From: Acididesulfobacillus acetoxydans
Lineage (GTDB): Bacteria > Bacillota > Desulfitobacteriia > Desulfitobacteriales > Desulfitobacteriaceae
Assembly (NCBI RefSeq): GCF_902729405.1
Contig: NZ_LR746496.1
Coordinates: 4,154,001 to 4,218,000, forward strand
Direction: 5' to 3'
Length of the DNA stretch: 64,000 bases
Positions 1-64,000 of this stretch are shown here, one piece after another (the stretch's first letter is position 1; each line of letters starts with the position of its first letter). Under the pieces are notes generated by a model. That model did not search any database and had not been told where the DNA came from. It worked only from the letters and a program-made list of their open reading frames with translations. Made by a program: the position numbers and the translations under genes.

Positions 1-620
1 CGATTATCCACATTAGCCTCTAAAAGATTTCCTGCCTGGATATATTTCTGGGCCAGGGCCGCACGGTTAAGGGTACCGGCCGCTTTGTCCTCCCGGTACT
101 CCTGAACAGCCGCCGCGTACAACGTATCCAAGCGGCTGAGGGCTACGTTTTGCAAAGAACGGATTTCCGGCTGATACTGCCCGACGACCCCGGCCTCTGT
201 GAGCGACGGGGCTCCACTCCCGAGAGACGAATTGGGATTTCCCCCGGACGTACCTCCCGGTACACCACCGCTGGGGTCATGGCTCCCCGAGCCGGTACTC
301 GCTGACAAACCCCCCGATGAACCTCGGGACGAGTCGAAAGGCACAGTGGACCCAGGTGCTCCGGGATCCGCACCGCCCGGCTTCACCCCTGCTCCCTGCC
401 CGGTCACTCCAGTCCCCTGCCCGGCCACGCCCCCGGAAGCAGCGGAATTCTTCCCCCCGGCGCTATCCGGAAACGTGTTGAAGAAGTTCGCTCCGAACTG
501 GTGATAGAGCTGCTGCTTCACTTTGGGGTTAACCCGGAAAAAGGTATTGTATCCCCAAAGTCCCACAACGGCTAAGACCACAACGATCACACTTGTCAGT
601 ATCAGAAGTTTCTTTTTCAT
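1..620 (-). CDS. Membrane-anchored low-complexity protein, partial at window edge
   Basis: The frame starts at ATG 618-620 and stays open for 206 codons to the left edge, so the C-terminus is outside the window. Residues 1-28 form a Lys-rich start followed by one hydrophobic helix (MKKKLLILTSVIVVVLAVVG), a signal anchor. A stretch of about 110 residues rich in Gly, Ser, Pro and Thr follows, then a more ordered helical part (about residue 150 on) with motifs such as EIRSLQNVAL and LYAAAVQEYRED. The protein is probably tethered outside the membrane with the ordered domain carried on a flexible linker. I do not recognise the family. It is the last gene of a minus-strand group with the 40-aa peptide and the YdjM-like gene upstream. 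Confidence 0.6.
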   Translation of the reverse strand, partial: MKKKLLILTSVIVVVLAVVGLWGYNTFFRVNPKVKQQLYHQFGANFFNTFPDSAGGKNSAASGGVAGQGTGVTGQGAGVKPGGADPGAPGSTVPFDSSRGSSGGLSASTGSGSHDPSGGVPGGTSGGNPNSSLGSGAPSLTEAGVVGQYQPEIRSLQNVALSRLDTLYAAAVQEYREDKAAGTLNRAALAQKYIQAGNLLEANVDN

Positions 621-648
621 CGTCTTTTCCACCCATTCTCCTTGGTCC

Positions 649-771
649 TTAGGAACGCAGCACAAAGAAACCAATGACAACCGCCGCAACCAGCACGATG
701 GTCAGAGTAATTATAACCTCCTGACGACTGGGCTTTTGCAAAAAAGCACCTTTAAAAGCTTTCCACGGCAT
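649..771 (-). CDS. Small single-pass membrane protein (40 aa)
   Basis: A 40-residue frame begins at ATG 769-771 with a good ribosome site (GGAGGTGAAACGG) just upstream. It has a basic N-terminus (MPWKAFKGAFLQKPSRQE) followed by one transmembrane helix (ITLTIVLVAAVVIGFFVL) and ends RS. It sits 26 nt after the stop of the YdjM-like gene and 28 nt before the anchored protein, so the three are likely cotranscribed. The function is unknown. Confidence 0.55.
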   Translation of the reverse strand: MPWKAFKGAFLQKPSRQEVIITLTIVLVAAVVIGFFVLRS

Positions 772-797
772 CCGTTTCACCTCCGCCCAAGACGACC

Positions 798-1342
798 CTA
801 TCCCATTTTCCCGGTCCTTAAGGGGGTTGAAAACCCACGCCGCTTGTAGAGTCTGACGGCAAAGTAGGTTGTGATCCCAAGCCCGATGATTTCAGAGATG
901 TAGATGTAGGGATCCGTCATCAGGCCTTGAAATTCCGAGTAAACCCAAGCCATCTTGGCCGCCGGAACGGCTCCGTTCGTCTGTTGACTCAGCTGTGTGC
1001 TGATGAACGGCCAAAACCAGATACGCGGCAACATCCACATGCGGTCGAACACTTCGTGTAACATACTCGCTCCGGCCAACACCAGCCAGCCCAGCTTATC
1101 ATACCGGTACAACCGATATAACCCTATCCCCGTGAGAAGTAGGACAAAAGCTAAGGTGTGGGCATAGACCCTCCCGCTCTCAAATGTACTCTGAAACAGG
1201 ACTCTCCCGATGGGTTTATCGATAAGGTCCGGAAGGAGTGAACCGACCCCCACCAGCCGATAATCCAGCCTTTTTTCGCCGGTAACCTTTTCGACCCCCC
1301 GGCCGCCAAGGTCGTAAAACCCACATGACCAAAAATGAACAT
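798..1342 (-). pseudogene. YdjM-type membrane-bound metal-dependent hydrolase, frameshifted
   Basis: The start is in one frame (ATG 1340-1342, MFIFGHVGFTTLAAGG) and the rest is in another (LVGVGSLLPDLIDKP, then several transmembrane helices, MLHEVFDRMWMLPR, TDPYIYISEIIGLGI), ending at TAG 798-800. This order (MFIFGH..G, GSLLPDxIDKP, His/Asp-containing helices) is that of the small YdjM/LexA-associated inner-membrane hydrolase-like family of clostridia. The two frames can be joined at the run of six T on the plus strand (1271-1276) by a single-base change. It is either a real pseudogene or a sequencing error in a homopolymer. The reaction of the family is not established. Confidence 0.65.
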
Positions 1343-1458
1343 CTTTTATCCTTTCGTGCCTTGGGTGACTTCGGAACCTTGGCGTTGACTTATACTTCGA
1401 CCGCATATTTCCCCTCGCCTCGTACCCAGCCCCCATCCGCCGCCCCCCGCTCGGACGC

Positions 1459-1749
1459 TCACGACCTCAGCAGCGTACCTTCGGCCAGGTCCGTCGTTTG
1501 TCCTTGGGTTTCAGTCTGAGGTTCGGATTGGGTCTGTGTCTGTGTCCGATTAAGGGTCGGCTGAGCAGCCTGCGAGGATATTTGCGTCGGTTGACTTGAC
1601 ACTGTTTGGCCGGACAGATTCTTCGCCGCCACGGGATTGCCACTGCGCTTGGACCCCCAATTGGTCCGAAGATAGAGTGCGATTATAGCCACAACCGCTA
1701 TTACAAAGGTTACTCCGACAATACGTATCTCTACATGTTTCCTGCGCAT
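1459..1749 (-). pseudogene. 5' fragment of an SGNH-hydrolase paralogue
   Basis: It starts at ATG 1747-1749 behind GGGAGG. The first part (MRRKHVEIRIVGV, hydrophobic anchor to about residue 28, then a Gln/Thr/Ser-rich linker) closely parallels the N-terminus of the intact SGNH gene at 3820-4593 (MRKKHPDIRIVVF, anchor, linker). The frame stops at residue 96 inside the linker, before any catalytic motif. It is therefore a truncated copy that keeps only the signal anchor and linker, possibly still expressed as a small anchored peptide. Confidence 0.6.
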
Positions 1750-2414
1750 TTCGTTCCTCCCACGACGCTGACGTGTTACATCCCTACAAGGGCAACGCTC
1801 AGATTATTTCAACGCCCACTTTATGAGTGGGCAGGACTTATCGTCAAGAAGACCGATGGGGCTTTCTAATCTGCCTTAAGACGATCAGTAATGCGCCCTA
1901 TTTTACGGACGAAAAAACGCTGGAGCCTACTTATTTGAAGGCTTTGGCCAAGTTAATCAATCGCGCTGTGTTGCAATTTCATTGTCAGAATACTTTCCCG
2001 TTGTGTGGGGGACTGACCCCGGCACAATTCCGACGGGACGAAGGAATTGTGGTCGAGTATAAAGAAATCCAGCTGTTGCCCAGTCCCTTCCTAGAGGACT
2101 CCGGCGTATAATGGTAATTGACACCCAGTATAAACCGTGCTCCCGGTTTTGGCTTAAGGCAGCTATTAAAAGGCCATAATTCATAAACGGCGCCCAGCAA
2201 TCTTTTTCCCGAGGCGGTAGTACCAAGTTACAATCCTGGACTTTCATATAAACTTCCATTCAGGAAGGTCACGGGCCATTTGAACCGCCCACACCGCACG
2301 TCCCCCGAAAACAAAGAATCATTTCTCGGCCGTATCCAGGATCTCGCCACGGAATTTATGGTCTAATCGAGGATGGGAAGTTAGCCTCATGCATCAATCA
2401 ACACTCAAGTTAGG
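1750..2414. other. Gene-free stretch, probably eroded DNA
   Basis: No frame in this 665-bp stretch has a convincing ribosome site together with a recognisable product. Overlapping minus-strand frames at 1957-2259 and 1985-2200 suggest a decayed gene, but I cannot identify a family. Confidence 0.4.
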
Positions 2415-2693
2415 TCACGGATTTGCGGCTTCTAAATCAGATCCCCTCACTTCAAATACCTCAGCTTTGGGCTTTTTGTTGCAGGCAACGCACAGGGGAA
2501 CGATGTACCAGCTCCTATCGGTTGAACTCACCTTTTGAACATGGGCCCCAACTTCCGCCCTCGAAGAGCAATCATCGCAGGAGCAGATCCCGAACCGCCT
2601 TCTTTTCTTGCTCTCCCACCACTCTTTCCATGAGGAGTACCCACCGGGAGGCGTGTTATCCCCAGTTCCATTTAGGTTCTTCACCTTCACCAT
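2415..2693 (-). CDS. Small Cys-rich, HNH/zinc-ribbon-like protein (92 aa)
   Basis: The frame starts at ATG 2691-2693 behind GGAGAGGGATAA. It begins MVKVKNLNGTGDNTPPGGYS and carries a paired-cysteine arrangement, CSCDDCS ... AEVGAHVQK ... WYIVPLCVACNKK. The pattern C-x-C-x-x-C ... H ... C-x-x-C is a probable metal site, like the core of HNH or zinc-ribbon proteins. I recall similar stand-alone proteins as widespread, uncharacterised genes of accessory regions. Nuclease activity is not shown, and no catalytic His-Asn-His triad is evident. It stands alone between decayed sequence and an SGNH fragment. Confidence 0.6.
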   Translation of the reverse strand: MVKVKNLNGTGDNTPPGGYSSWKEWWESKKRRRFGICSCDDCSSRAEVGAHVQKVSSTDRSWYIVPLCVACNKKPKAEVFEVRGSDLEAANP

Positions 2694-2871
2694 TTATCCC
2701 TCTCCTCTCAAATTCACGATAATTGAATTGCATGAGGAACTTCCCATCATCTTCATCTATCCTAAAGGTATATCCCGCCAGCACCACGGTTCCAAATCAT
2801 GCAGCGTTTACCCGGTCTTATCGCAGTCAGCACGGCTTATCTGCCTACGTATTGCCGCTCAAAACACCCGG

Positions 2872-3054
2872 CTAGCCTCCACCCAGAACCTCAACCGCAC
2901 ATTTTCCCATCGCCTCATACCCCTGAAGTGAGGGATACTTGCCGTCACCCGACTTACCCTTTAGATAGATTCCTTTGCTATCAAAGAGAACTTGGGCAAA
3001 ATCCAGAGTCCGGATGTTCTCTTCTTTAGCGTAGGCGCTCACCCAAGCTTGAGA
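2872..3054 (-). pseudogene. 3' fragment of an SGNH-hydrolase paralogue
   Basis: The last 60 codons of this frame (SQAWVSAYAKEENIRTLDFA ... GDGKYPSLQGYEAMGK ... VEVLGGG) match the C-terminus of the intact SGNH protein at 3820-4593 almost residue for residue. Homology stops abruptly at about 3054, and the upstream frame is unrelated. It cannot simply be the missing end of the 5' fragment at 1459-1749, because on the minus strand the 3' piece is read first. The two come from different copies or from a rearrangement. A 10-bp inverted repeat lies just beyond the break. Confidence 0.65.
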
Positions 3055-3073
3055 CCCGTAACTCGCCCCCGGT

Positions 3074-3102
3074 GGCCGGTTACGTAGGGTCCGTAACCGG
3101 CC
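3074..3102. repeat. Perfect 10-bp inverted repeat at a gene break
   Basis: GGCCGGTTAC and GTAACCGGCC flank a 9-nt loop, 20 bp from the point where SGNH homology ends (about 3054). It could be a hairpin terminator lacking a T-run or the scar of a lost element. Confidence 0.45.
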
Positions 3103-3217
3103 TTGGCTCCATTCGATCTGTCGGCTTTTTTCCAGCCTCGGTCTGCCCGAGTGCTCCGGTGCCCGGAAGCGACCGCTCCGAATTGAAGAGTTCATTGGTA
3201 CGCAACGACGGTTTTAG

Positions 3218-3703
3218 TTAATTTGCCTTGAATAACTCGTCAAACCTATTGACCTTGACCTGCATCGCATGGTCCCTGCCACCACCAACGGATATTCTAT
3301 AGGCGTGCTCACCCTTTTTCCGGCTGATAGTCATAGATTGCTTCCCAAGATCGATAATTTCTTTTATTTCGTCTCTCGTCAGAGCCGCAACTTCGCTTTC
3401 CGCCAGCCCCGCCACGGCGCACATAAGTGCCACAACAAGGTTCCTACCCTGGTCAATGTATCCGGTTATCTCGTCTATATCCTTCTCAGTCAGCCTAAAA
3501 ACCCAACTGTTGTAGTCCTCCGCCTTTACGTCACTCTTGTCAGTCCGATACTTAATAAACAATCTAAATTCACCGTTGTCGGTCGTAAAATCATACACTT
3601 GCCGATCCTCATCGCCCTCCACCAGAGCAGGGTGAATGTGCCTGTTTAACAGTATTGAAAGTACCGCTCCATAATAAAAATCCGACACTTTTACCTTTGA
3701 CAT
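3218..3703 (-). CDS. Conserved hypothetical protein (161 aa)
   Basis: I place the start at ATG 3701-3703 (MSKVKVSDFYYGAVLS) because GGAGGAGC stands 9 nt upstream; a longer frame exists to 3742. The protein is a soluble alpha/beta type without signal or membrane segment. Notable stretches are ALVEGDEDRQVYDFTTD, EFRLFIKYRTDK, NSWVFRLTEKDIDEI and, near the end, ISRKKGEHAYRISVGGGRD. I recall similar proteins of unknown function in accessory regions of Firmicutes, but cannot assign an activity. No partner gene is directly adjacent. Confidence 0.6.
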   Translation of the reverse strand: MSKVKVSDFYYGAVLSILLNRHIHPALVEGDEDRQVYDFTTDNGEFRLFIKYRTDKSDVKAEDYNSWVFRLTEKDIDEITGYIDQGRNLVVALMCAVAGLAESEVAALTRDEIKEIIDLGKQSMTISRKKGEHAYRISVGGGRDHAMQVKVNRFDELFKAN

Positions 3704-3819
3704 TGAATACAGCTCCTCCCTCTTATAAGAACCACGGTCCACCTCACATAGCCTCTCCCAGTTCGTGCCTTACTCACCGCTGCTCATCCTTCGTGTTAAT
3801 CACCGCCCCAAACACACCG

Positions 3820-4593
3820 CTATCCTCCGCCCAAGAGTTCAACCGCGTATTTCCCCATGGCCTCATAGCCCTGCAGCGAAGGATATTTTCCATCATTCGA
3901 CATGCCCTTGAGGTAAACCCCTTTACTGTCAAAGAGAACTTTAGCAAAATCCAGGGTCTGGATGTTCCCTTCCTTGGCATAACCTCTGAGCCAATCCTGC
4001 ATGGCCTTAATCCGCTGCCCCAGCCCGGGATAAGGCAGAGGGAGCGCTAAGATCGGGATAATGTGATTAGCCCGCGCCCTCTCTACCATCGCTTCGACCG
4101 CGTTTTGATAGTCCGCCTCGCTCACCCGCTGAATGGCATCCCCATCTCCGACAAAAATGATGACTCGCCCGGGCTTTTGCGCCACCACATCCGGGTCAAA
4201 GTGCGCAAGCACGTCCTGAGAAGTCTGACCGACTCTGCCTTCGTTGATGACCGGGATTCCGAGATGACTGCCTACCCAATGGGGCCAGGAGTTCCCGGGT
4301 CCCACCGGGTTTCCGTACGTGAAGGAGTCTCCCACGGTTACGATCTTGGAGTTGAGGGGTTGAGGCGTGCCCTCGTTCCTGTGATCCTGTGCTGGTGTCA
4401 GGTCTTGGTTCGGCTGGGTATGCTGCGTCACAGCAGCCGCCGACTCGCTCGCTTTAAGTTGTCCCGTCGCGACAGGACTGCCGCTAGGCTGCTTGTGCCC
4501 CTCATTCGCCCGAAGATCCAACACGATGATAACCATAACCGCCATCATGAGGGCAAACACGACGATTCGGATGTCCGGGTGCTTTTTACGCAT
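3820..4593 (-). CDS. Membrane-anchored SGNH/GDSL hydrolase (257 aa)
   Basis: Start ATG 4591-4593 follows a G-rich ribosome site (GGGGGGGAG). Residues 1-28 are a signal anchor (MRKKHPDIRIVVFALMMAVM), followed by a 55-residue Gln/Pro/Thr linker. The catalytic domain begins with IVTVGDSFTYGNPVGPGNSW, the block I nucleophile motif GDSF, then block II GRVGQTSQD, VIIFVGDGDA in the block III position (Asp where Asn is usual) and a terminal SLQGYEAMGKYAVE helix. The block V DxxH motif is replaced by DGKYPSLQGYEAMG, so the usual catalytic His is not evident. SGNH enzymes of this layout act as esterases on cell-surface carbohydrates. Here the neighbouring polysaccharide operon suggests a surface glycan as substrate, which is inference. 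Two fragments of paralogues lie downstream. Confidence 0.75.
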   Translation of the reverse strand: MRKKHPDIRIVVFALMMAVMVIIVLDLRANEGHKQPSGSPVATGQLKASESAAAVTQHTQPNQDLTPAQDHRNEGTPQPLNSKIVTVGDSFTYGNPVGPGNSWPHWVGSHLGIPVINEGRVGQTSQDVLAHFDPDVVAQKPGRVIIFVGDGDAIQRVSEADYQNAVEAMVERARANHIIPILALPLPYPGLGQRIKAMQDWLRGYAKEGNIQTLDFAKVLFDSKGVYLKGMSNDGKYPSLQGYEAMGKYAVELLGGG

Positions 4594-5002
4594 ACTCTCC
4601 CCCCCACGTTTGCTGGCTGAGTCGGTTATGTACATAGGCACGGCGGAAATTTGGCGAGGCCCTAAGAGCCCGGCCGGCAGTGAATAGCCCGGCGTTATCT
4701 GCCGCCTCATCTACACTTGACTCGTAATATTTCAAAAAGCTTTTCCCTTTGAGAGAACAGCCCAGACCCTGTAAGCTTCCCCCATGGTGTTTGATGTCTT
4801 CTTGCCCCGTAGTGAACCAAGTCTGCGAGTCGGGCTGCAGGTGATACCATTACCTGCATGTTGTGTGAGGCCATGGCAAACGCCAATAAAACATTGACAT
4901 AAGCATTGCCTAATACAACGTCCGCAAGCGCCAGGGCCAATAAAGAAAGAGTATTAATGTAATAGTATTTCAGATCGAACTTACAGAACAGGGGCCTCAG
5001 CC
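4594..5002. other. Intergenic stretch with a possible decayed membrane-protein fragment
   Basis: A minus-strand frame at 4707-4940 begins with a hydrophobic run (LALALADVVLGNAYVNVLLA) that continues upstream without a start, then turns into non-descript sequence. It resembles the end of a polytopic membrane protein joined to unrelated DNA. No ribosome site is evident. This is the junction between the polysaccharide operon and the eroded region. Confidence 0.35.
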
Positions 5003-6388
5003 TTAGACTTCCATCGCCCTCTTATGCGTGTAGACCACGGAACCCCGCACCAACTTCCCTGGATGAAGGAACTCGGCGTGAGCTGCTTTCCCAACTATTG
5101 TCCTTCTTCCAATCGACTCGTAGACAACACCTTGCCCTTTCATCTGATTAAGGTCATAACAATTTCTGCCGTCCAGCACGATCGGATTTTTCATCAATTG
5201 CGCGAACTTTGACACGTCAAATTGCTTTATTACGCCCCATTCAGTAAAAATGAAGCAAATGTCGGCGTCCGTAATAGTCTCTTCAATGCTCTCGCAATAC
5301 TCAACCTCCGTAGGAAATACCTTCCTGTAGTTAGGCTCGCCGATAGGGTCAAAAGCCTTAACATGCGCACCGTCATCCAACAGTATTGGTATGTTTTGCA
5401 ATGAAGGAGCATCTCGCAAGTCGTCCGTGTTGGGCTTAAACGTCAGTCCAAGTACCGCAACATTTAGCCCGTAAAAACTGTCATAATACTTTTGTGATTT
5501 CTTAATCAGCTTAAGCTTTTGGTTTTCGTTGACTTCAATTGCCGCCTTAATCGTCTTTATCTCGTAATCGTGGAAATTTGCTAACCAGTGCAAAGCCTTG
5601 GTGTCCTTGGGAAAGCATGACCCTCCATAGCCGATCCCGGCCTGCAGAAAGCTACCTCCGATCCGCGGGTCTAATCCCATTCCATAGGCAACGTCATTGA
5701 TGTTGGCATCAACCAGCTCACAAAGATTTGCGATCTCATTAATGTAGGATATCTTAAGAGCCAGAAAATCATTGGATGCGTATTTAATCATTTCTGCACT
5801 TTTTCTATCCGTAAGGATCATTTCCTGGTCAAAGCCCCGATAAACTTCCCTAAGTACCCGTTCGGCTTCCTCCGATTCCACCCCAACGACAATGCGTGAT
5901 GCGTTCAGGGTGTTCTTGACCGCTGTGCCCTGAGACAGAAACTCAGGATTAGCAGTAACCTCAGCATTGACCCGGTGACACAGGTTGTCGTTAACAATCT
6001 TTGCAATCTTGTCACCCGTGCCGATTGGAACCGTTGATTTTATGACGATGACGGTGTCCCGCTCAATGCTTTTCGCTATCTGGATAGCCGCCTGGAACAC
6101 GTAGGATAGGTTGGCTGACCCGTCCTTTTTTTCCGGCGTACCAACCGCAATTATCGTCACCTCGGAGTTTTTGTAGGCTGCCCTGTAATCGGTCGTGAAG
6201 GTTAGCCTGTCTCTATTTTTGGCAATTAGTTCCTCCACCCCCTCTTCAAAAACAGGTGACCGTCCTAGATTCAACCAGGCTATCTTGTTCTCATCAGTAT
6301 CCACACATACTACGTTATGCCCTTTTTCCGCAAGACAAACTCCGGTTACCAAGCCAACATACCCTGTACCCGCGATAGCTATCCTCAT
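5003..6388 (-). CDS. ugd: UDP-glucose 6-dehydrogenase
   Basis: It oxidises UDP-glucose to UDP-glucuronate with two NAD+, giving an acidic sugar for the exopolysaccharide. The 461-residue protein opens with the Rossmann motif GTGYVG (residues 7-12), has KSTVPIGTGDK, NPEFLSQGTAV and the catalytic cysteine in GYGGSCFPKD near residue 260, then the C-terminal UDP-binding domain (GLTFKPNTDDLRDAP). The length fits the family. I take ATG 6386-6388 as start because GGGGTG stands just upstream; a GTG at 6395-6397 is the alternative and would overlap the preceding gene's stop. It is the last gene of the long minus-strand polysaccharide operon. Confidence 0.95.
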   Translation of the reverse strand: MRIAIAGTGYVGLVTGVCLAEKGHNVVCVDTDENKIAWLNLGRSPVFEEGVEELIAKNRDRLTFTTDYRAAYKNSEVTIIAVGTPEKKDGSANLSYVFQAAIQIAKSIERDTVIVIKSTVPIGTGDKIAKIVNDNLCHRVNAEVTANPEFLSQGTAVKNTLNASRIVVGVESEEAERVLREVYRGFDQEMILTDRKSAEMIKYASNDFLALKISYINEIANLCELVDANINDVAYGMGLDPRIGGSFLQAGIGYGGSCFPKDTKALHWLANFHDYEIKTIKAAIEVNENQKLKLIKKSQKYYDSFYGLNVAVLGLTFKPNTDDLRDAPSLQNIPILLDDGAHVKAFDPIGEPNYRKVFPTEVEYCESIEETITDADICFIFTEWGVIKQFDVSKFAQLMKNPIVLDGRNCYDLNQMKGQGVVYESIGRRTIVGKAAHAEFLHPGKLVRGSVVYTHKRAMEV

Positions 6389-6393
6389 TCCTA

Positions 6394-7329
6394 TCACACC
6401 CCTAATAATCTTTTTGCATGCTTCTTTATTCGCATTACCGTGTGATCAAAGCCCGTTCCAAACTGATCTCGGAAAACTTGTCCGATTCTTTGATCTAAGT
6501 CTAAGCGTTCAAACGAACATTTGCTGGCATCCTTTCCAATAGTTGCATCGAATTCTGACGTCGTTCCGCTGTGGGTACCAGAGCCGTCTAAGCCAATGTT
6601 CTTTATCCTGGAAACGACTGGGTAAACGGTTAGCATGTCAAGCTTTGACTGCGCATAGCACCAGCGAATTGCCCAAGAGTCTATCCTACCCTGCATTTGT
6701 AAGTCTAGCATGTCGGCCATGTCGCGCCCGCCCCGGTTTAGCCTGCGGCGCAGGTCTCGACTCTTCCTGAATTGCGGATAGTCCGACACCTCCCAATCCA
6801 CTCGATCCCATCTGTCCCTCCATGTCGCCCAGCCCCAGCTCGATCCTCTATATGATAGATACAGGTCACTTCTGTAGTCCTTGGGAAATATCATTTTGGA
6901 TGAATTTGTGTATCCGCTAATGGACCATATTCTCCTGTCTGATTCATAGTAACCCAGCGCGCCGTTCATGTACTTGAGAAAATCCGGAGCAGACACCAAA
7001 TCATCCTCGACGACAATTGCTCTACCGTAATTTCCGATTATCTCTGTTACGCCCGAAATGACCGAATTGGCAAGGCCCTTATTGAACTCAGCTTTAACGA
7101 TCTTCACTGATTTGAAGAGCTTTCTCCTCGGCAGGGAATCAATGTACTCTCTCACGGCCGCCACACTTTCTACCGCTTTTTCATTTTTAGGTGCGTCTGA
7201 GTATATATGGACCTGTGTCTCATCTGCCAAGTCGTTTTTTGCTAGAGATTCGATAGTTCGTATAGTGTGTTCCGGCCTTGCGTAAACGAAAACGATCACC
7301 GGAGCATGTAACCAGTTTAAGTTAGACAT
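6394..7329 (-). CDS. Family 2-type (GNT-I-like) glycosyltransferase
   Basis: A cytoplasmic glycosyltransferase of 311 residues. The N-terminus (APVIVFVYARPEHTIRTIES) is the nucleotide-sugar binding strand typical of the GT-A fold. AIVVEDDLV (about residue 110) is the DxD-like metal site (EDD), and SWGWATWRDRWD with DLQMQGRIDSWAIRW forms the acceptor region seen in GNT-I/O-antigen-cluster enzymes. The donor and acceptor cannot be read from sequence. Its position next to ugd allows glucuronate as donor, but that is only a guess. It ends 5 nt before the chosen ugd start, so the two are probably translationally coupled. Confidence 0.8.
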   Translation of the reverse strand: MSNLNWLHAPVIVFVYARPEHTIRTIESLAKNDLADETQVHIYSDAPKNEKAVESVAAVREYIDSLPRRKLFKSVKIVKAEFNKGLANSVISGVTEIIGNYGRAIVVEDDLVSAPDFLKYMNGALGYYESDRRIWSISGYTNSSKMIFPKDYRSDLYLSYRGSSWGWATWRDRWDRVDWEVSDYPQFRKSRDLRRRLNRGGRDMADMLDLQMQGRIDSWAIRWCYAQSKLDMLTVYPVVSRIKNIGLDGSGTHSGTTSEFDATIGKDASKCSFERLDLDQRIGQVFRDQFGTGFDHTVMRIKKHAKRLLGV

Positions 7330-7352
7330 ATTGGTGACACCTCCTCTGTTAG

Positions 7353-8711
7353 TTAAAGATAGTCCCTGAGCCTGATTAGTCGCTTAATCGAAAGTGCCTT
7401 GATTATCATCAACAGTGAAAGTCTTGTGTCTTTGAATAGCCCCAGCACCGCCACGTTGATTATTTGTGCGGCCAATGTCGCAAAAGCTGCACCGTACCCT
7501 CCAAATCTCGGAATCAGGATGAGATTGAGAATTACATTGACTACTAATGCCGAAGATGTATATATCAGCGTGTATCTCTGCAAGCCTTCACGCAGAAGCC
7601 AGAGGGAGCGTGCGGAACCCAGCATGGCAAATGTTCCGGCCCATACGCTAATTGACAAGATACTGGCAGCCTTCATATACGCTGCCCCGTACAATATGCC
7701 TATAATCGCTCTTGAGAACAATAGTATTAGTACCCCAAAACCTATTCCCGACCACGCGACTATGGTATAGAGAGCTTGTACTGAAGAGTTATAACCTGCC
7801 TCATCTGTACTCTTTCTTCTCATGATCACTGGATTGAAGGATGTTATGATGGCCATCGGAACAAAATACCACATCTGCGCCACTCGAACGGCTGCCGAGT
7901 AAATACCTAGTTCAATTTTGCTCGGCAGCATTGCTCCCAGCATAACCTGGTCAATGCGCATGTATAAAGTCACCATGAGCCCAGACAAGATGAGATACCA
8001 GCTTTGGGACAATAGGCCTTTGGCGTAGCTAAGGCTTATTCGCCACGATGAATCCGTTTCTCTGATTTTTCTATAGACAATGAAAAGGGCAATTCCGATG
8101 ATCAACGCATCCAGCATATAGACTAACGCATAAGTAACTAAGGTTCCCTTGAAAACAATCATGGCCATTTTTAACAACGCATCAACAACGTTCACACCCA
8201 TCCTAATCAGGGCTGAGAACTTAGCTCTCTGATAAGCCTGAAGCCAATACTCGATGACCTCAGAAGCCTTAAAAATCATCGTTAAAGACATAATCAATAC
8301 CAAGATGTGAAGGTGTTGGTCATTTGGCTCGGTGAGCTTGATAATGGACATAGCCAATCCTGTTAGCAAAACACCCCCACACAAGCGCAGCAAGAGGCTA
8401 GTGCCTAGAATTGTGCCGTCATCGAAGGTGTCATCCGCAATGGCTTTCACGGTCAGTATTTCCATGCCTAACGTCGAGACCGCAGTGAACAGTCCTACGA
8501 ATGCGTTGGCGAAACTATACTGTCCATACTTTTCCGGACCGAAATAACGTGCCACGAAAGCAATTACGACTACACCAATAACCATGTTGAATACTTGCTG
8601 GCTTACCAACCAGTTGGCATTCTTGACTGTCCTGTTAACAACTCCATTCCCAGCTATAAATTCCCCCAGCTTCAAATATTGCCTCTTCATGTTTTCTATC
8701 GGGTTACTCAA
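7353..8711 (-). CDS. wzx: Polysaccharide flippase, Wzx/MATE-like (452 aa)
   Basis: A polytopic membrane protein with about 12-14 hydrophobic segments in the order of the polysaccharide exporter (MVF/PST) family. An amphipathic N-terminus leads into WLVSQQVFNMVIGVVVIAFV, then ARYFGPEKYGQYSFANAF, a hallmark of Wzx proteins, and MRIDQVMLGAMLPSKIELGI at mid-protein. It should flip undecaprenyl-diphosphate repeat units from the inner to the outer face of the membrane. The operon also holds a polymerase and an initiating transferase, which completes a Wzx/Wzy-dependent pathway. The gene symbol names a role, since Wzx sequences are too divergent for tight orthology. Confidence 0.88.
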   Translation of the reverse strand: MSNPIENMKRQYLKLGEFIAGNGVVNRTVKNANWLVSQQVFNMVIGVVVIAFVARYFGPEKYGQYSFANAFVGLFTAVSTLGMEILTVKAIADDTFDDGTILGTSLLLRLCGGVLLTGLAMSIIKLTEPNDQHLHILVLIMSLTMIFKASEVIEYWLQAYQRAKFSALIRMGVNVVDALLKMAMIVFKGTLVTYALVYMLDALIIGIALFIVYRKIRETDSSWRISLSYAKGLLSQSWYLILSGLMVTLYMRIDQVMLGAMLPSKIELGIYSAAVRVAQMWYFVPMAIITSFNPVIMRRKSTDEAGYNSSVQALYTIVAWSGIGFGVLILLFSRAIIGILYGAAYMKAASILSISVWAGTFAMLGSARSLWLLREGLQRYTLIYTSSALVVNVILNLILIPRFGGYGAAFATLAAQIINVAVLGLFKDTRLSLLMIIKALSIKRLIRLRDYL

Positions 8712-8786
8712 AATTCTATCAGTCCTGTCCCATAAAATACTCTCGGAACGCCCGGTCTCCTCTCCGTCTCGGGCCCGCCTGGTTCG

Positions 8787-10058
8787 TCAACTATCCAAAG
8801 AAAGTATATCCCTGTAGATGGAAGTCAACCTTCGAGTATTTTCTGTTCGGTCATACGTTTTCCCGGCGCGCTGCTTCGCCTTACTCGACATTTCCAGCGC
8901 AAGTTGGTCATCCGCAAAAATCTCACACACATAATGCGCCAACATGTATGAAGCGTCCGCCTGATAGAGGAAACCCTCTTTCCGGTGTGTCAGCATATCC
9001 GGGACCCCGCCCACGTGAGAGACCACACAGGGCACACCAAGGGCCATGGCTTCACCAAGGGAGTTGGGCGAGTTCTCAATGCTTGACGGAGAAACAAACA
9101 CGTGGGCCTGCAAATAACGGGTGCACATTTGTTGCTCATCGAGGAGTCCAGTAAATGACACTTTATGCTGAAGGTTATATCTCTTGGTGAGCTCCTTAAT
9201 GTACTTCCCATAAGACGACGTTTTGAGCTTGTCTCTCAGTGTCTCTGCCCTGGTTACATCCTGCCCACCCACATAGAGCTTCGCATCGGGGAAACGCTCA
9301 AGTATTAATGGCATTGCTTCCAGCATAAAATGGAGGCCTTTAATAGGATAGGAGCCCTGGCTGACGAAAATTGCATACCTCTCGCAGCGGTTGATATCCC
9401 AGGTATGCTTATAAAATTCTTCTCTGAGAATTTCATTGCAGAAGTGGTACTGCGCGGCCGGGTTAATTTGAGAGACGCAGGCCTTATCCCATGTCGTACG
9501 ACCTATGACGTGTCTGACCTTTCGCAATGCTTCTATTTCATGCTTCCCCCGCTTTGCGAACTTACTTTGCTGTTGCTTTAGATTATCCTGCTTCAAAAAG
9601 TCCCTGAAAGTAAAGCGATTTTGAACGAACGAGGGCAAGTTGGTCATATAGTGCTTAGCATACACAGACACGAGTCCTTGAATTGATATTACGACGTCTA
9701 TGTCCTGGTCTATGCAGACGTTTACCATAGCCAGTGAATGCGCGTATTCGGTGCCGAAAATGTGGACAATGTCGGGCTTGACCCGGCCAATTATCTTCTC
9801 AAGTTGTCGCTCACCGCTTCGATCACTTAGCTGTGCGAGAGATACTGACGGAATGGCATAAAAGTCTATTGCTGCACCCCGCAGCGCTAAAGCGTCTTTC
9901 AATCCCGTTTTTGGGAAACCAATTGACAGTTCTATACCAGGCTGTCTGACCAGTAATGCTGATGCATTTACGAGCCATCCTCCGAAAGGTGTGGCTCCCT
10001 CGTTCAGCAGCAGACTTACTTCAGGCAGTGCTACATTCACGAGCCAAGATACCTTCAT
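8787..10058 (-). CDS. Family 4 glycosyltransferase
   Basis: GT-B fold enzyme of 423 residues. The N-terminal acceptor domain contains GRVKPDIVHIFGTEYAHSL. The C-terminal domain has FVSQGSYPIKGLHFMLEAMP, KLYVGGQD and the diagnostic GT4 donor block SSIENSPNSLGEAMALGVPC with VVSHVGG. It probably adds one sugar to the lipid-linked repeat on the cytoplasmic side. Its start overlaps the stop of the polymerase gene by 4 nt (ATGA), so the two are translationally coupled. Donor specificity is not predictable. Confidence 0.87.
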   Translation of the reverse strand: MKVSWLVNVALPEVSLLLNEGATPFGGWLVNASALLVRQPGIELSIGFPKTGLKDALALRGAAIDFYAIPSVSLAQLSDRSGERQLEKIIGRVKPDIVHIFGTEYAHSLAMVNVCIDQDIDVVISIQGLVSVYAKHYMTNLPSFVQNRFTFRDFLKQDNLKQQQSKFAKRGKHEIEALRKVRHVIGRTTWDKACVSQINPAAQYHFCNEILREEFYKHTWDINRCERYAIFVSQGSYPIKGLHFMLEAMPLILERFPDAKLYVGGQDVTRAETLRDKLKTSSYGKYIKELTKRYNLQHKVSFTGLLDEQQMCTRYLQAHVFVSPSSIENSPNSLGEAMALGVPCVVSHVGGVPDMLTHRKEGFLYQADASYMLAHYVCEIFADDQLALEMSSKAKQRAGKTYDRTENTRRLTSIYRDILSLDS

Positions 10059-11317
10059 AGCGGATCCTCCTCAAGCGGGACTGCCAGTGGCTGCCTCGAG
10101 ACGCACACGGGCGGATTGGCATCCCCCTTGCTAAGAGAACTTATAATACCCGAAATAAAGCAAAAGCCGCAAAAAAACAGAACGTTCGCCTCCATAACGG
10201 GCTCGACCATAAAAGTTAGAAAAAAGCCACAAAGTATAGCAGTTAGTAAGTATTTCAGGTAGGACGATAGGTCTTGGTTCCTAAGTATCTTGAAGTATCC
10301 CCTTATTGTCCGCAAAGAAAAGACCAGAAGCAAAAGAAACGGGAATACGCCTGTTGTCCATCCAACGTCCAGCCAGAGGTTGTGTGCATAGTCTAGGTTT
10401 AGCCGTGCTTGTTTTCCACCAAGCGGGTAGGAAAACATCCCTTTGAATGCCTCCCCCCATGCGGTAAATCTTGGATCATTGGTTAGGCTCATGCCAGTCA
10501 AACGCTGAAATGCGCTTGATTCCAGCCACATCGTCTTCAGGTTAAATAGATTAATATTGAATAGAAATATTAATGCAATGGCAATAAAGATATATAGCGA
10601 CGCTGTTTTGACGTTTTTCCTCGCGGAATTCAGTCTCATCTGTATTACGTACACGGAGACCACGGATAATACTGCGACTATTAGCCCTGTCCTATCTGCA
10701 AATGCCAAGGACGCATATAAAGAAAGCAGAAAGATCAATGCGTTTAAGCCCTTCAAAAGAATGTTCGTCGTCTTTATAAATAAGACACCTGATAAGGCAA
10801 TCCCTAGGCTAACATAAATGCCTACACCTGTTGCCGATATTTTGGTATCTCCAAACAATGGATTTAATCCAACGCGAGAATTGAAGCCGTCGAATGTGCT
10901 GCCGTAAAAATGTGTGGTGTAGAGAACGGTTGAAATCCCTACTATTGCAAAACCTATAATAACAACGTAGAAAAAATACATTATCCTTTTTTTCTCTTTA
11001 ATCCTCCCAACAAATATTAAGCCAAAAATGTATAGTATTAAAGGATACGTTAGATAGTCCACAAACGTTTTATTATTAATAAATTGATAACTAAGTTGTA
11101 GAATTGAGGTCAATAAGTCAAATGAAAGCAGCACCCAAAACCCGATGTCGTTTAGAATGGCGTTGGTAATTCTTTTGTTAGGTATCATTGCAACGATATA
11201 TACCGACAAAACCATTAAGCCGAGTATTCCCCTGTGAAACGGATTTAAGAAAATAAAGGCTGACACCAATAGAAAGAATGATGTGTACTTGGGAACGGCG
11301 TTTCCTTCTAACCGCAT
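10055..11317 (-). CDS. wzy: Wzy-type O-antigen/exopolysaccharide polymerase (420 aa)
   Basis: A polytopic membrane protein with about ten helices and a large extracytoplasmic loop. The C-terminal part carries DYAHNLWLDVGWTTGVFPF, the H-N-x-W/D pattern found in the WaaL/Wzy (PF04932-type) family. Start ATG at 11317 is preceded by AAAGGGGATATT. It joins flipped repeat units on the outer face of the membrane. Codon use is more AT-rich in the first half than in the neighbouring sugar-nucleotide genes, as is common for serotype-specific genes that move between strains. Ligase rather than polymerase activity cannot be excluded from sequence. Confidence 0.82.
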   Translation of the reverse strand: MRLEGNAVPKYTSFFLLVSAFIFLNPFHRGILGLMVLSVYIVAMIPNKRITNAILNDIGFWVLLSFDLLTSILQLSYQFINNKTFVDYLTYPLILYIFGLIFVGRIKEKKRIMYFFYVVIIGFAIVGISTVLYTTHFYGSTFDGFNSRVGLNPLFGDTKISATGVGIYVSLGIALSGVLFIKTTNILLKGLNALIFLLSLYASLAFADRTGLIVAVLSVVSVYVIQMRLNSARKNVKTASLYIFIAIALIFLFNINLFNLKTMWLESSAFQRLTGMSLTNDPRFTAWGEAFKGMFSYPLGGKQARLNLDYAHNLWLDVGWTTGVFPFLLLLVFSLRTIRGYFKILRNQDLSSYLKYLLTAILCGFFLTFMVEPVMEANVLFFCGFCFISGIISSLSKGDANPPVCVSRQPLAVPLEEDPL

Positions 11318-11339
11318 AATATCCCCTTTCTAACGCAAT

Positions 11340-12551
11340 CTACCCATTAATTGTTTCAATTAGCTCTATAATCCTTTTTCCTTGCACAGCACAGTTTCTC
11401 TTCTCTATCACAAATTCCCGCGCCTTACGCCCAAACTCATCCAGCTCAGCCTTCGGTTTCTTACAGATCTCTACTATACTGTTTGCGACATCGCTTGGTT
11501 GATTCCCACCAATATAATACAAACAGGGATCGTACTCGTCAGGCATTCCTTCCAATTTATACATAAGTACGGGCCTTCCAGAAAGCATATACTCCATGGT
11601 CTTTGACGGAAAAGAGTATTTAGTATATTCCTCATCATTGGTTCTTGGATTTATTAGCACTGTAGCCCTTCGTTGCAATTTGCGAATCTCTTTTTGAGAT
11701 ACAAAACCAAAATACCTTATCCGACTATCGCGCTTGCTCGCATCAACAATAGTCTTCTCCGCTTCTCCGGATCCGCAAATCCACAGCTCATAGTTTTCTC
11801 CACGTATCAGGCTGAATCCGTTTATTAGGTTCATAATCCCATATACAAAATTTAGGGTCCCTGTATATAGGACTGTTTTCTTGTCACTGCTGCCAGCGCC
11901 GTAATCGGCACAACGCTCAACGTCTACAAGACCTTCCACAACGATGTATGGTTTCTTTCCGACATTCAAGGGCTTTCTCATCTGCTCGGTCAATATTACA
12001 AAGCTATCGATCCGTTTCAATAAGGCGTAGATCAGTTTATTATTAATTGTTCTCAAAAGCTTCTTTATCCGGCTATTCGAGGATGCTAGATCGTAAAATT
12101 CCGGGAGATCAGTTACAACCAAGGTGACATTCACCCCGTCTGGCACGTGTCTTACAGCGTATAGGAACGGCAGATAGGTCGAGTAGACTATGATGCTTTT
12201 TTTGTCACCGTTGACAGTGGAAAGCCATCTTCTAACAGCCCTTTCACTCGCTATGGCTCTCATGGCTTGTTTAAGGACAGGGAGATTAATGCAACCTATT
12301 TCCAAATCTTTTGCTCCCTCTGAGTGCGTCCATCGTTCCCCTGGTAGAAGAGCATCCTTAAAATATCTAGGATAGGTACCGACGGGAAGAACGTTGACAA
12401 TGTCCACTGGTCTGGAAAGATTCCTTTCGAGACCCTTTATTAGGTTCCATTGGAAGATATTTACCGCTGCCGGCAGACCTATTCTGCTTTTCCGCATCAG
12501 GGCCTCTTCTTCCTTCTCATTGAACAAGCATCCCAGAAACAGCACTTCCAT
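11340..12551 (-). CDS. Glycosyltransferase (GT4-like, 403 aa)
   Basis: GT-B fold enzyme. VLYTGTLNFVYGIMNLINGF marks the start of the donor domain, followed by YELWICGSGEAEKTIVDA, RIRYFGFVSQKEIRKLQRRA and the donor-binding stretch PSKTMEYMLSGRPVLMYKLE. The usual E-x7-E motif is modified, as in the GT4 relatives acting in capsule clusters. Start ATG 12551 is preceded by GGGAGATTAACTGTC. It lies 22 nt upstream of the polymerase gene. The first residues (MEVLFLGCLFNEKEEEAL) resemble other exopolysaccharide transferases. Donor and linkage are unknown. Confidence 0.8.
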   Translation of the reverse strand: MEVLFLGCLFNEKEEEALMRKSRIGLPAAVNIFQWNLIKGLERNLSRPVDIVNVLPVGTYPRYFKDALLPGERWTHSEGAKDLEIGCINLPVLKQAMRAIASERAVRRWLSTVNGDKKSIIVYSTYLPFLYAVRHVPDGVNVTLVVTDLPEFYDLASSNSRIKKLLRTINNKLIYALLKRIDSFVILTEQMRKPLNVGKKPYIVVEGLVDVERCADYGAGSSDKKTVLYTGTLNFVYGIMNLINGFSLIRGENYELWICGSGEAEKTIVDASKRDSRIRYFGFVSQKEIRKLQRRATVLINPRTNDEEYTKYSFPSKTMEYMLSGRPVLMYKLEGMPDEYDPCLYYIGGNQPSDVANSIVEICKKPKAELDEFGRKAREFVIEKRNCAVQGKRIIELIETING

Positions 12552-12599
12552 GACAGTTAATCTCCCTGCTTCTTCTCACGTTTAATCACGTATACAGTA

Positions 12600-13838
12600 T
12601 TAAGTCCCGAGCCCCCTAACACGTTCTTTTTCGTCAAGGTTCCTGTATACCTCCACGTACGCATCAAAACGCTCACTCTTGCGGAAATTCACTTCCACCC
12701 GTTGGCGGCAGCTCTCCGAGTAATGACTCTTTCCCTTGGCCCTCACCTTCTCGATACATCCCACGAGACCCTGAATATTATCCGGCCTGACAACGTACCC
12801 ACACCCTTCCATCACTATCTCCGTTCCCGGGGTTGAATCAAAGACTATCGCAGGTGTTCCACAAGCCAGCGCTTCTGCGGTGACTAACCCGAACGTTTCC
12901 TCGACCGAGGCATTCACAAACACGTCCGCTGCCGAATACACCTCGGCCAACTCATTGACATCCGACGTCCGTCTTATCCCGATGACGTTAGCCGGCAATT
13001 TCGCCATCTGCTTCTCACTCAGTCCCACCAGTACTATTTTGCACGTGTCGTCGATTCTCTTTGACAGCTCTATAAAACTGCTAAACCCCTTTCTCTCGCT
13101 CCAAGTGCTCGCGACCCCGAGAATGACGAAGCTTTTTCCCAGTCCGTACTTTCTGCGCGCCGGCTCCCCATCGACGGGTTTAAACACCTCTGTGTCAATC
13201 CCATTGTTGATAACCTTAATCGGATACTTGGCCAAGAAAGATTTCGCAACCAAGTCTGCCAGCCACTGCGAAGGGGTAACAATGACCGTATTCTCCAATC
13301 CGGTAAACAGTTCCTTCTTTTTCTCATAATTTCGCCGTGAATTGTCTAGCAGGTTACTCGCCGGATAAGTGCGCTTCTGCGGACAGGTATGGCAGCCTTC
13401 GCGCCAGCGTTCACACTGCGCATAGCTAAAATGGGCGCAGTGCCCGGTGAAGCTCCAGCAGTCGTGCAAAGTCCAGATCACGGGCTTACGGGCTTCGCGA
13501 AGATACTCAAATAGTACACGGACGTTCAGATAGTAGCCGTGGAGGTTGTGCAAGTGGATGACATCGGGATCGATCTCTCTAATCCGCCGGATGAGTTTCC
13601 TCGTCGCCCGTCCGGATCCCCAGAGACCATGCCGGTCAAAAAGCCGGGTCAAGCCGCCATGAACGATGTAGTCCAGTTTCCTGCCCACTCTCAAAGTGTG
13701 ATCGTTTTCCGCCAACGCCTCCCTGCCATAGGCGATATAGCTCTCTATCCCCTTTGCCCGGAGCGTCGTGTCCAGGTCGGTCACGATGCGGCCGGTGCTG
13801 CCGAAGCCGGAGACAGAATTGATCTGAAGTACTTTCAT
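12600..13838 (-). CDS. Family 4 glycosyltransferase with Cys-rich insert
   Basis: A 412-residue GT-B enzyme. The N-terminus MKVLQINSVSGFGSTGRIV holds the acceptor-side glycine-rich loop. A cluster around residues 130-155 (HDCWSFTGHCAHF, CERWREGCHTCP) has five cysteines and two histidines and is typical of a GT4 subgroup (WcaC-like). It may bind zinc. The C-terminal domain has GVASTWSERKGF and VEETFGLVTAEALACGTPA. The gene is separated from capG by about 140 bp that holds an IS-like palindromic repeat, so expression may drop at this point in the operon. Confidence 0.87.
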   Translation of the reverse strand: MKVLQINSVSGFGSTGRIVTDLDTTLRAKGIESYIAYGREALAENDHTLRVGRKLDYIVHGGLTRLFDRHGLWGSGRATRKLIRRIREIDPDVIHLHNLHGYYLNVRVLFEYLREARKPVIWTLHDCWSFTGHCAHFSYAQCERWREGCHTCPQKRTYPASNLLDNSRRNYEKKKELFTGLENTVIVTPSQWLADLVAKSFLAKYPIKVINNGIDTEVFKPVDGEPARRKYGLGKSFVILGVASTWSERKGFSSFIELSKRIDDTCKIVLVGLSEKQMAKLPANVIGIRRTSDVNELAEVYSAADVFVNASVEETFGLVTAEALACGTPAIVFDSTPGTEIVMEGCGYVVRPDNIQGLVGCIEKVRAKGKSHYSESCRQRVEVNFRKSERFDAYVEVYRNLDEKERVRGLGT

Positions 13839-13919
13839 AGAGTGCCTTTCTTAGCCTTTTTTTGCTTCCAAAGCTTTCGACAGCCGCCGCGAAGTCTGCC
13901 GTCTGAATGATTCCTCACC

Positions 13920-13968
13920 GAATGCTTCGCGCGGAAGCCCCCGGCTTCAGACGGCTTTAGGCATGGGG
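13920..13968. repeat. IS200/IS605-like palindromic relic, copy 1
   Basis: A 49-bp stretch recurs with a few mismatches at 35834-35882. It holds overlapping palindromes, GCTTCgcgcgGAAGC and GAAGCcccccgGCTTC, that share one arm and can form alternative hairpins, as IS200/IS605 ends do. No transposase remains here. Confidence 0.55.
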
Positions 13969-13980
13969 TGATTGACCATG

Positions 13981-15108
13981 TCACCTCTTGCCCCAGATGA
14001 CCCTATCCACAATCTTCGCATAGCTCTGCACAATTTTAACCACCTTCACCGAGACATTCTCATCCACATAGTCCGGGGCCAAGACCGTGGGCTCCTGATT
14101 CTCCTGCATGGCCCTGGCCAGTTCCACGGCCTGCTCCACCTCCTCGGCACGGATGCCGCCGATCAGCACGGTCCCCTTGTCCAGGACCTCGGGCCGCTCG
14201 GTGGAAGTCCTGAGCAGGATCCCGGCGAAGCCCAAGACAGCGCTCTCCTCGGAGAGCGTGCCACTGTCGGAGAGCACGCAGAAAGCCTCCCGCTGCAGCT
14301 TGTTATAGTCGAGGAAACCAAAGGGCGGCAAGTTCCGGACCAGAGGATGAAACTTAAAACCTCGCTCGGCGATAAACTTCCTGCTCCGGGGATGAGTGGA
14401 GTAGATGATCGGCAGGCCGTAACGCTCCGCGATATTGTTTATTGCGCTCATGAGAGAGAGAAAGCTGCTTTCCCGGTCGATATTTTCCTCCCGGTGAGCC
14501 GAGAGCAAAATGTAGTGATCCGGCTCAAGACCCAATCTCTCCAGGACATCACTCCCTTCGATCCTTTCTTTCTGCTTCTGCAGCACTTCGGGCATGGGCG
14601 AACCGGTAACGAAAATGTGCTCTCTGCGAATGCCTTCAGCCAAAAGATAGCGCCGCGAATGCTCCGTATAGGCCAAGTTAATATCCGAGATATGGTCCAC
14701 GATCTTGCGGTTAATTTCTTCCGGCACGTTCTGATCAAAGCAACGGTTGCCCGCTTCCATGTGAAAGATCGGCACTTTGAGGCGTTTGGCGGAAATGGCG
14801 GAGAGCGCCGAATTGGTATCTCCGAGAATGAGCAGGGCATCCGGTTTTTCCCTTTGCAGGACCTCATAAGACCTGGCAATAATGTTCCCCATCGTCTCCC
14901 CGAGATGGGATCCGACCGTTTCCAGATAATGATCCGGCGCTCTCAGGCCTAACTCCTCGAAGAAGACCTGGTTCAGGGTATAGTCCCAGTTCTGTCCGGT
15001 ATGGACGAGCACATGCTCAAAGTAGCGGTCACAGGCCTTGAGCACTTCCGACAGCCGGATGATTTCCGGCCGCGTGCCCAGGATGGTCATTAACTTGAGT
15101 TTTTTCAT
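13981..15108 (-). CDS. capG: UDP-GlcNAc 2-epimerase-type enzyme, CapG/FnlC (UDP-L-FucNAc synthesis)
   Basis: A 375-residue cytosolic enzyme of the WecB fold. It begins MTILGTRPEIIRLSEVL and has LILGDTNSALSAI, HMEAGNRCFDQNVPEE and LSDSGTLSEESAVLGF, the donor-binding blocks of non-hydrolysing epimerases. The motif HMEAGNRCFDQNVPEEINR is the form found in the Cap5G/WbjD/FnlC branch, which epimerises C2 as the last step to UDP-N-acetyl-L-fucosamine, rather than in plain WecB (HxEAGLRTxD). The genes for the two earlier steps, capF and capE, sit directly upstream in order, which supports this reading. The start is 9 nt after the capF stop. Confidence 0.88.
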   Translation of the reverse strand: MKKLKLMTILGTRPEIIRLSEVLKACDRYFEHVLVHTGQNWDYTLNQVFFEELGLRAPDHYLETVGSHLGETMGNIIARSYEVLQREKPDALLILGDTNSALSAISAKRLKVPIFHMEAGNRCFDQNVPEEINRKIVDHISDINLAYTEHSRRYLLAEGIRREHIFVTGSPMPEVLQKQKERIEGSDVLERLGLEPDHYILLSAHREENIDRESSFLSLMSAINNIAERYGLPIIYSTHPRSRKFIAERGFKFHPLVRNLPPFGFLDYNKLQREAFCVLSDSGTLSEESAVLGFAGILLRTSTERPEVLDKGTVLIGGIRAEEVEQAVELARAMQENQEPTVLAPDYVDENVSVKVVKIVQSYAKIVDRVIWGKR

Positions 15109-15116
15109 GTCTGTGC

Positions 15117-16253
15117 TCAGACCCCCGCAAACATCGTATCCGGCTTGTCCGGATCAAAAGGTTCGTTGGCCCACATGATCGTTACCATATCCGTGTCACC
15201 AAGGTTTTCAATGTTGTGAGTATAGCCCGGGGGAATGTCCACAACTTCCAGTTTATTCCCGCTGACGAAGTACTCCAATACCTTTGGACTGTCTATCCGG
15301 CGGAAGCGGATCACTCCCTTGCCGCTGACGACCAAAAACTTTTCGCTTTTAGTGTGATGCCAGTGGTTGCCTTTGGTGATGCCCGCCTTGGCAATGTTGA
15401 CAGACACCTGCCCCCTGTCCGGAGTTTTGATAAACTCGGTGAAGGATCCACGCGCATCCGTGTTCATTTTCAAAGGATAACTGAATCCGTCTTCCGGCAG
15501 GTAGCTCAAGTAAGTGCTGTACAGCTTCTTGGCAAACTCGTCCGCCAGGTCGGGAACACTGAGACTTTCGCGGCCCGCTTGGAAGGAATAGAGGAGAGAG
15601 GCAATAATTCCCAGCTTCACGGGGTAGCCGGGCCGGACAACCCAATGTTCCGGGACCGACGACCTTGGGCTGGGGAGCGCAGGCTCAAACCCTCCTCTCA
15701 TTTGACGAACAAACTCGCTGACGACGTCATCGATGTAAACCAGATTTATGGTAGCGTCCGGATCGCTGATCGTGATAGGCAAACCGTTGGCAATGTTGTG
15801 GCAGAATGTCGCCACGACACTATTGTAGTTCGGCCGGCACCATTTGCCAAACACGTTCGTCAAGCGGTAGATGAAGACCTCTGCCCCGGTATCCTCATTG
15901 TATCTTAATACCGCCTCCTCCGCACTTCTTTTACTCCTCCCATAAGGATTGTCCAGATCCGCCTGTATAGAGGATGAAAGGAGCACTGGCGTCTTCCGGT
16001 CTGACGCGCGCAGGCAGTCCACGAGTTGTTCCGTCAATCCCCGGTTTCCCCGATCAAATTCATCAAGCTCTTGGGGACGGTTGACTCCCGCTAAATGAAA
16101 GACGAAATCGGCGGCGTTCACCATGGCCTGCAGTTCCTCGCTCGTATTCTGCGCCTCAAACCTGAGAATTTCCAGGTCGCCGAGGATCCGCAGAGAGGCT
16201 ATCAGGTTACGGCCAATGAAACCATCAGCACCCGTTACAAGTACGTTTTTCAC
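15117..16253 (-). CDS. capF: Bifunctional epimerase/reductase CapF (SDR plus cupin)
   Basis: Second enzyme of UDP-L-FucNAc synthesis. It epimerises and reduces the 4-keto-6-deoxy intermediate with NADPH. Residues 1 to about 245 are a short-chain dehydrogenase domain with the nucleotide loop GADGFIGRN, AGVNRPQE and a YGRSKRSAEE catalytic Tyr-Lys. The C-terminal 130 residues form a cupin with the metal ligands HWHHTKSEKF and a downstream His in GYTHNIEN. This two-domain layout and the 378-residue length match staphylococcal Cap5F. GTG 16251-16253 is the start. It lies 7 nt after the capE stop. Confidence 0.93.
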   Translation of the reverse strand: MKNVLVTGADGFIGRNLIASLRILGDLEILRFEAQNTSEELQAMVNAADFVFHLAGVNRPQELDEFDRGNRGLTEQLVDCLRASDRKTPVLLSSSIQADLDNPYGRSKRSAEEAVLRYNEDTGAEVFIYRLTNVFGKWCRPNYNSVVATFCHNIANGLPITISDPDATINLVYIDDVVSEFVRQMRGGFEPALPSPRSSVPEHWVVRPGYPVKLGIIASLLYSFQAGRESLSVPDLADEFAKKLYSTYLSYLPEDGFSYPLKMNTDARGSFTEFIKTPDRGQVSVNIAKAGITKGNHWHHTKSEKFLVVSGKGVIRFRRIDSPKVLEYFVSGNKLEVVDIPPGYTHNIENLGDTDMVTIMWANEPFDPDKPDTMFAGV

Positions 16254-16260
16254 GTACGAT

Positions 16261-17274
16261 TCACCAACCTCTCAGTTCTTCCTGAATATAATCAAGCGAT
16301 AAAAGTAGCTCCTTAATGTCAGGGACGCCGAGACGCCAGGTGTTGTGAGAGTTGTATTCCTCACTGTGACTGACGTTTTCACTCCCGTCAAGAAAATATT
16401 TGTCATAGTTGAGATCCCTAGTATCCGCTGGAACACGGTAGTATTGACCCAAGTCTTCAGCATGGACCGCTTCCTCACGGGTCAGCAAGGTCTCATAGAG
16501 TTTTTCGCCATGGCGGGTGCCAATGATCTTTATCTCATTCTCCGCATGAAAGACTTGCTTCAATGCTTCGGCCAGGTCCCCAATCGTTGAAGCGGGTGCT
16601 TTCTGAACAAACAAGTCCCCTTGTCTGGCGTTTGTGAAGGCAAAGAGTACCAATTCCACAGCTTCATCCAAGGACATGAGATACCTCGTCATCCTAGGAT
16701 CCGTCACGCCAAGAGGCTGTCCACTCTTGATCTGCTGGACAAAGAGCGGAATAACCGAGCCCCGAGAAGCCATGACGTTGCCATAGCGCGTCGCGCAAAT
16801 CGTGGTCACGGCCGGGTCAATCGTGCGGGACTTGGCCACCGTGACCTTTTCCATCATGGCCTTCGAGATCCCCATGGCGTTGATGGGGTACACGGCCTTA
16901 TCCGTAGAGAGACAGATCACTTTCTTGACCCGATTGTGGACAGCCGCACTCAGTACGTTCTCTGTCCCCAGGATGTTGGTCTTCACCGCTTCCAACGGAA
17001 AAAACTCACAAGAGGGAACCTGTTTCAGAGCCGCGGCATGGAATACGTAGTCCGCCCCAATCATGGCGGTCGACACACTTTGGTAATCGCGGACATCGCC
17101 GATATGCCAGCTGATCTTACCGCTTGCGAACTTCTTGCGCAGGTCATCCTGTTTCTTTTCGTCCCGGGAAAAAATCCGTATCTCGCGGATGTCAGTTTCC
17201 AGAAATCGACTCAGTACTGCACAGCCAAAGGATCCGGTGCCTCCTGTGATCAACAGCGTTTTATCCTTGAACAT
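16261..17274 (-). CDS. capE: UDP-GlcNAc 4,6-dehydratase (inverting), CapE
   Basis: First enzyme of UDP-L-FucNAc synthesis. It removes water from UDP-GlcNAc and inverts C5. The 337-residue SDR protein opens LLITGGTGSFGCAV (NAD loop), has FHAAALKQVPSCEFFPLEAV, LSTDKAVYPINAMGISKAMM with the T-D-K and M-x-x-S-K catalytic set in place of the classical Y-x-x-x-K, and GTRHGEKLYETLL near the C-terminus. These are diagnostic of the PF02719 family in the short, soluble form. Its start overlaps the end of the upstream glycosyltransferase gene by 14 nt. With capF and capG it forms a three-step cassette. Confidence 0.93.
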   Translation of the reverse strand: MFKDKTLLITGGTGSFGCAVLSRFLETDIREIRIFSRDEKKQDDLRKKFASGKISWHIGDVRDYQSVSTAMIGADYVFHAAALKQVPSCEFFPLEAVKTNILGTENVLSAAVHNRVKKVICLSTDKAVYPINAMGISKAMMEKVTVAKSRTIDPAVTTICATRYGNVMASRGSVIPLFVQQIKSGQPLGVTDPRMTRYLMSLDEAVELVLFAFTNARQGDLFVQKAPASTIGDLAEALKQVFHAENEIKIIGTRHGEKLYETLLTREEAVHAEDLGQYYRVPADTRDLNYDKYFLDGSENVSHSEEYNSHNTWRLGVPDIKELLLSLDYIQEELRGW

Positions 17275-18493
17275 TTGTTTTGGCCACCTCCCCGATGTGG
17301 TTGACGATGATGTCGCAGCACTTTGAGACGTGATAGTTTTGCTCCAAGTACTCTCTCGCCTTCTTTCCCATGCACTCTCTCAGTTGACCATCGCTGGAAA
17401 ATAGATCGAGATTTTTGTTGAACGCGATCAGATCACCGCTCTTGCTCCACAGGCCGAACTTTCCTTTCGCCATGACTTCTCCAAGATCTGAAGAGGTATC
17501 GGTCGCTGCGATGATAGGCAGGGAGAGCTCCATGTAGTTAAGCAGACGCGAAGGAAAATTCGGTACGGTAAATCTCCTGTCTAAGAAGATCATGCCTACA
17601 TCACAAGCACTTAACAGCGCATTGTAATCATCCCTGGGCACAAAAGGCCGTAAAGACACATTCCGATAACCGGTCTTATCAATATGGTTCTTCAACGAGC
17701 CGTACTCCGTACCTGAACCAACTAATAAGAAGTATAGCCCCTCCCGGTCTTTATGGGACTCAAGCACCTGCATAAGAAAGTCGATCCCCTGCGGCTTGCC
17801 AAAGTTTCCACCATAGACAAAAACGACAGCGTCCTGAGGTATCCCGTAAAGTTCCCTGGTGAGTTTCTTTCCGGACCCTGATTTCTCCGCAGCCGCCGGT
17901 CTAATGCTATTCGGACAGAGTTCCACAACCTTGGGCTTCTCAAATCTATTATGGGTCACGACATACTTTACGTTGGCCCCGGACATACATCCTATGCGAT
18001 CTGACACATGGTACAGCCTCTTTTCCTTGGCTCGAAAGTACCTATGGACCACTCCACCGTCTTTCATCAAACCAATATCCACAGCGTTCTGAGGAAAGAT
18101 ATCCTTGAGCATGAGATAGGAAAGGGCTTGATCGCGTTTCTTAACATAGCGTATGACCTCCTCAAAAGTCACAGGGGGAGTGGAGTAGAGTACCAGATCG
18201 AAACGAACGTTTCTAAAATACCCACGAATCGCCGCCATGAACTGACGCTCGATGAGAAGCGTAGCCATCCCCTTTTCAATCAGGTGGGTCTTTTGCAGAT
18301 TCCACGTTCTGACCCTCAAGACATGAAGGCCACCCTCCATCCGTAGTTCCGTTCGTTTACCCTGCCTTCTTTCCCTCGCGGTAACCACATATACCTCATT
18401 GCCCCTGTCCTTTAATTCCTGGACCATGTCTGTGTATAGATTCCTATCTGCAATTGTTTCCGGGAACGCGATGGTCAGAAAGAGAATGTTCAT
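17261..18493 (-). CDS. Family 4 glycosyltransferase, WbjE/WbuB-like
   Basis: A 410-residue GT-B enzyme beginning MNILFLTIAFPETIADRNLY, with a long acceptor domain (VVTARERRQGKRTELRMEGG, LVLYSTPPVTFEEVIRY, MLKDIFPQNAVDIGLM) typical of the WbuB/WbjE group often found beside capEFG-type genes and thought to transfer N-acetyl-L-fucosamine. The donor domain has FVYGGNFGKPQGIDFLM and NFPSRLLNYMELSLPIIA. It is the gene directly upstream of capE and overlaps it by 14 nt, so FucNAc transfer is a reasonable inference, not a demonstration. Confidence 0.85.
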   Translation of the reverse strand: MNILFLTIAFPETIADRNLYTDMVQELKDRGNEVYVVTARERRQGKRTELRMEGGLHVLRVRTWNLQKTHLIEKGMATLLIERQFMAAIRGYFRNVRFDLVLYSTPPVTFEEVIRYVKKRDQALSYLMLKDIFPQNAVDIGLMKDGGVVHRYFRAKEKRLYHVSDRIGCMSGANVKYVVTHNRFEKPKVVELCPNSIRPAAAEKSGSGKKLTRELYGIPQDAVVFVYGGNFGKPQGIDFLMQVLESHKDREGLYFLLVGSGTEYGSLKNHIDKTGYRNVSLRPFVPRDDYNALLSACDVGMIFLDRRFTVPNFPSRLLNYMELSLPIIAATDTSSDLGEVMAKGKFGLWSKSGDLIAFNKNLDLFSSDGQLRECMGKKAREYLEQNYHVSKCCDIIVNHIGEVAKTNVQG

Positions 18494-18556
18494 TTAGCTC
18501 ACCTGCAACTTTTTGTTCCGTACGACGCACTATGACGAGGTCTTTGAGCACGGAAC

Positions 18557-19240
18557 TTAGTCTACCATTTCGAATTTAACAGAGGTCTTGATTACCTTGG
18601 CAGGAATCCCCACGGCAACGGTATTGGCTTCAACATCCCTATTTACCACCGCCCCAGCCCCAACGGTAGCTCCGCTGCCAATTCTTAGCCCTTGGATAAC
18701 TGAGCTGTTGGTCCCAAGATCACATCCAGGTCCTACACGCACATTACCGCTGACATTTACCCCTGGGGCAATGGTCGAGTAATCCCCAATGACCACGTCG
18801 TGCCCGATTGTGCTGTTCAGATTGATGTGAACGTGATTTCCCACTTTAACTTGAGTGGTAAGGATGGACCCTGCGCATACTATTGACCCCTCACCGATCT
18901 CCACGTATTTGGACATTTTTACAGAAGGGTGTATTACAGTCGCGAATTTTACACCTATGCCCATTAACTCTCGCACTACGAAATACCTTGTTCTGGGATT
19001 TCCGATGGCACATACTGCATAAGCGTCTCTATTGGCTAGAAACCAATTATAAGAGCCAAGGATAGATTCACCACAGAGCCGACCATCCTTCTCTGCAGCC
19101 TCGTTTGTTACAAATCCAGCTATCGTATACAACGGTTGGCCAGTTTTCTCAGTAGCGTACTCATTGCATTCCCTAATTAGCCAAAGAACCTCTTTGCCAA
19201 AACCACCGGCCCCAACAATCGTTATTTTCCTTGTGTTCAT
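18557..19240 (-). CDS. pglD: Sugar O/N-acyltransferase, PglD/NeuD-like
   Basis: It acetylates the 4-amino group of UDP-4-amino-4,6-dideoxy-GlcNAc with acetyl-CoA to give UDP-di-N-acetylbacillosamine, if the pathway reading is right. Of 227 residues, the N-terminal third is a Rossmann-like sugar-binding domain (KITIVGAGGFGKEVLWL) and the rest a left-handed beta-helix of hexapeptide repeats (IGEGSIVCAGSILT, VHINLNSTIGHDVVIGD). The catalytic His is probably in STIGHDVVIG. I chose ATG 19238-19240, placed 6 nt after AGAGGTGG. It lies next to the PglC-type transferase and the pglF and pglE genes. Confidence 0.85.
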   Translation of the reverse strand: MNTRKITIVGAGGFGKEVLWLIRECNEYATEKTGQPLYTIAGFVTNEAAEKDGRLCGESILGSYNWFLANRDAYAVCAIGNPRTRYFVVRELMGIGVKFATVIHPSVKMSKYVEIGEGSIVCAGSILTTQVKVGNHVHINLNSTIGHDVVIGDYSTIAPGVNVSGNVRVGPGCDLGTNSSVIQGLRIGSGATVGAGAVVNRDVEANTVAVGIPAKVIKTSVKFEMVD

Positions 19241-19292
19241 CAAAGCCACCTCTAGCCGTTAAGCTAGCTCCTTACCACGGTTCTTTCACATC

Positions 19293-19919
19293 TTAAACCC
19301 TAAATGTCCTTTCCTCGGCTACTGTGAACTCTTCCATCGTCACACCCTCAGCCTGATTGACCCCCCGCCGCATAACCACAATCGCCAGAGTCCTCAAGAA
19401 AATCATTAAATCCACCCTAAGCGAAACATGCTCCACGTACCAAAGGTCATACTCGAATCGCGTCTCCCAATCCACCCCATTGCGCCCGTTCACCTGTGCC
19501 CATCCCGATATCCCCGGGGTCACCTCGTGCCGCCGCATCTGCTCCGGTGTGTAAAGCGGCAGGTACTGTACGAGCAGAGGGCGCGGCCCGATGAAGCTCA
19601 TCTCCCCCTTGAGGATGTTGAAAAGCTGTGGCAGCTCATCCACGCTGAGCTTCCGTAAAATCTTGCCGATACGGGTCATCCGCTCCATGTCCGAAAGGGG
19701 CTCTCCGTCTTTCTCTGTCTCAACCCGCATCGTCCGAAACTTACAAATCGTGAAGATGACTCCCATTCGACCGGGCCGCTCCTGTTTAAAGAGCACGGGT
19801 CCTTTAGACTCTAGCTTGATGACGATGGCGGCACCCAGCATGATGAGAGATGTCACGATCAAGAGGACAAACGCGAAAATTACATCCAAAACCCGCTTAA
19901 TCCAAAGATACGATACCAT
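19293..19919 (-). CDS. pglC: Initiating phosphoglycosyltransferase, PglC-type (208 aa)
   Basis: Monotopic membrane enzyme that moves the first sugar phosphate onto undecaprenyl phosphate and so starts each repeat unit. One N-terminal hydrophobic re-entrant segment (VIFAFVLLIVTSLIMLGAAI) is followed by the cytosolic catalytic core: GPVLFKQERPGRMG, FTICKFRTMRVE, the Asp-Glu pair in SVDELPQLFN, GEMSFIGPRPLL and TPGISGWAQVNGRNG. It has only the minimal catalytic domain, as in PglC, without the four-helix and Rossmann extension of WbaP. That extension is found as a separate gene at 23019-23711. Bacillosamine phosphate is the probable substrate given the neighbours. Confidence 0.92.
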   Translation of the reverse strand: MVSYLWIKRVLDVIFAFVLLIVTSLIMLGAAIVIKLESKGPVLFKQERPGRMGVIFTICKFRTMRVETEKDGEPLSDMERMTRIGKILRKLSVDELPQLFNILKGEMSFIGPRPLLVQYLPLYTPEQMRRHEVTPGISGWAQVNGRNGVDWETRFEYDLWYVEHVSLRVDLMIFLRTLAIVVMRRGVNQAEGVTMEEFTVAEERTFRV

Positions 19920-19990
19920 ACTCTATTCCCACCCTTAAAACTTCTAAGGCTCCCCTGACCGGCTGGAAATTGTGAGCTTTCATCCTCTCC

Positions 19991-21847
19991 TCAACCCGTC
20001 AGCAGATTGACCACCTCTGCCTGCCGCTCTGACATTGACGGTATGACCGTCCCTAAGAGGGTTGTCACCTCACTGCGCTTCAGATAACTTCCTCTGGCCT
20101 CGATCGTCGTCAGCAGTTTCTTAAGCTGCCGGCTGTCAATGGCGACAGGCTTTGCCACAAATATGCGCTCGTGCGCAGTGGATCGCGTGCCTTCCGCTTG
20201 TGTCAGAAGCTCCTCCACCAGTTTCTCTCCCGGTCGGACTCCCGTAACGACAATTGGAATGTCCACTTCAGGCTCAAACCCCGACAAGCGAATCAGTTCC
20301 TTCGCCAAGTCCAGGATTTTCACAGGGCTCCCCATATCCAGGATGAAAATCTCCCCGCCCTCGGCCATGGCACCGGCTTGAAGAACGAGCTGCGATGCCT
20401 CCGGTATCGTCATAAAATACCGGGTCATGTCCGGATGAGTAATGGTCACAGGCCCCCCCTTCTCAATCTGTCTCTTGAAGGTGGGAATGACACTCCCACG
20501 GCTGCCGAGAACATTCCCGAAACGAACGGCCACAAACCGGGTTGAGGAGATCTTGTCCATGTCCTGGATGATCATCTCGGCCACCCGTTTGGAGGCCCCC
20601 ATGATACTCGTGGGGTTCACAGCCTTGTCCGTCGAAATGAGAACGAACGTCTTAACCCCTACCACATCAGCGGCTTCGGCCAAAATGCTGGTGCCCAGGA
20701 CATTGTTCTTCAGCGCTTCTTCCGGATTGTGCTCCATCAGAGGCACATGCTTGTGGGCTGCCGCGTGGAATACCACCCCTGGCTTATAACGTTGAAAAAC
20801 CAGCCTCACTTTGTCGGCATCTTTGATGTCCAAGATTTCAGTGAAAACATGGAGCCCGGGAAAATCCCCCTTGAGCTGCTGTTCTATCTCGAACACACTG
20901 TTTTCACCGCGTCCCACGATGATCAAGCTTTCAGGGTTCAGCCCGGCTACCTGGCGGCAGATCTCAGAACCGATTGAACCCCCGCCACCGGTAACCATTA
21001 CGCATTCTCCGGCCAAATAATCGGCCAACTTCTCAATATCGAGCTTGACCGGTGCCCTGCCGAGCAAATCCTCCACCTGAACCGGCCTTATCGCTCGGAT
21101 GTCGGCAGGACCGTTCAAAATATCATACACTCCGGGAAGAATCTTAACTTCCGCCGAGACATCTCTGCAGTGCTCGATGACTCCGCGGATGACACCGCTC
21201 GAAGCCGAAGGCATGGCGATGATGATCTCATCAACGCTGTGATGTTTGACCAACCGGGGAATGTCGCTGAGAGTCCCCAGCACCTTCACCCCAATAATGT
21301 GCATCCGCTGTTTCTGCGGAGCGTCATCCACGAAGCCCACGGGGCGGCCTTCTCTGTAATTTCTGTTCTTGAGCTCCCGTATGATCGTCACCCCCGCGTC
21401 CCCCGCACCGACTATCAGTATTCTTTTTTGACTTTCCGGTGTCTCCGCCAGCAGACCCGCCTCCCGTACGACCCGTCCCAGCATGCGGGAACCGCCGACT
21501 AAGAACAAGACCGTAAACCAGAGCAGGGCGGCAACTGTGTTGGCAAAGCGCATGGGTGCCGTAAAGTAAATAACCGCTACGGTACCGGCTGTGCCGACCG
21601 TAACCGCAAAAACCACGGATAGAAGTTCTCCGGTACTGGCATATTTCCAAAGCCTATTATAAAGACCAAAAACCGCAAAGGAGATGAGATAAATGAGGGT
21701 ACTGACGAAGGTCGTAATGAGATAGGTGGTTCTGTACTCGGGCGGAATTGCTCCCTCAAAGCGCAGGAAATAACTGGCGAAATGCGCGAGGTTAATGAGC
21801 AAAGCATCCACGAGGAGCATCATAACCGTTCTACCCGTAATTCTCAT
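19991..21847 (-). CDS. pglF: UDP-GlcNAc 4,6-dehydratase, PglF/CapD-type (618 aa)
   Basis: Membrane-bound dehydratase that turns UDP-GlcNAc into UDP-4-keto-6-deoxy-GlcNAc. Four N-terminal transmembrane helices (to about residue 115) are followed by a Rossmann CoA-binding-like domain (ILIVGAGDAGVTIIRELKNR) and the catalytic SDR domain beginning VTGGGGSIGSEICRQ near residue 290, with FHAAAHKHVPLME, STDKAVNPTSIMGASKRVAE and GVRPGEKLVEELL. The full layout and length match Campylobacter PglF and its Gram-positive homologues. It lies 36 nt downstream of the aminotransferase gene and makes the substrate for that enzyme. Confidence 0.93.
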   Translation of the reverse strand: MRITGRTVMMLLVDALLINLAHFASYFLRFEGAIPPEYRTTYLITTFVSTLIYLISFAVFGLYNRLWKYASTGELLSVVFAVTVGTAGTVAVIYFTAPMRFANTVAALLWFTVLFLVGGSRMLGRVVREAGLLAETPESQKRILIVGAGDAGVTIIRELKNRNYREGRPVGFVDDAPQKQRMHIIGVKVLGTLSDIPRLVKHHSVDEIIIAMPSASSGVIRGVIEHCRDVSAEVKILPGVYDILNGPADIRAIRPVQVEDLLGRAPVKLDIEKLADYLAGECVMVTGGGGSIGSEICRQVAGLNPESLIIVGRGENSVFEIEQQLKGDFPGLHVFTEILDIKDADKVRLVFQRYKPGVVFHAAAHKHVPLMEHNPEEALKNNVLGTSILAEAADVVGVKTFVLISTDKAVNPTSIMGASKRVAEMIIQDMDKISSTRFVAVRFGNVLGSRGSVIPTFKRQIEKGGPVTITHPDMTRYFMTIPEASQLVLQAGAMAEGGEIFILDMGSPVKILDLAKELIRLSGFEPEVDIPIVVTGVRPGEKLVEELLTQAEGTRSTAHERIFVAKPVAIDSRQLKKLLTTIEARGSYLKRSEVTTLLGTVIPSMSERQAEVVNLLTG

Positions 21848-21883
21848 GTGGCAAGGCTCCCTTATTAAGTGTTTGCGACGCGA

Positions 21884-23041
21884 CTAACCCACATCTTCCC
21901 ACAACTTCTTAAAACGGGCCTCGGGATCGGCAATTGCGGCATATCGGGCAGCCCGTTTAATCTCGGTCACCACCGTATCGATCTGCTCCTCGGTGATCTT
22001 ATTGAAGAAAGGGATCGCCAAGGTGCCGCCGGCGACGCGTTCGGTCACCGGAAAATCTCCTTCCTTGTAACCGAACATGTCCGTATATAAGGGTTGCAAA
22101 TGAATGGCTGTGAAATAGGGCCGGCAGGCAACGCCTCTATCCAAAAGCATTTCGAGAACAAGACCTCTGTCAACCCAAGACTCAAAACGAATCACGAATA
22201 CGAACCAGCTCATTCTCACGTTTTCGTCGAGGGTAGGAAGAACAATTCCTTCCACATCCTTCAGCTTGTCGATATACAGATCCGCAACTTGCTGCCGTCG
22301 GGCAATGATCTCTTCAATACGCTCCAGCTGAGCTATTCCCAAGGCAGCACTGATGTCACTCATTCGGTAGTTGTAACCTAAGCGAATATGATGAAGCCAC
22401 TGGGTATCTATTCCGCGTCCTTGATTGCGAAGGCTGTAACACAGTTTGGCAATGTCTTCGCTGTTCGTAACGACGACTCCACCCTCACCGGTCGTTATTT
22501 GTTTGTTGGGATAAAAAGCTAGAACCCCCGCGTCCGACATGGAACCAGCCTTTCTGCCCTTCCACTCTGAGCCGATGGCTTCACAAGAGTCTTCAATGAC
22601 GGCCAAGCCGTGCTTAAGAGCGATTCGTCTCACTTCGTCCATGTTCACCGGTTGGCCGAAGACATGAACGGGGAGGATGGCTTTCGTCCGGTCTGTGATT
22701 TTCGCTTCAATCTGCGAGATATCCATGTTATAAGTCTTCTCATCAATATCGACAAAGACAGGCTTGGCACCTTCATAGAGCATGCAGTTGCTCGATGCCA
22801 CAAAACTAAAAGGCGTGGTAATGACTTCATCGCCGTCCTTAATGTCCAAGGCCCGGATCAGCATGTGCAATGCGCTGGTTCCGCTGTTGCAGGCTACGGC
22901 ATACTTCGTTCCCACATAAGTCGCGATGTTCTGTTCGAACGCTTTCAGTTTCGGTCCCAGCGCCAGGAGACCGGAATCCAAGACCTCCGAAACAGCTCGT
23001 TTTTCCCTGTCCGTTATATCAGGCCTTGCTAACGGAATCAT
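21884..23041 (-). CDS. pglE: PLP-dependent sugar aminotransferase, PglE/DegT-type
   Basis: It converts the 4-keto sugar nucleotide made by PglF to the 4-amino sugar, using glutamate and pyridoxal phosphate. The 385-residue DegT/DnrJ/EryC1-family protein shows CNSGTSALHMLIRALDI (phosphate binding), IEDSCEAIGS (Asp contacting the PLP ring), FYPNKQITTGEGGVV with the Schiff-base lysine in NKQ, and GYNYRMSDISAALG. Its start overlaps the previous gene by 23 nt. Together with pglF, pglD and pglC it completes a bacillosamine cassette. Confidence 0.92.
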   Translation of the reverse strand: MIPLARPDITDREKRAVSEVLDSGLLALGPKLKAFEQNIATYVGTKYAVACNSGTSALHMLIRALDIKDGDEVITTPFSFVASSNCMLYEGAKPVFVDIDEKTYNMDISQIEAKITDRTKAILPVHVFGQPVNMDEVRRIALKHGLAVIEDSCEAIGSEWKGRKAGSMSDAGVLAFYPNKQITTGEGGVVVTNSEDIAKLCYSLRNQGRGIDTQWLHHIRLGYNYRMSDISAALGIAQLERIEEIIARRQQVADLYIDKLKDVEGIVLPTLDENVRMSWFVFVIRFESWVDRGLVLEMLLDRGVACRPYFTAIHLQPLYTDMFGYKEGDFPVTERVAGGTLAIPFFNKITEEQIDTVVTEIKRAARYAAIADPEARFKKLWEDVG

Positions 23042-23711
23042 ACCAAAACCCCTTTCCCCGAATCGTTGCTATTTTCCAAGGATTAACGCTAGCCACCACT
23101 CTGTCATTTGGAATAACTCCGATAGAGCCCTGATGGAATGGCCTATCATTTGCGCTCTCCGCCACCCGCTTGTCGTCCACAAACCGGGTGTCCGAACTCT
23201 GCAGCAAAACTGCCAACACGTCCGGGACAATCAACATCTCTTTGTGTTCCCGGATACGGTAGTCTACCAGCCTGCCCTGCGCCGCCACACTTAAGCTGAC
23301 AGCCACGATGTCTACCTTCCCGCCCAGTTGTTCAATCTCGGTTTCGATTTCCCCGATCTCCTTTTCCCCCAAACCGTGAACCAGGCCAACCAGGGAAAAA
23401 CGACCGTTTGCATAGCTCAAAAACCTTTTTGCAACTTCCTTGGACTCCTCCGCGTCTTCGCCCACGACCAAGACGCTCCGGGTAAACTCATGTTTTCGGT
23501 ACAGAGGCCAAATGCCCGACCCGGTAAGAATGAGGGCTGTCATCTCCACAAGCGGTGTCAGCAGCGACACCGACAGGGAAACGGCAAAGCTCTGCGTAAG
23601 ATAAATAAGACCCATAGCCAAGAGATTTAAAAAAACAACGGAGAACAAGATTGAGTAAACGATTTGAAAAAAGGCCCTTGCCCCCAAAACGCCTTTTTGC
23701 TTTCTGCTCAA
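23019..23711 (-). CDS. Stand-alone regulatory half of a large phosphoglycosyltransferase (no catalytic domain)
   Basis: This 230-residue protein has two hydrophobic helices at the N-terminus (ARAFFQIVYSILFSVVFLNL and a second near residue 50), then a Rossmann-type domain (SVLVVGEDAEESKEVAKRFL, FSLVGLVHG, VDIVAVSLS, KEMLIVPDVLAVLL). This matches the N-terminal half of WbaP-type sugar transferases. The chain stops exactly where the catalytic block (KRxxDxxxA ... KFRTM) would begin, and the C-terminal 50 residues are non-descript. The start overlaps the epimerase stop (ATGA), and the end runs into pglE. The tight coupling argues that it is expressed rather than dead. It may act with PglC in trans. 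Confidence 0.65.
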   Translation of the reverse strand: MSRKQKGVLGARAFFQIVYSILFSVVFLNLLAMGLIYLTQSFAVSLSVSLLTPLVEMTALILTGSGIWPLYRKHEFTRSVLVVGEDAEESKEVAKRFLSYANGRFSLVGLVHGLGEKEIGEIETEIEQLGGKVDIVAVSLSVAAQGRLVDYRIREHKEMLIVPDVLAVLLQSSDTRFVDDKRVAESANDRPFHQGSIGVIPNDRVVASVNPWKIATIRGKGFWYDSVSKA

Positions 23712-24667
23712 AACACCTCTGACTCAGCCCCCTCCATTTCTTTCTCCATGCACATCCTCATATAATACTTTAGGGTCAACTCCAAGCCCTGATAGAGACT
23801 GAACTTAGGCTGCCATCCCAGCTCGAGGCGGGCTTTTTGATTGCTCAGGTAGCTGTCCCTGATGTCCCCCGGCCGCGCCGGCCCGTACAACGGCCTGGCA
23901 TACGATCCGCCGACTTCATTGATGGCCTCCAGTAAGCCCTTGACCGAGGTTGGCACAGACGTGCTGATATTAAAAATACCGTAGTCCCCTGCCCCCAGGG
24001 CCGCCAGATTGGCCTCGGCCAAGTCTTCCGCGTAGACGAAGTCCCGGGTCTGTTCTCCGTCACCGTAGATGACGATGGGGTCATCCCGAAGCAGGTGGTC
24101 GATAAAGACAGAGACTACCCCGCCTTCCCCCTGCGCGTCCTGGCGGGGACCGTAAGCGTTGGCGTACCTCAAGACCGTGTAGTTAAGCCCGTAGGAGTCG
24201 GCATACATCTTGATGTAGTGCTCAGGGGTGTGCTTGGAGATACCATAGGGGGAGAGCGGGTTCAGGCTGTGGTTCTCGTCGACAGGTAAATATTCGGGAT
24301 TGCCGTAGACCGCGGCTGAGGACGCGTAGATCATTTTCTTGACGCCAAAGTCCCGACAGCAGTTTAAGAGGTTCAAAGTGCCCATGATATTGACCCGCGC
24401 GTCTTTCAAGGGGTCACTCAACGAATTTTGGACGCTGATTTGAGCCGCGTGATGAATGAGGTAGTCTGGCCGCTCGGAAGCGAAGATTCTCTCCAGACGC
24501 TCGCCGTCGCCGATGTCACAGCGGTAAAAAACCGCTTTGCCATTGACATGTTCCATCAGCCCGGTCGAAAGATTGTCAACAATCGCCACGTGGCAGTCTT
24601 CAGCCACCAGCCTGTCCACAACATGGGAGCCGATAAACCCCGCTCCTCCGGTTACCAGGACTTTCAC
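23708..24667 (-). CDS. galE: NAD-dependent epimerase, GalE-like
   Basis: A 319-residue extended SDR enzyme, probably a UDP-hexose (or UDP-GlcNAc) 4-epimerase. VLVTGGAGFIGSHVVDRL is the NAD loop. IVDNLSTGLMEHVN follows, then YASSAAVYGNPEYLPVDE and YGISKHTPEHYIKMY with the catalytic Tyr-x-x-x-Lys, and RDFVYAEDLAEANLAAL. Several starts are possible. I prefer GTG 24665-24667, because the protein then begins MKVLVTGGAG, with GGGGTGGGG upstream. It is the first well-defined enzyme gene of the operon. Confidence 0.85.
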   Translation of the reverse strand: MKVLVTGGAGFIGSHVVDRLVAEDCHVAIVDNLSTGLMEHVNGKAVFYRCDIGDGERLERIFASERPDYLIHHAAQISVQNSLSDPLKDARVNIMGTLNLLNCCRDFGVKKMIYASSAAVYGNPEYLPVDENHSLNPLSPYGISKHTPEHYIKMYADSYGLNYTVLRYANAYGPRQDAQGEGGVVSVFIDHLLRDDPIVIYGDGEQTRDFVYAEDLAEANLAALGAGDYGIFNISTSVPTSVKGLLEAINEVGGSYARPLYGPARPGDIRDSYLSNQKARLELGWQPKFSLYQGLELTLKYYMRMCMEKEMEGAESEVF

Positions 24668-24769
24668 TCTTTGCCCCACCCCCAACGCTTTGGCATTACC
24701 CCTGGTCGCGTCCCTCGTTCTTTCTTTATCTTAACAGGGAGTTAAGACATAAAACTGGATCTCCGACCT

Positions 24770-25090
24770 CTAGGGCAGAACAAACGACGCGTCGAAAATT
24801 ACCATCTCCATGTGTCTCTGAATACAATACTCGGTGAGCTTACCCAGAGCGGCAACCCGCGCACTGACAACGATGATATCCACCGTCACGCCCAGTTGCT
24901 CGATCTCGGCGTCGATCTCCTCGATCCCTTTGAGCTTGATGCCGTAAACCAATCCCACCAGGGAAACGCGGTCGCCGGCGCGGCTCAGCAACCTTTTCGC
25001 CACGGTTATGGACTCCTCCGGGTCCTGACCGACGACAAGCGCTTTCCGTTTGAAATGATCCCTCTTGCGGGAAGACCAAATATTCGCCAA
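24770..25090 (-). CDS. Short orphan Rossmann-domain protein (106 aa)
   Basis: It starts at TTG 25088-25090 behind GGGGGGAT. The sequence (KALVVGQDPEESITVAKRLL, VSLVGLVYGIKLKG, EIDAEIEQLGVTVDIIVVSA, EYCIQRHMEMVIFD) is clearly a paralogue of the middle of the protein at 23019-23711. It lacks both the transmembrane helices and the rest of the domain. It is the first frame of the polysaccharide operon, 102 nt ahead of the epimerase. It may be a duplicated remnant or a small regulatory partner. Confidence 0.5.
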   Translation of the reverse strand: MANIWSSRKRDHFKRKALVVGQDPEESITVAKRLLSRAGDRVSLVGLVYGIKLKGIEEIDAEIEQLGVTVDIIVVSARVAALGKLTEYCIQRHMEMVIFDASFVLP

Positions 25091-25587
25091 TTTTTATCCC
25101 CCCGTTTTCTGCCATTATTCCGTTCCGGCCCCTATTTCCTGGTGGATCCCTGCGTAAGTATGTAGTAGTGGTATAAGTTTGTTATGGAGCGATGATCCAT
25201 CGGGATACTCGCCTCCGGGCAGGAAAAAAGCAGCCTCCTTGGCCGCAGACACCGCTTTCTCTGAGTTACGCCCCTTCTCGGACCGCTGCCAGGCAACGCC
25301 CTTTCGAAACTTATCCACTACTGTCCTGCTTTATCTACATCTACTTCAATTTCGGCATCTTTCGATATTTGCCCCACCGTTCTGCCGAGAATTTTGCACC
25401 GCGCCAGTCCCTGGGACTTTATAGAGCTCTCATTGGGACTTTGTTCCTACTGATAAGACTATTCGCCACCTCAAGGGAAAATCCTTCCTCCGAATCATAA
25501 AATTTACCTATTTTTTTGGAAGATTTTACTTTTCGCTTGGCTTCGCGTTTGATCCTCATTTGCAGCCAAAAACTGCAGCTAAAAACC
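25091..25587 (-). promoter_or_regulatory. Long leader region of the polysaccharide operon
   Basis: About 500 bp separate the terminator of the amidase gene from the first frame of the operon. Read on the minus strand it holds a GGAGG-containing stretch near 25490, a TGGCGAATA motif near 25465 that recurs at the start of the 24770-25090 gene, and an intrinsic terminator-like hairpin at 25224-25246. This layout suits transcription attenuation or antitermination of a 20-kb operon. No known riboswitch class was recognised, and the promoter was not located with certainty. A short frame ending at 25318-25320 without a good start is also present. Confidence 0.45.
25224..25246 (-). terminator. Intrinsic terminator-like hairpin inside the operon leader
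   Basis: On the minus strand, GCGGCC and GGCTGC pair across a 5-nt loop (one G-U pair) and are followed directly by six T (the A run at 25224-25229). It stands about 130 nt before the first gene of the polysaccharide operon, so it may be a conditional attenuator. Confidence 0.5.
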
Positions 25588-25613
25588 CTCCCCCGGGTAC
25601 CCACCCGGGGGAG
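25581..25613 (-). terminator. Intrinsic terminator after the amidase gene
   Basis: A strong GC stem (CTCCCCCGGGT / ACCCGGGGGAG) is followed on the minus strand by GGTTTTTAG. It lies about 30 nt downstream of the amidase stop and separates that gene from the polysaccharide operon. Confidence 0.8.
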
Positions 25614-25641
25614 TTCACAGAGTGGCTTGCCCTTACGTTTC

Positions 25642-26097
25642 TCAATCCTCTGCCAGCCTCTCCCGCAGTCCCTCTAAGAGCAGATCGGCGGGAAAATAGC
25701 GTCCCGGACATTCTGTAACTGCGCCCGGTACCTCCCTGTGCAGTTCCACGGCCTCGAGCGTCAAATGGTAGGCCCGCAGCAGGGCTTCGACTTTCTCCAG
25801 GAGGCCCCGCAACTGGGCATCCGGCACTTCCTCCTTGCTGAAATCCCCCACCAGGCAGATCCCTAGGCCGAGCAGATTGCGCTGAGAGGCACGGCAGTGG
25901 GCGCCGGGCCGGTTAAGGGGCCTCCCTTTCTCACAGGTTCCGTCAGGCAGGATGACAAAGTGGTAACCGATATCACTCCAGCCTTTCGTCAGATGCCACT
26001 CGCGGATGACGGCGGCGTTGACAGGAACGGCGCGGCCGCTGCGCCGCAGTACGGTCGGGCTGGCGGAATGATGAATGACGATTTTTTGCCAATCCAT
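25642..26097 (-). CDS. N-acetylmuramoyl-L-alanine amidase (PGRP/Amidase_2 fold)
   Basis: It cleaves the bond between N-acetylmuramate and L-alanine in peptidoglycan. The 151-residue protein is a single Amidase_2 domain. IVIHHSASPT supplies the first zinc His, YHFVILPDGTCEKGRP the active-site region, and ELHREVPGAVTECPGRYFP carries a later His and the Cys ligand. No signal peptide is visible, so it is either cytosolic, released by lysis, or phage-derived. ATG 26095-26097 starts it behind GGGGGAGAAGCAC. It lies just downstream of the small YvrJ gene. Confidence 0.88.
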   Translation of the reverse strand: MDWQKIVIHHSASPTVLRRSGRAVPVNAAVIREWHLTKGWSDIGYHFVILPDGTCEKGRPLNRPGAHCRASQRNLLGLGICLVGDFSKEEVPDAQLRGLLEKVEALLRAYHLTLEAVELHREVPGAVTECPGRYFPADLLLEGLRERLAED

Positions 26098-26193
26098 GTG
26101 CTTCTCCCCCTTATCTCATAGTTTATCGGGATAACAGAGGAGACCGAACGATGTTCTCACGTTCGGCCCAGAGTGGGTTTACCGGGGTTGGGC

Positions 26194-26358
26194 TCAGACC
26201 TTCTCCCTGCCCCTCACTTCCAGGACGGCAATCGCTTTGGCCAGTTCGGTGATACTTGTGGAAAGCTCGGTCAGCCTGCGTTCGATACGCACCAGAAGGT
26301 AGGCGCTGAGCGCAATGGGAAAACCGAAATTGCCGACTAGGTTCAGCAGATCCACCAT
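26194..26358 (-). CDS. YvrJ family small membrane protein (54 aa)
   Basis: Starts at ATG 26356-26358 behind GGAGGAAAAAGCC and ends at TGA 26194-26196. It reads MVDLLNLVGNFGFPIALSAY and then LLVRIERRLTELSTSITELA: one short membrane helix followed by an amphipathic helix. This is the YvrJ pattern. The genes upstream encode DUF2922 and DUF1659 proteins, and the three form a small cassette I have seen together in many Firmicutes. The function is unknown. Confidence 0.85.
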   Translation of the reverse strand: MVDLLNLVGNFGFPIALSAYLLVRIERRLTELSTSITELAKAIAVLEVRGREKV

Positions 26359-26468
26359 GGCTTTTTCCTCCCGTCTTGCGCCTGAAGGTTGGTAAGCATT
26401 GGGGGCAAGCCCCTCCCGGATATTCTATGCTCGTTGTCCCAGAATTGGCAGTAGGCCGGAACAGCGAG

Positions 26469-26504
26469 GCGGCGGCCCTGAGCTTTCCGCTCCCGGCCGC
26501 CGCC
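26469..26504. other. GC-rich hairpin between YvrJ and DUF2922 genes
   Basis: GGCGGCGGCC and GGCCGCCGCC are perfect arms around a 16-nt loop. There is no T-run, so it could be a processing site or a weak terminator. A second GC hairpin (GCCGGCG / CGCCGGC) follows at about 26532-26551. Confidence 0.4.
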
Positions 26505-26574
26505 CGGATCTTATACCCTTATCCCCCGTCCGGCCGGCGCTTGACCGCCGGCTGCGTCCTTTGGCCGGCCCCGA

Positions 26575-26817
26575 CTAGGCCGCCGGAGGATCAAAAAGGT
26601 CGTTGGTCGAAGTGTCGACGATTTTTATATCCTGCTTAGAGAGATAGTCCCCTCCCTGGCCGGTAAACAGGTTCTTCGCGATGATCTGGTCCATGACCGT
26701 CTCGATCTGAGCGGCGGTCAGGTCCGCTTTCGGATCGGGGAGGGTCAAGGTCACGGTCTTTCCCGTCGCGGTGTTAAAGGTCATGCGCAGAACTTTGCGT
26801 GTGGTGACAGGCATCAC
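26575..26817 (-). CDS. DUF2922 family protein (80 aa)
   Basis: Start ATG 26815-26817 follows GGAGGAATGAGTG. The protein reads MTFNTATGKTVTLTLPDPKA, then a helix ending MDQIIAKNLFTG and a strand DIKIVDTSTNDLF. This is the compact beta-helix-beta pattern of DUF2922 proteins. It sits 49 nt after the DUF1659 gene. The role is unknown. Confidence 0.87.
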   Translation of the reverse strand: MMPVTTRKVLRMTFNTATGKTVTLTLPDPKADLTAAQIETVMDQIIAKNLFTGQGGDYLSKQDIKIVDTSTNDLFDPPAA

Positions 26818-26866
26818 TCATTCCTCCTCATTCGCCGCTGAGCCGGCCGGGCTTTCCCGGCCCCGC

Positions 26867-27091
26867 TTAGGCTTGGGACAATTCAACCCGGTTGTCGCGC
26901 CGGACACTGATGACAGTGTGCTGCTGCAGACCGTAGAGGGCCTGGATCACGTCGTAGACATCTTGATCCGTGGCCGCGGTTTTGACATTGGGAATGCTCC
27001 GCTGGCGCAGGATCGGGCCGCCGCTGCTGTTGACCCCGATCTGATAGGTGACCACCACAACCGATCCCTGGGCATTGGCTGTCACTGGCAT
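26867..27091 (-). CDS. DUF1659 family protein (74 aa)
   Basis: Start ATG 27089-27091 follows GGAGGTTCCCAGC. The sequence MPVTANAQGSVVVVTYQIGV followed by SIPNVKTAATDQDVYDVIQAL fits the DUF1659 family, which resembles DUF2922 in size and beta-rich N-terminus. It is the first gene of the DUF1659-DUF2922-YvrJ-amidase group. The function is unknown. Confidence 0.87.
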   Translation of the reverse strand: MPVTANAQGSVVVVTYQIGVNSSGGPILRQRSIPNVKTAATDQDVYDVIQALYGLQQHTVISVRRDNRVELSQA

Positions 27092-27226
27092 GCTGGGAAC
27101 CTCCTTTCCATCCTCCCCGAGTCGTTAAACAGGAATTCGCGGCCGGCCTCTGGGCTTGTTCGTCGGGAACTCCCGTTCTGATCATAGTATACTCATTCGT
27201 CCAAGTTGTGTTCCTAGACCATGGCC

Positions 27227-28033
27227 TTAACGGGCGTTTTTGCCAAACCACCGGAACCAAGATTTTCTCCGGTTCTCGGAGGAGTCGCCCCTGAGGATGT
27301 CCTCCGTCAGGGAAGGCAGGTCCTGCCCCAGCAGGATTCGGCGGGGATAATCTTTCGTGACCGCCTGGAAACGCGCTTCCCCCACCAGGCTTTGCAGCTT
27401 GTCCAATTCATCCCGGTACGGATGCTGCCGCTGTGAGGGACTGTGGGCATCGCTGCCGAGGAGATGCACCAACCCGCTGCCCGCGAGTTCCTTCGCCCAG
27501 TCTTTGGCCTGGCGCCCGTAGTGGCCGCTGAGGCTGCGCAGATCGATTTGCAGAAGGACGCCAAGCTTTAACCATTGCCGTAGCCGCCCCGGGGCCTCCC
27601 CCAGTGCGGGATAGCGTTCCGGGTGGGCCAGGACCGGGGTGACTCCTGCCACTTTCAATTCGAAGAACACTTGCTCCGTATAGGGCGGTATCTCCCAGGC
27701 CGGGAGTTCCAGAAGGAGGTGCTTGCCTTTCCCGCCGACGCTGAGGAGCGAGCCCTCTTGCAGGTAGCCGGCCATAGCGGGAAAGATGTGGTTTTCCGCT
27801 CCCGGGAGGACATTGAGATCGATCCCTTCATGGCGCAAGGCTTGGTTCAAGTCTCCCACTCTCTCTTCGATCTCCCCCGGAGTCAGCATGACCCGTCCCT
27901 CCATGACGTGCGGGGTGGCCACCACCGTCGTGAAACCCGCCTCCCGGAGCTGCCGCGCGATGCCCAAACCTTCTTCCAGGCTCTCCGCCCCGTCGTCGAG
28001 ACCGGGCAGGAGATGACAATGAAAATCAATCAT
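27227..28033 (-). CDS. cpsB: PHP-type protein-tyrosine phosphatase CpsB/YwqE
   Basis: It dephosphorylates the tyrosine kinase CpsD and so controls capsule or exopolysaccharide output. The start ATG 28031-28033 (MIDFHCHLLPGLDDGAESLE) has AAGGGGAG upstream. The metal-binding PHP motifs are visible: HCH near the N-terminus, VVATPHVMEG, GAENHIF, LAHPERYP and LLGSDAHSPSQR. A basic tail ends WFRWFGKNAR. The 268-residue length is normal for the family. It lies downstream of the Rpn gene and about 4 kb from cpsD and wzz, so the usual wzz-cpsD-cpsB order is interrupted by a surface protein and a nuclease gene. Confidence 0.9.
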   Translation of the reverse strand: MIDFHCHLLPGLDDGAESLEEGLGIARQLREAGFTTVVATPHVMEGRVMLTPGEIEERVGDLNQALRHEGIDLNVLPGAENHIFPAMAGYLQEGSLLSVGGKGKHLLLELPAWEIPPYTEQVFFELKVAGVTPVLAHPERYPALGEAPGRLRQWLKLGVLLQIDLRSLSGHYGRQAKDWAKELAGSGLVHLLGSDAHSPSQRQHPYRDELDKLQSLVGEARFQAVTKDYPRRILLGQDLPSLTEDILRGDSSENRRKSWFRWFGKNAR

Positions 28034-28059
28034 GAGAATGCTCCCCTTAACCTTCAGCT

Positions 28060-28947
28060 TCACCGTTCTGCTTGGAGTTTCCGCACCGTTTCCCGAGACA
28101 GGCCTGTAATCTCAGCAATGTCTTCTAATGAAAATCCCCTCTTCAGGGCATTTCTGGCCGTTTCCAGCTTTCCTTTTAGTTCACCTTCTTCTCTTCCTTC
28201 TTCTCTTGCAGTATCTAGGATTCCTAATTCCTGCCCTAGGTAGGCCAGATAATCGTCATATCCCCGCCGTTCTTCCTCGCTCATCATGAGATAATCCAGC
28301 TTCTTGGCCGCCAGGAGGATGCCCGGCGACTTAAAGTCCTCACGGATGGCGCCATGCTTAAAGAAATACACCCATTCGTCAAGATCCTCCCGGACCATGT
28401 CTTCAAACTTTTCCACATAGATCATGTAGTATTCGGGAAAGACATTTTTGCTGGTAACCACCGTGGATCTCTCGCGTTTGGCTGTGGATTCGTGAAGAAT
28501 AAGCGGTTTCTTGGTGTGCAGTCCAATCAGCTCTGTTGTGCCATAATAGATGAAGTCTGTATTTTCTTTTTCATCCACTCGCAGCGTATGATACAGGATA
28601 CTGATGGAGATCACCTTCACAACTTCGCTGTAGCTCTTCCCTAGCTCCAGACCTTCCACAACGGCTCTCGACGTACCCCAAAGCAGACGTTGCAGGTAAT
28701 CCGCCTCCCGTTGATTCTGTATTTCGATGATGATTTGTCTTCCTTGGGAGTCTCGGCACTTCAAGTCAACCCGGTTAAATTTGCGATTTTCAGCTTCCCT
28801 GTTGCTTTCGCTTTCTAAAATACTATCGATAACGATCGTTTCCTTTAGCAAGTTGGAAATAAAGGCTTCCAGTACGTCAAAATTGGCCTTATTCCGCAGT
28901 ATATATTTCATAGCCCAGTCGAAGCGCACCAGCTTTTTTACAGCCAT
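28060..28947 (-). CDS. Rpn family recombination-promoting nuclease/putative transposase
   Basis: A 295-residue PD-(D/E)xK protein. MAVKKLVRFDWAMKYILRNK and NFDVLEAFISNLLKE form the N-terminal helix set. NRVDLKCRDSQGRQIIIEIQ contains the catalytic D ... E-x-Q pattern. A C-terminal basic helix-turn-helix-like segment (GFSLEDIAEITGLSRETVRK) is typical of the clostridial branch. Rpn proteins are annotated as transposases, but in E. coli RpnA is a nuclease that promotes RecA-independent recombination. It separates cpsB from the rest of the regulatory genes and is probably a later arrival. Confidence 0.9.
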   Translation of the reverse strand: MAVKKLVRFDWAMKYILRNKANFDVLEAFISNLLKETIVIDSILESESNREAENRKFNRVDLKCRDSQGRQIIIEIQNQREADYLQRLLWGTSRAVVEGLELGKSYSEVVKVISISILYHTLRVDEKENTDFIYYGTTELIGLHTKKPLILHESTAKRERSTVVTSKNVFPEYYMIYVEKFEDMVREDLDEWVYFFKHGAIREDFKSPGILLAAKKLDYLMMSEEERRGYDDYLAYLGQELGILDTAREEGREEGELKGKLETARNALKRGFSLEDIAEITGLSRETVRKLQAER

Positions 28948-29106
28948 CCTTTTTTACTCCTTTCAAATACTAGGAAGCTGCGAAATTACAACATCGGACC
29001 CGCGGACAGTTTTGCTTCTCCACCTGTCTTTGCTATCCTTTTTTCTATCCTTATTGTACCATTTCGCGGGAACCGCGTCACCTTCTTCCGCTGCTCTCGC
29101 CGATCT

Positions 29107-29143
29107 CAAAAAACTCTCTCGCCGCAAAACACGGCGAGAGAGT
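29107..29143 (-). terminator. Intrinsic terminator after the CWB2 gene
   Basis: ACTCTCTCGCCG and CGGCGAGAGAGT form a perfect 12-bp stem around a 7-nt loop, followed on the minus strand by TTTTTTG. It ends the transcript of the surface-protein gene. Confidence 0.85.
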
Positions 29144-29242
29144 CAGTTCTGGTTTGGAACAAATCGCAAATTGAGTGTTGCCGCCGGGCGGGCGTCCGGG
29201 CATACACCGAGCCGGGATCCCCCGTCGATCGGCCCGGCGATC

Positions 29243-31939
29243 TTACTCGTAGGTGCTGAGGAATGTCACCGTATAGGTTGGTGACGTGCCGAAGCTAATG
29301 GATTTTCCCATCAGTTTGGACAGTGGGATCTGGTCGAAGACATAGCCCGCTTCTCCGCTCGCAATGGCAGCCTGGAGTTGCTCTGCCGTTAAGCCGGTTG
29401 AAGTATAGTTTACGCTCCCGAGGAGCATGGCGGAAACGACGTTGACAAAGTTGAAGGAACTGCCGCTGGTCAGATCGCCCAAGGTCTGACTCCCTTGGCC
29501 CGATTTTATGGCTACCTGGACCGTGTATGGCGCGGTCTTGGTGATGGTCATCCATTGATTGGAAAGCGTCGTCAGCGGGGTTGTTGTTGGCGTACCCAAG
29601 TTGATGGTCACCGTTTCCACTGAACTGTTATTATAGCCGCTCTCTGTCAGATAGCCCGTCAAGGTCACGGGTCCGCTGCCGAACACCATTCTCAGACCGC
29701 CAAGCGAGACTCCATTGTGATTCGTATCCAGGGCCCCCAGAAGAGTGGATGTGGATAGGGAGCCGCTGCTCAGTGCCGCAACGACCGGATTGGCCAGCCA
29801 GGACACACCCCGGGACTTCAGCGATGTCACGGTCAGGGATGGATTCGTACCGTTGCTCGCAATTTGCAGCCCGGTCAAGCGCACGCTGTCTGGAACCTTA
29901 CTCAGATCCAAGCTGACGGACGAAGTTCCGGAAGACGTTACATTGTCCGAGGGGGTACTCATCTGTGCCGTAACGGAGCTTACACCCAGAGTCGGAGTTA
30001 CAGGGACTCCCCCTCCGCCGCCTCCGCTGAATCCTCCGCCACCGCCTGCCGGAGGTACGACAGGTGGAGTGGTTCCACCCGCGGGCGGAGCGCTCGGGGT
30101 CGTCGAGGTAGCCTGTCCGTTGACGGTCCCGCCGCCGCTGACCAGAGTGCCGGTGCTGCCCTGATCAACCAGGCTGGCGATGCCGGCTGTGGGCGGAATC
30201 ACGATATTGGCCTGGGCTGTGGTGGTCATGGTGCTCACGACTGAGCCGGCCCCCAAGTTCACGTTGGCCTGGGCTGTCACATTGACTGCCGTAAAGTTTC
30301 CGGACAAGCCTACCTGAGTTCCGGGCGTGAGCGGCGCGATATTGAGCTGGGCAATGCTCGCACCCGGCGCCGCCACGATGTTGGCCGCTCCTTCCACGAT
30401 CACCGGTTGAGTAAAGGTACCGTGAAATACCACCGTGCCGCCGGGCGTCAGGGGCCGAATCACAATCACGGAACCGAAACTGCCGGCGGAAGAGGCATCC
30501 AGGATACCGGGGGCGGACACATAAGTGGTGGTTAGGGACGTGTTGCCCGAGGTCAGGATGTGCACGTCGCTCGAACTGTCCAGCGTCAAGCTGTCAGCCG
30601 TGACGCCGTTCAGGTGGATGCTGTTCGAGCCCCCGGAGAGGACCACGATTCCGGCAGCCTTGACGTTATTGAGTGTGGCGGCACCGTCGGCCCCGGGATC
30701 AAGGAAGACCGTGCCTGTGACCTGAACATTGGTCAGGGTGGAGTTATTGCCGGACACATAAATAGCGTAAGGCGCGACGACGTTCTGCAGAGTGACACTG
30801 TCGGCAGTGATGAGCACGCGATCGGTCAGGGTACTTTTGTTGGCCGGGTCGCTCGAACCCTCCGTGGCTCCCGCGGTCGTGTACGCTGTGGCCGAGGTCA
30901 GGGCGCTGAGCGCGGAGTCCGCAATGACGCTGTCCCCGCCCAGGGCGATTACGCTGCGGGGGAGAAGCGAGGCTTTGGCAAAAGCGAGACTTTCGGCCGG
31001 GAGTTGGGTATCGCTCAGGATGACGGGCGATCCCGTCAGGGCCGCCATGGGCGCGGCCGTAAGCGCGTCGACCAAGTGAGCGTCTTCCCCGTTGGCCACA
31101 TAAACTGTGCCGTAATTGAGTTCCGGAGCGAAAGCTTTGATGACCAGGCGGTTAGTGTCAAAGCGATCCACCCCTCCTAGCCGCGCGGCACCGGGCAGCA
31201 AGGCTTTGACCGCGGAACTTACAACCCCGGTTCCGCCGATGACATAAGTGCTTTTCAGGCTGGGCTTCAGACTATCGAGATAAGAAGCCGTGGCAGCCGG
31301 CAGGCTGTTGACGTCCGTGAGCAGGATCGGCATCCCCTGCGCCGCCGCGATCGGGGCGACCGAGAGGGCGTCGGCGTTGCTGTAGGCCGTGGCGATCACC
31401 GCCCGGCTGACCTTCTCCAAGGATCCGAGCGTTTGGGCAATGTTGACGGCTGTGGCGAAGCGGTCGCTTCCGCCCAACGATTTTACCGCGATGCCCAGCG
31501 CGGCAATCTCATCCGTCACCGCCTTTTCGATGACCCCGGAGCCGCTGGTGACATAGACTGTCTTCACTTGCAGGCGTTTGAGCTCAGCCTGGGTGTAAGG
31601 ATTGAGGCTGTCCCCCTGCGTGAGCAGGATCGGGGCGTTGAGAGCTTTGGCCAAGGGGGCCGCCGTAAGCGCGTCGACCAGGTTTTGATCCATCCCCGCC
31701 GCCACAATGGCATATTGTGACGTCGTTTTCCACCCGGCTTCGGCGATCTTGGCCGCAGTTTCATAGCGGTCCTGACCGGCCAAACGCAAGGTCGTGGCAG
31801 GAGAAGTCACCGCTGCCACCGGAGTAGTCGGCGCCGAGACGCTCGCCGTATCCGCCAGGGCGGTCAAAGGCTGCAGGACTGTCAACGAACACGCCAGCGT
31901 GAACGTTAAGAGCCGGGTTAAGGATTTTCCCTTTTTCAT
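29243..31939 (-). CDS. Cell-surface protein with three CWB2 repeats (898 aa)
   Basis: Start ATG 31937-31939 (MKKGKSLTRLLTFTLACSLT) follows GGAGGATCTG. A cleavable signal peptide ends around ALADTASVSA. Three cell-wall-binding type 2 repeats follow between about residues 45 and 340: RLAGQDRYETAAKIAE, SLGGSDRFATAVNIAQ and RLGGVDRFDTNRLVI, each with a partner such as VDALTAAPLAKALNAPILLT. A Ser/Thr/Val-rich beta-helix-like region comes next, then a Pro/Gly linker (TTPPVVPPAGGGGG) and a C-terminal beta-rich domain. CWB2 repeats bind an anionic wall polymer in clostridial S-layer proteins. The Ser-rich middle may be an adhesin. It lies between the polysaccharide regulators. Confidence 0.92.
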   Translation of the reverse strand: MKKGKSLTRLLTFTLACSLTVLQPLTALADTASVSAPTTPVAAVTSPATTLRLAGQDRYETAAKIAEAGWKTTSQYAIVAAGMDQNLVDALTAAPLAKALNAPILLTQGDSLNPYTQAELKRLQVKTVYVTSGSGVIEKAVTDEIAALGIAVKSLGGSDRFATAVNIAQTLGSLEKVSRAVIATAYSNADALSVAPIAAAQGMPILLTDVNSLPAATASYLDSLKPSLKSTYVIGGTGVVSSAVKALLPGAARLGGVDRFDTNRLVIKAFAPELNYGTVYVANGEDAHLVDALTAAPMAALTGSPVILSDTQLPAESLAFAKASLLPRSVIALGGDSVIADSALSALTSATAYTTAGATEGSSDPANKSTLTDRVLITADSVTLQNVVAPYAIYVSGNNSTLTNVQVTGTVFLDPGADGAATLNNVKAAGIVVLSGGSNSIHLNGVTADSLTLDSSSDVHILTSGNTSLTTTYVSAPGILDASSAGSFGSVIVIRPLTPGGTVVFHGTFTQPVIVEGAANIVAAPGASIAQLNIAPLTPGTQVGLSGNFTAVNVTAQANVNLGAGSVVSTMTTTAQANIVIPPTAGIASLVDQGSTGTLVSGGGTVNGQATSTTPSAPPAGGTTPPVVPPAGGGGGFSGGGGGGVPVTPTLGVSSVTAQMSTPSDNVTSSGTSSVSLDLSKVPDSVRLTGLQIASNGTNPSLTVTSLKSRGVSWLANPVVAALSSGSLSTSTLLGALDTNHNGVSLGGLRMVFGSGPVTLTGYLTESGYNNSSVETVTINLGTPTTTPLTTLSNQWMTITKTAPYTVQVAIKSGQGSQTLGDLTSGSSFNFVNVVSAMLLGSVNYTSTGLTAEQLQAAIASGEAGYVFDQIPLSKLMGKSISFGTSPTYTVTFLSTYE

Positions 31940-32064
31940 AAAACAGATCCTCCTACTTTGCTTATTCTCGCTTTCATCCTCCTCAAGAGCTACCCTTGAT
32001 GAATCCAATCCCGTTCTTTGTTTCTCCTCCCTCCCTTTCTCCCTTCTTTTTTTACAGACCCGCC

Positions 32065-32808
32065 TCAAAATCCGAGGCCGGATTTGTCAACTGTGCCCGG
32101 CAGGCGGCCCTCTGCGTGATCTCTCCGCTTTTTGTGCTCATGCCCGTAGTAATAGTAGTAATAATGTTCGCGCGTCTTCATCTCGACTTTATTCAAAACC
32201 GCGCCCAGCAGTTTGGCCCCCACCTTTTCCAGCTGTTCTTTGGCTCTCAGGGCATACTCGCGGTTCACCTCCCCGGAGGCCAGGACGAGGATGACCCCGT
32301 CGACACTTTGGGCCAGGATCGAAGCGTCCGCCACGGCAATGACAGGCGGCGTATCAATGAGAATCGTATCGAATTCCTCAGCCGCCTCTTCCAGGAACCG
32401 CTTCATGCGCTTCGAGTTCAGCAGTTCCGCCGGATTGGGCGGGATCGGGCCCGAAGAGAGCACAGTCAAGCCGGTAAACTTCGTTTCGCGGATCAGTTCT
32501 CGGATTGCCTTCTCCTGAACTAGGGCCGTGGACAGCCCTTCCAGGTTGCTCAGACCAAACAGCTTGTGCTGCGTCGGATTGCGCAGGTCTCCGTCAATAA
32601 TGAGCACGCGTTGTCCGGCTTCGGCCATGCTGACCGCCAAATTGGCTGCCGTGGCGGATTTCCCTTCCCCCGGCCCGGCGCTGGTCACCAGAATCTTCTT
32701 AACTTCGCCGTCCACGGCCGTAAACTGCACGTTCGTTCTCAAGGTGCGGTAGGCCTCTGAGATCGGCGATTTCGGCTTTCTTGCGGTAATTAAACTGGAC
32801 AATCCCAT
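32065..32808 (-). CDS. cpsD: Bacterial tyrosine kinase CpsD/YwqD
   Basis: A cytoplasmic BY-kinase that autophosphorylates on a C-terminal tyrosine cluster and works with Wzz to set polymer length. The 247-residue protein has the N-terminal activating region (ISEAYRTLRTNVQF), Walker A SAGPGEGKSATAAN, Walker A' VLIIDGDLRNP and Walker B ILIDTPPV. A run of six consecutive tyrosines (REHYYYYYYGHEHKKR) near residue 218 is the phosphorylation site. CpsB at 27227-28033 should reverse it. It lies 113 nt downstream of wzz. Confidence 0.94.
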   Translation of the reverse strand: MGLSSLITARKPKSPISEAYRTLRTNVQFTAVDGEVKKILVTSAGPGEGKSATAANLAVSMAEAGQRVLIIDGDLRNPTQHKLFGLSNLEGLSTALVQEKAIRELIRETKFTGLTVLSSGPIPPNPAELLNSKRMKRFLEEAAEEFDTILIDTPPVIAVADASILAQSVDGVILVLASGEVNREYALRAKEQLEKVGAKLLGAVLNKVEMKTREHYYYYYYGHEHKKRRDHAEGRLPGTVDKSGLGF

Positions 32809-32921
32809 CTCCCTTTCCCGTCAGGCGGTTTTTTCCCACCCTCTCTGTCCCCTGCTCTCCTCCGATGCCCTGAGCACTTGCACCTACGGGCCGGCGGCTC
32901 TGCGTTTCCGGCGCCTCCCGC

Positions 32922-33629
32922 CTATTCCCGTTCTTCCAGCTTAAAGTCCGGAATCACGCCCAGAACAGGCAAGCCCAGAATTTTGCCGACATCGTCGGAA
33001 GTCTTAATCGTATTGTCGAGATATTCAATCAGAAAGGCGATACCGACTGCCACCATCAGCCCGACCACGAAGGCGATCATGACGTTGAGACTCTTTTTAG
33101 GCTTGATGGGGTGATGCGGAGCCACCGCTTTGTCCACCACACTGACGCTGTCCACTTTCTTAATCTTAATCACCGCGCCGGAAAATTCCTTCGCTGTGGC
33201 ATTGGCGATCTGTGCAGCCAGAGCAGGGCTCGTGTTATCCACTTTAATCTCCAGGACTTCGGTATTGGGCACGGAGTCTACGGTAATGCTCTTGTTTAAG
33301 GTGTCGAACGTCTGGGACAGGCCGAGCGTCTTAATCACGTTCTCTTCCACCGTACGACTCTTGGCGATGGTCGCATAGGTTTTGGCCAATTGCTGATCGG
33401 CGAGCAGAGCATTGTAGTCCAGAAGTTTGCCGGCCTGATCCACTGAATCCGCCGCCGTAGCTTTCTGACCCACGATGAGCGTGGTGACCGATTCATAGAC
33501 CGGCTTGAGGACAAAAAAACTAACGATCCCGCTCGTCAAAGCTGCGATGAGGGGTATCGCGACGACAATCAGCCAGTGTTTGCGCAGTACCTCCCAGTAC
33601 TGGCGCAGGTCGAGTTCCTCTTCTTGCAT
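32922..33629 (-). CDS. wzz: Chain-length determinant/kinase activator, Wzz/CpsC-type
   Basis: A 235-residue inner-membrane protein with the Wzz domain. The N-terminus (LDLRQYWEVLRKHWLIVVAI) leads into the first transmembrane helix. An extracytoplasmic coiled-coil part contains VDSVPNTEVLEIKVD, and HHPIKPKKSLNVMIAFVVGL is the PxxP-containing lead into the second helix. The C-terminal tail (IKTSDDVGKILGLPVLG) contacts the kinase. Size and layout match Gram-positive CpsC/YwqC, with the ATPase on a separate gene. Start ATG 33627-33629 follows AAAGGAGGATC. It is first in its operon, and palindromes lie upstream. Confidence 0.93.
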   Translation of the reverse strand: MQEEELDLRQYWEVLRKHWLIVVAIPLIAALTSGIVSFFVLKPVYESVTTLIVGQKATAADSVDQAGKLLDYNALLADQQLAKTYATIAKSRTVEENVIKTLGLSQTFDTLNKSITVDSVPNTEVLEIKVDNTSPALAAQIANATAKEFSGAVIKIKKVDSVSVVDKAVAPHHPIKPKKSLNVMIAFVVGLMVAVGIAFLIEYLDNTIKTSDDVGKILGLPVLGVIPDFKLEERE

Positions 33630-33667
33630 GGATCCTCCTTTACGGCGCTTTACAGCGTATTTTTAAG

Positions 33668-33683
33668 CAGGGTATCTACCCTG
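33668..33683. promoter_or_regulatory. Palindrome in the wzz leader
   Basis: CAGGGTA and TACCCTG flank 2 nt, a perfect 7-2-7 inverted repeat about 40 nt upstream of the wzz start. It could be an operator or a leader hairpin. Confidence 0.45.
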
Positions 33684-33734
33684 TTTTAATCGGGTTATCT
33701 TCCTTAATCCAAAGCATAACGTATCGCCTATCAC

Positions 33735-33750
33735 GCATTGTGTACAATGC
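33735..33750. promoter_or_regulatory. Candidate operator upstream of wzz
   Basis: GCATTGT and ACAATGC flank 2 nt, a perfect 7-2-7 inverted repeat about 105 nt upstream of the wzz start and with the same geometry as the one at 33668-33683. On the minus strand it includes TTGTAC, which could be part of a -35 element. Confidence 0.45.
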
Positions 33751-33909
33751 AGCTAAACCGTAATTAAATTCAGTGCGATTATCCCCACGCAGGGCGGGCG
33801 AAATGTCCCGGTCCCATGAATATTTTCACAGCTATCGTCCTAGGACCTCGTTCCCATAAAAGTACTATTCTACGCCTTCGCCCGAAACCCTTCTACACGG
33901 ATCGAGAAT

Positions 33910-34779
33910 TTACCTTATTCTTGGCAAAGTTTCTGGGGAAATCTTCCGCGCCAGACAGCACTCGGCCATTTGCCAATCCCAGGGGCTGTCCAGGTCGAGA
34001 GAACTCATCCGGTCCATGGCAAAGCCCTCGACCCTTGCCGGCATAAACGTGCGCTCGCGCAGCAGGACTTCGGTCCGGACCAGGTAAAGGGCGCCGTTCA
34101 GAACCCAAGTCGCCGGCAGCTCCTGGCGCCGGGCCGCCCCCTCCGCCGGCAGAAGCGGGCGCAGGAAACCGTCCTCACCGGGCCGGAACATCCACTCCGG
34201 CGGCTGGTCGGGCTCCGTGACACTGACCAAAGCGTCGCAAGGCGGGACCGGGGGCCGGGGCGGAATCAAAGGCCCGGACTTCGCGGATACGGTGTCCGCG
34301 GATACGGACTTCACGGCTGCGAGCTCCGCGGATACGGACTTCGCGGTTACCGACTCGGAAAATCCGGGCTCCGAAGACCCGAACTGCTTGGCCAGCATCC
34401 TGGCCGCACACTCCCGGATCTGCTCCGCCCTGCGCAAAGGTGAAGTGGGCTGCAGCAAGAGGACATAATCCGGGCGGTAACCCTCGCGCTCCGCCAGCCA
34501 CCGGAGGGCATGCAGCACCGGCTCGATCCCGGGTGTGCTGTCCTGGGCCAGTTCCGCCGGCCGCAAAAAAGGTACCTCGCAGCCGTATTTTCGCCCGACG
34601 GCGGCTATCTCTTCGTCCTCGGTCGTGAGGATGAGCCTGTCGAGACATCCCGCTTCCAGAGCCGCCTCGATGGTCCAGGCTAGGAGCGGCTTCCCGCCGA
34701 GAAGCCGGATGTTTTTGCGCGGAATACCCTTGGAGCCGCCGCGGGCAGGGATGATGCCCAAGATGCGCGTTTGAGCCAT
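33910..34779 (-). CDS. legF: CMP-legionaminic/sialic acid cytidylyltransferase with low-complexity insert
   Basis: It activates the nonulosonic acid with CTP to the CMP-sugar used by the flagellin transferase. ATG 34777-34779 (MAQTRILGIIPARGGSKGIP) follows GGAGGGAAG. The core is typical: IIPARGGSKGIPRKNIR (CTP loop), LLQPTSPLRR, ALVSVTEPDQPPEW, NGALYLV and SLDLDSPWDW. Between the LLQPTSPLRR block and the ALVSV block lies an extra segment of about 45 residues, rich in Ser, Val, Ala and Lys (KSVSAELAAV, KSVSADTVSA), encoded by a 30-bp repeat. This raises the length to 289 against about 230 for relatives. The insert lies before a strand of the core and is probably a surface loop. Confidence 0.9.
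   Translation of the reverse strand: MAQTRILGIIPARGGSKGIPRKNIRLLGGKPLLAWTIEAALEAGCLDRLILTTEDEEIAAVGRKYGCEVPFLRPAELAQDSTPGIEPVLHALRWLAEREGYRPDYVLLLQPTSPLRRAEQIRECAARMLAKQFGSSEPGFSESVTAKSVSAELAAVKSVSADTVSAKSGPLIPPRPPVPPCDALVSVTEPDQPPEWMFRPGEDGFLRPLLPAEGAARRQELPATWVLNGALYLVRTEVLLRERTFMPARVEGFAMDRMSSLDLDSPWDWQMAECCLARKISPETLPRIR
34275..34364. repeat. 30-bp tandem repeat inside legF
   Basis: Three 30-bp units start with CGGACTTC (at 34275, 34305 and 34335). The first two also end TCCGCGGATA. The unit is a multiple of three, so the repeat adds ten residues per copy without breaking the frame. Confidence 0.75.
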
Positions 34780-35016
34780 GAACTTCCCTCCGTTCACTGA
34801 GAATAACCGCGACTGCCGCTGCACAACATGGCAGCGACCCCATCCGCGCACGCCGTTCTCTGAGTGCCATCTGCTCAAGGGGCAACCGCCACAAATTCTG
34901 CGTCTTCAGCCGGTTCGGCCGAGTACGGCCCGTAAGTCTATATGGTATGCCCGCAACAACAAGGTACATGCCAAACCGCCTTTTGTAAGGCTTCTTGCCA
35001 AATTGGGGAGAGCCTC

Positions 35017-35661
35017 TTAGTTCCTGACTCTCGCGGGATTGCCCGCGACCGTCACCCTGGGGGGGACATCCCTGACGACCACGGCTCCGGCCCCGATGGT
35101 GGCTCCGTCTCCGATCATTATCCCTTGAATGATGACGGCTCCCGTTCCCACGTGCACTCCCTCGCCCAGGGTGACCCCGCCGGAGAGTGTAGCTCCCGGC
35201 GCCAGGTGGGCGTGGGCGCCGATCCTGCAGTCGTGATCCACGCAAGCCCGGGTGTTGACGAGGACGTTGTCCCCCAGGACCGCGCCTGCTTGAACCACCG
35301 CTCCGGCCATCAGCTGGACCCCCTCGCCCAGCTCAGTCAACCGGGAGATGACAGCCGCGGGATGGAATACAGAGGCAAACGAATAGCCCAAAGCTCGGAA
35401 GTGTCGGAAGATCTCACGCCGTTTGCCGGTGCGGCGGACGGATCCGAGAGCATTGACCAGTCGAATATCCTCGGGGGAATGCTCCAGAACCCGACTGTCC
35501 CCTCCCAGCACCGGCACGCCTAAAACGTGCCTGCCGACACCCGGGGATGCGGTGTCCGCGTCCGTCAAGCCGAGGATGGCGGCATTCTGCGCCAGAAGAA
35601 TATCCAGGAGGACCTTGGCCTGTCCTCCCGCCCCGATGATGATCAGCGGTTTCTTATCCAT
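35017..35661 (-). CDS. legH: Sugar N-acetyltransferase LegH/NeuD-like
   Basis: It probably acetylates the 4-amino group of the GDP-linked 2,4-diamino intermediate of legionaminic acid synthesis. The 214-residue protein has the N-terminal sugar-binding Rossmann-like part (PLIIIGAGGQAKVLLDILLA) and a left-handed beta-helix with hexapeptide repeats (GVQLMAGAVVQAGAVLGDNV, VDHDCRIGAHAHLAPGATLS). The catalytic His is probably in VDHDCRIG. ATG 35659-35661 is the start, with AAAGGAGTC upstream. The same frame runs further up but there encodes a transposase relic. It is the gene between legF and legI. Confidence 0.87.
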   Translation of the reverse strand: MDKKPLIIIGAGGQAKVLLDILLAQNAAILGLTDADTASPGVGRHVLGVPVLGGDSRVLEHSPEDIRLVNALGSVRRTGKRREIFRHFRALGYSFASVFHPAAVISRLTELGEGVQLMAGAVVQAGAVLGDNVLVNTRACVDHDCRIGAHAHLAPGATLSGGVTLGEGVHVGTGAVIIQGIMIGDGATIGAGAVVVRDVPPRVTVAGNPARVRN

Positions 35662-35699
35662 TCTGACTCCTTTGTACGCCCCTTCTTCTGAATCTCCCC

Positions 35700-35802
35700 A
35701 TGGCTTAAGCCGGCGTTTTTGCTGTTCGATGTACTGCTTGATTTGCGCAAGTGGCGCACCTCCTACCGTAGATACAAACCAGGAATTCGTCCTGGCTAAA
35801 GC
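35700..35802 (-). pseudogene. Remnant of IS200-type transposase (C-terminus)
   Basis: Codons upstream of legH in the same frame read NSWFVSTVGGAPLAQIKQYI and EQQKRR, the usual C-terminal strand and helix of IS200/IS605 TnpA proteins. The catalytic HUH motif and Tyr are absent. An IS-like palindromic repeat lies about 30 bp away at 35834-35882, so the element has lost its interior. Confidence 0.65.
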
Positions 35803-35833
35803 CGGCGGTATGCGGCTAATCCTCTCGCGCACA

Positions 35834-35882
35834 GAATGCTTCGCGCGGAAGCTCCCAGCTTCAGACGGCCTCAGACACGGGG
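35834..35882. repeat. IS200/IS605-like palindromic relic, copy 2
   Basis: It matches 13920-13968 over 49 bp with a few mismatches (shared core AATGCTTCGCGCGGAAGC). It lies beside the transposase remnant and overlaps the last codons of legI, which suggests that the insertion reshaped the end of that gene. Confidence 0.6.
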
Positions 35883-37151
35883 GGCTGACAGGGTGACCAG
35901 CTCGTTTTCCTCAAAGCTCCGCGGCGCGGTCTTCCCCAGCAGCGCCCAGTACTCCATGGGGGACATCCCCCCTCCCGGACGCTTGCTGCCGAGGTTTTCC
36001 GGGGTAAAGACTTCTCCCGCCTCGATCCGGCACAGGGCCACCAGGGATTTGCGTGCCGCCGGACGGTTTTTCCGTTCCGAGGGAGCGGGGGTTTTCCGGG
36101 GTGAACCGAGCGCCTCCTCCAGGGCCCGGATGCCCTCCGCCAGGGTCTGAAGCTCCCGCGGCTCTAAAGAGGCTTTGTGATCCGGACCCGGCAGGGTGCG
36201 GTCTAAGGTAAAATGTTTCTCGATGACGACCGCCCCCAGGGCGACCGCTCCCAGCGCGACCGCGGTTCCCGCCGTGTGATCGGAAAGCCCGACAGGCAGG
36301 CCGAAAGCGTCTTTCAGTGTCAGCATAGCCTTAAGGTTCACATCACCGTAGGGAGCCGGATATTCCGTGGTGCAGTGGAGAAGCGTTACCCGCTCCCGCA
36401 GGACCCCCTGCCCCGCCGCCGAGGAGAAGGCCTCCTGAAAAGCCCCGCGGGCAGACTCCCCGGGATGTCCGGCCGGCTCCCCCCGCCCCAGATAGCCGTA
36501 AGCCAGGACCCCCAAAGCCTCCTCGACCTCCCCCAGCGTGCCCATTCCGGTCGAGAGGATGACGGGCCTGCCGGTCCGGGCCGCCGCGAGCAGCAACGGG
36601 CCGTTGGTCAGGTCGCCGGAGGAAATCTTGATCTGCCGGACACCCAGGTCTTGGACCAAGTAGCGGAGGCTCTCTTCTTCAAAAGGGGTGGAGAGGAATT
36701 CGATCCCCATCTTGCGGCAGTGCTCGAAGATGCTTAAGTGCTGTTCCGGGGTGAGCTCCAGCCGTTTGAGCATAGCCAGCTGGCTCTCACCGTCACGGAT
36801 ACTCGGCCGAGATCCGGAGGTTTGCCCCTCCGCGGGCAGCCGGACCGCCTCTCTGCCGGCAGATGCATTCTCAGCCGCCAAGGGGTTCAACCCTGCGGCG
36901 GCGTCATTGAAGGATTCGGACCTATTCCCCTCCGCGGCGGGATTAAATGATTCGGACGGAAGCCGTGCCCTTACCTGATAAGCGGCCTTCGGCGCCGTCG
37001 GGGCGGCCAAACTCCCGGCCTTAAAGCTCTGAAACTTCACTATGTCGGCGCCCGCCCGGGCCGCCGCTTCTACCAGCCGCAGGGCCAGGTCCGTGCTCCC
37101 GTTGTGGTTAACTCCGGCCTCCGCAATCATCATAACATGCCGCTCAGACAT
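35871..37151 (-). CDS. legI: Legionaminic acid synthase (NeuB family) with low-complexity insert
   Basis: It condenses the 6-deoxy-2,4-diacetamido-mannose made by LegG with phosphoenolpyruvate. I take ATG 37149-37151 (MSERHVMMIAEAGVNHNGST) with GAAGGAC upstream. It overlaps the legG stop by 8 nt. The TIM barrel shows AGADIVKFQSFKA, EFLSTPFEEES, IKISSGDLTNGPLL, VILSTGMGTLGEVE, LLHCTTEYPAPYGDVNLKA, GLSDHTAGTAV and EKHFTLDRTLPGPDHKASLE. A C-terminal SAF-type domain includes EAGEVFTPENLGSKRPGGG. After the YQV of strand 2 comes an extra stretch of about 55 residues (LPSESFNPAAEGNRSESFND, then PLAAENASAG) before ESQLAMLKRLEL. This takes the protein to 426 residues, against about 340-350 for relatives. 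Confidence 0.92.
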   Translation of the reverse strand: MSERHVMMIAEAGVNHNGSTDLALRLVEAAARAGADIVKFQSFKAGSLAAPTAPKAAYQVRARLPSESFNPAAEGNRSESFNDAAAGLNPLAAENASAGREAVRLPAEGQTSGSRPSIRDGESQLAMLKRLELTPEQHLSIFEHCRKMGIEFLSTPFEEESLRYLVQDLGVRQIKISSGDLTNGPLLLAAARTGRPVILSTGMGTLGEVEEALGVLAYGYLGRGEPAGHPGESARGAFQEAFSSAAGQGVLRERVTLLHCTTEYPAPYGDVNLKAMLTLKDAFGLPVGLSDHTAGTAVALGAVALGAVVIEKHFTLDRTLPGPDHKASLEPRELQTLAEGIRALEEALGSPRKTPAPSERKNRPAARKSLVALCRIEAGEVFTPENLGSKRPGGGMSPMEYWALLGKTAPRSFEENELVTLSAPRV

Positions 37152-38535
37152 TTTTTTGTCCTTCTTTCCCCTCGTGCACCGGAAGGTCATAAAAACTTTT
37201 CCTGCACAGGCCCTCAAGGTCCGCCTCTTTCAGGATCTCCTTGATCCGGTGCGCGACCGGGTTCGGCCTTGCCGGCCGCGCCTCCGCAGCGGGCGGGCCC
37301 TGCCTCCTCTCCTGCGCCAGCTGCCTTACTCCCTGTGTCACCCCGTGCGCTGTCCCCTGTGTAATCTCATGCCTCAGGCCCGGTGTCGTCTTGGGCACGC
37401 TCTCCCGCCTTGCCTCTTCCGCCGCCTCCTGCGCTGTCCCCTGCGCCGGGTCCCGGGCCGTCTGCCGTGCGCTCTCCCGCACCCGCGCCTGAAAGTCCGC
37501 GGACAAAGCCTTCCTAATGGCTTGGACGATATCCTCTTCCCGCTCGGCGCAATCGATCACGGATGCGGGCCGGAGCCGCCCTTTCTGCCGGTCCCCCAGG
37601 TTGACGGCGGGTTTGCCCAAAGCGGGGACTTCGGTCAGCCCGCTGGAGGAATTCCCGATGACGACCTGACACCGGCTGACCGCGCTGAGATAGCGCGTCT
37701 GTCCCAGAGAGACGAAAGCCTTGGCCCGCTCGGGCTGCCGGGCCGCGTAACCGTCCATCATCTGCCCGATAACGCGCCCGTCCGTGTCCGAGTTCGGCTT
37801 CGTGAAGATGATCTTGGCTTCGGGAAAATGGTCAAGAGCGGCCAGAAGCTCCTCCATCGCCTGAGCCGAGCCGGTCCGTCCCAGAGTCGCCGGATGGTAG
37901 GTGACGAGGAAATTGACCTTGCCCAGCGGGAAATCGAGTTCCCGCTCCAGGCTCTCCCGGCTCAGAAGCTCCTGCGGCCGGATGTTGTCCGAGCCCACAG
38001 CCCCGACATTAAAGACCCGGGCCGGGTTCTCCCCCAACTGGATCACCCGCCGGCGGTAGGGCTCCGCCGCCACAAAGTGCAGGTGGGCCATTTTGGTAAT
38101 CGCGTGGCGAATCGCTTCATCTGTCGCTCCCTCCGTCCTTTCGCCCCCGTGCAGGTGAGCCAGGGGAATGCGGGCGAAGAGAGCCGCCTGAGCCGCGGCC
38201 AATATCTCATAGCGATCTCCCAGGAGGACGACAATATCCGGTTGGAGGCGGGCGTAGCTCTCGGCCAGTCCCATCGTCCCGAGCCCCACTGACTTGGCGA
38301 TGGCGGTGGGTGTATCGGCAGAGAGAAGCATCTCCACTTTGTCCGCAATCGCAAAGCCGTCCCGCTCAATCTCCCGGTAGGTGAGGCCGAATTCCGGTGA
38401 GAGATGCATTCCGGTCACCAAGAGCAGAAGCTCTAAATCCGGATCCGCCTGGATCTCCCGCAGGAGCGGGTACAACAAGCCGTATTCGGCCCGGGAGCCT
38501 GTCACCGCGCAAATCTTCCGCACCGGTTTATTCAC
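37144..38535 (-). CDS. legG: Hydrolysing UDP/GDP-sugar 2-epimerase (NeuC/LegG) with low-complexity insert
   Basis: It removes the nucleotide and inverts C2 of the diacetamido sugar, giving the free mannose-type sugar for LegI. The 463-residue protein begins ICAVTGSRAEYGLLYPLL and has IVVLLGDRYEILAAAQAALF, LAHLHGGERTEGATDEAIRH, NVGAVGSDNI, FTKPNSDTDGR and VVIGNSSSGLTEVPALGKPA, all typical of NeuC. Between LSADFQARVRE and NPVAHRIKEILK lies an extra segment of about 75 residues full of AQGTAQ, TQGTAHGVTQG and RRxSVP patterns, absent from relatives of about 380 residues. The insert precedes the final helix. The gene is followed by legI with an 8-nt overlap. Confidence 0.92.
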   Translation of the reverse strand: MNKPVRKICAVTGSRAEYGLLYPLLREIQADPDLELLLLVTGMHLSPEFGLTYREIERDGFAIADKVEMLLSADTPTAIAKSVGLGTMGLAESYARLQPDIVVLLGDRYEILAAAQAALFARIPLAHLHGGERTEGATDEAIRHAITKMAHLHFVAAEPYRRRVIQLGENPARVFNVGAVGSDNIRPQELLSRESLERELDFPLGKVNFLVTYHPATLGRTGSAQAMEELLAALDHFPEAKIIFTKPNSDTDGRVIGQMMDGYAARQPERAKAFVSLGQTRYLSAVSRCQVVIGNSSSGLTEVPALGKPAVNLGDRQKGRLRPASVIDCAEREEDIVQAIRKALSADFQARVRESARQTARDPAQGTAQEAAEEARRESVPKTTPGLRHEITQGTAHGVTQGVRQLAQERRQGPPAAEARPARPNPVAHRIKEILKEADLEGLCRKSFYDLPVHEGKEGQKNV

Positions 38536-38990
38536 CCTTCCTTTCTCTTCCCAATGAACCTGACGACCCCGGCAGACAGACTTTTGGGTCCGGTCCTGTC
38601 TGCCGCTCAGCCTTAATAGTACCTTGCCCGCCCGCCGGAAGCAACATGCGCCGGCCTTGCGGGATGCACCCTAGGGGGCGCCGCTCTCCCTCGGAGCCAA
38701 CCGGGGCCACTCTTCCCTTTGAAGAACAGACAAACGAGCCGCCCCGCTCTCCGGCCGGCTCGTTTTCTCGTCTCCTCCCTTGCCGTCAACTTCACCCCGG
38801 GCAAACGCGCCCTGCCTGTCTGTCATAACCCTGACCTTCCCGGATGCCGGACTTGAACCGGGACGGGAGCGGCCGCACCGAAGCGGGGCGGAATCAGACG
38901 CGGCAAAACCCGGGCGCAATCTGCCGCACCCCGACCCGGGAGAAATCAGCCCCACCCGGATCCGCGCCTGACTGGGTATGCCGGGACCCG
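38536..38990. other. 455-bp gene-free stretch between legG and flaG
   Basis: It is GC-rich and holds a terminator-like hairpin at 38733-38764 and, at 38840-38900, a decayed tRNA-like T-arm. No frame here has a ribosome site and a recognisable product. Confidence 0.5.
38733..38764 (-). terminator. Likely terminator downstream of flaG
   Basis: AACGAGCCG and CGGCTCGTT form a 9-bp stem, followed on the minus strand by TGTCTGTTC, a poor T-run. It lies between the flagellar operon and legG. Confidence 0.5.
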
Positions 38991-39425
38991 CTAGGCCCAG
39001 GCGTCAAACAGGATACCCACAGCATCTTTGACGTTGCCCAATAACTCCTGAAGGTTTTTGGGCGGGATGATCGCCAGCACTTTGCCCGTCTTTTGATCGA
39101 TGACTTTGACCTGGATCTCGTCCAAGGCGCTGTCTTTCTCTTCGCTCACTTTGAACAGGAGGCGCTTCTCGATCAGACCCATGATCTGGTTCAGCTTTTG
39201 GGCCAGCTTTTCCGCTTCCCGGCGGGAGAGTTGCGTTTTGGCCCGCTCCTGCTCCGCCTTGGCCCCCTTGCCCTTACGGCCTGTCACCGGCAGGCGTTTC
39301 TCCGGTGAGAGGACCTTGGCCTCCTCACTGGCGGGATTGGCCAAGGGAAAGACCTGCCCCTGCTCCTGCTGCTGCAGGAGCTGCTGCTGGGGGGATTGAA
39401 CCGGCGGCAAGCCGTCAATCGGCAT
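38991..39425 (-). CDS. flaG: FlaG family flagellar protein
   Basis: A 144-residue protein whose last 70 residues (LAQKLNQIMGLIEKRLLFKV, DEIQVKVIDQKTGKVLAIIP, PKNLQELL) are the FlaG domain, which modulates flagellar filament length in other bacteria. The N-terminal half is Gln- and Lys-rich (QQQLLQQQEQGQVFPLANPA) and probably disordered. Start ATG 39423-39425 is chosen because AAGGAG is 9 nt upstream. An ATG two codons earlier is too close to that site. A perfect palindrome at 39457-39480 lies just upstream. It follows flgL. Confidence 0.9.
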   Translation of the reverse strand: MPIDGLPPVQSPQQQLLQQQEQGQVFPLANPASEEAKVLSPEKRLPVTGRKGKGAKAEQERAKTQLSRREAEKLAQKLNQIMGLIEKRLLFKVSEEKDSALDEIQVKVIDQKTGKVLAIIPPKNLQELLGNVKDAVGILFDAWA

Positions 39426-39456
39426 CCTCATCCACTCCTTTTCATCCACTCGTGAG

Positions 39457-39480
39457 ACTCCCACTTGTACAAGTGGGGGT
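39457..39480. repeat. IS605-like end hairpin, copy 1
   Basis: CCCACTTGT / ACAAGTGGG is a perfect palindrome, bordered by CGTGAGACT and GGTGGTTCCC. The same arrangement (GGTGAGACT, CCACTT / AAGTGG, GTGGTTCCC) occurs at 55739-55762. Such hairpins are typical of IS605-group element ends. No transposase gene is attached. Confidence 0.45.
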
Positions 39481-39533
39481 GGTTCCCCGCACTCCGGGTT
39501 TGGGGCTGAACCAAGCGGAGACCCGCCTTCCTC

Positions 39534-40406
39534 CTATTGCATGTAGTCGGCCAGGGAAGGCTGAATGTAGCGGGCGCCGACGGAGAGGGCCGCCTGGTAG
39601 ACGTTCTGGGCGTTGGTCAGCTGGGTGATCACGGTGGCCACATCCGCATCCTGCACGGTGGAGAGGTTCTGGCTCAGATTAGTGGAGCTTTGCTGCAAGT
39701 TTTTCTGAACCGTTTGCACCCTGTCGGTTAAGGCCCCGAGTTCCGCTTCTTTGGCCGTAAAACTCTGCACTTGGTTGTCGATATTCTGCAGATCGTTCTG
39801 CAGGCCGCTCAGGTTGTTGCTCTTCAAGTCGCCGACGAAACCGGACAGGACATTGAAGATGCTGCCCGTTCCTTGAAACAAGCCGGTAAAATCCGCATTG
39901 ATCGGAATCTGTTCGCCCTTGCCCACCTCAATATTGACCAGGCCCGCGTTCCCGGTCCAGTTTGCCCCACCCTGCCAAGGCTGGGAACTGGAGGTTCCGG
40001 AAAAGATGTACATATCTCCGACCTGGGTATTGGCCAGGGAGCCCACTTCCTGCTGGATCTGCTGCACTTCGTCGGCCGTCGTCGCCCTGTCCGCCGCCGT
40101 AAAGGTGCCGTTGTTCACTTCTACGGCCAAAGTTCTGGCCCGTTGCAGCATCTGCATCATATTTTGCAAGGTGTCGTTGGTGGTCTGCAGAACGGAAAGC
40201 CCCTGCGAGGCGTTCGCCTGCCATTGTGAGTTGTCACTCAGAGCCCCTTTGAGTCCGAGGGTGAGCTGAGTGCCCACGGGATCGTCGGCAGGCTGATTGA
40301 TCTTTTTGCCTGAAGCCAGCTGGTTCTGATACTTCTGGACGGTGGTCTGTACGGCTTCCAGGTTGCTCAGAAGGTTTTGGCTCATCATGATGTTGGTTAT
40401 GCGCAT
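39534..40406 (-). CDS. flgL: Flagellar hook-associated protein 3 (FlgL)
   Basis: A junction protein between hook and filament, exported by the flagellar type III system. The 290-residue sequence begins MRITNIMMSQNLLSNLEAVQ, has the flagellin-like N-terminal coiled coil with QLASGKKINQPADDPVGTQL, and ends with a coiled coil containing QNLSTVQDADVATVITQLTN and YQAALSVGARYIQPSLADY. The ends pair as in flagellin. A shortened middle domain is normal for FlgL. It lies 15 nt after flgK. Confidence 0.95.
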   Translation of the reverse strand: MRITNIMMSQNLLSNLEAVQTTVQKYQNQLASGKKINQPADDPVGTQLTLGLKGALSDNSQWQANASQGLSVLQTTNDTLQNMMQMLQRARTLAVEVNNGTFTAADRATTADEVQQIQQEVGSLANTQVGDMYIFSGTSSSQPWQGGANWTGNAGLVNIEVGKGEQIPINADFTGLFQGTGSIFNVLSGFVGDLKSNNLSGLQNDLQNIDNQVQSFTAKEAELGALTDRVQTVQKNLQQSSTNLSQNLSTVQDADVATVITQLTNAQNVYQAALSVGARYIQPSLADYMQ

Positions 40407-40421
40407 GAAAACCCTCCTCTC

Positions 40422-42344
40422 TTAGCGGGTGATACCCATACCGGTGACAAGGGTGTTGAGCATGTCATCCATCATGGTCACGACCCTGGCCGCGGCGGTG
40501 TAACTTTTCTGGTAAGTGATCATGTTCGTCATTTCCTGATCGAGGGACACCCCGGAGACGGACTGCCGCTGGTTGGAAAGGCTGTTCACCAAGGTCTGCT
40601 GGTTGGTCTCCATGTTGTTGGCTTGCTGCCCGTCCACGCCAATCCCCGAAACCAGGGCTCCGTAATAGTCGGATACGGAAACCGCCGCAAACACGGGATT
40701 GCCGGAGTTCGCGGCGGCCCCTCCGGGGAGCACCGGCGTATTACCGGCAAACTGAAGCGGCGACCAGCTGTTTTGCAGATCCGCGATGCTTTGGGCGTTG
40801 GCGCCGTTGGACTGGATGTCGGACGGGGCTACCGTGATCGTGCCGGCCGCGGAATGCCCCGGGGCGACGGAAGAAGCGGGAGGAGCGGGGGGAACGGTCT
40901 GCAGGCCGGCGATCTGCCAGAGATTGCTGGTGTCGCCCGTGCCGAAGGAGATACTTTGAGGCGAAGGAGGGGTGGTTGTGTCGGTCGTATTATTGATCGT
41001 AACCTGATTGCCTGAAATCGTGTACGTAAAGGCCCCGGGAACCTGTTTTTGCAGCGCGTTGAGGACCGACGCCAAAGTCTCCCCGGCCGTGACATTGACG
41101 GAATAGGCGGTCGTGCCCACTTGCAGGGAGGCCGTTCCGGCGGTGATCTCCCCGCCCGAGGGGTCCGCGGCCGCGATCTTGTTCGGATCATGGAGAATGC
41201 TGCCGTTGACCTGCAGGCTGGCCGCCGCCCCCTGGGAGGAGTATTGGGAAGAGGCGGCTGTATTGTAAGTAAAGAACGATTGCCCGCTGCCGCCTGCCTG
41301 GCCATACATGTCGATCCCCTGATTTTGCAGTTGGTTGACCGCGTCCGCAATTCCCTGGGCCATGTCGTCGTATTTCTTCTGCAGTCCCGCCAGTTTGGTC
41401 AGATTATCCAGATTTCCCTTGATACTGCCGGTATCGCCGCCGGATCCGTCTCCCGAGCCGACAGCCGCATTCACGGCCGGCTGGGCAGGACCGCCGGGGG
41501 TCGTAACCGAGGCCCAGCTCACATCCTGGGCAAGCACCGGCTTTCCGCCCGTCCAGTTGACGTCGGCGTTAGCCGCGGGATTGAAAGCCAACGTGTTATA
41601 GTTGGCCCCGTTGACCAGGTCCTTACCCCCGATCTGCACTTCATAATGGGTCACCGCGCCCTGCTGAGTCTGAACCACGCTCACTTGGTAATACTGTGAG
41701 AGTTGGTCGACCAAGGCGTCCCGCCGGTCCAAGAGGTCATTGGGATTGCTGCCTCCGGCCTCGGCTTTGTTGATTTGGACATTCAGCTGGCTAACCTGCT
41801 CGGCGATGGAATTGACCTGGGCCACTCCCGTGCTCACCGCGGACTCATAGCTCGTCTGCAGAGCCGAGATCTGGGAACTCATCTGGTTGAACATTTCCGC
41901 CAAGGTGACGGATTGCTGCTGGACAGTCGTCCTGGCCGCGCTGTTTTGGGCATTGTTCGCCAGGGTAGACCAGTCGGACCAGAAAGTATTGAGGGTACTG
42001 GCAAGGCTGCTGTCGGAAGGCTCGTTCATGATGCCCTGGATCTTGTTCAGTCCATCCTGTTGCTGGGTCCAATAGGAAAGCAAAGAATTCTGATTGCGGT
42101 ATTGGGCATCGACAAAAGCGTCTCTGGCCCGGGTCACTGAGCCGATGTTGACCCCCTCGCCCAGGGTGAGGTAGTGACCCGCGGAGGGAAAGGTATAGGG
42201 AGTGGCCGCCACGAAATTCGGCAGCTCCCGGGTATAGGCGGCATTTGAGGCATTCGCAATATTGTGTCCGGTGACATCCACTGCGGCCTGTTGCGCCGCC
42301 AGAGCATTGGCGGCAATTTGCAAACCGAAAAACGTTGAAGGCAT
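40422..42344 (-). CDS. flgK: Flagellar hook-associated protein 1 (FlgK)
   Basis: First hook-filament junction protein, 640 residues. The N-terminus MPSTFFGLQIAANALAAQQA with VDVTGHNIANASNAAYTREL is the conserved axial-protein motif. LLDRRDALVDQLSQYYQV is the typical FlgK core, and the C-terminus VSGVSLDQEMTNMITYQKSY followed by AAARVVTMMDDMLNTLV is diagnostic. The central Ala/Pro/Ser-rich domain (QTVPPAPPASSVAPGHSAAG) is unusually proline-rich. It is the first gene of the flgK-flgL-flaG group. Confidence 0.96.
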   Translation of the reverse strand: MPSTFFGLQIAANALAAQQAAVDVTGHNIANASNAAYTRELPNFVAATPYTFPSAGHYLTLGEGVNIGSVTRARDAFVDAQYRNQNSLLSYWTQQQDGLNKIQGIMNEPSDSSLASTLNTFWSDWSTLANNAQNSAARTTVQQQSVTLAEMFNQMSSQISALQTSYESAVSTGVAQVNSIAEQVSQLNVQINKAEAGGSNPNDLLDRRDALVDQLSQYYQVSVVQTQQGAVTHYEVQIGGKDLVNGANYNTLAFNPAANADVNWTGGKPVLAQDVSWASVTTPGGPAQPAVNAAVGSGDGSGGDTGSIKGNLDNLTKLAGLQKKYDDMAQGIADAVNQLQNQGIDMYGQAGGSGQSFFTYNTAASSQYSSQGAAASLQVNGSILHDPNKIAAADPSGGEITAGTASLQVGTTAYSVNVTAGETLASVLNALQKQVPGAFTYTISGNQVTINNTTDTTTPPSPQSISFGTGDTSNLWQIAGLQTVPPAPPASSVAPGHSAAGTITVAPSDIQSNGANAQSIADLQNSWSPLQFAGNTPVLPGGAAANSGNPVFAAVSVSDYYGALVSGIGVDGQQANNMETNQQTLVNSLSNQRQSVSGVSLDQEMTNMITYQKSYTAAARVVTMMDDMLNTLVTGMGITR

Positions 42345-42614
42345 AGGCCATCCTCCTCAAACAGGGTTCAAGTCCGCGTCCTTTGGCCATTTACGGCTTG
42401 CGGCAGTTTCGGCCTCCCGGCCCTCGCGGCGTCTCCCCGTATTTCCATCTATATATGTCCGGCGTCAGGCGCGGTCGTTTCCTTCTTAACCCGCCTTGGC
42501 CGCGATTTTTTTCTTCGACGGTCATTGCCAATTGAACGATATTTGGTCGTGGTATCTTTTTGCACAGGGTATTGACTCCGCGGGCGGCGCCTCCCCGGGC
42601 GAGCCGGGTTTTCC
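42345..42614. other. Intergenic region upstream of flgK
   Basis: A 270-bp gap between the chaperone-like gene and flgK. I see no strong sigma-28 promoter and no terminator. It probably holds the flgK promoter or is simply read through. Confidence 0.3.
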
Positions 42615-43118
42615 CTAGCGTACGGCGTCAACGTGGTGGGGATGACTGCCAAAAATGCGGCGGACTAAGTCGTTGGCCTTTTGCGTTTCCCGATAACTCT
42701 GCAGCGTCTTTTTCACTCTGATCTTCTCGAGCAGCTTGACCGCCACTCTCTCTTGCCCGCAGGCCAAGGCCTCGATGACATAATGCCCGCTCTGGATCAC
42801 TCTCCTGAGCTCTTCTTCGATCTTTTCTCTTCCTTGCTGAATTTCCGCCCTCCCGTTTAGTTCGGGCGAGGTCCTGAGCATCTGCCGGAGCATCCCTTCT
42901 TTGTGCCGCAGGCGGCTGAGAAGCTCCTCCCGCTCGGCCACGAGGGCGGCAAAATCCCCGGGTTTGGCGCCCGGCGCGCCCTCCGGACCGCGAGCCCGGG
43001 ACCCGTCCGTCAAAAGTCTTTGCTGGGCTGCCGAGATTTCTCGCAAGTTCTTAAGCACGGCGAGAATCTCTTCTGTTAGTCTCACCGCGGCGGACACCGT
43101 TTCGCTCTCTTCTTTCAT
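42615..43118 (-). CDS. FliT/FlgN-like flagellar export chaperone (167 aa)
   Basis: An all-helical, charged protein in the place where a fliT-type chaperone is expected, downstream of fliS. Helices run over VRLTEEILAVLKNLREISAA, FAALVAEREELLSRLRHK and EIQQGREKIEEELRRVIQSG, the antiparallel coiled-coil layout of this superfamily. A second, better FlgN is at 55970-56470, so this one is more likely a FliT equivalent for FliD. Start ATG 43116-43118 is chosen for the GAGAGGG 9 nt upstream. The assignment is by position and fold, not by clear family motifs. Confidence 0.55.
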   Translation of the reverse strand: MKEESETVSAAVRLTEEILAVLKNLREISAAQQRLLTDGSRARGPEGAPGAKPGDFAALVAEREELLSRLRHKEGMLRQMLRTSPELNGRAEIQQGREKIEEELRRVIQSGHYVIEALACGQERVAVKLLEKIRVKKTLQSYRETQKANDLVRRIFGSHPHHVDAVR

Positions 43119-43189
43119 CCCGTCATTCCCTCTCTCTGCCGCAATTTTCGCCTGAAGATCCCACTTTGGCAAGACGGTTCAGAACTGCT

Positions 43190-43365
43190 CCCGAGACCTC
43201 TCCGCTCGGTCGGGGAGACGCTCCGATTCACTGAGGACTTCTCCGCTGCACGAAGGACCCCTCCGATCCACCGGGGCTGCTCTCCGTTGCGCGGGGATCT
43301 CTCAGATTCACCGGGGACCTCTCCGATCCGCGGGACGCCTCCGAGCGGCCCGAGGACTCTCCCCT
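43190..43365. repeat. Degenerate tandem repeat of about 20 bp
   Basis: About eight imperfect copies of a unit like CTCTCCGATCCACCGGGGAC fill the gap between the unknown gene (stop at 43364) and the chaperone-like gene. Copies differ by several bases, so the array is old. Confidence 0.55.
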
Positions 43366-43960
43366 AGTTCAGAGTGCTCTTAACCTGCTCCAGCCTCATC
43401 TGCCGCCGGAAGAGAACGACAAAGGCAAACCAGCGTTCCAGCCAAGGCATGGCTTCATATTCCAGGATGTCCGCTAATTGTACGAAATCTTCGTTTTCCC
43501 AGGCGGCCAGAAGAGGCCTGACAACCCCCTGCCCCACCGTGTTTATGTCGGCCACGTCGGAATCCGCTGGGCCCAGGGCACTGAGGTTAGCCAAGACTGA
43601 GAGATTCCATTGCAGGCCCCGGACGGTTTCGGCAAATCTCTTGGCACCCGCTTCCCGTTCACCCGTCCTCCACCAATCCACGGTCTGCTTCCAGGCGGAA
43701 TAGAGACGCGGCAGGTATTCATGGACCGAGTCCATCGTGTTTTCCAGCAGTTGGTCCAGGCTGCAGGTGACGATCTCGACCGGCGTACCCGGAGAGGGTC
43801 TGAGTTCACCTGTCAGGAGGTCGCTCAAGTTGACTTCCAGGCCTTCGCAGGAGACGCTTTGCACGTAACGCTCATCTGTCCGCAACAAGGCCAATTCCTG
43901 GCGCAGCTCCTCGCTTTCCGCCTGAGCGTAATGCACTTGTCCGTCGATGATCAAACGCAT
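43364..43960 (-). CDS. Unknown protein encoded between fliS and the chaperone gene
   Basis: A 198-residue soluble protein. The N-terminus (MRLIIDGQVHYAQAESEELR) is a short beta-hairpin followed by a helix. TPVEIVTCSLDQLLENTMDS and LEYEAMPWLERWFAFVVLFR mark two helical regions. It overlaps the fliS stop by 10 nt, so it is translationally coupled to fliS and is very probably part of the flagellar operon. I do not recognise a family. A role as chaperone or export accessory is plausible from position only. Confidence 0.65.
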   Translation of the reverse strand: MRLIIDGQVHYAQAESEELRQELALLRTDERYVQSVSCEGLEVNLSDLLTGELRPSPGTPVEIVTCSLDQLLENTMDSVHEYLPRLYSAWKQTVDWWRTGEREAGAKRFAETVRGLQWNLSVLANLSALGPADSDVADINTVGQGVVRPLLAAWENEDFVQLADILEYEAMPWLERWFAFVVLFRRQMRLEQVKSTLN

Positions 43961-44346
43961 TCCCGCCCCTCCTTCGCCGCCAGCACTTTCTGCTCCGCTT
44001 GCTGAAATGAATTGCGCAGCTCGGTAACCATGCCGGTAATCTCCGCGAGGGGTTGAAGGGTCTTGGTCCGGTTGGCCTCAATCAGTTTTTCATAGAAAAA
44101 CGTATAAAGACTGTGCAGGGAGTCCGCCAGTTCGGGCGCGATTTCCCGTTTCAGAGTGGAGCGCAGCTCCAAGACGATCTCTTGGGCCCGGATCAGTGCT
44201 CTGTGGGCTTGTTCGTATTGCCGGTCTTTGAGGGCCAGGCCGGCTTCGCTCATGAAGCGGAGCAACCCGTCATAAAGCATGACCAAGAGGCGTTCGGGGG
44301 TCGCCGTATTCACGCTGGCTTGTTTGTAAGGATTTGGGGTACTCAC
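43951..44346 (-). CDS. fliS: Flagellin export chaperone FliS
   Basis: A four-helix chaperone that holds flagellin unfolded in the cytoplasm. The 131-residue sequence has the N-terminal NPYKQASVNTATPERLLVML and DGLLRFMSEAGLALKDRQY, then AHRALIRAQEIVLELRSTL and LYTFFYEKLIEANRTK, in the order of the family. GTG 44344-44346 is the start, with AAGGAG 10 nt upstream, and it lies inside the end of the maf gene (77-nt overlap in another frame). The C-terminus ends in a shorter basic tail than most. Confidence 0.93.
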   Translation of the reverse strand: MSTPNPYKQASVNTATPERLLVMLYDGLLRFMSEAGLALKDRQYEQAHRALIRAQEIVLELRSTLKREIAPELADSLHSLYTFFYEKLIEANRTKTLQPLAEITGMVTELRNSFQQAEQKVLAAKEGRECV

Positions 44347-46240
44347 CGTCGGTCATCTCCTTCAAAACGCTCTCCATACTCGCTAAGGCGTCCCGGTGCA
44401 TCGGCAGCGAATCGCGCGCCAGATCCCGCAAGCTTAGGATTAAATTGTAAGTCTGCCTGGCTGAGAGCTTCAGTTTTTCCCCGTCGCTGTGCTCTTCTCT
44501 CTGCCGCCGGATGGAGTCCGCCATTTTTATATCCGTATAAACCGCTTTGTAAGAATGCGCATCCAAGAAGCTCAGGGCTAAGCTGAGCTCATTCAATTTC
44601 AATTGTGCCCGGCTGAGATAGGTCAGGAAAGCGTCGGTTTGGGAATAATCCCCGTCTTCCAGTTGTTGCAGATATTTCTTGCCGGCCGCGGCCAAAGCGT
44701 TCCACAAACGCCAGGCCGTTTTCATCTCCCGGTAGGACCGGCGCAGGTTCCGCTCGACCTTGGCCATTTGCCGGGGTTCGACCCGCCTGGGCTTGAGCCT
44801 GTTTTTCCAAGCCGTCACAGGCTGCCATACTCGGCAGTCTTCATCCAAAACGGCACGCAAGGTCTTGATTTCGAATCCTTCGCGGACCGCGCCCCCTTCC
44901 GTGGCATTGATGTAGCGGCGCTCTTGCGGGGCCGCGTTGTCGTGCAGCCAGCGCAGGTAGTAGCGGTAATCCGCGGTCGTCATTACCGTGTTGCCCTCAA
45001 TATCCCGGACGGGATAAAGCGGCCGTTCGCTTTGGACCTCCGCCAGGGTTCGCTCCGCGTGCAAGGCCCCCCGGGCGTAACAGGCCCCGTTCGGATAGGA
45101 TAAATCCACCCCCGCGAGAATCACAGGATCCGCGCCGATATGCCTGGCAAAGCTGAAGGCCGCCGTCGCCACCGATCCTCCGGTGGGCAGGGAGGTATAA
45201 CCGTCTTCTCCGCCCAGGATCCTCCGCCACCAAGCGAGATGATAGCCGGAAGCGGATAAGACGACTTTCGGACTGCGGTGACCGTGCCGGCTCAGGATCT
45301 CCCAGTGGCTCGATACGTCCAGCAGAAGAGGAACCTCTTTATAATCCGTTTCCCGCATGTGTTCCGCATTCATCGGACTCCCATCCAGAGTGACCAGAAG
45401 ATCGGGCACGATGCCCCTTTGGGCCAGGGAACGGTAAGCTGTGTCCACACAGAGGATAAGCGCCCGGCCCTTGGCTTCCGCCAAAAGTTCAATATTCTTG
45501 TTCAGAGACGGGCCCGCCCCGACGATGATCGCCGGCCGCCCCCGCCAGGTTTCCGCCAGAGAATCGAGCGAAACCGCCTGCATGAGATAAGGAATGTTGC
45601 AGACAAAATTGTGCATCCACCACTGTTCGAACGCCCCCGTGGTATGGTGGTCCAACAGGGCGGTCGTGTAGGCCAGGCGCAGGAAACTTCGGAAATCTTG
45701 GCAGAACTCCCCCTGCAGCTCTTCCTCTACCGGGTGCACGAACCAGGTGAAGGTGGGTATCTCGTAGATGTCCGCCTGGATCACCCGCTGAAGCGCGCTT
45801 CTCAAGGTGTCCCGGGCGAAGTCCAAGAAGAGGTAAAAGCGTTCATCCGCCAGGAGAGCCCGCACATCCCTCGTGGACAAAACCAGGCGCAGATATTCCG
45901 GGTGCTGAGAAAACAGCAGCAGCCTCCGCTCCCGGTTGTCGTCCGAGGGCAGGGCCTCCAGAATACTCTCGAGATGGTACAGCCCCGCTTCACCGACGAC
46001 GAAGACCAGCTTCGCCTCCGCCAAGGACAGCCCCTCCCTTTGCCGGTCGGCTTCCGCCCGGGGGTTATAGCCGCTCGTTATATTCACCCAGCGCCCGTTC
46101 CGGAGGGCTTGGTAAACAGTCGCCCCCTGACGGCTGACTTGGGCCCGGCGCTCTTCCGGCTCCCCGGCTTCCCGAATAAGCCCGGCGGCCTTGGGAAAGC
46201 GTCGCTCTAAAGCTTCAAGATTGACTGCCAGAAAATCCAA
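44270..46240 (-). CDS. maf: Maf flagellin glycosyltransferase (MAF_flag10/DUF115)
   Basis: A cytosolic motility-associated factor that transfers nonulosonic acid to serine or threonine of flagellin. The 656-residue protein begins with TTG 46238-46240 behind AAAGGGG. The central DUF115 domain shows RPAIIVGAGPSLNKNIELLA, LILCVDTAYRSLAQRGIVPD, LVTLDGSPMNAEHM, PTGGSVATAAFSFARHIGAD and ILAGVDLSYPNGACYARG. The last two match the GT-A-like sialyltransferase fold described for Maf. A helical C-terminal domain follows. It lies directly downstream of fliD and overlaps fliS. The legionaminate genes on both sides make CMP-legionaminate the expected donor. Confidence 0.92.
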   Translation of the reverse strand: MDFLAVNLEALERRFPKAAGLIREAGEPEERRAQVSRQGATVYQALRNGRWVNITSGYNPRAEADRQREGLSLAEAKLVFVVGEAGLYHLESILEALPSDDNRERRLLLFSQHPEYLRLVLSTRDVRALLADERFYLFLDFARDTLRSALQRVIQADIYEIPTFTWFVHPVEEELQGEFCQDFRSFLRLAYTTALLDHHTTGAFEQWWMHNFVCNIPYLMQAVSLDSLAETWRGRPAIIVGAGPSLNKNIELLAEAKGRALILCVDTAYRSLAQRGIVPDLLVTLDGSPMNAEHMRETDYKEVPLLLDVSSHWEILSRHGHRSPKVVLSASGYHLAWWRRILGGEDGYTSLPTGGSVATAAFSFARHIGADPVILAGVDLSYPNGACYARGALHAERTLAEVQSERPLYPVRDIEGNTVMTTADYRYYLRWLHDNAAPQERRYINATEGGAVREGFEIKTLRAVLDEDCRVWQPVTAWKNRLKPRRVEPRQMAKVERNLRRSYREMKTAWRLWNALAAAGKKYLQQLEDGDYSQTDAFLTYLSRAQLKLNELSLALSFLDAHSYKAVYTDIKMADSIRRQREEHSDGEKLKLSARQTYNLILSLRDLARDSLPMHRDALASMESVLKEMTDGEYPKSLQTSQREYGDPRTPLGHAL

Positions 46241-46332
46241 CTTTCATCTACCCCTTTTGAGTGCGGCGTACCCTGCCAATGAAATATTCGAAGGCGTCGG
46301 GGGTGAGGCCTGCCCTGGGATCCGGCTCGAGG

Positions 46333-48087
46333 CTAGTACCCTTTCAGGGAACCGAGCATGGCCGCCAGAGCGTTCTGCTGGGCCGCCATCTGCTGCTGGA
46401 ACTGCTGCAGCTGATTGAACTGGGTCTGCATCTGCTGGGCCTCAGCCGCGGCCTGATCATAGATCTGCTGCTGTTGCTGCTCCGTGTTCTTGATGTTATC
46501 GGCGTACATATTTTCCATGTTCTGTGCTATCCCCGAAATGTTCTGACTGTAGAGGCTGTTGGGCGTCAAGGTGTTGAACTGCCCCGTCAGGTTGGTCAGA
46601 TCCGTGTTCAAGCGGGTAGCCATCCCGGTGAGGAGAGACTGAACTTCTGAGGGATCATTGGCAAAGGCCGCCGTCAAAGCGCCGCTGTCGACCTGAAGAG
46701 AGTTCGTGGTTCCGGGAGCGGAGCCGATGGCTCCGTTGTTGATACCGATGCCCCATACTGACTGCTGGGCAAACTGAGTCATGTCAGGCACCGTATTGAG
46801 CACGTCATTCATGTATTGAAAACCCAGTTGGGCGATGGCCACATCCCCCTGGAGATCCCCGCCTTTACCCGTGTAAGTGTTCAGTTGGCCGTACAGGGTG
46901 TTAAAATCTCCCACAAAAGTATTGACGGCCTTGGTCAGCGCGCTTGTGTCCTGAGCCACCGTCAAGGTGGCCGAACCGGTCTGATTCATGGTAAAACTCA
47001 CTCCCGGTATGGCGTTGCTCACCGTGGCGGAGGCGCTGGTCTGCGCGGGTCCGTTATTGATTTGATATATCCAGGGCTGCCCGGCCCCCGCCACCCCTGA
47101 GGTGAGGCCGAGCACTTGGCCCAGGTTGCCGCTGACATCGCTGACCGAAACCGGCTGGGAGGTGTTGGAGGTCAGGATCATCTTGTCCTGAAGCGGATCA
47201 TAACCGGCCGTCACTCCGGCGGTTGAAGCATTAATTTGATTGATCACAGACTGCAAGGTATCCGTGCCGGTGTCGTAAGTGATGTCCACTCCGTTAATCC
47301 GCAGGTCTCCGGAGGTCGTGGAGGTCAAGCTCGAGCTGAAATTTGCGGAAGTCAAATATGAGTTAAGTTGGGCGTGCCCCACGAGCGAGCTTTTTGCCGA
47401 TGTGCCCGTCCCCGCCAGTACCTGACCGGTGAGACCCAGAACCTGAAAGAGGTTGCTTGAGTCCCCGGCGGTGCCGAACGTGATATTCTGCGCTGTGTTG
47501 CTGCTGATGCTGAGTTGGTTATTATTCATGCTCCAGCTGACCTGAGAACCGTTGGCGCCGAACAGGGCCGTCAGGATGGAATCAATCGAGTCGCTGCCGG
47601 TTACGGTGTGCGAGACGGTCGTGCCGCCGATGGTCGCCGAAATCGTTCCCAAAGAAATCGGCTGAGCGAACTCGTTGGCGTTCATTGGATCCGTGAGGGC
47701 GGCCGCCTTCCCGATCTCTGCCCCGCTGGTGAGGGTGGCCTTGCTTCCTTGTTGAGTTACATTGATCGCGTAAGTGCCGGCCGTTGCCCCGCCGGCAGCG
47801 GCAGCCGAGATGGCCGAAGTATCCGTGCCGCCAATCGTCGTGGTAAAGGAATTAAAAGTATTGGCCGAAGCCAGAGTGACCAAATCATTCTGCACGGCCG
47901 TCGCCAATTTCGCCACGTTGCTCCAGTCATTTTGCTTCAGCTGCTCGTTCTGAATCGTGGCGTTCAGGGCATCGCCCGGAGCCCGGTTGGCCTGGGTCAG
48001 TTGTTCGATGATTTGAGAGTAATCAATCGTCCCGGTCATCGTGGAGACGGATTGCATTCCCCCCAGATTCAGTACCGTTGAAGACAT
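46333..48087 (-). CDS. fliD: Flagellar cap protein FliD
   Basis: Filament cap and hook-associated protein 2, 584 residues. The N-terminal part contains GTIDYSQIIEQLTQANRAPG and the coiled coil LNATIQNEQLKQNDWSNVAK. Several FliD domain repeats include LRINGVDITYDTGTDTLQSV and NQINASTAGVTAGYDPLQDK. The C-terminal helix region (YADNIKNTEQQQQQIYDQAA, MQTQFNQLQQFQQQMAAQQN) is the FliD_C coiled coil, unusually rich in Gln. Its start is only 1 nt after a short frame that I do not regard as a gene. It precedes maf and fliS. Confidence 0.95.
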   Translation of the reverse strand: MSSTVLNLGGMQSVSTMTGTIDYSQIIEQLTQANRAPGDALNATIQNEQLKQNDWSNVAKLATAVQNDLVTLASANTFNSFTTTIGGTDTSAISAAAAGGATAGTYAINVTQQGSKATLTSGAEIGKAAALTDPMNANEFAQPISLGTISATIGGTTVSHTVTGSDSIDSILTALFGANGSQVSWSMNNNQLSISSNTAQNITFGTAGDSSNLFQVLGLTGQVLAGTGTSAKSSLVGHAQLNSYLTSANFSSSLTSTTSGDLRINGVDITYDTGTDTLQSVINQINASTAGVTAGYDPLQDKMILTSNTSQPVSVSDVSGNLGQVLGLTSGVAGAGQPWIYQINNGPAQTSASATVSNAIPGVSFTMNQTGSATLTVAQDTSALTKAVNTFVGDFNTLYGQLNTYTGKGGDLQGDVAIAQLGFQYMNDVLNTVPDMTQFAQQSVWGIGINNGAIGSAPGTTNSLQVDSGALTAAFANDPSEVQSLLTGMATRLNTDLTNLTGQFNTLTPNSLYSQNISGIAQNMENMYADNIKNTEQQQQQIYDQAAAEAQQMQTQFNQLQQFQQQMAAQQNALAAMLGSLKGY

Positions 48088-48359
48088 CCTATCGCCCCCT
48101 TCTTCCGGCGCCGCACTCGACGTTCAACACGCCGACGTCGATTCTTCCCGCGCCTGTACGGGCCGTGCGCTGAATCTCCACAGGGTTGAAGCCAAGAGTA
48201 TACGGCTGTGTCCTTTGGTCTGTGTCGCAGCGCGGGGTCATAATGTCCGGCCCGGGCCTTGAGTCACCCGCCTCCTGACCGGAATTCCCCGTCAGGCTGG
48301 AATTCACCGGGTGTCCCTTGCGCAAAGGCTTGAATCCTGCGTGTTATCGTAGTGGTATC

Positions 48360-48391
48360 CTAAAAGAGGTTGCCGGAGCAGCCTCTTTTAG
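48360..48391 (-). terminator. Terminator downstream of the flagellin gene
   Basis: CTAAAAGAGGTTGC and GCAGCCTCTTTTAG form a 14-bp stem with one G-U pair and a 4-nt loop. The minus-strand 3' arm ends CTCTTTTAG. It lies about 50 nt after the flagellin stop. Confidence 0.7.
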
Positions 48392-48442
48392 TCCCACTCA
48401 GTACCGGGCGAATCTGATCCGCGCCGGCCGTTTGCTATGTGC

Positions 48443-49300
48443 TTAGCCGAGAAGCTTCAAGACCATGCCGGGCATCTGGTTGGCCTGGGCCAGCATGGAA
48501 ATTCCGGCGTTCACGAGGATCTGCGATTTGGTGAAGTTGGTCATGGCTGAGGCCATGTTGGTATCCATGATGCGGGATTGAGCCGTAGAGAGGTTGTTGC
48601 TCTCTGTGCCCAGGTTAGTCACCGCAAAATTCAGGCGGTCTTCCACGGCGCCGACGTTGGCGCGGAACTGTGACACATTGGAGAGGGCTTTGTCTAAAAC
48701 CCCTATTAATGCGGAGGCCTGAGCGATGCCCGAAAGTCCGGACGCACCTAGGGCGGTCACGCCAGACCCCGTTATCCCAAGGGCGGTAGCCCGAAGGTTG
48801 GCATTAGCTGCAGCCAAAGTAATGCGTTGGCCTTTGTTGGCGCCGACCTGGAACTGTATCTTTCCCGATGCGCCCGCCAAACCGGTCAAGAGGGTCTGAG
48901 TATTGAACTGGGTGGTGGTTGCGGTGCGGCTGATCTCCGAGCGCAGCTGCTGAAGCTCTGTCACGATTTGGGTGCGATCCGAGCCCGTCTCCGTACCGTT
49001 TGAGGATTCGATGGCCAGCTGGCGCATGCGGCCCAACATGCTCTGAATGCTGCTGATGCCACCCTCCATGGTCTGCAGCATGGACAGTCCGTCCTGCGCG
49101 TTCTGACCGGCTTGATTCAAGCCTGTCACCTGGTTGTTCATTTTGTTGGCGATAGCCAAACCGGCTGCATCGTCCGCGGCGCTGTTAATTTTGTAGCCTG
49201 AGGACAATTGATTGGAGACGTTCGACATCTTGGTCTGGTTGTTCTGCAAGTTGAAAAGAACATTCAGAGCCGTGACGTTGGTGTTGATCGAAAAACTCAT
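48443..49300 (-). CDS. hag: Flagellin
   Basis: The filament subunit, 285 residues. Start ATG 49298-49300 (MSFSINTNVTALNVLFNLQN) follows GAAGGAGGAAAAAAATC. The longer upstream frame is out of place. The N-terminal D0/D1 helices show QLSSGYKINSAADDAAGLAI and MLQTMEGGISSIQSMLGRMR, and the C-terminal helix ends MASAMTNFTKSQILVNAGIS, then MLAQANQMPGMVLKLLG. The variable middle is short (about residues 135-200) and rich in Ala, Gly, Ser and Thr (GSGVTALGASGLSGIAQASA), the likely glycosylation site. A sigma-28-type promoter is visible upstream. It is the only flagellin gene in the window. Confidence 0.96.
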   Translation of the reverse strand: MSFSINTNVTALNVLFNLQNNQTKMSNVSNQLSSGYKINSAADDAAGLAIANKMNNQVTGLNQAGQNAQDGLSMLQTMEGGISSIQSMLGRMRQLAIESSNGTETGSDRTQIVTELQQLRSEISRTATTTQFNTQTLLTGLAGASGKIQFQVGANKGQRITLAAANANLRATALGITGSGVTALGASGLSGIAQASALIGVLDKALSNVSQFRANVGAVEDRLNFAVTNLGTESNNLSTAQSRIMDTNMASAMTNFTKSQILVNAGISMLAQANQMPGMVLKLLG

Positions 49301-49395
49301 TGATTTTTTTCCTCCTTCTCTTTTGCTACTTTCTGAACAAGAGATGATTAACAATTACCCGGGCGAAATTGTCAACATCTTTGATTCTATTATTC

Positions 49396-49422
49396 TTATC
49401 GACGAGTTTCAGCCCAAACTTA
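49396..49422 (-). promoter_or_regulatory. Sigma-28 (SigD) promoter of the flagellin gene
   Basis: On the minus strand TAAG, 15 nt, then GTCGATAA matches the flagellar sigma factor consensus (TAAA-N15-GCCGATAA) in 6 of 8 or more key positions. The predicted start leaves an untranslated leader of about 85-90 nt before the flagellin ATG. Confidence 0.65.
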
Positions 49423-49619
49423 AGCGAAATCTCCAAGGTAAATTTGTTCCGGTGGGTATCTCACACACGACTTTTGAATCAAGCCTATTGCCAAACGCCA
49501 GACCCATGTGTCAATATGAATAGGGCCCCAACTCAATCTCTTCACGGATAAACTGCCGCCCAGAATATTAGCCGGTGGCTGACACTTTCGTTATGTATCT
49601 CGGGAAAGGAATTTTAAAG

Positions 49620-51578
49620 ATGACCAGGCTTACGCTTCCTCAACTGAATATTGGCGTTCTCAAATCTCGCGGTGTCATTGCCCCACATATAATGGACCGC
49701 TTCATCCACGCCCTGCGCGAAGCAAACCAAAGGATATTTGTGGTAGACAGCCCGAAGGACCTTGCGGATCTCGTGAACTTTTATCCCGATTTCGCTCTCG
49801 CCTACGGCAGCTCCGGTTTCGTTCCCCTCGCGGAAAGCTTCCTTTTCCGCTCGGCTAAGATACCCCTGGTGTCCCTATACTTTGACAACCCGTTCTTTCT
49901 CATGTCAGAGAGTATCATACGGGAGATCCGCAATTTTCCGGAATACTATTACACCCTCATTTGGGACAGCCGTCTCCTGGGTATCGCTCACGACCTGAAA
50001 ATCCCCCACGTGTTTCCCATCGCGCTGGCAGCCGACCCGAACCTTTTTTACCCCTCGGCCGGGTCAACTCTCGTGAGTTCCCTGGCTTTCGTCGGAGGGA
50101 TAACGGGCACCGCTCCGAACCTCGGAAATTCTACGTCAAGCCAATTTCTGCGAGAAGTCCTGCGAATGAAGCTTAAGCAACTGGCTCTTCCCACCTTGTC
50201 GATCTGTGAAGAGCTGTTTGACAGGCCCGAATATCGGGGGATTCAGGAGCTTTACCGCAATGAACCGATGAGATTCTGGCATGAGGTCTATTTGCCGCTC
50301 CACACTGCCGGCAGCTCTCTGACGCGCCGTTTTGTTCTCGATAGCCTTCGGAGATTCCCGCTTGACCTTTATGGTCCAGGAAAATGGAGCTCCGATAACC
50401 TGACCTTTCACCCTCCCGTACCTTATGGCTTTGAGCTTGCCGAGGTGTACCAAAAACATGCCATCAACCTCAATATATCCTCCCTCCAATTGGAGACCTC
50501 TGTGAACAACAGAATCTTCGATATCCCCGCAGCCGGGGGTTTTCTCCTGACAGATTATAAAGACGATTTGACAGAGATCTTCCCGGATCACTGGAGAGAA
50601 ATAACCTACAAAAATCCCGCCGAGTTGGAAAAGCGAAGTGAGTACTATCTAAGCCGGGAAAAGGAACGCCGGGAAATTTCCGCCGATTTACGCGACATAA
50701 TCCTGACGCAACACACTTATTTACACCGGGCCAAACAAATTCTTGAGACCGTGTTTTCCCGGATTGAGGCCAACTTACCGGTGAACAGGCAGATACGGGA
50801 AATGCTTAGGGCAGAAGCATCCGCACCTGAAAGTAAACCGGAAAAAGCAAAGTATGAGGGGGCCTTCAACCTCTGCTTGGCAGAAATCGTCCCCCCCGGT
50901 TGCCATGTGGTCCTGGAAACGGGCTGTGCCGATGGTCTATTGGGACAGTATCTGCTGCAAGAGGGGCTTGTCGGGCAGGTGTTTGCCATCGAACTCAGCG
51001 AAAAGTTAGCCGCCCAGGCTTCCCAACGCCTGAGTAAGGTTTTTCAAGGTGACGCCGAGAATCTCACCCTCCCATTGGAGCCGAATTCTATAGATTGTTT
51101 GATCTATGGTGATTCGCTGGAACACATGAAAGATCCTTACAAATTGCTGAGTTATCACTTAACACTTTTGAAACCCGGCGGCTTTATCGTAGGGAGTATC
51201 CCCAATATCCAAAACCTCTTTGTGATCGAAAACTTGTTACATGGAAACTGGACTTATACGGAGTGGGGGTTGCTGGACAATACCCACTTGCGTTTTTTTA
51301 CGCGAAAAGAGTTGCTTAAATGGCTTGAAAAAGCTGGGCTCGTGCTTGAACACCTTGAACGCTCACCGCGGGACACCCAATGGTTTAAGAAAATGCATCA
51401 AGAAGCTGATCTAGACCAAGAAGTACTTAAGCGTTACGAATTTTTATACGATAAAGCGGTTAAGGGGTTGGACATAACCCGAGACCTGCGGGATTGGTAT
51501 AAGCTCCACGACCTGTCTTCCGAAGAGGCACTGGATTTTGTTACCGCGCAATTTTATTTTCGTGCCAAGAAACCTTAG
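49620..51578 (+). CDS. Glycosyltransferase-methyltransferase fusion (652 aa)
   Basis: The likely start is ATG 49620-49622 (MTRLTLPQLNIGVLKSRGVI), with AAAGGA upstream; a GTG at 49575 would add 15 residues. Residues 1 to about 390 resemble the CgeB/DUF3880-type GT-B glycosyltransferases, including LGIAHDLKIPHVFPIALAAD, the donor-side INLNISSLQLETSVNNRIFD and IPAAGGFLLTDYKDDLTEIF. A linker follows, then a class I SAM-dependent methyltransferase: VVLETGCADGLLGQYLL (SAM loop), VFAIELSEKLAAQASQRL, DCLIYGDSLEHMKDPYKLL and LKPGGFIVGSIPNIQNL. It lies between flagellin and the legionaminate genes on the opposite strand, so it probably adds and methylates a sugar on flagellin or its glycan. Confidence 0.85.
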   Translation: MTRLTLPQLNIGVLKSRGVIAPHIMDRFIHALREANQRIFVVDSPKDLADLVNFYPDFALAYGSSGFVPLAESFLFRSAKIPLVSLYFDNPFFLMSESIIREIRNFPEYYYTLIWDSRLLGIAHDLKIPHVFPIALAADPNLFYPSAGSTLVSSLAFVGGITGTAPNLGNSTSSQFLREVLRMKLKQLALPTLSICEELFDRPEYRGIQELYRNEPMRFWHEVYLPLHTAGSSLTRRFVLDSLRRFPLDLYGPGKWSSDNLTFHPPVPYGFELAEVYQKHAINLNISSLQLETSVNNRIFDIPAAGGFLLTDYKDDLTEIFPDHWREITYKNPAELEKRSEYYLSREKERREISADLRDIILTQHTYLHRAKQILETVFSRIEANLPVNRQIREMLRAEASAPESKPEKAKYEGAFNLCLAEIVPPGCHVVLETGCADGLLGQYLLQEGLVGQVFAIELSEKLAAQASQRLSKVFQGDAENLTLPLEPNSIDCLIYGDSLEHMKDPYKLLSYHLTLLKPGGFIVGSIPNIQNLFVIENLLHGNWTYTEWGLLDNTHLRFFTRKELLKWLEKAGLVLEHLERSPRDTQWFKKMHQEADLDQEVLKRYEFLYDKAVKGLDITRDLRDWYKLHDLSSEEALDFVTAQFYFRAKKP

Positions 51579-51767
51579 CATTTCAGTCTTAAAGCCCCTC
51601 TCCGCCTCGCTCGTCGAGCAGGCAGGGATTTGCCGCCTTTTGTGGAAAAGATGCATTTGCAAGGTACCCGGGGCAGCCGCGGGCGGAGACGACTGCTTCT
51701 TCCGCATGGCCGTCCGAGCCCCGCGCGGAAACTAGCGGGATTAATATACGAGAAAGGGAAGATTTCC

Positions 51768-52781
51768 TTGGGTCATTTCAGAAGCCGGCGCCTCTTGGTC
51801 ACGGGCGCCGAGGGTTTCATCGGTTCGCACCTGACCGAGGAGCTGGTGCGCCGAGGCTACAACGTCAGAGCCTTCATCCTCTACAATTCTTTTAACTCCT
51901 GGGGCTGGCTTGATCACGCTCCTCCGGATATCCGGGCCCATCTGGAGGTGTTCGCGGGGGACATCCGCGATCCCCACGGAGTCAAACAGGCTCTCAAGGG
52001 ATGCGATGCGGTCCTGCACCTGGCGGCGCTCATCGCGATTCCCTATTCCTACCATTCGCCTGATACGTATGTGGAGACGAATATTAAGGGGACCCTCAAT
52101 GTTCTGCAGGCAGCGCGCGACCTGGGTGTGGCCCGGATCGTGCACACTTCGACGAGCGAGGTCTACGGCACGGCCCGTTTTGTTCCGATCACGGAGGAAC
52201 ATCCCCTTCAGGCCCAATCTCCTTATTCCGCGACGAAAATAGCGGCGGATCAGCTGGCTCTTTCCTTTTTCCGCTCTTTCGGCTCACCCGTGACGGTCAT
52301 CCGGCCCTTTAATACCTACGGCCCCAGACAGTCCAACCGGGCCGTGATCCCCACCATCATTACTCAGATCGCGTCCGGAGCGGAGAGACTGCAGCTGGGC
52401 GCCCTTCAGCCCACCCGGGACTTCAATTTTGTCACAGATACCGTCCGGGGCTTTATCGCCGCTTTGGAACACGGAGAAACAGCGGGCGAGGTGATCAACC
52501 TCGGCAGTAATTTCGAGATCAGCATCGGCGAGACTGCCGCGCTCATCGCTCTAATCATGAAGCGGGAGATCGAAATCACCACCGACGCCCAAAGACTGCG
52601 CCCCAGCCTCAGCGAAGTGAACCGTCTCCGGGCCGACAACAGCAAGGCCAAACGGCTGCTGGGCTGGGAACCCCAGTATGCCGGCAAGGACGGCCTGAAA
52701 AAGGGGTTAGAAGAAACGGCGGCCTGGTTCACGGATCCGGCCAATCTTAAACTGTACAAGCCGGCTTCCTACAATCTCTGA
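51768..52781 (+). CDS. legB: NDP-sugar 4,6-dehydratase LegB
   Basis: First dedicated enzyme of legionaminic acid synthesis. It makes the 4-keto-6-deoxy intermediate from GDP- (or UDP-) GlcNAc. The 337-residue SDR protein has LLVTGAEGFIGSHLTEELVR, FNSWGWLDHAPPDIRAHLEV (a LegB hallmark), LAALIAIPYSYHSPDTYVET, STSEVYGTARFVPITEEHPL and YSATKIAADQLAL. I place the start at TTG 51768-51770 because the AGAAAGGGA just upstream gives a normal ribosome site and relatives begin about here. The frame is open for 46 codons more upstream without homology. It is followed by legC. Confidence 0.92.
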   Translation: MGHFRSRRLLVTGAEGFIGSHLTEELVRRGYNVRAFILYNSFNSWGWLDHAPPDIRAHLEVFAGDIRDPHGVKQALKGCDAVLHLAALIAIPYSYHSPDTYVETNIKGTLNVLQAARDLGVARIVHTSTSEVYGTARFVPITEEHPLQAQSPYSATKIAADQLALSFFRSFGSPVTVIRPFNTYGPRQSNRAVIPTIITQIASGAERLQLGALQPTRDFNFVTDTVRGFIAALEHGETAGEVINLGSNFEISIGETAALIALIMKREIEITTDAQRLRPSLSEVNRLRADNSKAKRLLGWEPQYAGKDGLKKGLEETAAWFTDPANLKLYKPASYNL

Positions 52782-52967
52782 ACACCGCAGGCCGAAAATA
52801 ACGGGAACCCCGATCTTAAGCCGCGATTTCTCCCCCGGATCGCCTGCTTCTCGGATAGAATACTTTCCGGGTATGCGTCAACACCCCCAAATTTCCGGAT
52901 ATGCTCAAAACACCCAAAGAGCAAGAATATGAACGACCGAGACGTCGTCGTGGTGTGAGTCACTACA

Positions 52968-54188
52968 ATGGAGTTGAAAATTAAGAATATGAACGATAAG
53001 AATATCGGGCTCGATTTGAGAGGCGTAGTCGCCGCTCTCAAACAGATCTTGCCTGCGGACAAAGAATCGGTTCCCCTGCACGAACCCCTCTTCGGCGGCC
53101 GGGAATGGGACTATGTCAAGGAGTGCCTGGACACGGGCTGGGTCTCTTCAGCCGGACCGTTTGTCTCCCGTTTCGAAGAGGATCTGGCCCGCTTTACCGG
53201 TATGAAGCGAGCCGTAGCGGTCGTCAACGGAACAGCGGCTTTACACACAGCCCTTCTTTTGGCGGGCGTGAAGGCAGAAGACGAGGTTTTAGTTCCGACT
53301 TTGACCTTTGTCGCCACCGTCAACGCCGTGCGCTATTGTCAGGCCGTGCCCCGCTTTGTCGATGCGGAAGAGCGAACTTTGGGCGTCGATCCGGTCAAAC
53401 TTCGGAGGGAGCTGGCGCAAATCGCCCGCCTCAGCCCGGAAGGCACCATAAACCGCCGGACCGGGCGCCGGATAAAAGCGCTCATCGTGATGCACACGTT
53501 CGGCCATCCGGTGGACCTCGATCCTTTGCGGGATCTTTGCGCCGAGTTCGGCCTGGACCTGATCGAAGATGCAGCCGAGTCCTTGGGTTCGTATTACAAA
53601 GGGGTACATACCGGCCACTGGGGCAAGCTCGCCGTCTTGAGCTTTAACGGAAACAAGACCGTCACCACCGGGGGAGGCGGAGCTATCCTGACCGACGATG
53701 AAAACCTGGCCGACCGCGCCCAACACCTGACCACAACAGCCAAACAGCCCCATCCCTGGGCTTACCGCCATGATGAGGTGGGGTATAACTACCGTTTGCC
53801 CAACCTGAACGCGGCCCTGGGCTGCGCCCAGCTGGAACGCCTGCCGGAACTTCTGGCCGGGAAGCGCGCTCTGGCCGCGCGTTACGCCGGGGTTTTTTCC
53901 GGCTGGCCGGGGCTCACCTTTTTCTCCGAACCGGAGTTCGCCCGCAGCAATTATTGGCTGAACGCCCTCCTGCTGGAAGAAGACAGCGGGCGGCAGAGAG
54001 ACCGGCTGCTGGAATTGACCCATCAAGCGGGCATTCTGACCCGTCCGGCCTGGGACCTGATGCATACCCTGCCCATGTTCGAGCACTTTCCCCACGGCGA
54101 TCTGAGCAAGGCTGAGAACCTGGCCCGACGCCTGGTCAATATTCCCAGCAGCCCCGCTCTGGGCGGGGCCGTCTCCGACCCCGGTTAA
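52968..54188 (+). CDS. legC: PLP-dependent aminotransferase LegC
   Basis: It places the 4-amino group on the keto sugar made by LegB. The 406-residue DegT-family protein shows VPLHEPLFGGREWDYVKECL, VVNGTAALHTALLLAGVKAE, VMHTFGHPVDLDPLRDLCAE, IEDAAESLGSYYKG and FNGNKTVTTGGGGAIL with the Schiff-base Lys, then GYNYRLPNLNAALGCAQLER. The combination PLHEP..GGREW at the N-terminus and GNK at the PLP site is diagnostic for LegC. The start could be ATG 52968 or the ATG seven codons on, which is nearer to other LegC starts. It lies 186 nt after legB. Confidence 0.92.
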   Translation: MELKIKNMNDKNIGLDLRGVVAALKQILPADKESVPLHEPLFGGREWDYVKECLDTGWVSSAGPFVSRFEEDLARFTGMKRAVAVVNGTAALHTALLLAGVKAEDEVLVPTLTFVATVNAVRYCQAVPRFVDAEERTLGVDPVKLRRELAQIARLSPEGTINRRTGRRIKALIVMHTFGHPVDLDPLRDLCAEFGLDLIEDAAESLGSYYKGVHTGHWGKLAVLSFNGNKTVTTGGGGAILTDDENLADRAQHLTTTAKQPHPWAYRHDEVGYNYRLPNLNAALGCAQLERLPELLAGKRALAARYAGVFSGWPGLTFFSEPEFARSNYWLNALLLEEDSGRQRDRLLELTHQAGILTRPAWDLMHTLPMFEHFPHGDLSKAENLARRLVNIPSSPALGGAVSDPG

Positions 54189-54551
54189 ACGCGGCACCTG
54201 ACTAAAAAGCCCGGCCGCATGTCCCTGGCTTAGCCGGCTTTAGCCCTAGGGAGGTTCAGAGCACGGGATGCCAAATTTACCCGGCTCAGGGCGGGAGACA
54301 ACGGAATCCGGGGACAGCGGGCAAAGAAACAGAGGAGACTATACGAACCCGCTCGGCAAAAGAGCGCCAAGGTGCAAAGGGATATCCGGACATAAAAGAA
54401 GCGCGGGAGAAACGCCAAGGTGCGCACGCAAAGAATACCGACACACACACGGCAGAACTACGAGGAATATACGGGCACACGGCAGAGACGCGCCCGCGGC
54501 AGGCGCGGCGGCCGGGTTTTAAGGATACTGTTCGAGGAGGCTTAACAAGTG
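54189..54551. other. 360-bp gene-free stretch between legC and the nucleotidyltransferase gene
   Basis: Frames exist on both strands, but none has a ribosome site and family motifs. The sequence is rich in short GGAG-type words. It may hold a promoter for ptmE. A clean GGAGG lies just before that gene. Confidence 0.35.
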
Positions 54552-55622
54552 ATGCAAAACTGGCGCGAGGTTCTCATCGCTCCTGACACCCCGATCTTAA
54601 AAGCGATCGAGATCATCGATAAAGGCGCGGCAAAAATCGCTTTGGTCGCCGATAAGGAGAAGTCCCTGCTGGGGACAGTGACGGACGGAGACATCCGCAG
54701 GGGCATTCTCAATGGCATCGCCATGGACGATGCTGTCAGCCGGGTGATGAACCCTCATCCGTTCACCGCCCGCAGTGAGGAGCGGCAGGAGACCATCCTC
54801 GCCATCATGAAACTCAAGCGGCTGCAGCAGATCCCCATCCTCGATCAGAGCGGGCATATCACGGGAATCGAACTTTTGGAAAATCTGGTTCAGGGGGATA
54901 TCCGGGACAACTGGGTCGTGGTCATGGTCGGCGGTTTGGGCACCCGTCTGCACCCCCTGACTCAAAATTATCCGAAACCCCTGCTCAAAGTGGGGAGCAA
55001 GCCTCTCTTGGAGACAATCCTGGAAAACTTCATGGAGTACGGCTTCCGGCGCTTCTATTTTTCTGTCAATTATAAGTCGGAGCTCATCGAAGAATATTTC
55101 GGCGATGGCTCCCGTTGGGGAGTCGATATCCGCTATGTCTCGGAAAGCCGGCGTCTGGGCACCGCGGGGGCACTCAGCCTCTTGCCCGAAAAGCCCCGGC
55201 TGCCGCTGGTCGTCATGAACGGCGACCTTTTGACGAAAGTAAATTTTGCCCAGCTTGTCGGCTTTCACCGCTCCCATAATGCTCAGGCTACGATGTGTGT
55301 GCGTGAATACGACTTTCAGGTTCCCTACGGGGTCGTGGTCGTCGACGGCCACAAACTAACCGGTATCAAAGAAAAACCGGTTCAGCACTTCTTCGTCAAC
55401 GCGGGCATTTACGTGCTGGAACCGGAGGTCCTGGAACTAATCCCCCCAAATGAATTCTTTGATATGCCGACACTTTTTAATAAACTGATTGAACTGCAAT
55501 GCGAGACGACCGTCTTCCCCCTGCGCGAGTACTGGATCGACATCGGGCGCATGGACGATTACGAACGTGCAAACCTGGAGTACGACGAAATCTTCTCCCC
55601 TGCGGGACTTGCGGACGTTTAG
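54552..55622 (+). CDS. ptmE: CBS-domain sugar-nucleotide guanylyltransferase, PtmE-like
   Basis: It probably forms GDP-glucosamine (or a related GDP-sugar) that feeds LegB. The first 120 residues contain two CBS motifs (TPILKAIEIIDKGAAKIALV, LGTVTDGDIRRGILNGI and QIPILDQSGHITGIELLENL). The rest is a nucleotidyltransferase: VVMVGGLGTRLHPLTQNYPK (NTP loop), LKVGSKPLLETILENFMEYG, LPLVVMNGDLLTKVNFAQLV (metal Asp) and YWIDIGRMDDYERANLEYDE. This CBS-NTP transferase layout is that of Campylobacter PtmE in the GDP-linked legionaminate route. The start may be GTG 54549 or ATG 54552. GGAGG is 8 or 11 nt upstream. No pgm or glmM-like gene is near. Confidence 0.9.
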   Translation: MQNWREVLIAPDTPILKAIEIIDKGAAKIALVADKEKSLLGTVTDGDIRRGILNGIAMDDAVSRVMNPHPFTARSEERQETILAIMKLKRLQQIPILDQSGHITGIELLENLVQGDIRDNWVVVMVGGLGTRLHPLTQNYPKPLLKVGSKPLLETILENFMEYGFRRFYFSVNYKSELIEEYFGDGSRWGVDIRYVSESRRLGTAGALSLLPEKPRLPLVVMNGDLLTKVNFAQLVGFHRSHNAQATMCVREYDFQVPYGVVVVDGHKLTGIKEKPVQHFFVNAGIYVLEPEVLELIPPNEFFDMPTLFNKLIELQCETTVFPLREYWIDIGRMDDYERANLEYDEIFSPAGLADV

Positions 55623-55738
55623 CTGTGGCCGGGGCTCATTTTCACGCTGCCCGGGTTAACCATGGCTATACCCGTTGAGGCCGGTTGAAGCCGGGGGTTG
55701 CGGCTAAGCCTCTTAGTCAAGGTTCATCCGACGGTGAG

Positions 55739-55762
55739 ACTTCCACTTCTGCAAGTGGGAGT
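55739..55762. repeat. IS605-like end hairpin, copy 2
   Basis: ACTTCCACTT CTGC AAGTGGGAGT pairs as a hairpin with one mismatch, with GGTGAGACT on one side and GTGGTTCCC on the other, as at 39457-39480. It stands alone between ptmE and the flgN terminator. Confidence 0.45.
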
Positions 55763-55880
55763 GAGAGTGGTTCCCTGTTCGGCTTCCGCTGAACGGGTTC
55801 ACTTCCGCTTGCCCGGGGTTTGCCGGGAGTTCATCTCCGATTGCGCGCTCAGCCGGCGGTTACCTCAAGTTAAGCGCGGA

Positions 55881-55921
55881 CAGCCAAAAAGCCGGCCCTG
55901 TTCGGGTCGGCTTTTTGGCTG
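55881..55921. terminator. Bidirectional terminator between ptmE and flgN
   Basis: CAGCCAAAAAGCCGGCCC and GGGTCGGCTTTTTGGCTG form an 18-bp stem with one mismatch and a short loop. The A and T runs inside the stem make it work for both convergent genes, ptmE (+) and flgN (-). Confidence 0.85.
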
Positions 55922-55969
55922 TCGTAAACTTTTCTCCGGTCCGCTCTGCCACGGCGCCGGTTTACCAAT

Positions 55970-56470
55970 CTACACCGATTTGTCGATAATATGCAGCCGA
56001 CTTGACCCGCGGAAACCCGGTCCCGGGCTCTCCGCCCTTTGCAGCAGCCTGGTATAGGTTGTTTCATCGCACTGAGTCATGAGGCTGAGGGAAAAGTCTA
56101 TGACTTTCATTGCCTGCTCGATCAACTTCTGATTCGAACCCTGCTTTTCCCGGATAGCCGCGATGACCGTCTCGAGTTCCTCCTGAATGGAATTGAACTG
56201 AGCATAGTTTTCCCCCAATTTGCCCAACGTCAGCTCTCCAACCGGAAGTCGCATCGCTTGCGCCGCTTCTCCCGCAAGCTCGAGCCGCTCCTGCTCCAGT
56301 TGGGCCGCTTGAAGGATCAATTGTTCCTCACCGGCAACGATCCTCTCCAGATTCTTCAGATCATTGGCCGTCAACGCCTCTTGCTTCTCACCCGCCATTG
56401 CCAGCAACTCATGGTAGACCCCCAATTGGCGGCGCAAATTCACCTCAAGCCGTTCAACTTTCTCATGCAT
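55970..56470 (-). CDS. flgN: FlgN-type flagellar export chaperone
   Basis: It escorts the hook-associated proteins FlgK and FlgL. The 166-residue helical protein (MHEKVERLEVNLRRQLGVYH, ALTANDLKNLERIVAGEEQL, LILQAAQLEQERLELAGEAA) fits the FlgN family of antiparallel helices. Start ATG 56468-56470 is chosen with GGGAGG about 11 nt upstream. It lies about 190 nt downstream of flgM, as usual in Firmicutes. Here the usual neighbours flgK and flgL are 14 kb away on the same strand. Confidence 0.85.
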   Translation of the reverse strand: MHEKVERLEVNLRRQLGVYHELLAMAGEKQEALTANDLKNLERIVAGEEQLILQAAQLEQERLELAGEAAQAMRLPVGELTLGKLGENYAQFNSIQEELETVIAAIREKQGSNQKLIEQAMKVIDFSLSLMTQCDETTYTRLLQRAESPGPGFRGSSRLHIIDKSV

Positions 56471-56659
56471 ATCTGAGCTTCGCCTCCCTCCGCACCATTC
56501 CCCCGAGTACCCTGCCAATAGCGTTCGCACGGATGTCCTTTCCGAAAAGGTCATAAACGTACGTTCTACGCAAAACACTGAAATCCTGCAAAGGGTCGAA
56601 ACACATGAACACACGTGAACACTTCACTCGGTTTCACCGGCAAAGGTGGGAGTATGGCT

Positions 56660-56926
56660 TCACAGCCCTAACAGCCTGCGCGCGATGTCATGGCTATGCA
56701 CTTGATACGTTCCCTCGGCCACTGCCTTGGCCAAGCCCCGCAGATGCTCCTGATCCGCGGCTTCAGGCGCTTCCTTGGCTTTGGCCAGCAAGCTCCGGTA
56801 GGTCTGGGCCTTCGCCGAGACGGCCGCCTGGTCTGAAACAGCGGGAGCCTGTTTGAATTTCGCCCCGGGACCTTTTGCGCCCTTAAGCCTGTCCAGATAT
56901 GGTGTCGGTATCCCTTCGATTCTCAT
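56660..56926 (-). CDS. flgM: Anti-sigma-28 factor FlgM
   Basis: It binds and silences the flagellar sigma factor until the hook is built. The 88-residue protein has the flexible N-terminus (MRIEGIPTPYLDRLKGAKGP) and the C-terminal helices with YRSLLAKAKEAPEAADQEHL, GLAKAVAEGTYQVHSHDIAR and RLLGL, the G-x-Y-x-V ... IA-x-x-LL pattern of FlgM. ATG 56924-56926 is preceded by GGGGAGAGAACT. A direct repeat carrying GCCGGTAT lies upstream. Confidence 0.9.
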   Translation of the reverse strand: MRIEGIPTPYLDRLKGAKGPGAKFKQAPAVSDQAAVSAKAQTYRSLLAKAKEAPEAADQEHLRGLAKAVAEGTYQVHSHDIARRLLGL

Positions 56927-56940
56927 AGTTCTCTCCCCTA

Positions 56941-56987
56941 ATTCAAGATATACCGGCTTATTTAACTTATTCAAGATATACCGGCTT
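56941..56987. promoter_or_regulatory. Direct repeat in the flgM promoter region
   Basis: ATTCAAGATATACCGGCTT occurs at 56941-56959 and again, identical, at 56969-56987. On the minus strand each copy contains GCCGGTAT, one base from the sigma-28 -10 element GCCGATAT, but the -35 (TAAA) is weak. It is a candidate for a duplicated promoter or a regulator site. Confidence 0.5.
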
Positions 56988-57225
56988 TAAAAGCCGCGGC
57001 ACCGTAAAGCCACTTAGCTGTTGAGTCAATGAGTCCCAACCTGCACAACAGTGAAAGGCTGCCTCCTTTCCCGGCTCCCCCCAAACCTTCTCCCCTGACA
57101 ACATCTCCCCAGGACGTTTCCCTAAAACCAAATCCCTTCAAATACTATATCGAGCCAAGCCGGCCGCAACTTTAGATGTTTTCCGGACTTCTCACCCCGC
57201 TTTTACAAACCTTTTTGATTTTTTG

Positions 57226-57254
57226 TTCCCACAAGCCTCTAAGTATTGTATAAT
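57226..57254 (+). promoter_or_regulatory. Candidate sigma-A promoter of motA
   Basis: A perfect TATAAT (57249-57254) is preceded by 17 nt and then TTCCCA, a weak -35. The motA start is about 200 nt downstream. The 57000-57458 gap is otherwise AT-rich with no gene. Confidence 0.45.
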
Positions 57255-57458
57255 GTGACCAAATAAGCTAGAAAATCTTTCCGGTCTTTAGCTTAGCCCC
57301 TCTTTTTCGATCCCCTTCCGAATTTTAATACATGATCTCTTCTCCTGACAACCTTCAACCCAGGGCCCCTAAACCATGGCATTTCTCGATGTGCGATCTT
57401 TGTCTTGAAAATCGCCGGACTTCTGTGCTCTATGACAAGAGCCGAAAGGAGAATAACT

Positions 57459-58271
57459 ATGGATTTATCGACCACTTTGGGTATCGTCTTTGGGATCGGT
57501 TCCCTGCTCGCCGGATTTATGATCGAAAAGGGGAGTGTCGCGGCGCTGGGCCAGCTTTCCGCATTTCTTATCGTCTTCGGCGGAACGTTCGGCGCCGTTA
57601 TCGCCAGCTTTCCCTTGAATCATCTGAAGAAAGTGCCCCGCTTGTTTAAAATTGCCTTCACCGGCCAATCTTACGGCGCCGCTGAGGCTTATGACACTTT
57701 AGTGCGTTTTGCCGAAAGGGCTCGCCGCGAAGGGCTCCTCAGTTTGGAGCAAGAGTTGGAAACCGTGAGCGACAAATTCACCCGGCAGGGGATGCAGCTC
57801 ATTATCGACGGGACCGACCCCGAAGTGACGCAAAGCATCCTGGAATCCGACATTGCGGTCCTGGAGAAGCGCCATAAGGTCGGCATCGGCATCTTTGAAG
57901 CGGCGGGGGGATATGCCCCCACCATGGGTATCATCGGGACTGTCATGGGACTGGTCCATGTCCTCAGCAATCTCTCGAATTCCGGCGCTTTGTCGGGCGC
58001 GATCGCTTCCGCCTTCATCGCCACCCTCTATGGGGTTTCCTCCGCTAACCTGCTCTGGATACCCATCGCCACTAAACTGAAACAAAAAGACAAGGCGGAG
58101 GTTGCCGCGATGGAAATGATCCTGGACGGCATCCTGTCGATTCAAGCCGGTGAGAACCCCTCGATCTTGAAAGAGAAGTTAAAAACCCACATGGGCGCCG
58201 TTCCTGCCCAAAAATCAAACCCCGGTCCCGCCGAACTGGGCGGAGTATCCCCTCTCGGTGAGGCGCGATGA
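57459..58271 (+). CDS. motA: Flagellar motor stator MotA
   Basis: Four-helix membrane protein of the proton- (or sodium-) driven stator. The 270-residue sequence starts MDLSTTLGIVFGIGSLLAGF at ATG 57459-57461 behind GAAAGGAG. FGGTFGAVIASFPLNHLKKV, the large cytoplasmic loop with FAERARREGLLSLEQELETV and LIIDGTDPEVTQSILESDI, and the third and fourth helices (APTMGIIGTVMGLVHVLSNL, GALSGAIASAFIATLYGVSS) are typical MotA features. It is immediately followed by motB. Confidence 0.95.
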   Translation: MDLSTTLGIVFGIGSLLAGFMIEKGSVAALGQLSAFLIVFGGTFGAVIASFPLNHLKKVPRLFKIAFTGQSYGAAEAYDTLVRFAERARREGLLSLEQELETVSDKFTRQGMQLIIDGTDPEVTQSILESDIAVLEKRHKVGIGIFEAAGGYAPTMGIIGTVMGLVHVLSNLSNSGALSGAIASAFIATLYGVSSANLLWIPIATKLKQKDKAEVAAMEMILDGILSIQAGENPSILKEKLKTHMGAVPAQKSNPGPAELGGVSPLGEAR

Positions 58272-58293
58272 GAAAGGGTCGGGGTGAAAGAGA

Positions 58294-59244
58294 ATGAGAA
58301 AGCATCTGACCGAACCGGAAAAAGACAATTCGGATCGTTGGCTTCTTACTTATGCGGACCTGATCACGCTTCTCCTGATTTTTTTTGTCGTCCTCTACTC
58401 CATCAGTAAGGTTGACGCCAATAAGTTTCAGGCCATTGCCGAGTCCCTGAGCCTGGCTTTGGGCGGAGGCACTCCGGCCCGAATCGAAATTTCCCGTTCC
58501 GTTTCCGGACCCAAACTGCTCACTTCGGGAAATCCTCCCGCCCAGACAAATTCGTCCGGGCCGGAAAACCAGGACAAAACCCCGTCCGCCGCGAACCCAT
58601 CCCTGGCCCAGGGCACGGCCCAAGGCCTGGGCAATGTCAGCCAAGAAAATATGACCATCCAAGAAATCAAGGCTAAGCTGGACAAATTCGCCGCCGCCAA
58701 CCATATTCAGACCACTTTGGTCTCTTCCATCGAAGAAAGGGGTCTGGTCATCAGCATCCAGGATACTCTGCTGTTTGACAGCGGCTCGGCGGATATCACG
58801 CCTGGGGCCCGCGCTATCCTGGAAAAAGTCAGCGCGGTCCTGGCCCCCGTCCCCAACTATATTCGGGTCGAGGGCAACACTGATAACCTGCCGATTCGGA
58901 CGGCTCAATTTCCGAGTAACTGGGAACTCTCCGTCTTGCGTGCCACGAATGTCGTCCGGATCCTGGCCGCGGACGGAAACATCTCCCCCGACCGTCTCTC
59001 CGCCATCGGCTACAGCAAATACCGCCCCATCGCCTCGAATGACACGGTTGCGGGGCGGGCTAAAAACCGGCGGGTCGACTTAGTCGTCTTGCGCACAAAA
59101 TATGACCTGACTGAGCCGGCGGCCGCGTCAGGGGCCACAACCTCAGGCACCGCCGCCGGGACTGCCGGCACCTCCGCCTCCGGATCGGGAACCTCCGGCT
59201 CGGCTTCACCGGGAACGGGACCCGCCGCTTCGGTAACGCCTTAG
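58294..59244 (+). CDS. motB: Flagellar motor stator MotB with Gly/Ser/Thr/Ala tail
   Basis: Single-pass stator protein anchored to peptidoglycan. The transmembrane helix with the ion-binding Asp is WLLTYADLITLLLIFFVVLY. The OmpA-like domain begins LVISIQDTLLFDSGSADITP and has IRVEGNTDNLPIRTAQFPSN, WELSVLRATNVVRILAADGN and RLSAIGYSKYRPIASNDTVA, then GRAKNRRVDLVVLRTK. A 40-residue low-complexity tail (ASGATTSGTAAGTAGTSASG) follows, beyond the normal end of the family. It stops just before a 17/34-bp tandem array. It starts 22 nt after motA. Confidence 0.95.
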   Translation: MRKHLTEPEKDNSDRWLLTYADLITLLLIFFVVLYSISKVDANKFQAIAESLSLALGGGTPARIEISRSVSGPKLLTSGNPPAQTNSSGPENQDKTPSAANPSLAQGTAQGLGNVSQENMTIQEIKAKLDKFAAANHIQTTLVSSIEERGLVISIQDTLLFDSGSADITPGARAILEKVSAVLAPVPNYIRVEGNTDNLPIRTAQFPSNWELSVLRATNVVRILAADGNISPDRLSAIGYSKYRPIASNDTVAGRAKNRRVDLVVLRTKYDLTEPAAASGATTSGTAAGTAGTSASGSGTSGSASPGTGPAASVTP

Positions 59245-59249
59245 CGTCT

Positions 59250-59550
59250 TAGCACCCACAGCGACCCAGCACCCGTGGCACCCCAGCACCCACGGCGACC
59301 CAGCACCCGTGGCACCCCGGCACCCATAGCGACCCAGCACCCGTGGCACCCCGGCACCCATAGCGACCCAGCACCCGTGGCACCCCGGCACCCATAGCGA
59401 CCCAGCACCCGTGGCACCCCAGCACCCACGGCGACCCAGCACCCGTGGCACCCGTGGCGACCCGGCACCCGTGGCACCCCAGCACCCACGGCGACCCGGC
59501 ACCCGTGGCACCCCAGCACCCACGGCGACCCGGCATCCGTCGCACCCCGG
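59250..59550. repeat. 17/34-bp tandem repeat after motB
   Basis: A unit of 17 bp, alternating between AGCACCCGTGGCACCCC-like and AGCACCCACGGCGACCC-like forms, gives a 34-bp period. The clearest copies start at 59301, 59335, 59369 and 59403. About 17 half-units are present. Since neither 17 nor 34 is a multiple of three, all three minus-strand frames read through it as GAGSPW or GCHGC-type repeats. Confidence 0.8.
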
Positions 59551-59705
59551 TGCCCGGCGCCTGCGGCGCCGTACCTTCCGCCGGCCGAATCCCGGCTCGG
59601 AGGGCCTGACATTCTCGGTACCAGACATTCTCGGCCGCTCGGCTCTCGGGAGGCGTCTTCCCGCCGGCGCCTGAGGGCTTGCGGCCGCTTTCCGGGGGGA
59701 ATTGC

Positions 59706-60146
59706 ATGCCTTTTCGCATTGGTCCGATGCACAACACCGGCCGGCAGGCCGTGGATAATTCTTCCGCAACCGAAAAAACCGCGCCCGCGTTCGGCAGCAC
59801 GTTGGATCGGGTTTTGACGCTGCAGCAACAGGAGTTTGATTCCTTCCTCTTACGTTTAGATAGCTTGGGACAAAAGCTGGCCGATTCTCTCTCCTTAACC
59901 GACCTCGCCGATTTCAAGCGGATGGTCCGTGATTTCTTGCGTTCGACTTTGGGACAAAGCCGGAAGATGCAGGAGGAGTCCTTCTGGGACCAGCGCGGTC
60001 AACATAAGGTCCTGGCGCGCGTTGCCCGGATCGACAAGACTTTGGACGAACTGGGGGAAAAAGTACTCTCCGAACACGCCAAATCCCTCGACATTCTGGC
60101 CAAAATCGGCGAAATCCGCGGGCTTCTCATCGACCTGCTGGCGTGA
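59706..60146 (+). CDS. yaaR: YaaR family protein (DUF327)
   Basis: A 146-residue helical protein that matches the YaaR pattern: RVLTLQQQEFDSFLLRLDSL, GQKLADSLSLTDLADFKRMV, RDFLRSTLGQSRKMQEESFW, DQRGQHKVLARVARIDKTLD and LGEKVLSEHAKSLDILAKIG, ending GLLIDLLA. The start is ATG 59706-59708 behind GGGGGGAATTGC. Clostridial homologues often lie near motility genes, but the role is unknown. Confidence 0.85.
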   Translation: MPFRIGPMHNTGRQAVDNSSATEKTAPAFGSTLDRVLTLQQQEFDSFLLRLDSLGQKLADSLSLTDLADFKRMVRDFLRSTLGQSRKMQEESFWDQRGQHKVLARVARIDKTLDELGEKVLSEHAKSLDILAKIGEIRGLLIDLLA

Positions 60147-60523
60147 GCCGCCCGCGCATCGCCCTCCTTATGAACAGTCCCCGTGACCCCTCAGGCCGCG
60201 CTTTGGTCGCTTAAGGCGCAAGGTGCTGCCTTTTTCCGCATATCTGTGGACGACGCGTAACTCTTCACCTTTTCCTTGGCCGAATTTGATGTGTAATTTT
60301 TTTTCGCACATCTGCGCACACGCAGCCGGGGATGCACAAGTGCAACTTCGGCTTGCGTCGCCGCCTGCGCTGACGCTTGGCGCCGGCCGAGTTTTCTGAA
60401 CCCTGCTTAAACGCGGTTACTCTTCCGCAGGATTAAGAAACTGTTTTCTTAATCTTTTTTTCGTATGGGAATCACGTCCGGGTTAGCAGGATTTTTCCCG
60501 GGTAAAGCGAATATCTTTGTAAA
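60147..60523. other. 377-bp intergenic region between yaaR and cheR
   Basis: No gene is visible. It holds an AT-rich terminator at 60431-60461 and otherwise unstructured sequence. Confidence 0.5.
60431..60461 (+). terminator. Intrinsic terminator upstream of cheR
   Basis: GATTAAGAAA and TTTCTTAATC form a perfect 10-bp stem with a 4-nt loop, followed by a run of seven T. It probably ends the motAB-yaaR transcript. Confidence 0.8.
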
Positions 60524-61351
60524 GTGGATATGAAGATGGTTAATGTGAGGTGCCCGTTGTTGCCGTATTCCTCTGTTCCCGATACCTACGAAGGTTTCGT
60601 CAAGGCTTTTCGCCCGCGCAGTGGTCTCGACTTGAACTTTTATAAGCCCAATCAGATGCAGCGGCGGATCTTGAGTTTCATGAATTCCCGCGGTTTTCGC
60701 TCCTACCCGGAATTCCTCCGGGCCCTGGATCGGGACAGAGGACTGTACGACGCTTTCTTCAAGCATCTGACCATTAACGTGACCCAGTTTTTTCGTGACG
60801 CCAAACAGTGGCAAACCCTGCAGGATGATATTCTGCCGTCTCTGGTCCGGGTAAAGTTCTCCCTGAGGCTTTGGAGCGCAGGGTGCTCCGGAGGACAGGA
60901 ACCTTATTCACTGGCTATCCTTTTGGCCGAGCATTTTCCGGCTGTGCGACCGGCCATTCTGGCCACCGACATTGACGACAACGTTCTGCGCCAAGCCAAG
61001 GAAGGGCTTTATTCGGCCAATGATTTTGCCAGCACTCCGCCGGAGATTTTGAGTAAATATTTTTCTCCCGCCGACCATGGGTATCGGGTCAGGGACTCCC
61101 TCAAACGATTGGTTTCTTTTCAGCACCAAGATCTCCTGACGGCGCGTTTCGAAACCGGATTTGACTTTATCGCCTGCCGAAATGTGGTCATTTATTTCAC
61201 CGAGGAAGCCAAGCAGCTATTGTATGCAAAATTCGCCGAATCTTTGAACTTAGGCGGAATCCTATTTACGGGCAGCACTGAGCATCTTTTCGGGATGAGT
61301 CACCTTGGACTCAAACCCGTGTCTCCGTTCTTCTATCAGAAGAACGGTTAA
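60524..61351 (+). CDS. cheR: Chemotaxis methyltransferase CheR
   Basis: It methylates glutamates of chemoreceptors with S-adenosylmethionine. The 275-residue protein has the N-terminal helical domain (QMQRRILSFMNSRGFRSYPE and KHLTINVTQFFRDAKQWQTL, the typical ITxFFRD motif) and the SAM domain with LRLWSAGCSGGQEPYSLAIL, ILATDIDDNVLRQAKEGLYS, FDFIACRNVVIYFTEEAKQL and LNLGGILFTGSTEHLFG. The start is uncertain; several ATGs lie near 60530. No other che gene is in the window. Confidence 0.95.
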   Translation: MDMKMVNVRCPLLPYSSVPDTYEGFVKAFRPRSGLDLNFYKPNQMQRRILSFMNSRGFRSYPEFLRALDRDRGLYDAFFKHLTINVTQFFRDAKQWQTLQDDILPSLVRVKFSLRLWSAGCSGGQEPYSLAILLAEHFPAVRPAILATDIDDNVLRQAKEGLYSANDFASTPPEILSKYFSPADHGYRVRDSLKRLVSFQHQDLLTARFETGFDFIACRNVVIYFTEEAKQLLYAKFAESLNLGGILFTGSTEHLFGMSHLGLKPVSPFFYQKNG

Positions 61352-61390
61352 CCACCCGGGCTTTGCCGGGTAAGGCGAAAGGGGGCGCGA

Positions 61391-61729
61391 TTGGGCCGTA
61401 TCCGTTTGGCGCTGTTTCTGAAAAAACCAGCACAAAAAATTTCGAGGAAGGTGGCGTTGCTCTTGTTTTACCAAGATCGCCTGATTGTCGGCTACATTCT
61501 GGAACCTGACCAGGATCGCTACATGTTCCAACTTGCTGGGGGAGAGGAAAAAGCTGTTCCCAGGGAGGAGTTCACCCGCCACTGGGAAATTTATCAGGGC
61601 TATGAGCTTGAACGTATGGCTGCACACTTGGAAAACTACCACCCGCTGCCGGTCACTTTGGAAGTCCGGCGTTCCCTGCGCATCACCCCGGTCAGTTCAG
61701 CTTTGCGGCGAAAGCGCCGTTCCGCCTAG
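61391..61729 (+). CDS. Hypothetical protein (112 aa)
   Basis: It starts 39 nt after cheR, on the same strand, and ends before a hairpin. The sequence is basic at both ends (LALFLKKPAQKISRKVALLL, SALRRKRRSA) with a middle such as LLFYQDRLIVGYILEPDQDR and YMFQLAGGEEKAVPREEFTR. The start is uncertain. No family is recognised and no membrane helix or signal is clear. Position suggests an operon with cheR. Confidence 0.45.
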   Translation: MGRIRLALFLKKPAQKISRKVALLLFYQDRLIVGYILEPDQDRYMFQLAGGEEKAVPREEFTRHWEIYQGYELERMAAHLENYHPLPVTLEVRRSLRITPVSSALRRKRRSA

Positions 61730-61849
61730 AGAGCCGGCCGTCCGGCAAGGCGCGGTTCGCTGACTGATGTTAGAAGTGCCCGGTCCCCGATGATGATGAA
61801 TTACAGCTCTTCGGAGAGACTATACAAACCCGATAATCCCCACTATAAA

Positions 61850-61873
61850 GGGCCCTCACTTCTGTGAGGGCCC
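61850..61873. terminator. Hairpin after the cheR group
   Basis: GGGCCCTCAC TTCT GTGAGGGCCC is a perfect 10-bp stem with a UUCU loop. No strong T-run follows on the plus strand, so it may act in either direction or be inefficient. Confidence 0.5.
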
Positions 61874-61886
61874 GCTGCATTTCCTG

Positions 61887-62222
61887 TGTCTGCCCGGATT
61901 CTTCCGCCGTTTACTCAGACCCTTTGTATGTCTGCCCGGACTCTTCCGCTATTTGCTCAGACGCTTCCTGTGTCTGCCCGGACTCTTCCGCTGTTTACTC
62001 AGACGCTTCCTGTGTCTGCCCGGACTCTTCCGCTGTTTGCTCAGACGCTTCCTGTGTCTGCCCGGACTCTTCCGCTGTTTGCTCAGACGCTTCCTGTGTC
62101 TGCCCGGACTCTTCCGCTGTTTGCTCAGACGCTTCCTGTGTCTGCCCGGATTCTTCCGCCGTTTACTCAGACCCTTTGTATGTCTGCCCGGACTCTTCCG
62201 CTGTTTACTCAGACGCTGGGCT
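61887..62222. repeat. 42-bp tandem repeat, eight copies
   Basis: Eight units of exactly 42 bp start with TGTCTGCCCGGA, at 61887 and every 42 bp to 62181. Units 1 and 7 share the same variant bases (GATTCTTCCGCCG, GTTTACTCAGACC), which suggests block duplication. On the minus strand the unit reads ASEQTAEESGQTQE, with several differences that are synonymous in this frame, but the copies reading GTTTACTCAG carry a stop. Confidence 0.85.
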
Positions 62223-62397
62223 GTGAGCTATGATAATGGGCCACAAATTCTTCCACCGGATACGTAATTCCTTTGCCGCGGTATTCCACCGATACCCGCT
62301 GCTCCTTCGGGTTATGGCCGATAAATTTCATTCCCAGCTGCCTGGCCATCTTGGCCAATTCGATCCTTGCCCCTCGACCTAAGTCCTTAAACATCAT
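62209..62397 (-). CDS. Small hypothetical protein (62 aa)
   Basis: It begins MMFKDLGRGARIELAKMARQ at ATG 62395-62397 or the next codon, and reads LGMKFIGHNPKEQRVSVEYR before GKGITYPVEEFVAHYHSSQP. It ends inside the first unit (on this strand) of the 42-bp array. No family is recognised. Its C-terminus may once have continued into the repeat. Confidence 0.5.
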   Translation of the reverse strand: MMFKDLGRGARIELAKMARQLGMKFIGHNPKEQRVSVEYRGKGITYPVEEFVAHYHSSQPSV

Positions 62398-62519
62398 CCT
62401 TACGCACGCCCCTTTTGAATTTATTGACCGGAGTGTGGTTCAACGCCTGTTTAGCTTATCATAGCGGAAGGACGGCGAAGTCGCAACTTTCTTTTTTCGC
62501 CGGAGTCGGGGGAAATTTC

Positions 62520-62906
62520 CTACTGGGCTTTGCCGAACCAACCAAGAATCGCAATCCCGCCCAAAATCAAAATGATGCCCAGAATCTTGGGCAAGGTTAG
62601 GCTTTCATGCAGAAAGAGCCAGCCGAAAAAGACAGCCAGCACGTAACCCAAAGCGACCATCGGGTAGGCATAACTGAGCTCCCAGCGTGAAATGACCGTC
62701 AGCCAAAGAACGGAGCTGACGCCGAAGCAGACGAACCCGGCAAAAATAGCCGGAGTAAAGATTACCCGGAGCAGCTGTCCCCAGATCCCTCCGGCCGAAA
62801 CTTTACCGTAGCGGAGCATGCCGACCCTAAACAGAAATTGACCGACGGCTCCCAGCAAAATGGAAAAAAGGGCCACGCCAAAAGCCTTCGTCTCCGCCAA
62901 GTTCAT
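62520..62906 (-). CDS. EamA/SMR-like small transporter (128 aa)
   Basis: Start ATG 62904-62906 follows GGGAGTGG. There are four membrane helices: FGVALFSILLGAVGQFLFRV, VIFTPAIFAGFVCFGVSSVL, LSYAYPMVALGYVLAVFFGW and a final LPKILGIILILGGIAILGWF. This is the half-size EamA (ArnE/EmrE-like) layout. Homologues move lipid-linked sugars or small drugs. Nothing nearby fixes the substrate. A palindrome lies just upstream. Confidence 0.8.
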   Translation of the reverse strand: MNLAETKAFGVALFSILLGAVGQFLFRVGMLRYGKVSAGGIWGQLLRVIFTPAIFAGFVCFGVSSVLWLTVISRWELSYAYPMVALGYVLAVFFGWLFLHESLTLPKILGIILILGGIAILGWFGKAQ

Positions 62907-62921
62907 GAAACATCCACTCCC

Positions 62922-62939
62922 TCGAACGCTCGCGTTCGA
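62922..62939. promoter_or_regulatory. 18-bp palindrome upstream of the EamA gene
   Basis: TCGAACGC and GCGTTCGA flank 2 nt, a perfect 8-2-8 inverted repeat 16 nt before the start codon. A third GCGTTC occurs nearby at about 62946. It may be an operator or hairpin affecting translation. Confidence 0.4.
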
Positions 62940-63131
62940 ACACACGCGTTCAAAGAAATAGTGTTCCGCCAACCGGCCGAAATCATACGCTGAAGACGCC
63001 AAAATCCTCTCCCAAACTCGAAGACGCCGTCTGCCCGGCCCGACGCCGGCGCCGCCATAAGCTGCTCTTGGATGGCCTTTGCGGCCCACCCATGGGTAAG
63101 CGACATGAGCGGGAGCATTGGACAACGGCGG

Positions 63132-63677
63132 CTACGATTTCTGATGATTCCTTGGGCTGAAGGCAAAGTAACCGAAGATCATGGCGGCGACAATGATGAT
63201 CGCGGGGTGAACGTGAAGATAGAGCAGAATGGCGGCCGCGGCGGCTATTCCCCAAGTGGCTTTGCGCGGAAAAGACTTCTTTCCCATACTGACGGCTGTC
63301 TGAGCAATGAGGATGACCACCACCGGGCGGACGGCTTTGAGCATCGCCCTTAGGACCGTCGAATGAGCGTAGAGCATGATAAAATGACTGAGGACCACGA
63401 CCACGATGAGGGTTGGGGCCACTGTACCCAAAAGCCCCATCAGGGCGCCCGGCAACCCGGCCACTCTGTACCCGATCATGGCCGCCATCTTGGTGGCGAT
63501 CGGCGCAGGCAAGGCATTGCCAACTGCCAAGGCATCCGCAAACTCCTCATCCGTCAGCCAGTGATAGCGCTTGACCACCTCATTCTGCATGAGGGGAATC
63601 GTGGCCGGCCCCCCGCCGAAACCGAGGTTGGACGACCTGGTAAAGGCAATAAAGACATTCCAAATATCCCGGAGCAT
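63132..63677 (-). CDS. chrA: ChrA-type chromate transporter, first half
   Basis: A single-domain chromate ion transporter (CHR family) of 181 residues. It starts at ATG 63675-63677, where GAGGAG stands 9 nt upstream; an earlier ATG at 63701 lacks a site. FTRSSNLGFGGGPATIPLMQ, YHWLTDEEFADALAVGNALP, APIATKMAAMIGYRVAGLPG and GALMGLLGTVAPTLIVVVVL are typical of the CHR domain. Short CHR proteins work as pairs encoded by adjacent genes. The second partner is partly seen at 63837-64000. The physiological substrate may be chromate or sulfate-like oxyanions. Confidence 0.9.
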   Translation of the reverse strand: MLRDIWNVFIAFTRSSNLGFGGGPATIPLMQNEVVKRYHWLTDEEFADALAVGNALPAPIATKMAAMIGYRVAGLPGALMGLLGTVAPTLIVVVVLSHFIMLYAHSTVLRAMLKAVRPVVVILIAQTAVSMGKKSFPRKATWGIAAAAAILLYLHVHPAIIIVAAMIFGYFAFSPRNHQKS

Positions 63678-63836
63678 CGTCTTCAACTCCTCAACGTCCA
63701 TTCTGTCGCCGGAGCGGATTCGCTCTTGCGGCCGCGGGCACCCATTTTATTGATGTTCAGCTTAAGCTAAACGACTTCACTTGTTCCGTCCCAAGCCCCC
63801 ATTACTGCCGGTGGGAGCGGGAAGATTCTTTGGAAT

Positions 63837-64000
63837 TCACCGGAAGACAAGCAAACCCAGAACCAGAGATGAAACGATCAGCACTGCCGGGTGCACCTTG
63901 GTATAGTACAGAATAATAACTGCCGCCAGAGCAATCGCCCAGGTGACCCAACCCGAAAATGAGGTCATGGCCATTTGCAGTGAGGTCTTGGCAATCAACA
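63837..64000 (-). CDS. chrA: ChrA-type transporter, second half, partial
   Basis: The window contains only the last 54 codons and the stop (63837-63839). They read LIAKTSLQMAMTSFSGWVTW, then AIALAAVIILYYTKVHPAVL and IVSSLVLGLLVF, the C-terminal helices of a CHR domain, closely parallel to the end of the neighbour. The start lies beyond the right edge. Confidence 0.8.
   Translation of the reverse strand, partial: LIAKTSLQMAMTSFSGWVTWAIALAAVIILYYTKVHPAVLIVSSLVLGLLVFR

Follow-up and report, generated by a model that had tools for sequence, protein, structure and literature searches.

Organization of the operon

The window analysed here is a 64,000-nucleotide stretch of the Acididesulfobacillus acetoxydans genome, and all coordinates without a locus label refer to it. 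It contains a polysaccharide operon, the genes of which lie on the minus strand. Read in the direction of transcription, they encode Wzz (32922-33629), a tyrosine kinase (32065-32808), an S-layer-like protein (29243-32068), a PD-(D/E)XK transposase-like protein (28060-28947), CpsB (27227-28063), and an amidase (25642-26097). A short Rossmann-only reading frame (24770-25090) follows, then a galE-like UDP-sugar 4-epimerase gene (23708-24685; assigned with Pfam and NCBIfam) and the gene under study, termed the orphan (23019-23711). The next four genes form a bacillosamine cassette: a degT/EpsN/PglE-type aminotransferase (21884-23041; PF01041, E 5.9e-128; 75-80% identical to its cassette orthologues), a PglF/EpsC-type 4,6-dehydratase with four helices and a CoA_binding_3 domain of its own (19991-21847; PF02719, PF13727), a PglC/EpsL-type small phosphoglycosyl transferase (PGT) with a single PF02397 domain (19293-19919; E 2.1e-63), and a PglD/EpsM-type acetyltransferase (18557-19249; TIGR03570, E 2.6e-59, above the cut-off). 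A glycosyltransferase (17261-18493) and three nucleotide-sugar genes (13981-17274) lie downstream.

B. subtilis epsCLMN and C. jejuni pglFEDC likewise hold degT, pglF, pglC, and pglD in a single operon. The window cassette is preceded by the N-terminal half of a large PGT (Lg-PGT), unlike the cassette loci examined in relatives. The window species, a relative of Desulfosporosinus, was compared with one congener that carries the same operon, Peptococcaceae bacterium CEB3 (G001). The two operons are collinear, and in both species of the genus the transposase-like gene occupies the interval between the S-layer-like gene and cpsB.

An Rfam scan of positions 17000-30000 returned no family at threshold. 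The operon leader at 25430-25510 (GGAAGGATTTTCCC..GAGGTGGCGAATA), itself without an Rfam match, is ~80% conserved in CEB3, occurs once in the genome at up to three mismatches, and is possibly regulatory. Between the amidase gene and galE, the CEB3 leader contains imperfect tandem repeats with 18-bp and 23-bp units (L018:8553-8627 and L018:8939-9013).

The orphan corresponds to the front half of a large PGT

The 230-aa orphan product matches NCBIfam TIGR03025 over positions 56-246 of 445 (E 2.9e-8), and its CEB3 orthologue matches the same family over positions 2-242 (E 4e-17). Full-length transferases of 452-463 aa are 43% identical to the orphan across residues 15-181. Homology stops near residue 182, and a Pfam search, which returned no match of any kind, found no PF02397 catalytic domain. 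The gene at 23019-23711 is the N-terminal half of a WbaP/EPS_sugtrans-type Lg-PGT without its catalytic domain, as the sequence-only reading had proposed in describing such a half as a separate gene. Codons ~76-182 encode a Rossmann-like DUF and codons 183-230 an unrelated tail. That reading had also credited the half with its membrane helices, which holds for helices 3-4 and fails for helices 1-2, deleted in the window species. Among the defining features of an Lg-PGT, the window copy therefore has the DUF and lacks both PF02397 and the set of four N-terminal helices. In CEB3 the orphan product (290 aa) combines a complete set of four helices with the Rossmann domain and a matching 50-residue tail that enters degT by 23 bases; a good ribosome-binding sequence, GGAGG, precedes its TTG start at a distance of eight bases.

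The orphan is invisible to Pfam alone and was detected through NCBIfam and comparative searches; PF13727 scores below threshold for it, and likewise for intact enzymes of the same subfamily. A PDB sequence search with a profile of the N-terminal half gave no significant match. Since AF2 gave a poor model from the window sequence by itself (pLDDT 49.5), the CEB3 orthologue was modelled with four relatives instead. The resulting model shows four helices and a Rossmann-like domain, with WbaP (8T53) as the sole significant Foldseek match (E 3e-4; VIA Z 13.0 over 200 residues); at a mean pLDDT of 60 and an rmsd of 8.5 Å (8.5-9.5 Å), its domain arrangement is unreliable.

WbaP, WcaJ, and EpsZ (TIGR03025) share with the orphan family the four-helix bundle and Rossmann-like DUF, the structural proximity to WbaP 8T53, and, in relatives, the position of the full gene next to galE; they differ in possessing PF02397 and, from the window copy, in helices 1-2. 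The N-terminal module of WbaP is also present in PglF-like dehydratases (PMC10942596). Dehydratases of the PglF/EpsC/CapD type thus resemble the orphan in their N-terminal helices and PF13727 module, but the orphan has no dehydratase domain, and its sequence lies nearer to the N-halves of Lg-PGTs.

The tail (23019-23165) overlaps the first 23 bases of degT. A homology search found no relatives of it outside the two species, and it is disordered in the CEB3 AF2 model. Its dN/dS between the window species and CEB3 is 0.57 (bootstrap 0.19-1.65), its GC3 is 0.47 (Rossmann part, 0.64), and third-position substitutions show no excess (8 of 24, compared with 34 of 53 in the Rossmann part; p = 0.015). 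These values are compatible with neutral drift. We also considered the tail as a remnant of the catalytic domain, since a few residues align in MAFFT, but rejected this as it has neither a profile match nor relatives.

The truncation is older than the split of the two species

In relatives, galE is the constant upstream neighbour of an Lg-PGT gene. It directly adjoins a full Lg-PGT in G006, G036, G045, G047, and G066; in G075 the two genes are also adjacent, but in reverse order. The enzyme encoded right after galE is 452-470 aa long (Desulfosporosinus acididurans M1, G006; a Peptococcaceae MAG, G066; and three more genomes). Upstream of the pair lie Wzz, a kinase, and in some genomes CpsB, matching the window; in D. 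acididurans the upstream genes (slp, Wzz, kinase, CpsB) are those of the window operon. The shared gene order and upstream genes argue that the orphan is the N-half of the operon's own Lg-PGT rather than a recruited domain, and its position after galE, where relatives have the complete enzyme, argues that it is the stump of a deleted enzyme distinct from PglC.

CEB3 shows the same truncation of the Lg-PGT gene, and a break common to both species implies that the truncation is older than their split. In CEB3 a 127-bp gap separates galE from the orphan, whereas in the window species the two genes overlap, because a 5' deletion took helices 1-2 together with the 127-bp spacer. The sequence-only reading had taken the overlaps with both flanking genes as a sign that the orphan is made. 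This argument falls away, since the galE overlap is a product of deletion and the degT overlap arises from the run-on tail; neither is proof of expression.

Two other relatives show different broken PGT states at the same operon position and represent parallel losses. In G021, the gene after galE encodes a protein of 283 aa in which the catalytic domain is intact but the helices and half of the DUF are gone (L065:9658-10509); in G019, a 124-aa broken PGT core, comprising the first part of the core, lies upstream of degT-pglC (L092:9354-9728). Across 82 genomes from the class, and leaving aside matches truncated at contig ends, a stand-alone N-half of the orphan type occurs in the two species only, so a single evolutionary event is represented, with no independent co-occurrence. 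Among the matches listed from 299 genomes of the phylum, no frame shorter than 400 aa carried PF13727, a profile insensitive to this subfamily. Searches of the genome contigs gave no match with the window protein alone and three loci with the alignment as query. In the literature we found no split or stand-alone Lg-PGT N-half, a weak negative given that subscription journals were only partly covered.

A second, shorter Rossmann copy

The sequence-only reading had noted a further Rossmann-only copy at 24770-25090, and this is borne out at 52-54% identity to the orphan. The copy has no membrane helices, shows no homology to the orphan past the Rossmann core, and ends at a TAG stop within the homologous region. 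Compared with G006 and G066, it has the insertions that also mark the orphan of the genus; together with the 54% identity, this marks it as a paralogue that either diverged before the species split or evolves fast. No counterpart is present in CEB3. With 44 non-synonymous and 27 synonymous unique changes, the copy falls between constraint and neutrality, and a purine-rich stretch precedes its TTG start. We regard it as most probably a remnant, though it might encode a small, soluble DUF protein.

Selection on the orphan

Between the window species and CEB3, the Rossmann part of the orphan has a dN/dS of 0.13 (bootstrap 0.06-0.24; dS about 0.6), comparable values being 0.12 for galE and 0.11 for pglC, and helices 3-4 have 0.27 (0.11-0.65); each is a pairwise average of two species, which could mask a loss of function that happened lately in the window species. 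With the second copy as outgroup, unique changes on the separate branches number 10 non-synonymous to 9 synonymous for the window species (p 0.03) and 8 to 9 for CEB3 (p 0.01), against a neutral expectation of 3:1. Both orphan branches thus depart from neutrality, although the test is small and indicative only.

Other comparisons hint weakly at relaxed selection along the window branch. P45, R46, R64, and R79, conserved in most or all outgroups, have been lost from the window copy. This copy also has more unique residues than the CEB3 copy with G006 as outgroup (13 and 5; p 0.10) and nearly the same number with G066 (8 and 7), a non-significant tendency towards faster change. In the window species, erosion of the module appears to be under way.

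These data bear on the foremost alternative, that both copies are decaying pseudogene pieces of a deleted WbaP-type gene, the low dN/dS stemming from the common ancestor or from the CEB3 lineage only. The loss of helices 1-2 and of conserved residues, the reduced, TAG-ended second copy, the neutral-looking tail, and the different broken PGT pieces at the same place in other relatives all fit this account. A pseudogene would be expected to show a dN/dS near 1 or a disrupted frame, but the frame is intact in both species, the Rossmann part stands at 0.13 even though the truncation predates the split, and the window branch is non-neutral by itself. The sequence-only reading had tied a remnant to absence or disruption of the orphan in close relatives with the same operon; in CEB3 the gene is present, with four helices and a constrained Rossmann part. 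As judged from the sequences, these observations argue that the orphan is not a simple pseudogene in the genus, and we consider the decaying-remnant account rather unlikely.

PglC and candidate partners of the orphan

PglC was said to be the only catalytic core, which is correct within the operon but not for the genome. The 4.52-Mb one-contig genome encodes three PF02397 proteins, namely PglC, a 236-aa protein (~285 kb), and a full 508-aa Lg-PGT (~234 kb), and among these three no recognisable catalytic partner half of the deleted Lg-PGT was found. PglC has a single PF02397 domain, its best PDB match is an N,N'-diacetylbacillosaminyl-1-phosphate transferase (8e37; E 5.6e-61), and its neighbours are of the EpsC/N/M type; EpsL transfers diNAcBac-1-P (PMC10653937). 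These sequence relationships place PglC among the small PGTs of the diacetylbacillosamine type. Its identity is 37% with the catalytic domain of the intact D. acididurans Lg-PGT but 72-75% with the small PGTs of degT-pglC cassettes in six relatives of the Desulfosporosinus family, and at those six loci neither galE nor an N-half adjoins the cassette. PglC came with the degT-pglF-pglC-pglD cassette and, as its orthologues' loci lack galE and the N-half, most likely never had an orphan-type N-half. The idea that orphan and PglC once formed a single enzyme is therefore rejected, and a loss of the domain from PglC is not supported. Searching operons for the pair, as had been suggested, recovers both genes in CEB3 but no adjoining N-half at the six cassettes. 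In G027, two separate degT-pglF-pglC cassettes are present (L089, G027:C1:5089000-5104000; L090, G027:C1:2356000-2370000), and the stretch examined around one of them has neither Wzz nor kinase genes.

The orphan could nonetheless act in trans on PglC, docking on the small PGT and supplying nucleotide feedback of the large-PGT type. The two genes share an operon and the DUF is constrained. In S. enterica WbaP, UMP, UDP, and UTP stabilise the DUF, and the enzyme is inhibited by UMP (PMC10942596). Control of an initiating PGT by a second protein is known from Myxococcus xanthus, where EpsW acts on the large PGT EpsZ (PMC12802240); EpsW, unlike the orphan, is a response regulator, and its target is a complete Lg-PGT. 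On the other side, the lost partner was not the bacillosamine-type PglC, its close orthologues sit in operons without an N-half, and no further stand-alone halves were seen in the class genomes. PglC, whose orthologues do without the module, is not strongly favoured as partner, and a trans regulator of PglC seems unlikely.

Similarly improbable is a partnership with PglF or the 508-aa Lg-PGT, in which mixed dimers would form via the DUF common to these proteins. PglF carries the same helices and PF13727 module, and most inter-chain contacts of the WbaP dimer lie in the DUF (PMC10942596). Profile E-values, however, place the orphan much nearer to the N-halves of Lg-PGTs from its subfamily than to those of PglF proteins, which leaves a common interface uncertain.

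Discussion

Taken together, we regard the orphan as what is left of a deleted Lg-PGT, probably a regulatory module that stands alone, is maintained by selection in one genus, and is now eroding in the window species. By homology and position, the operon's former Lg-PGT lay just after galE, with the orphan as its front half. In the ancestor of the genus, a degT-pglF-pglC-pglD cassette with its own small PGT may have landed in place of the catalytic domain. It would have replaced the distal part of the old operon and severed the Lg-PGT gene at about codon 240 of its ancestral frame. The broken gene would then have run on into the sequence upstream of degT, giving the tail. A four-helix protein with a Rossmann-like DUF was apparently retained, its Rossmann part under purifying selection after the truncation, judging from the two species. 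A second deletion in the window species removed helices 1-2 and the galE-orphan spacer.

If its topology is that of WbaP, helices 3-4 would still hold the DUF in the cytoplasm. There, the membrane-tethered DUF might dimerise, bind uridine nucleotides, and modulate a membrane enzyme of the pathway, with PglF, PglC, and the full-length Lg-PGT elsewhere in the genome as candidate partners. By the WbaP analogy, the freed regulatory half could serve as a trans-acting, nucleotide-sensing membrane subunit for PglC or PglF of the same operon, a proposal we offer tentatively.

Should the half persist alone under selection beside a PGT that never had it, the operon would provide a clean two-gene system for trans action, and such a case would bear on what the helices and DUF found in most large PGTs are for. 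Even if the orphan is no more than a stump, the locus illustrates the exchange of initiating enzymes in polysaccharide operons and the traces that it leaves.
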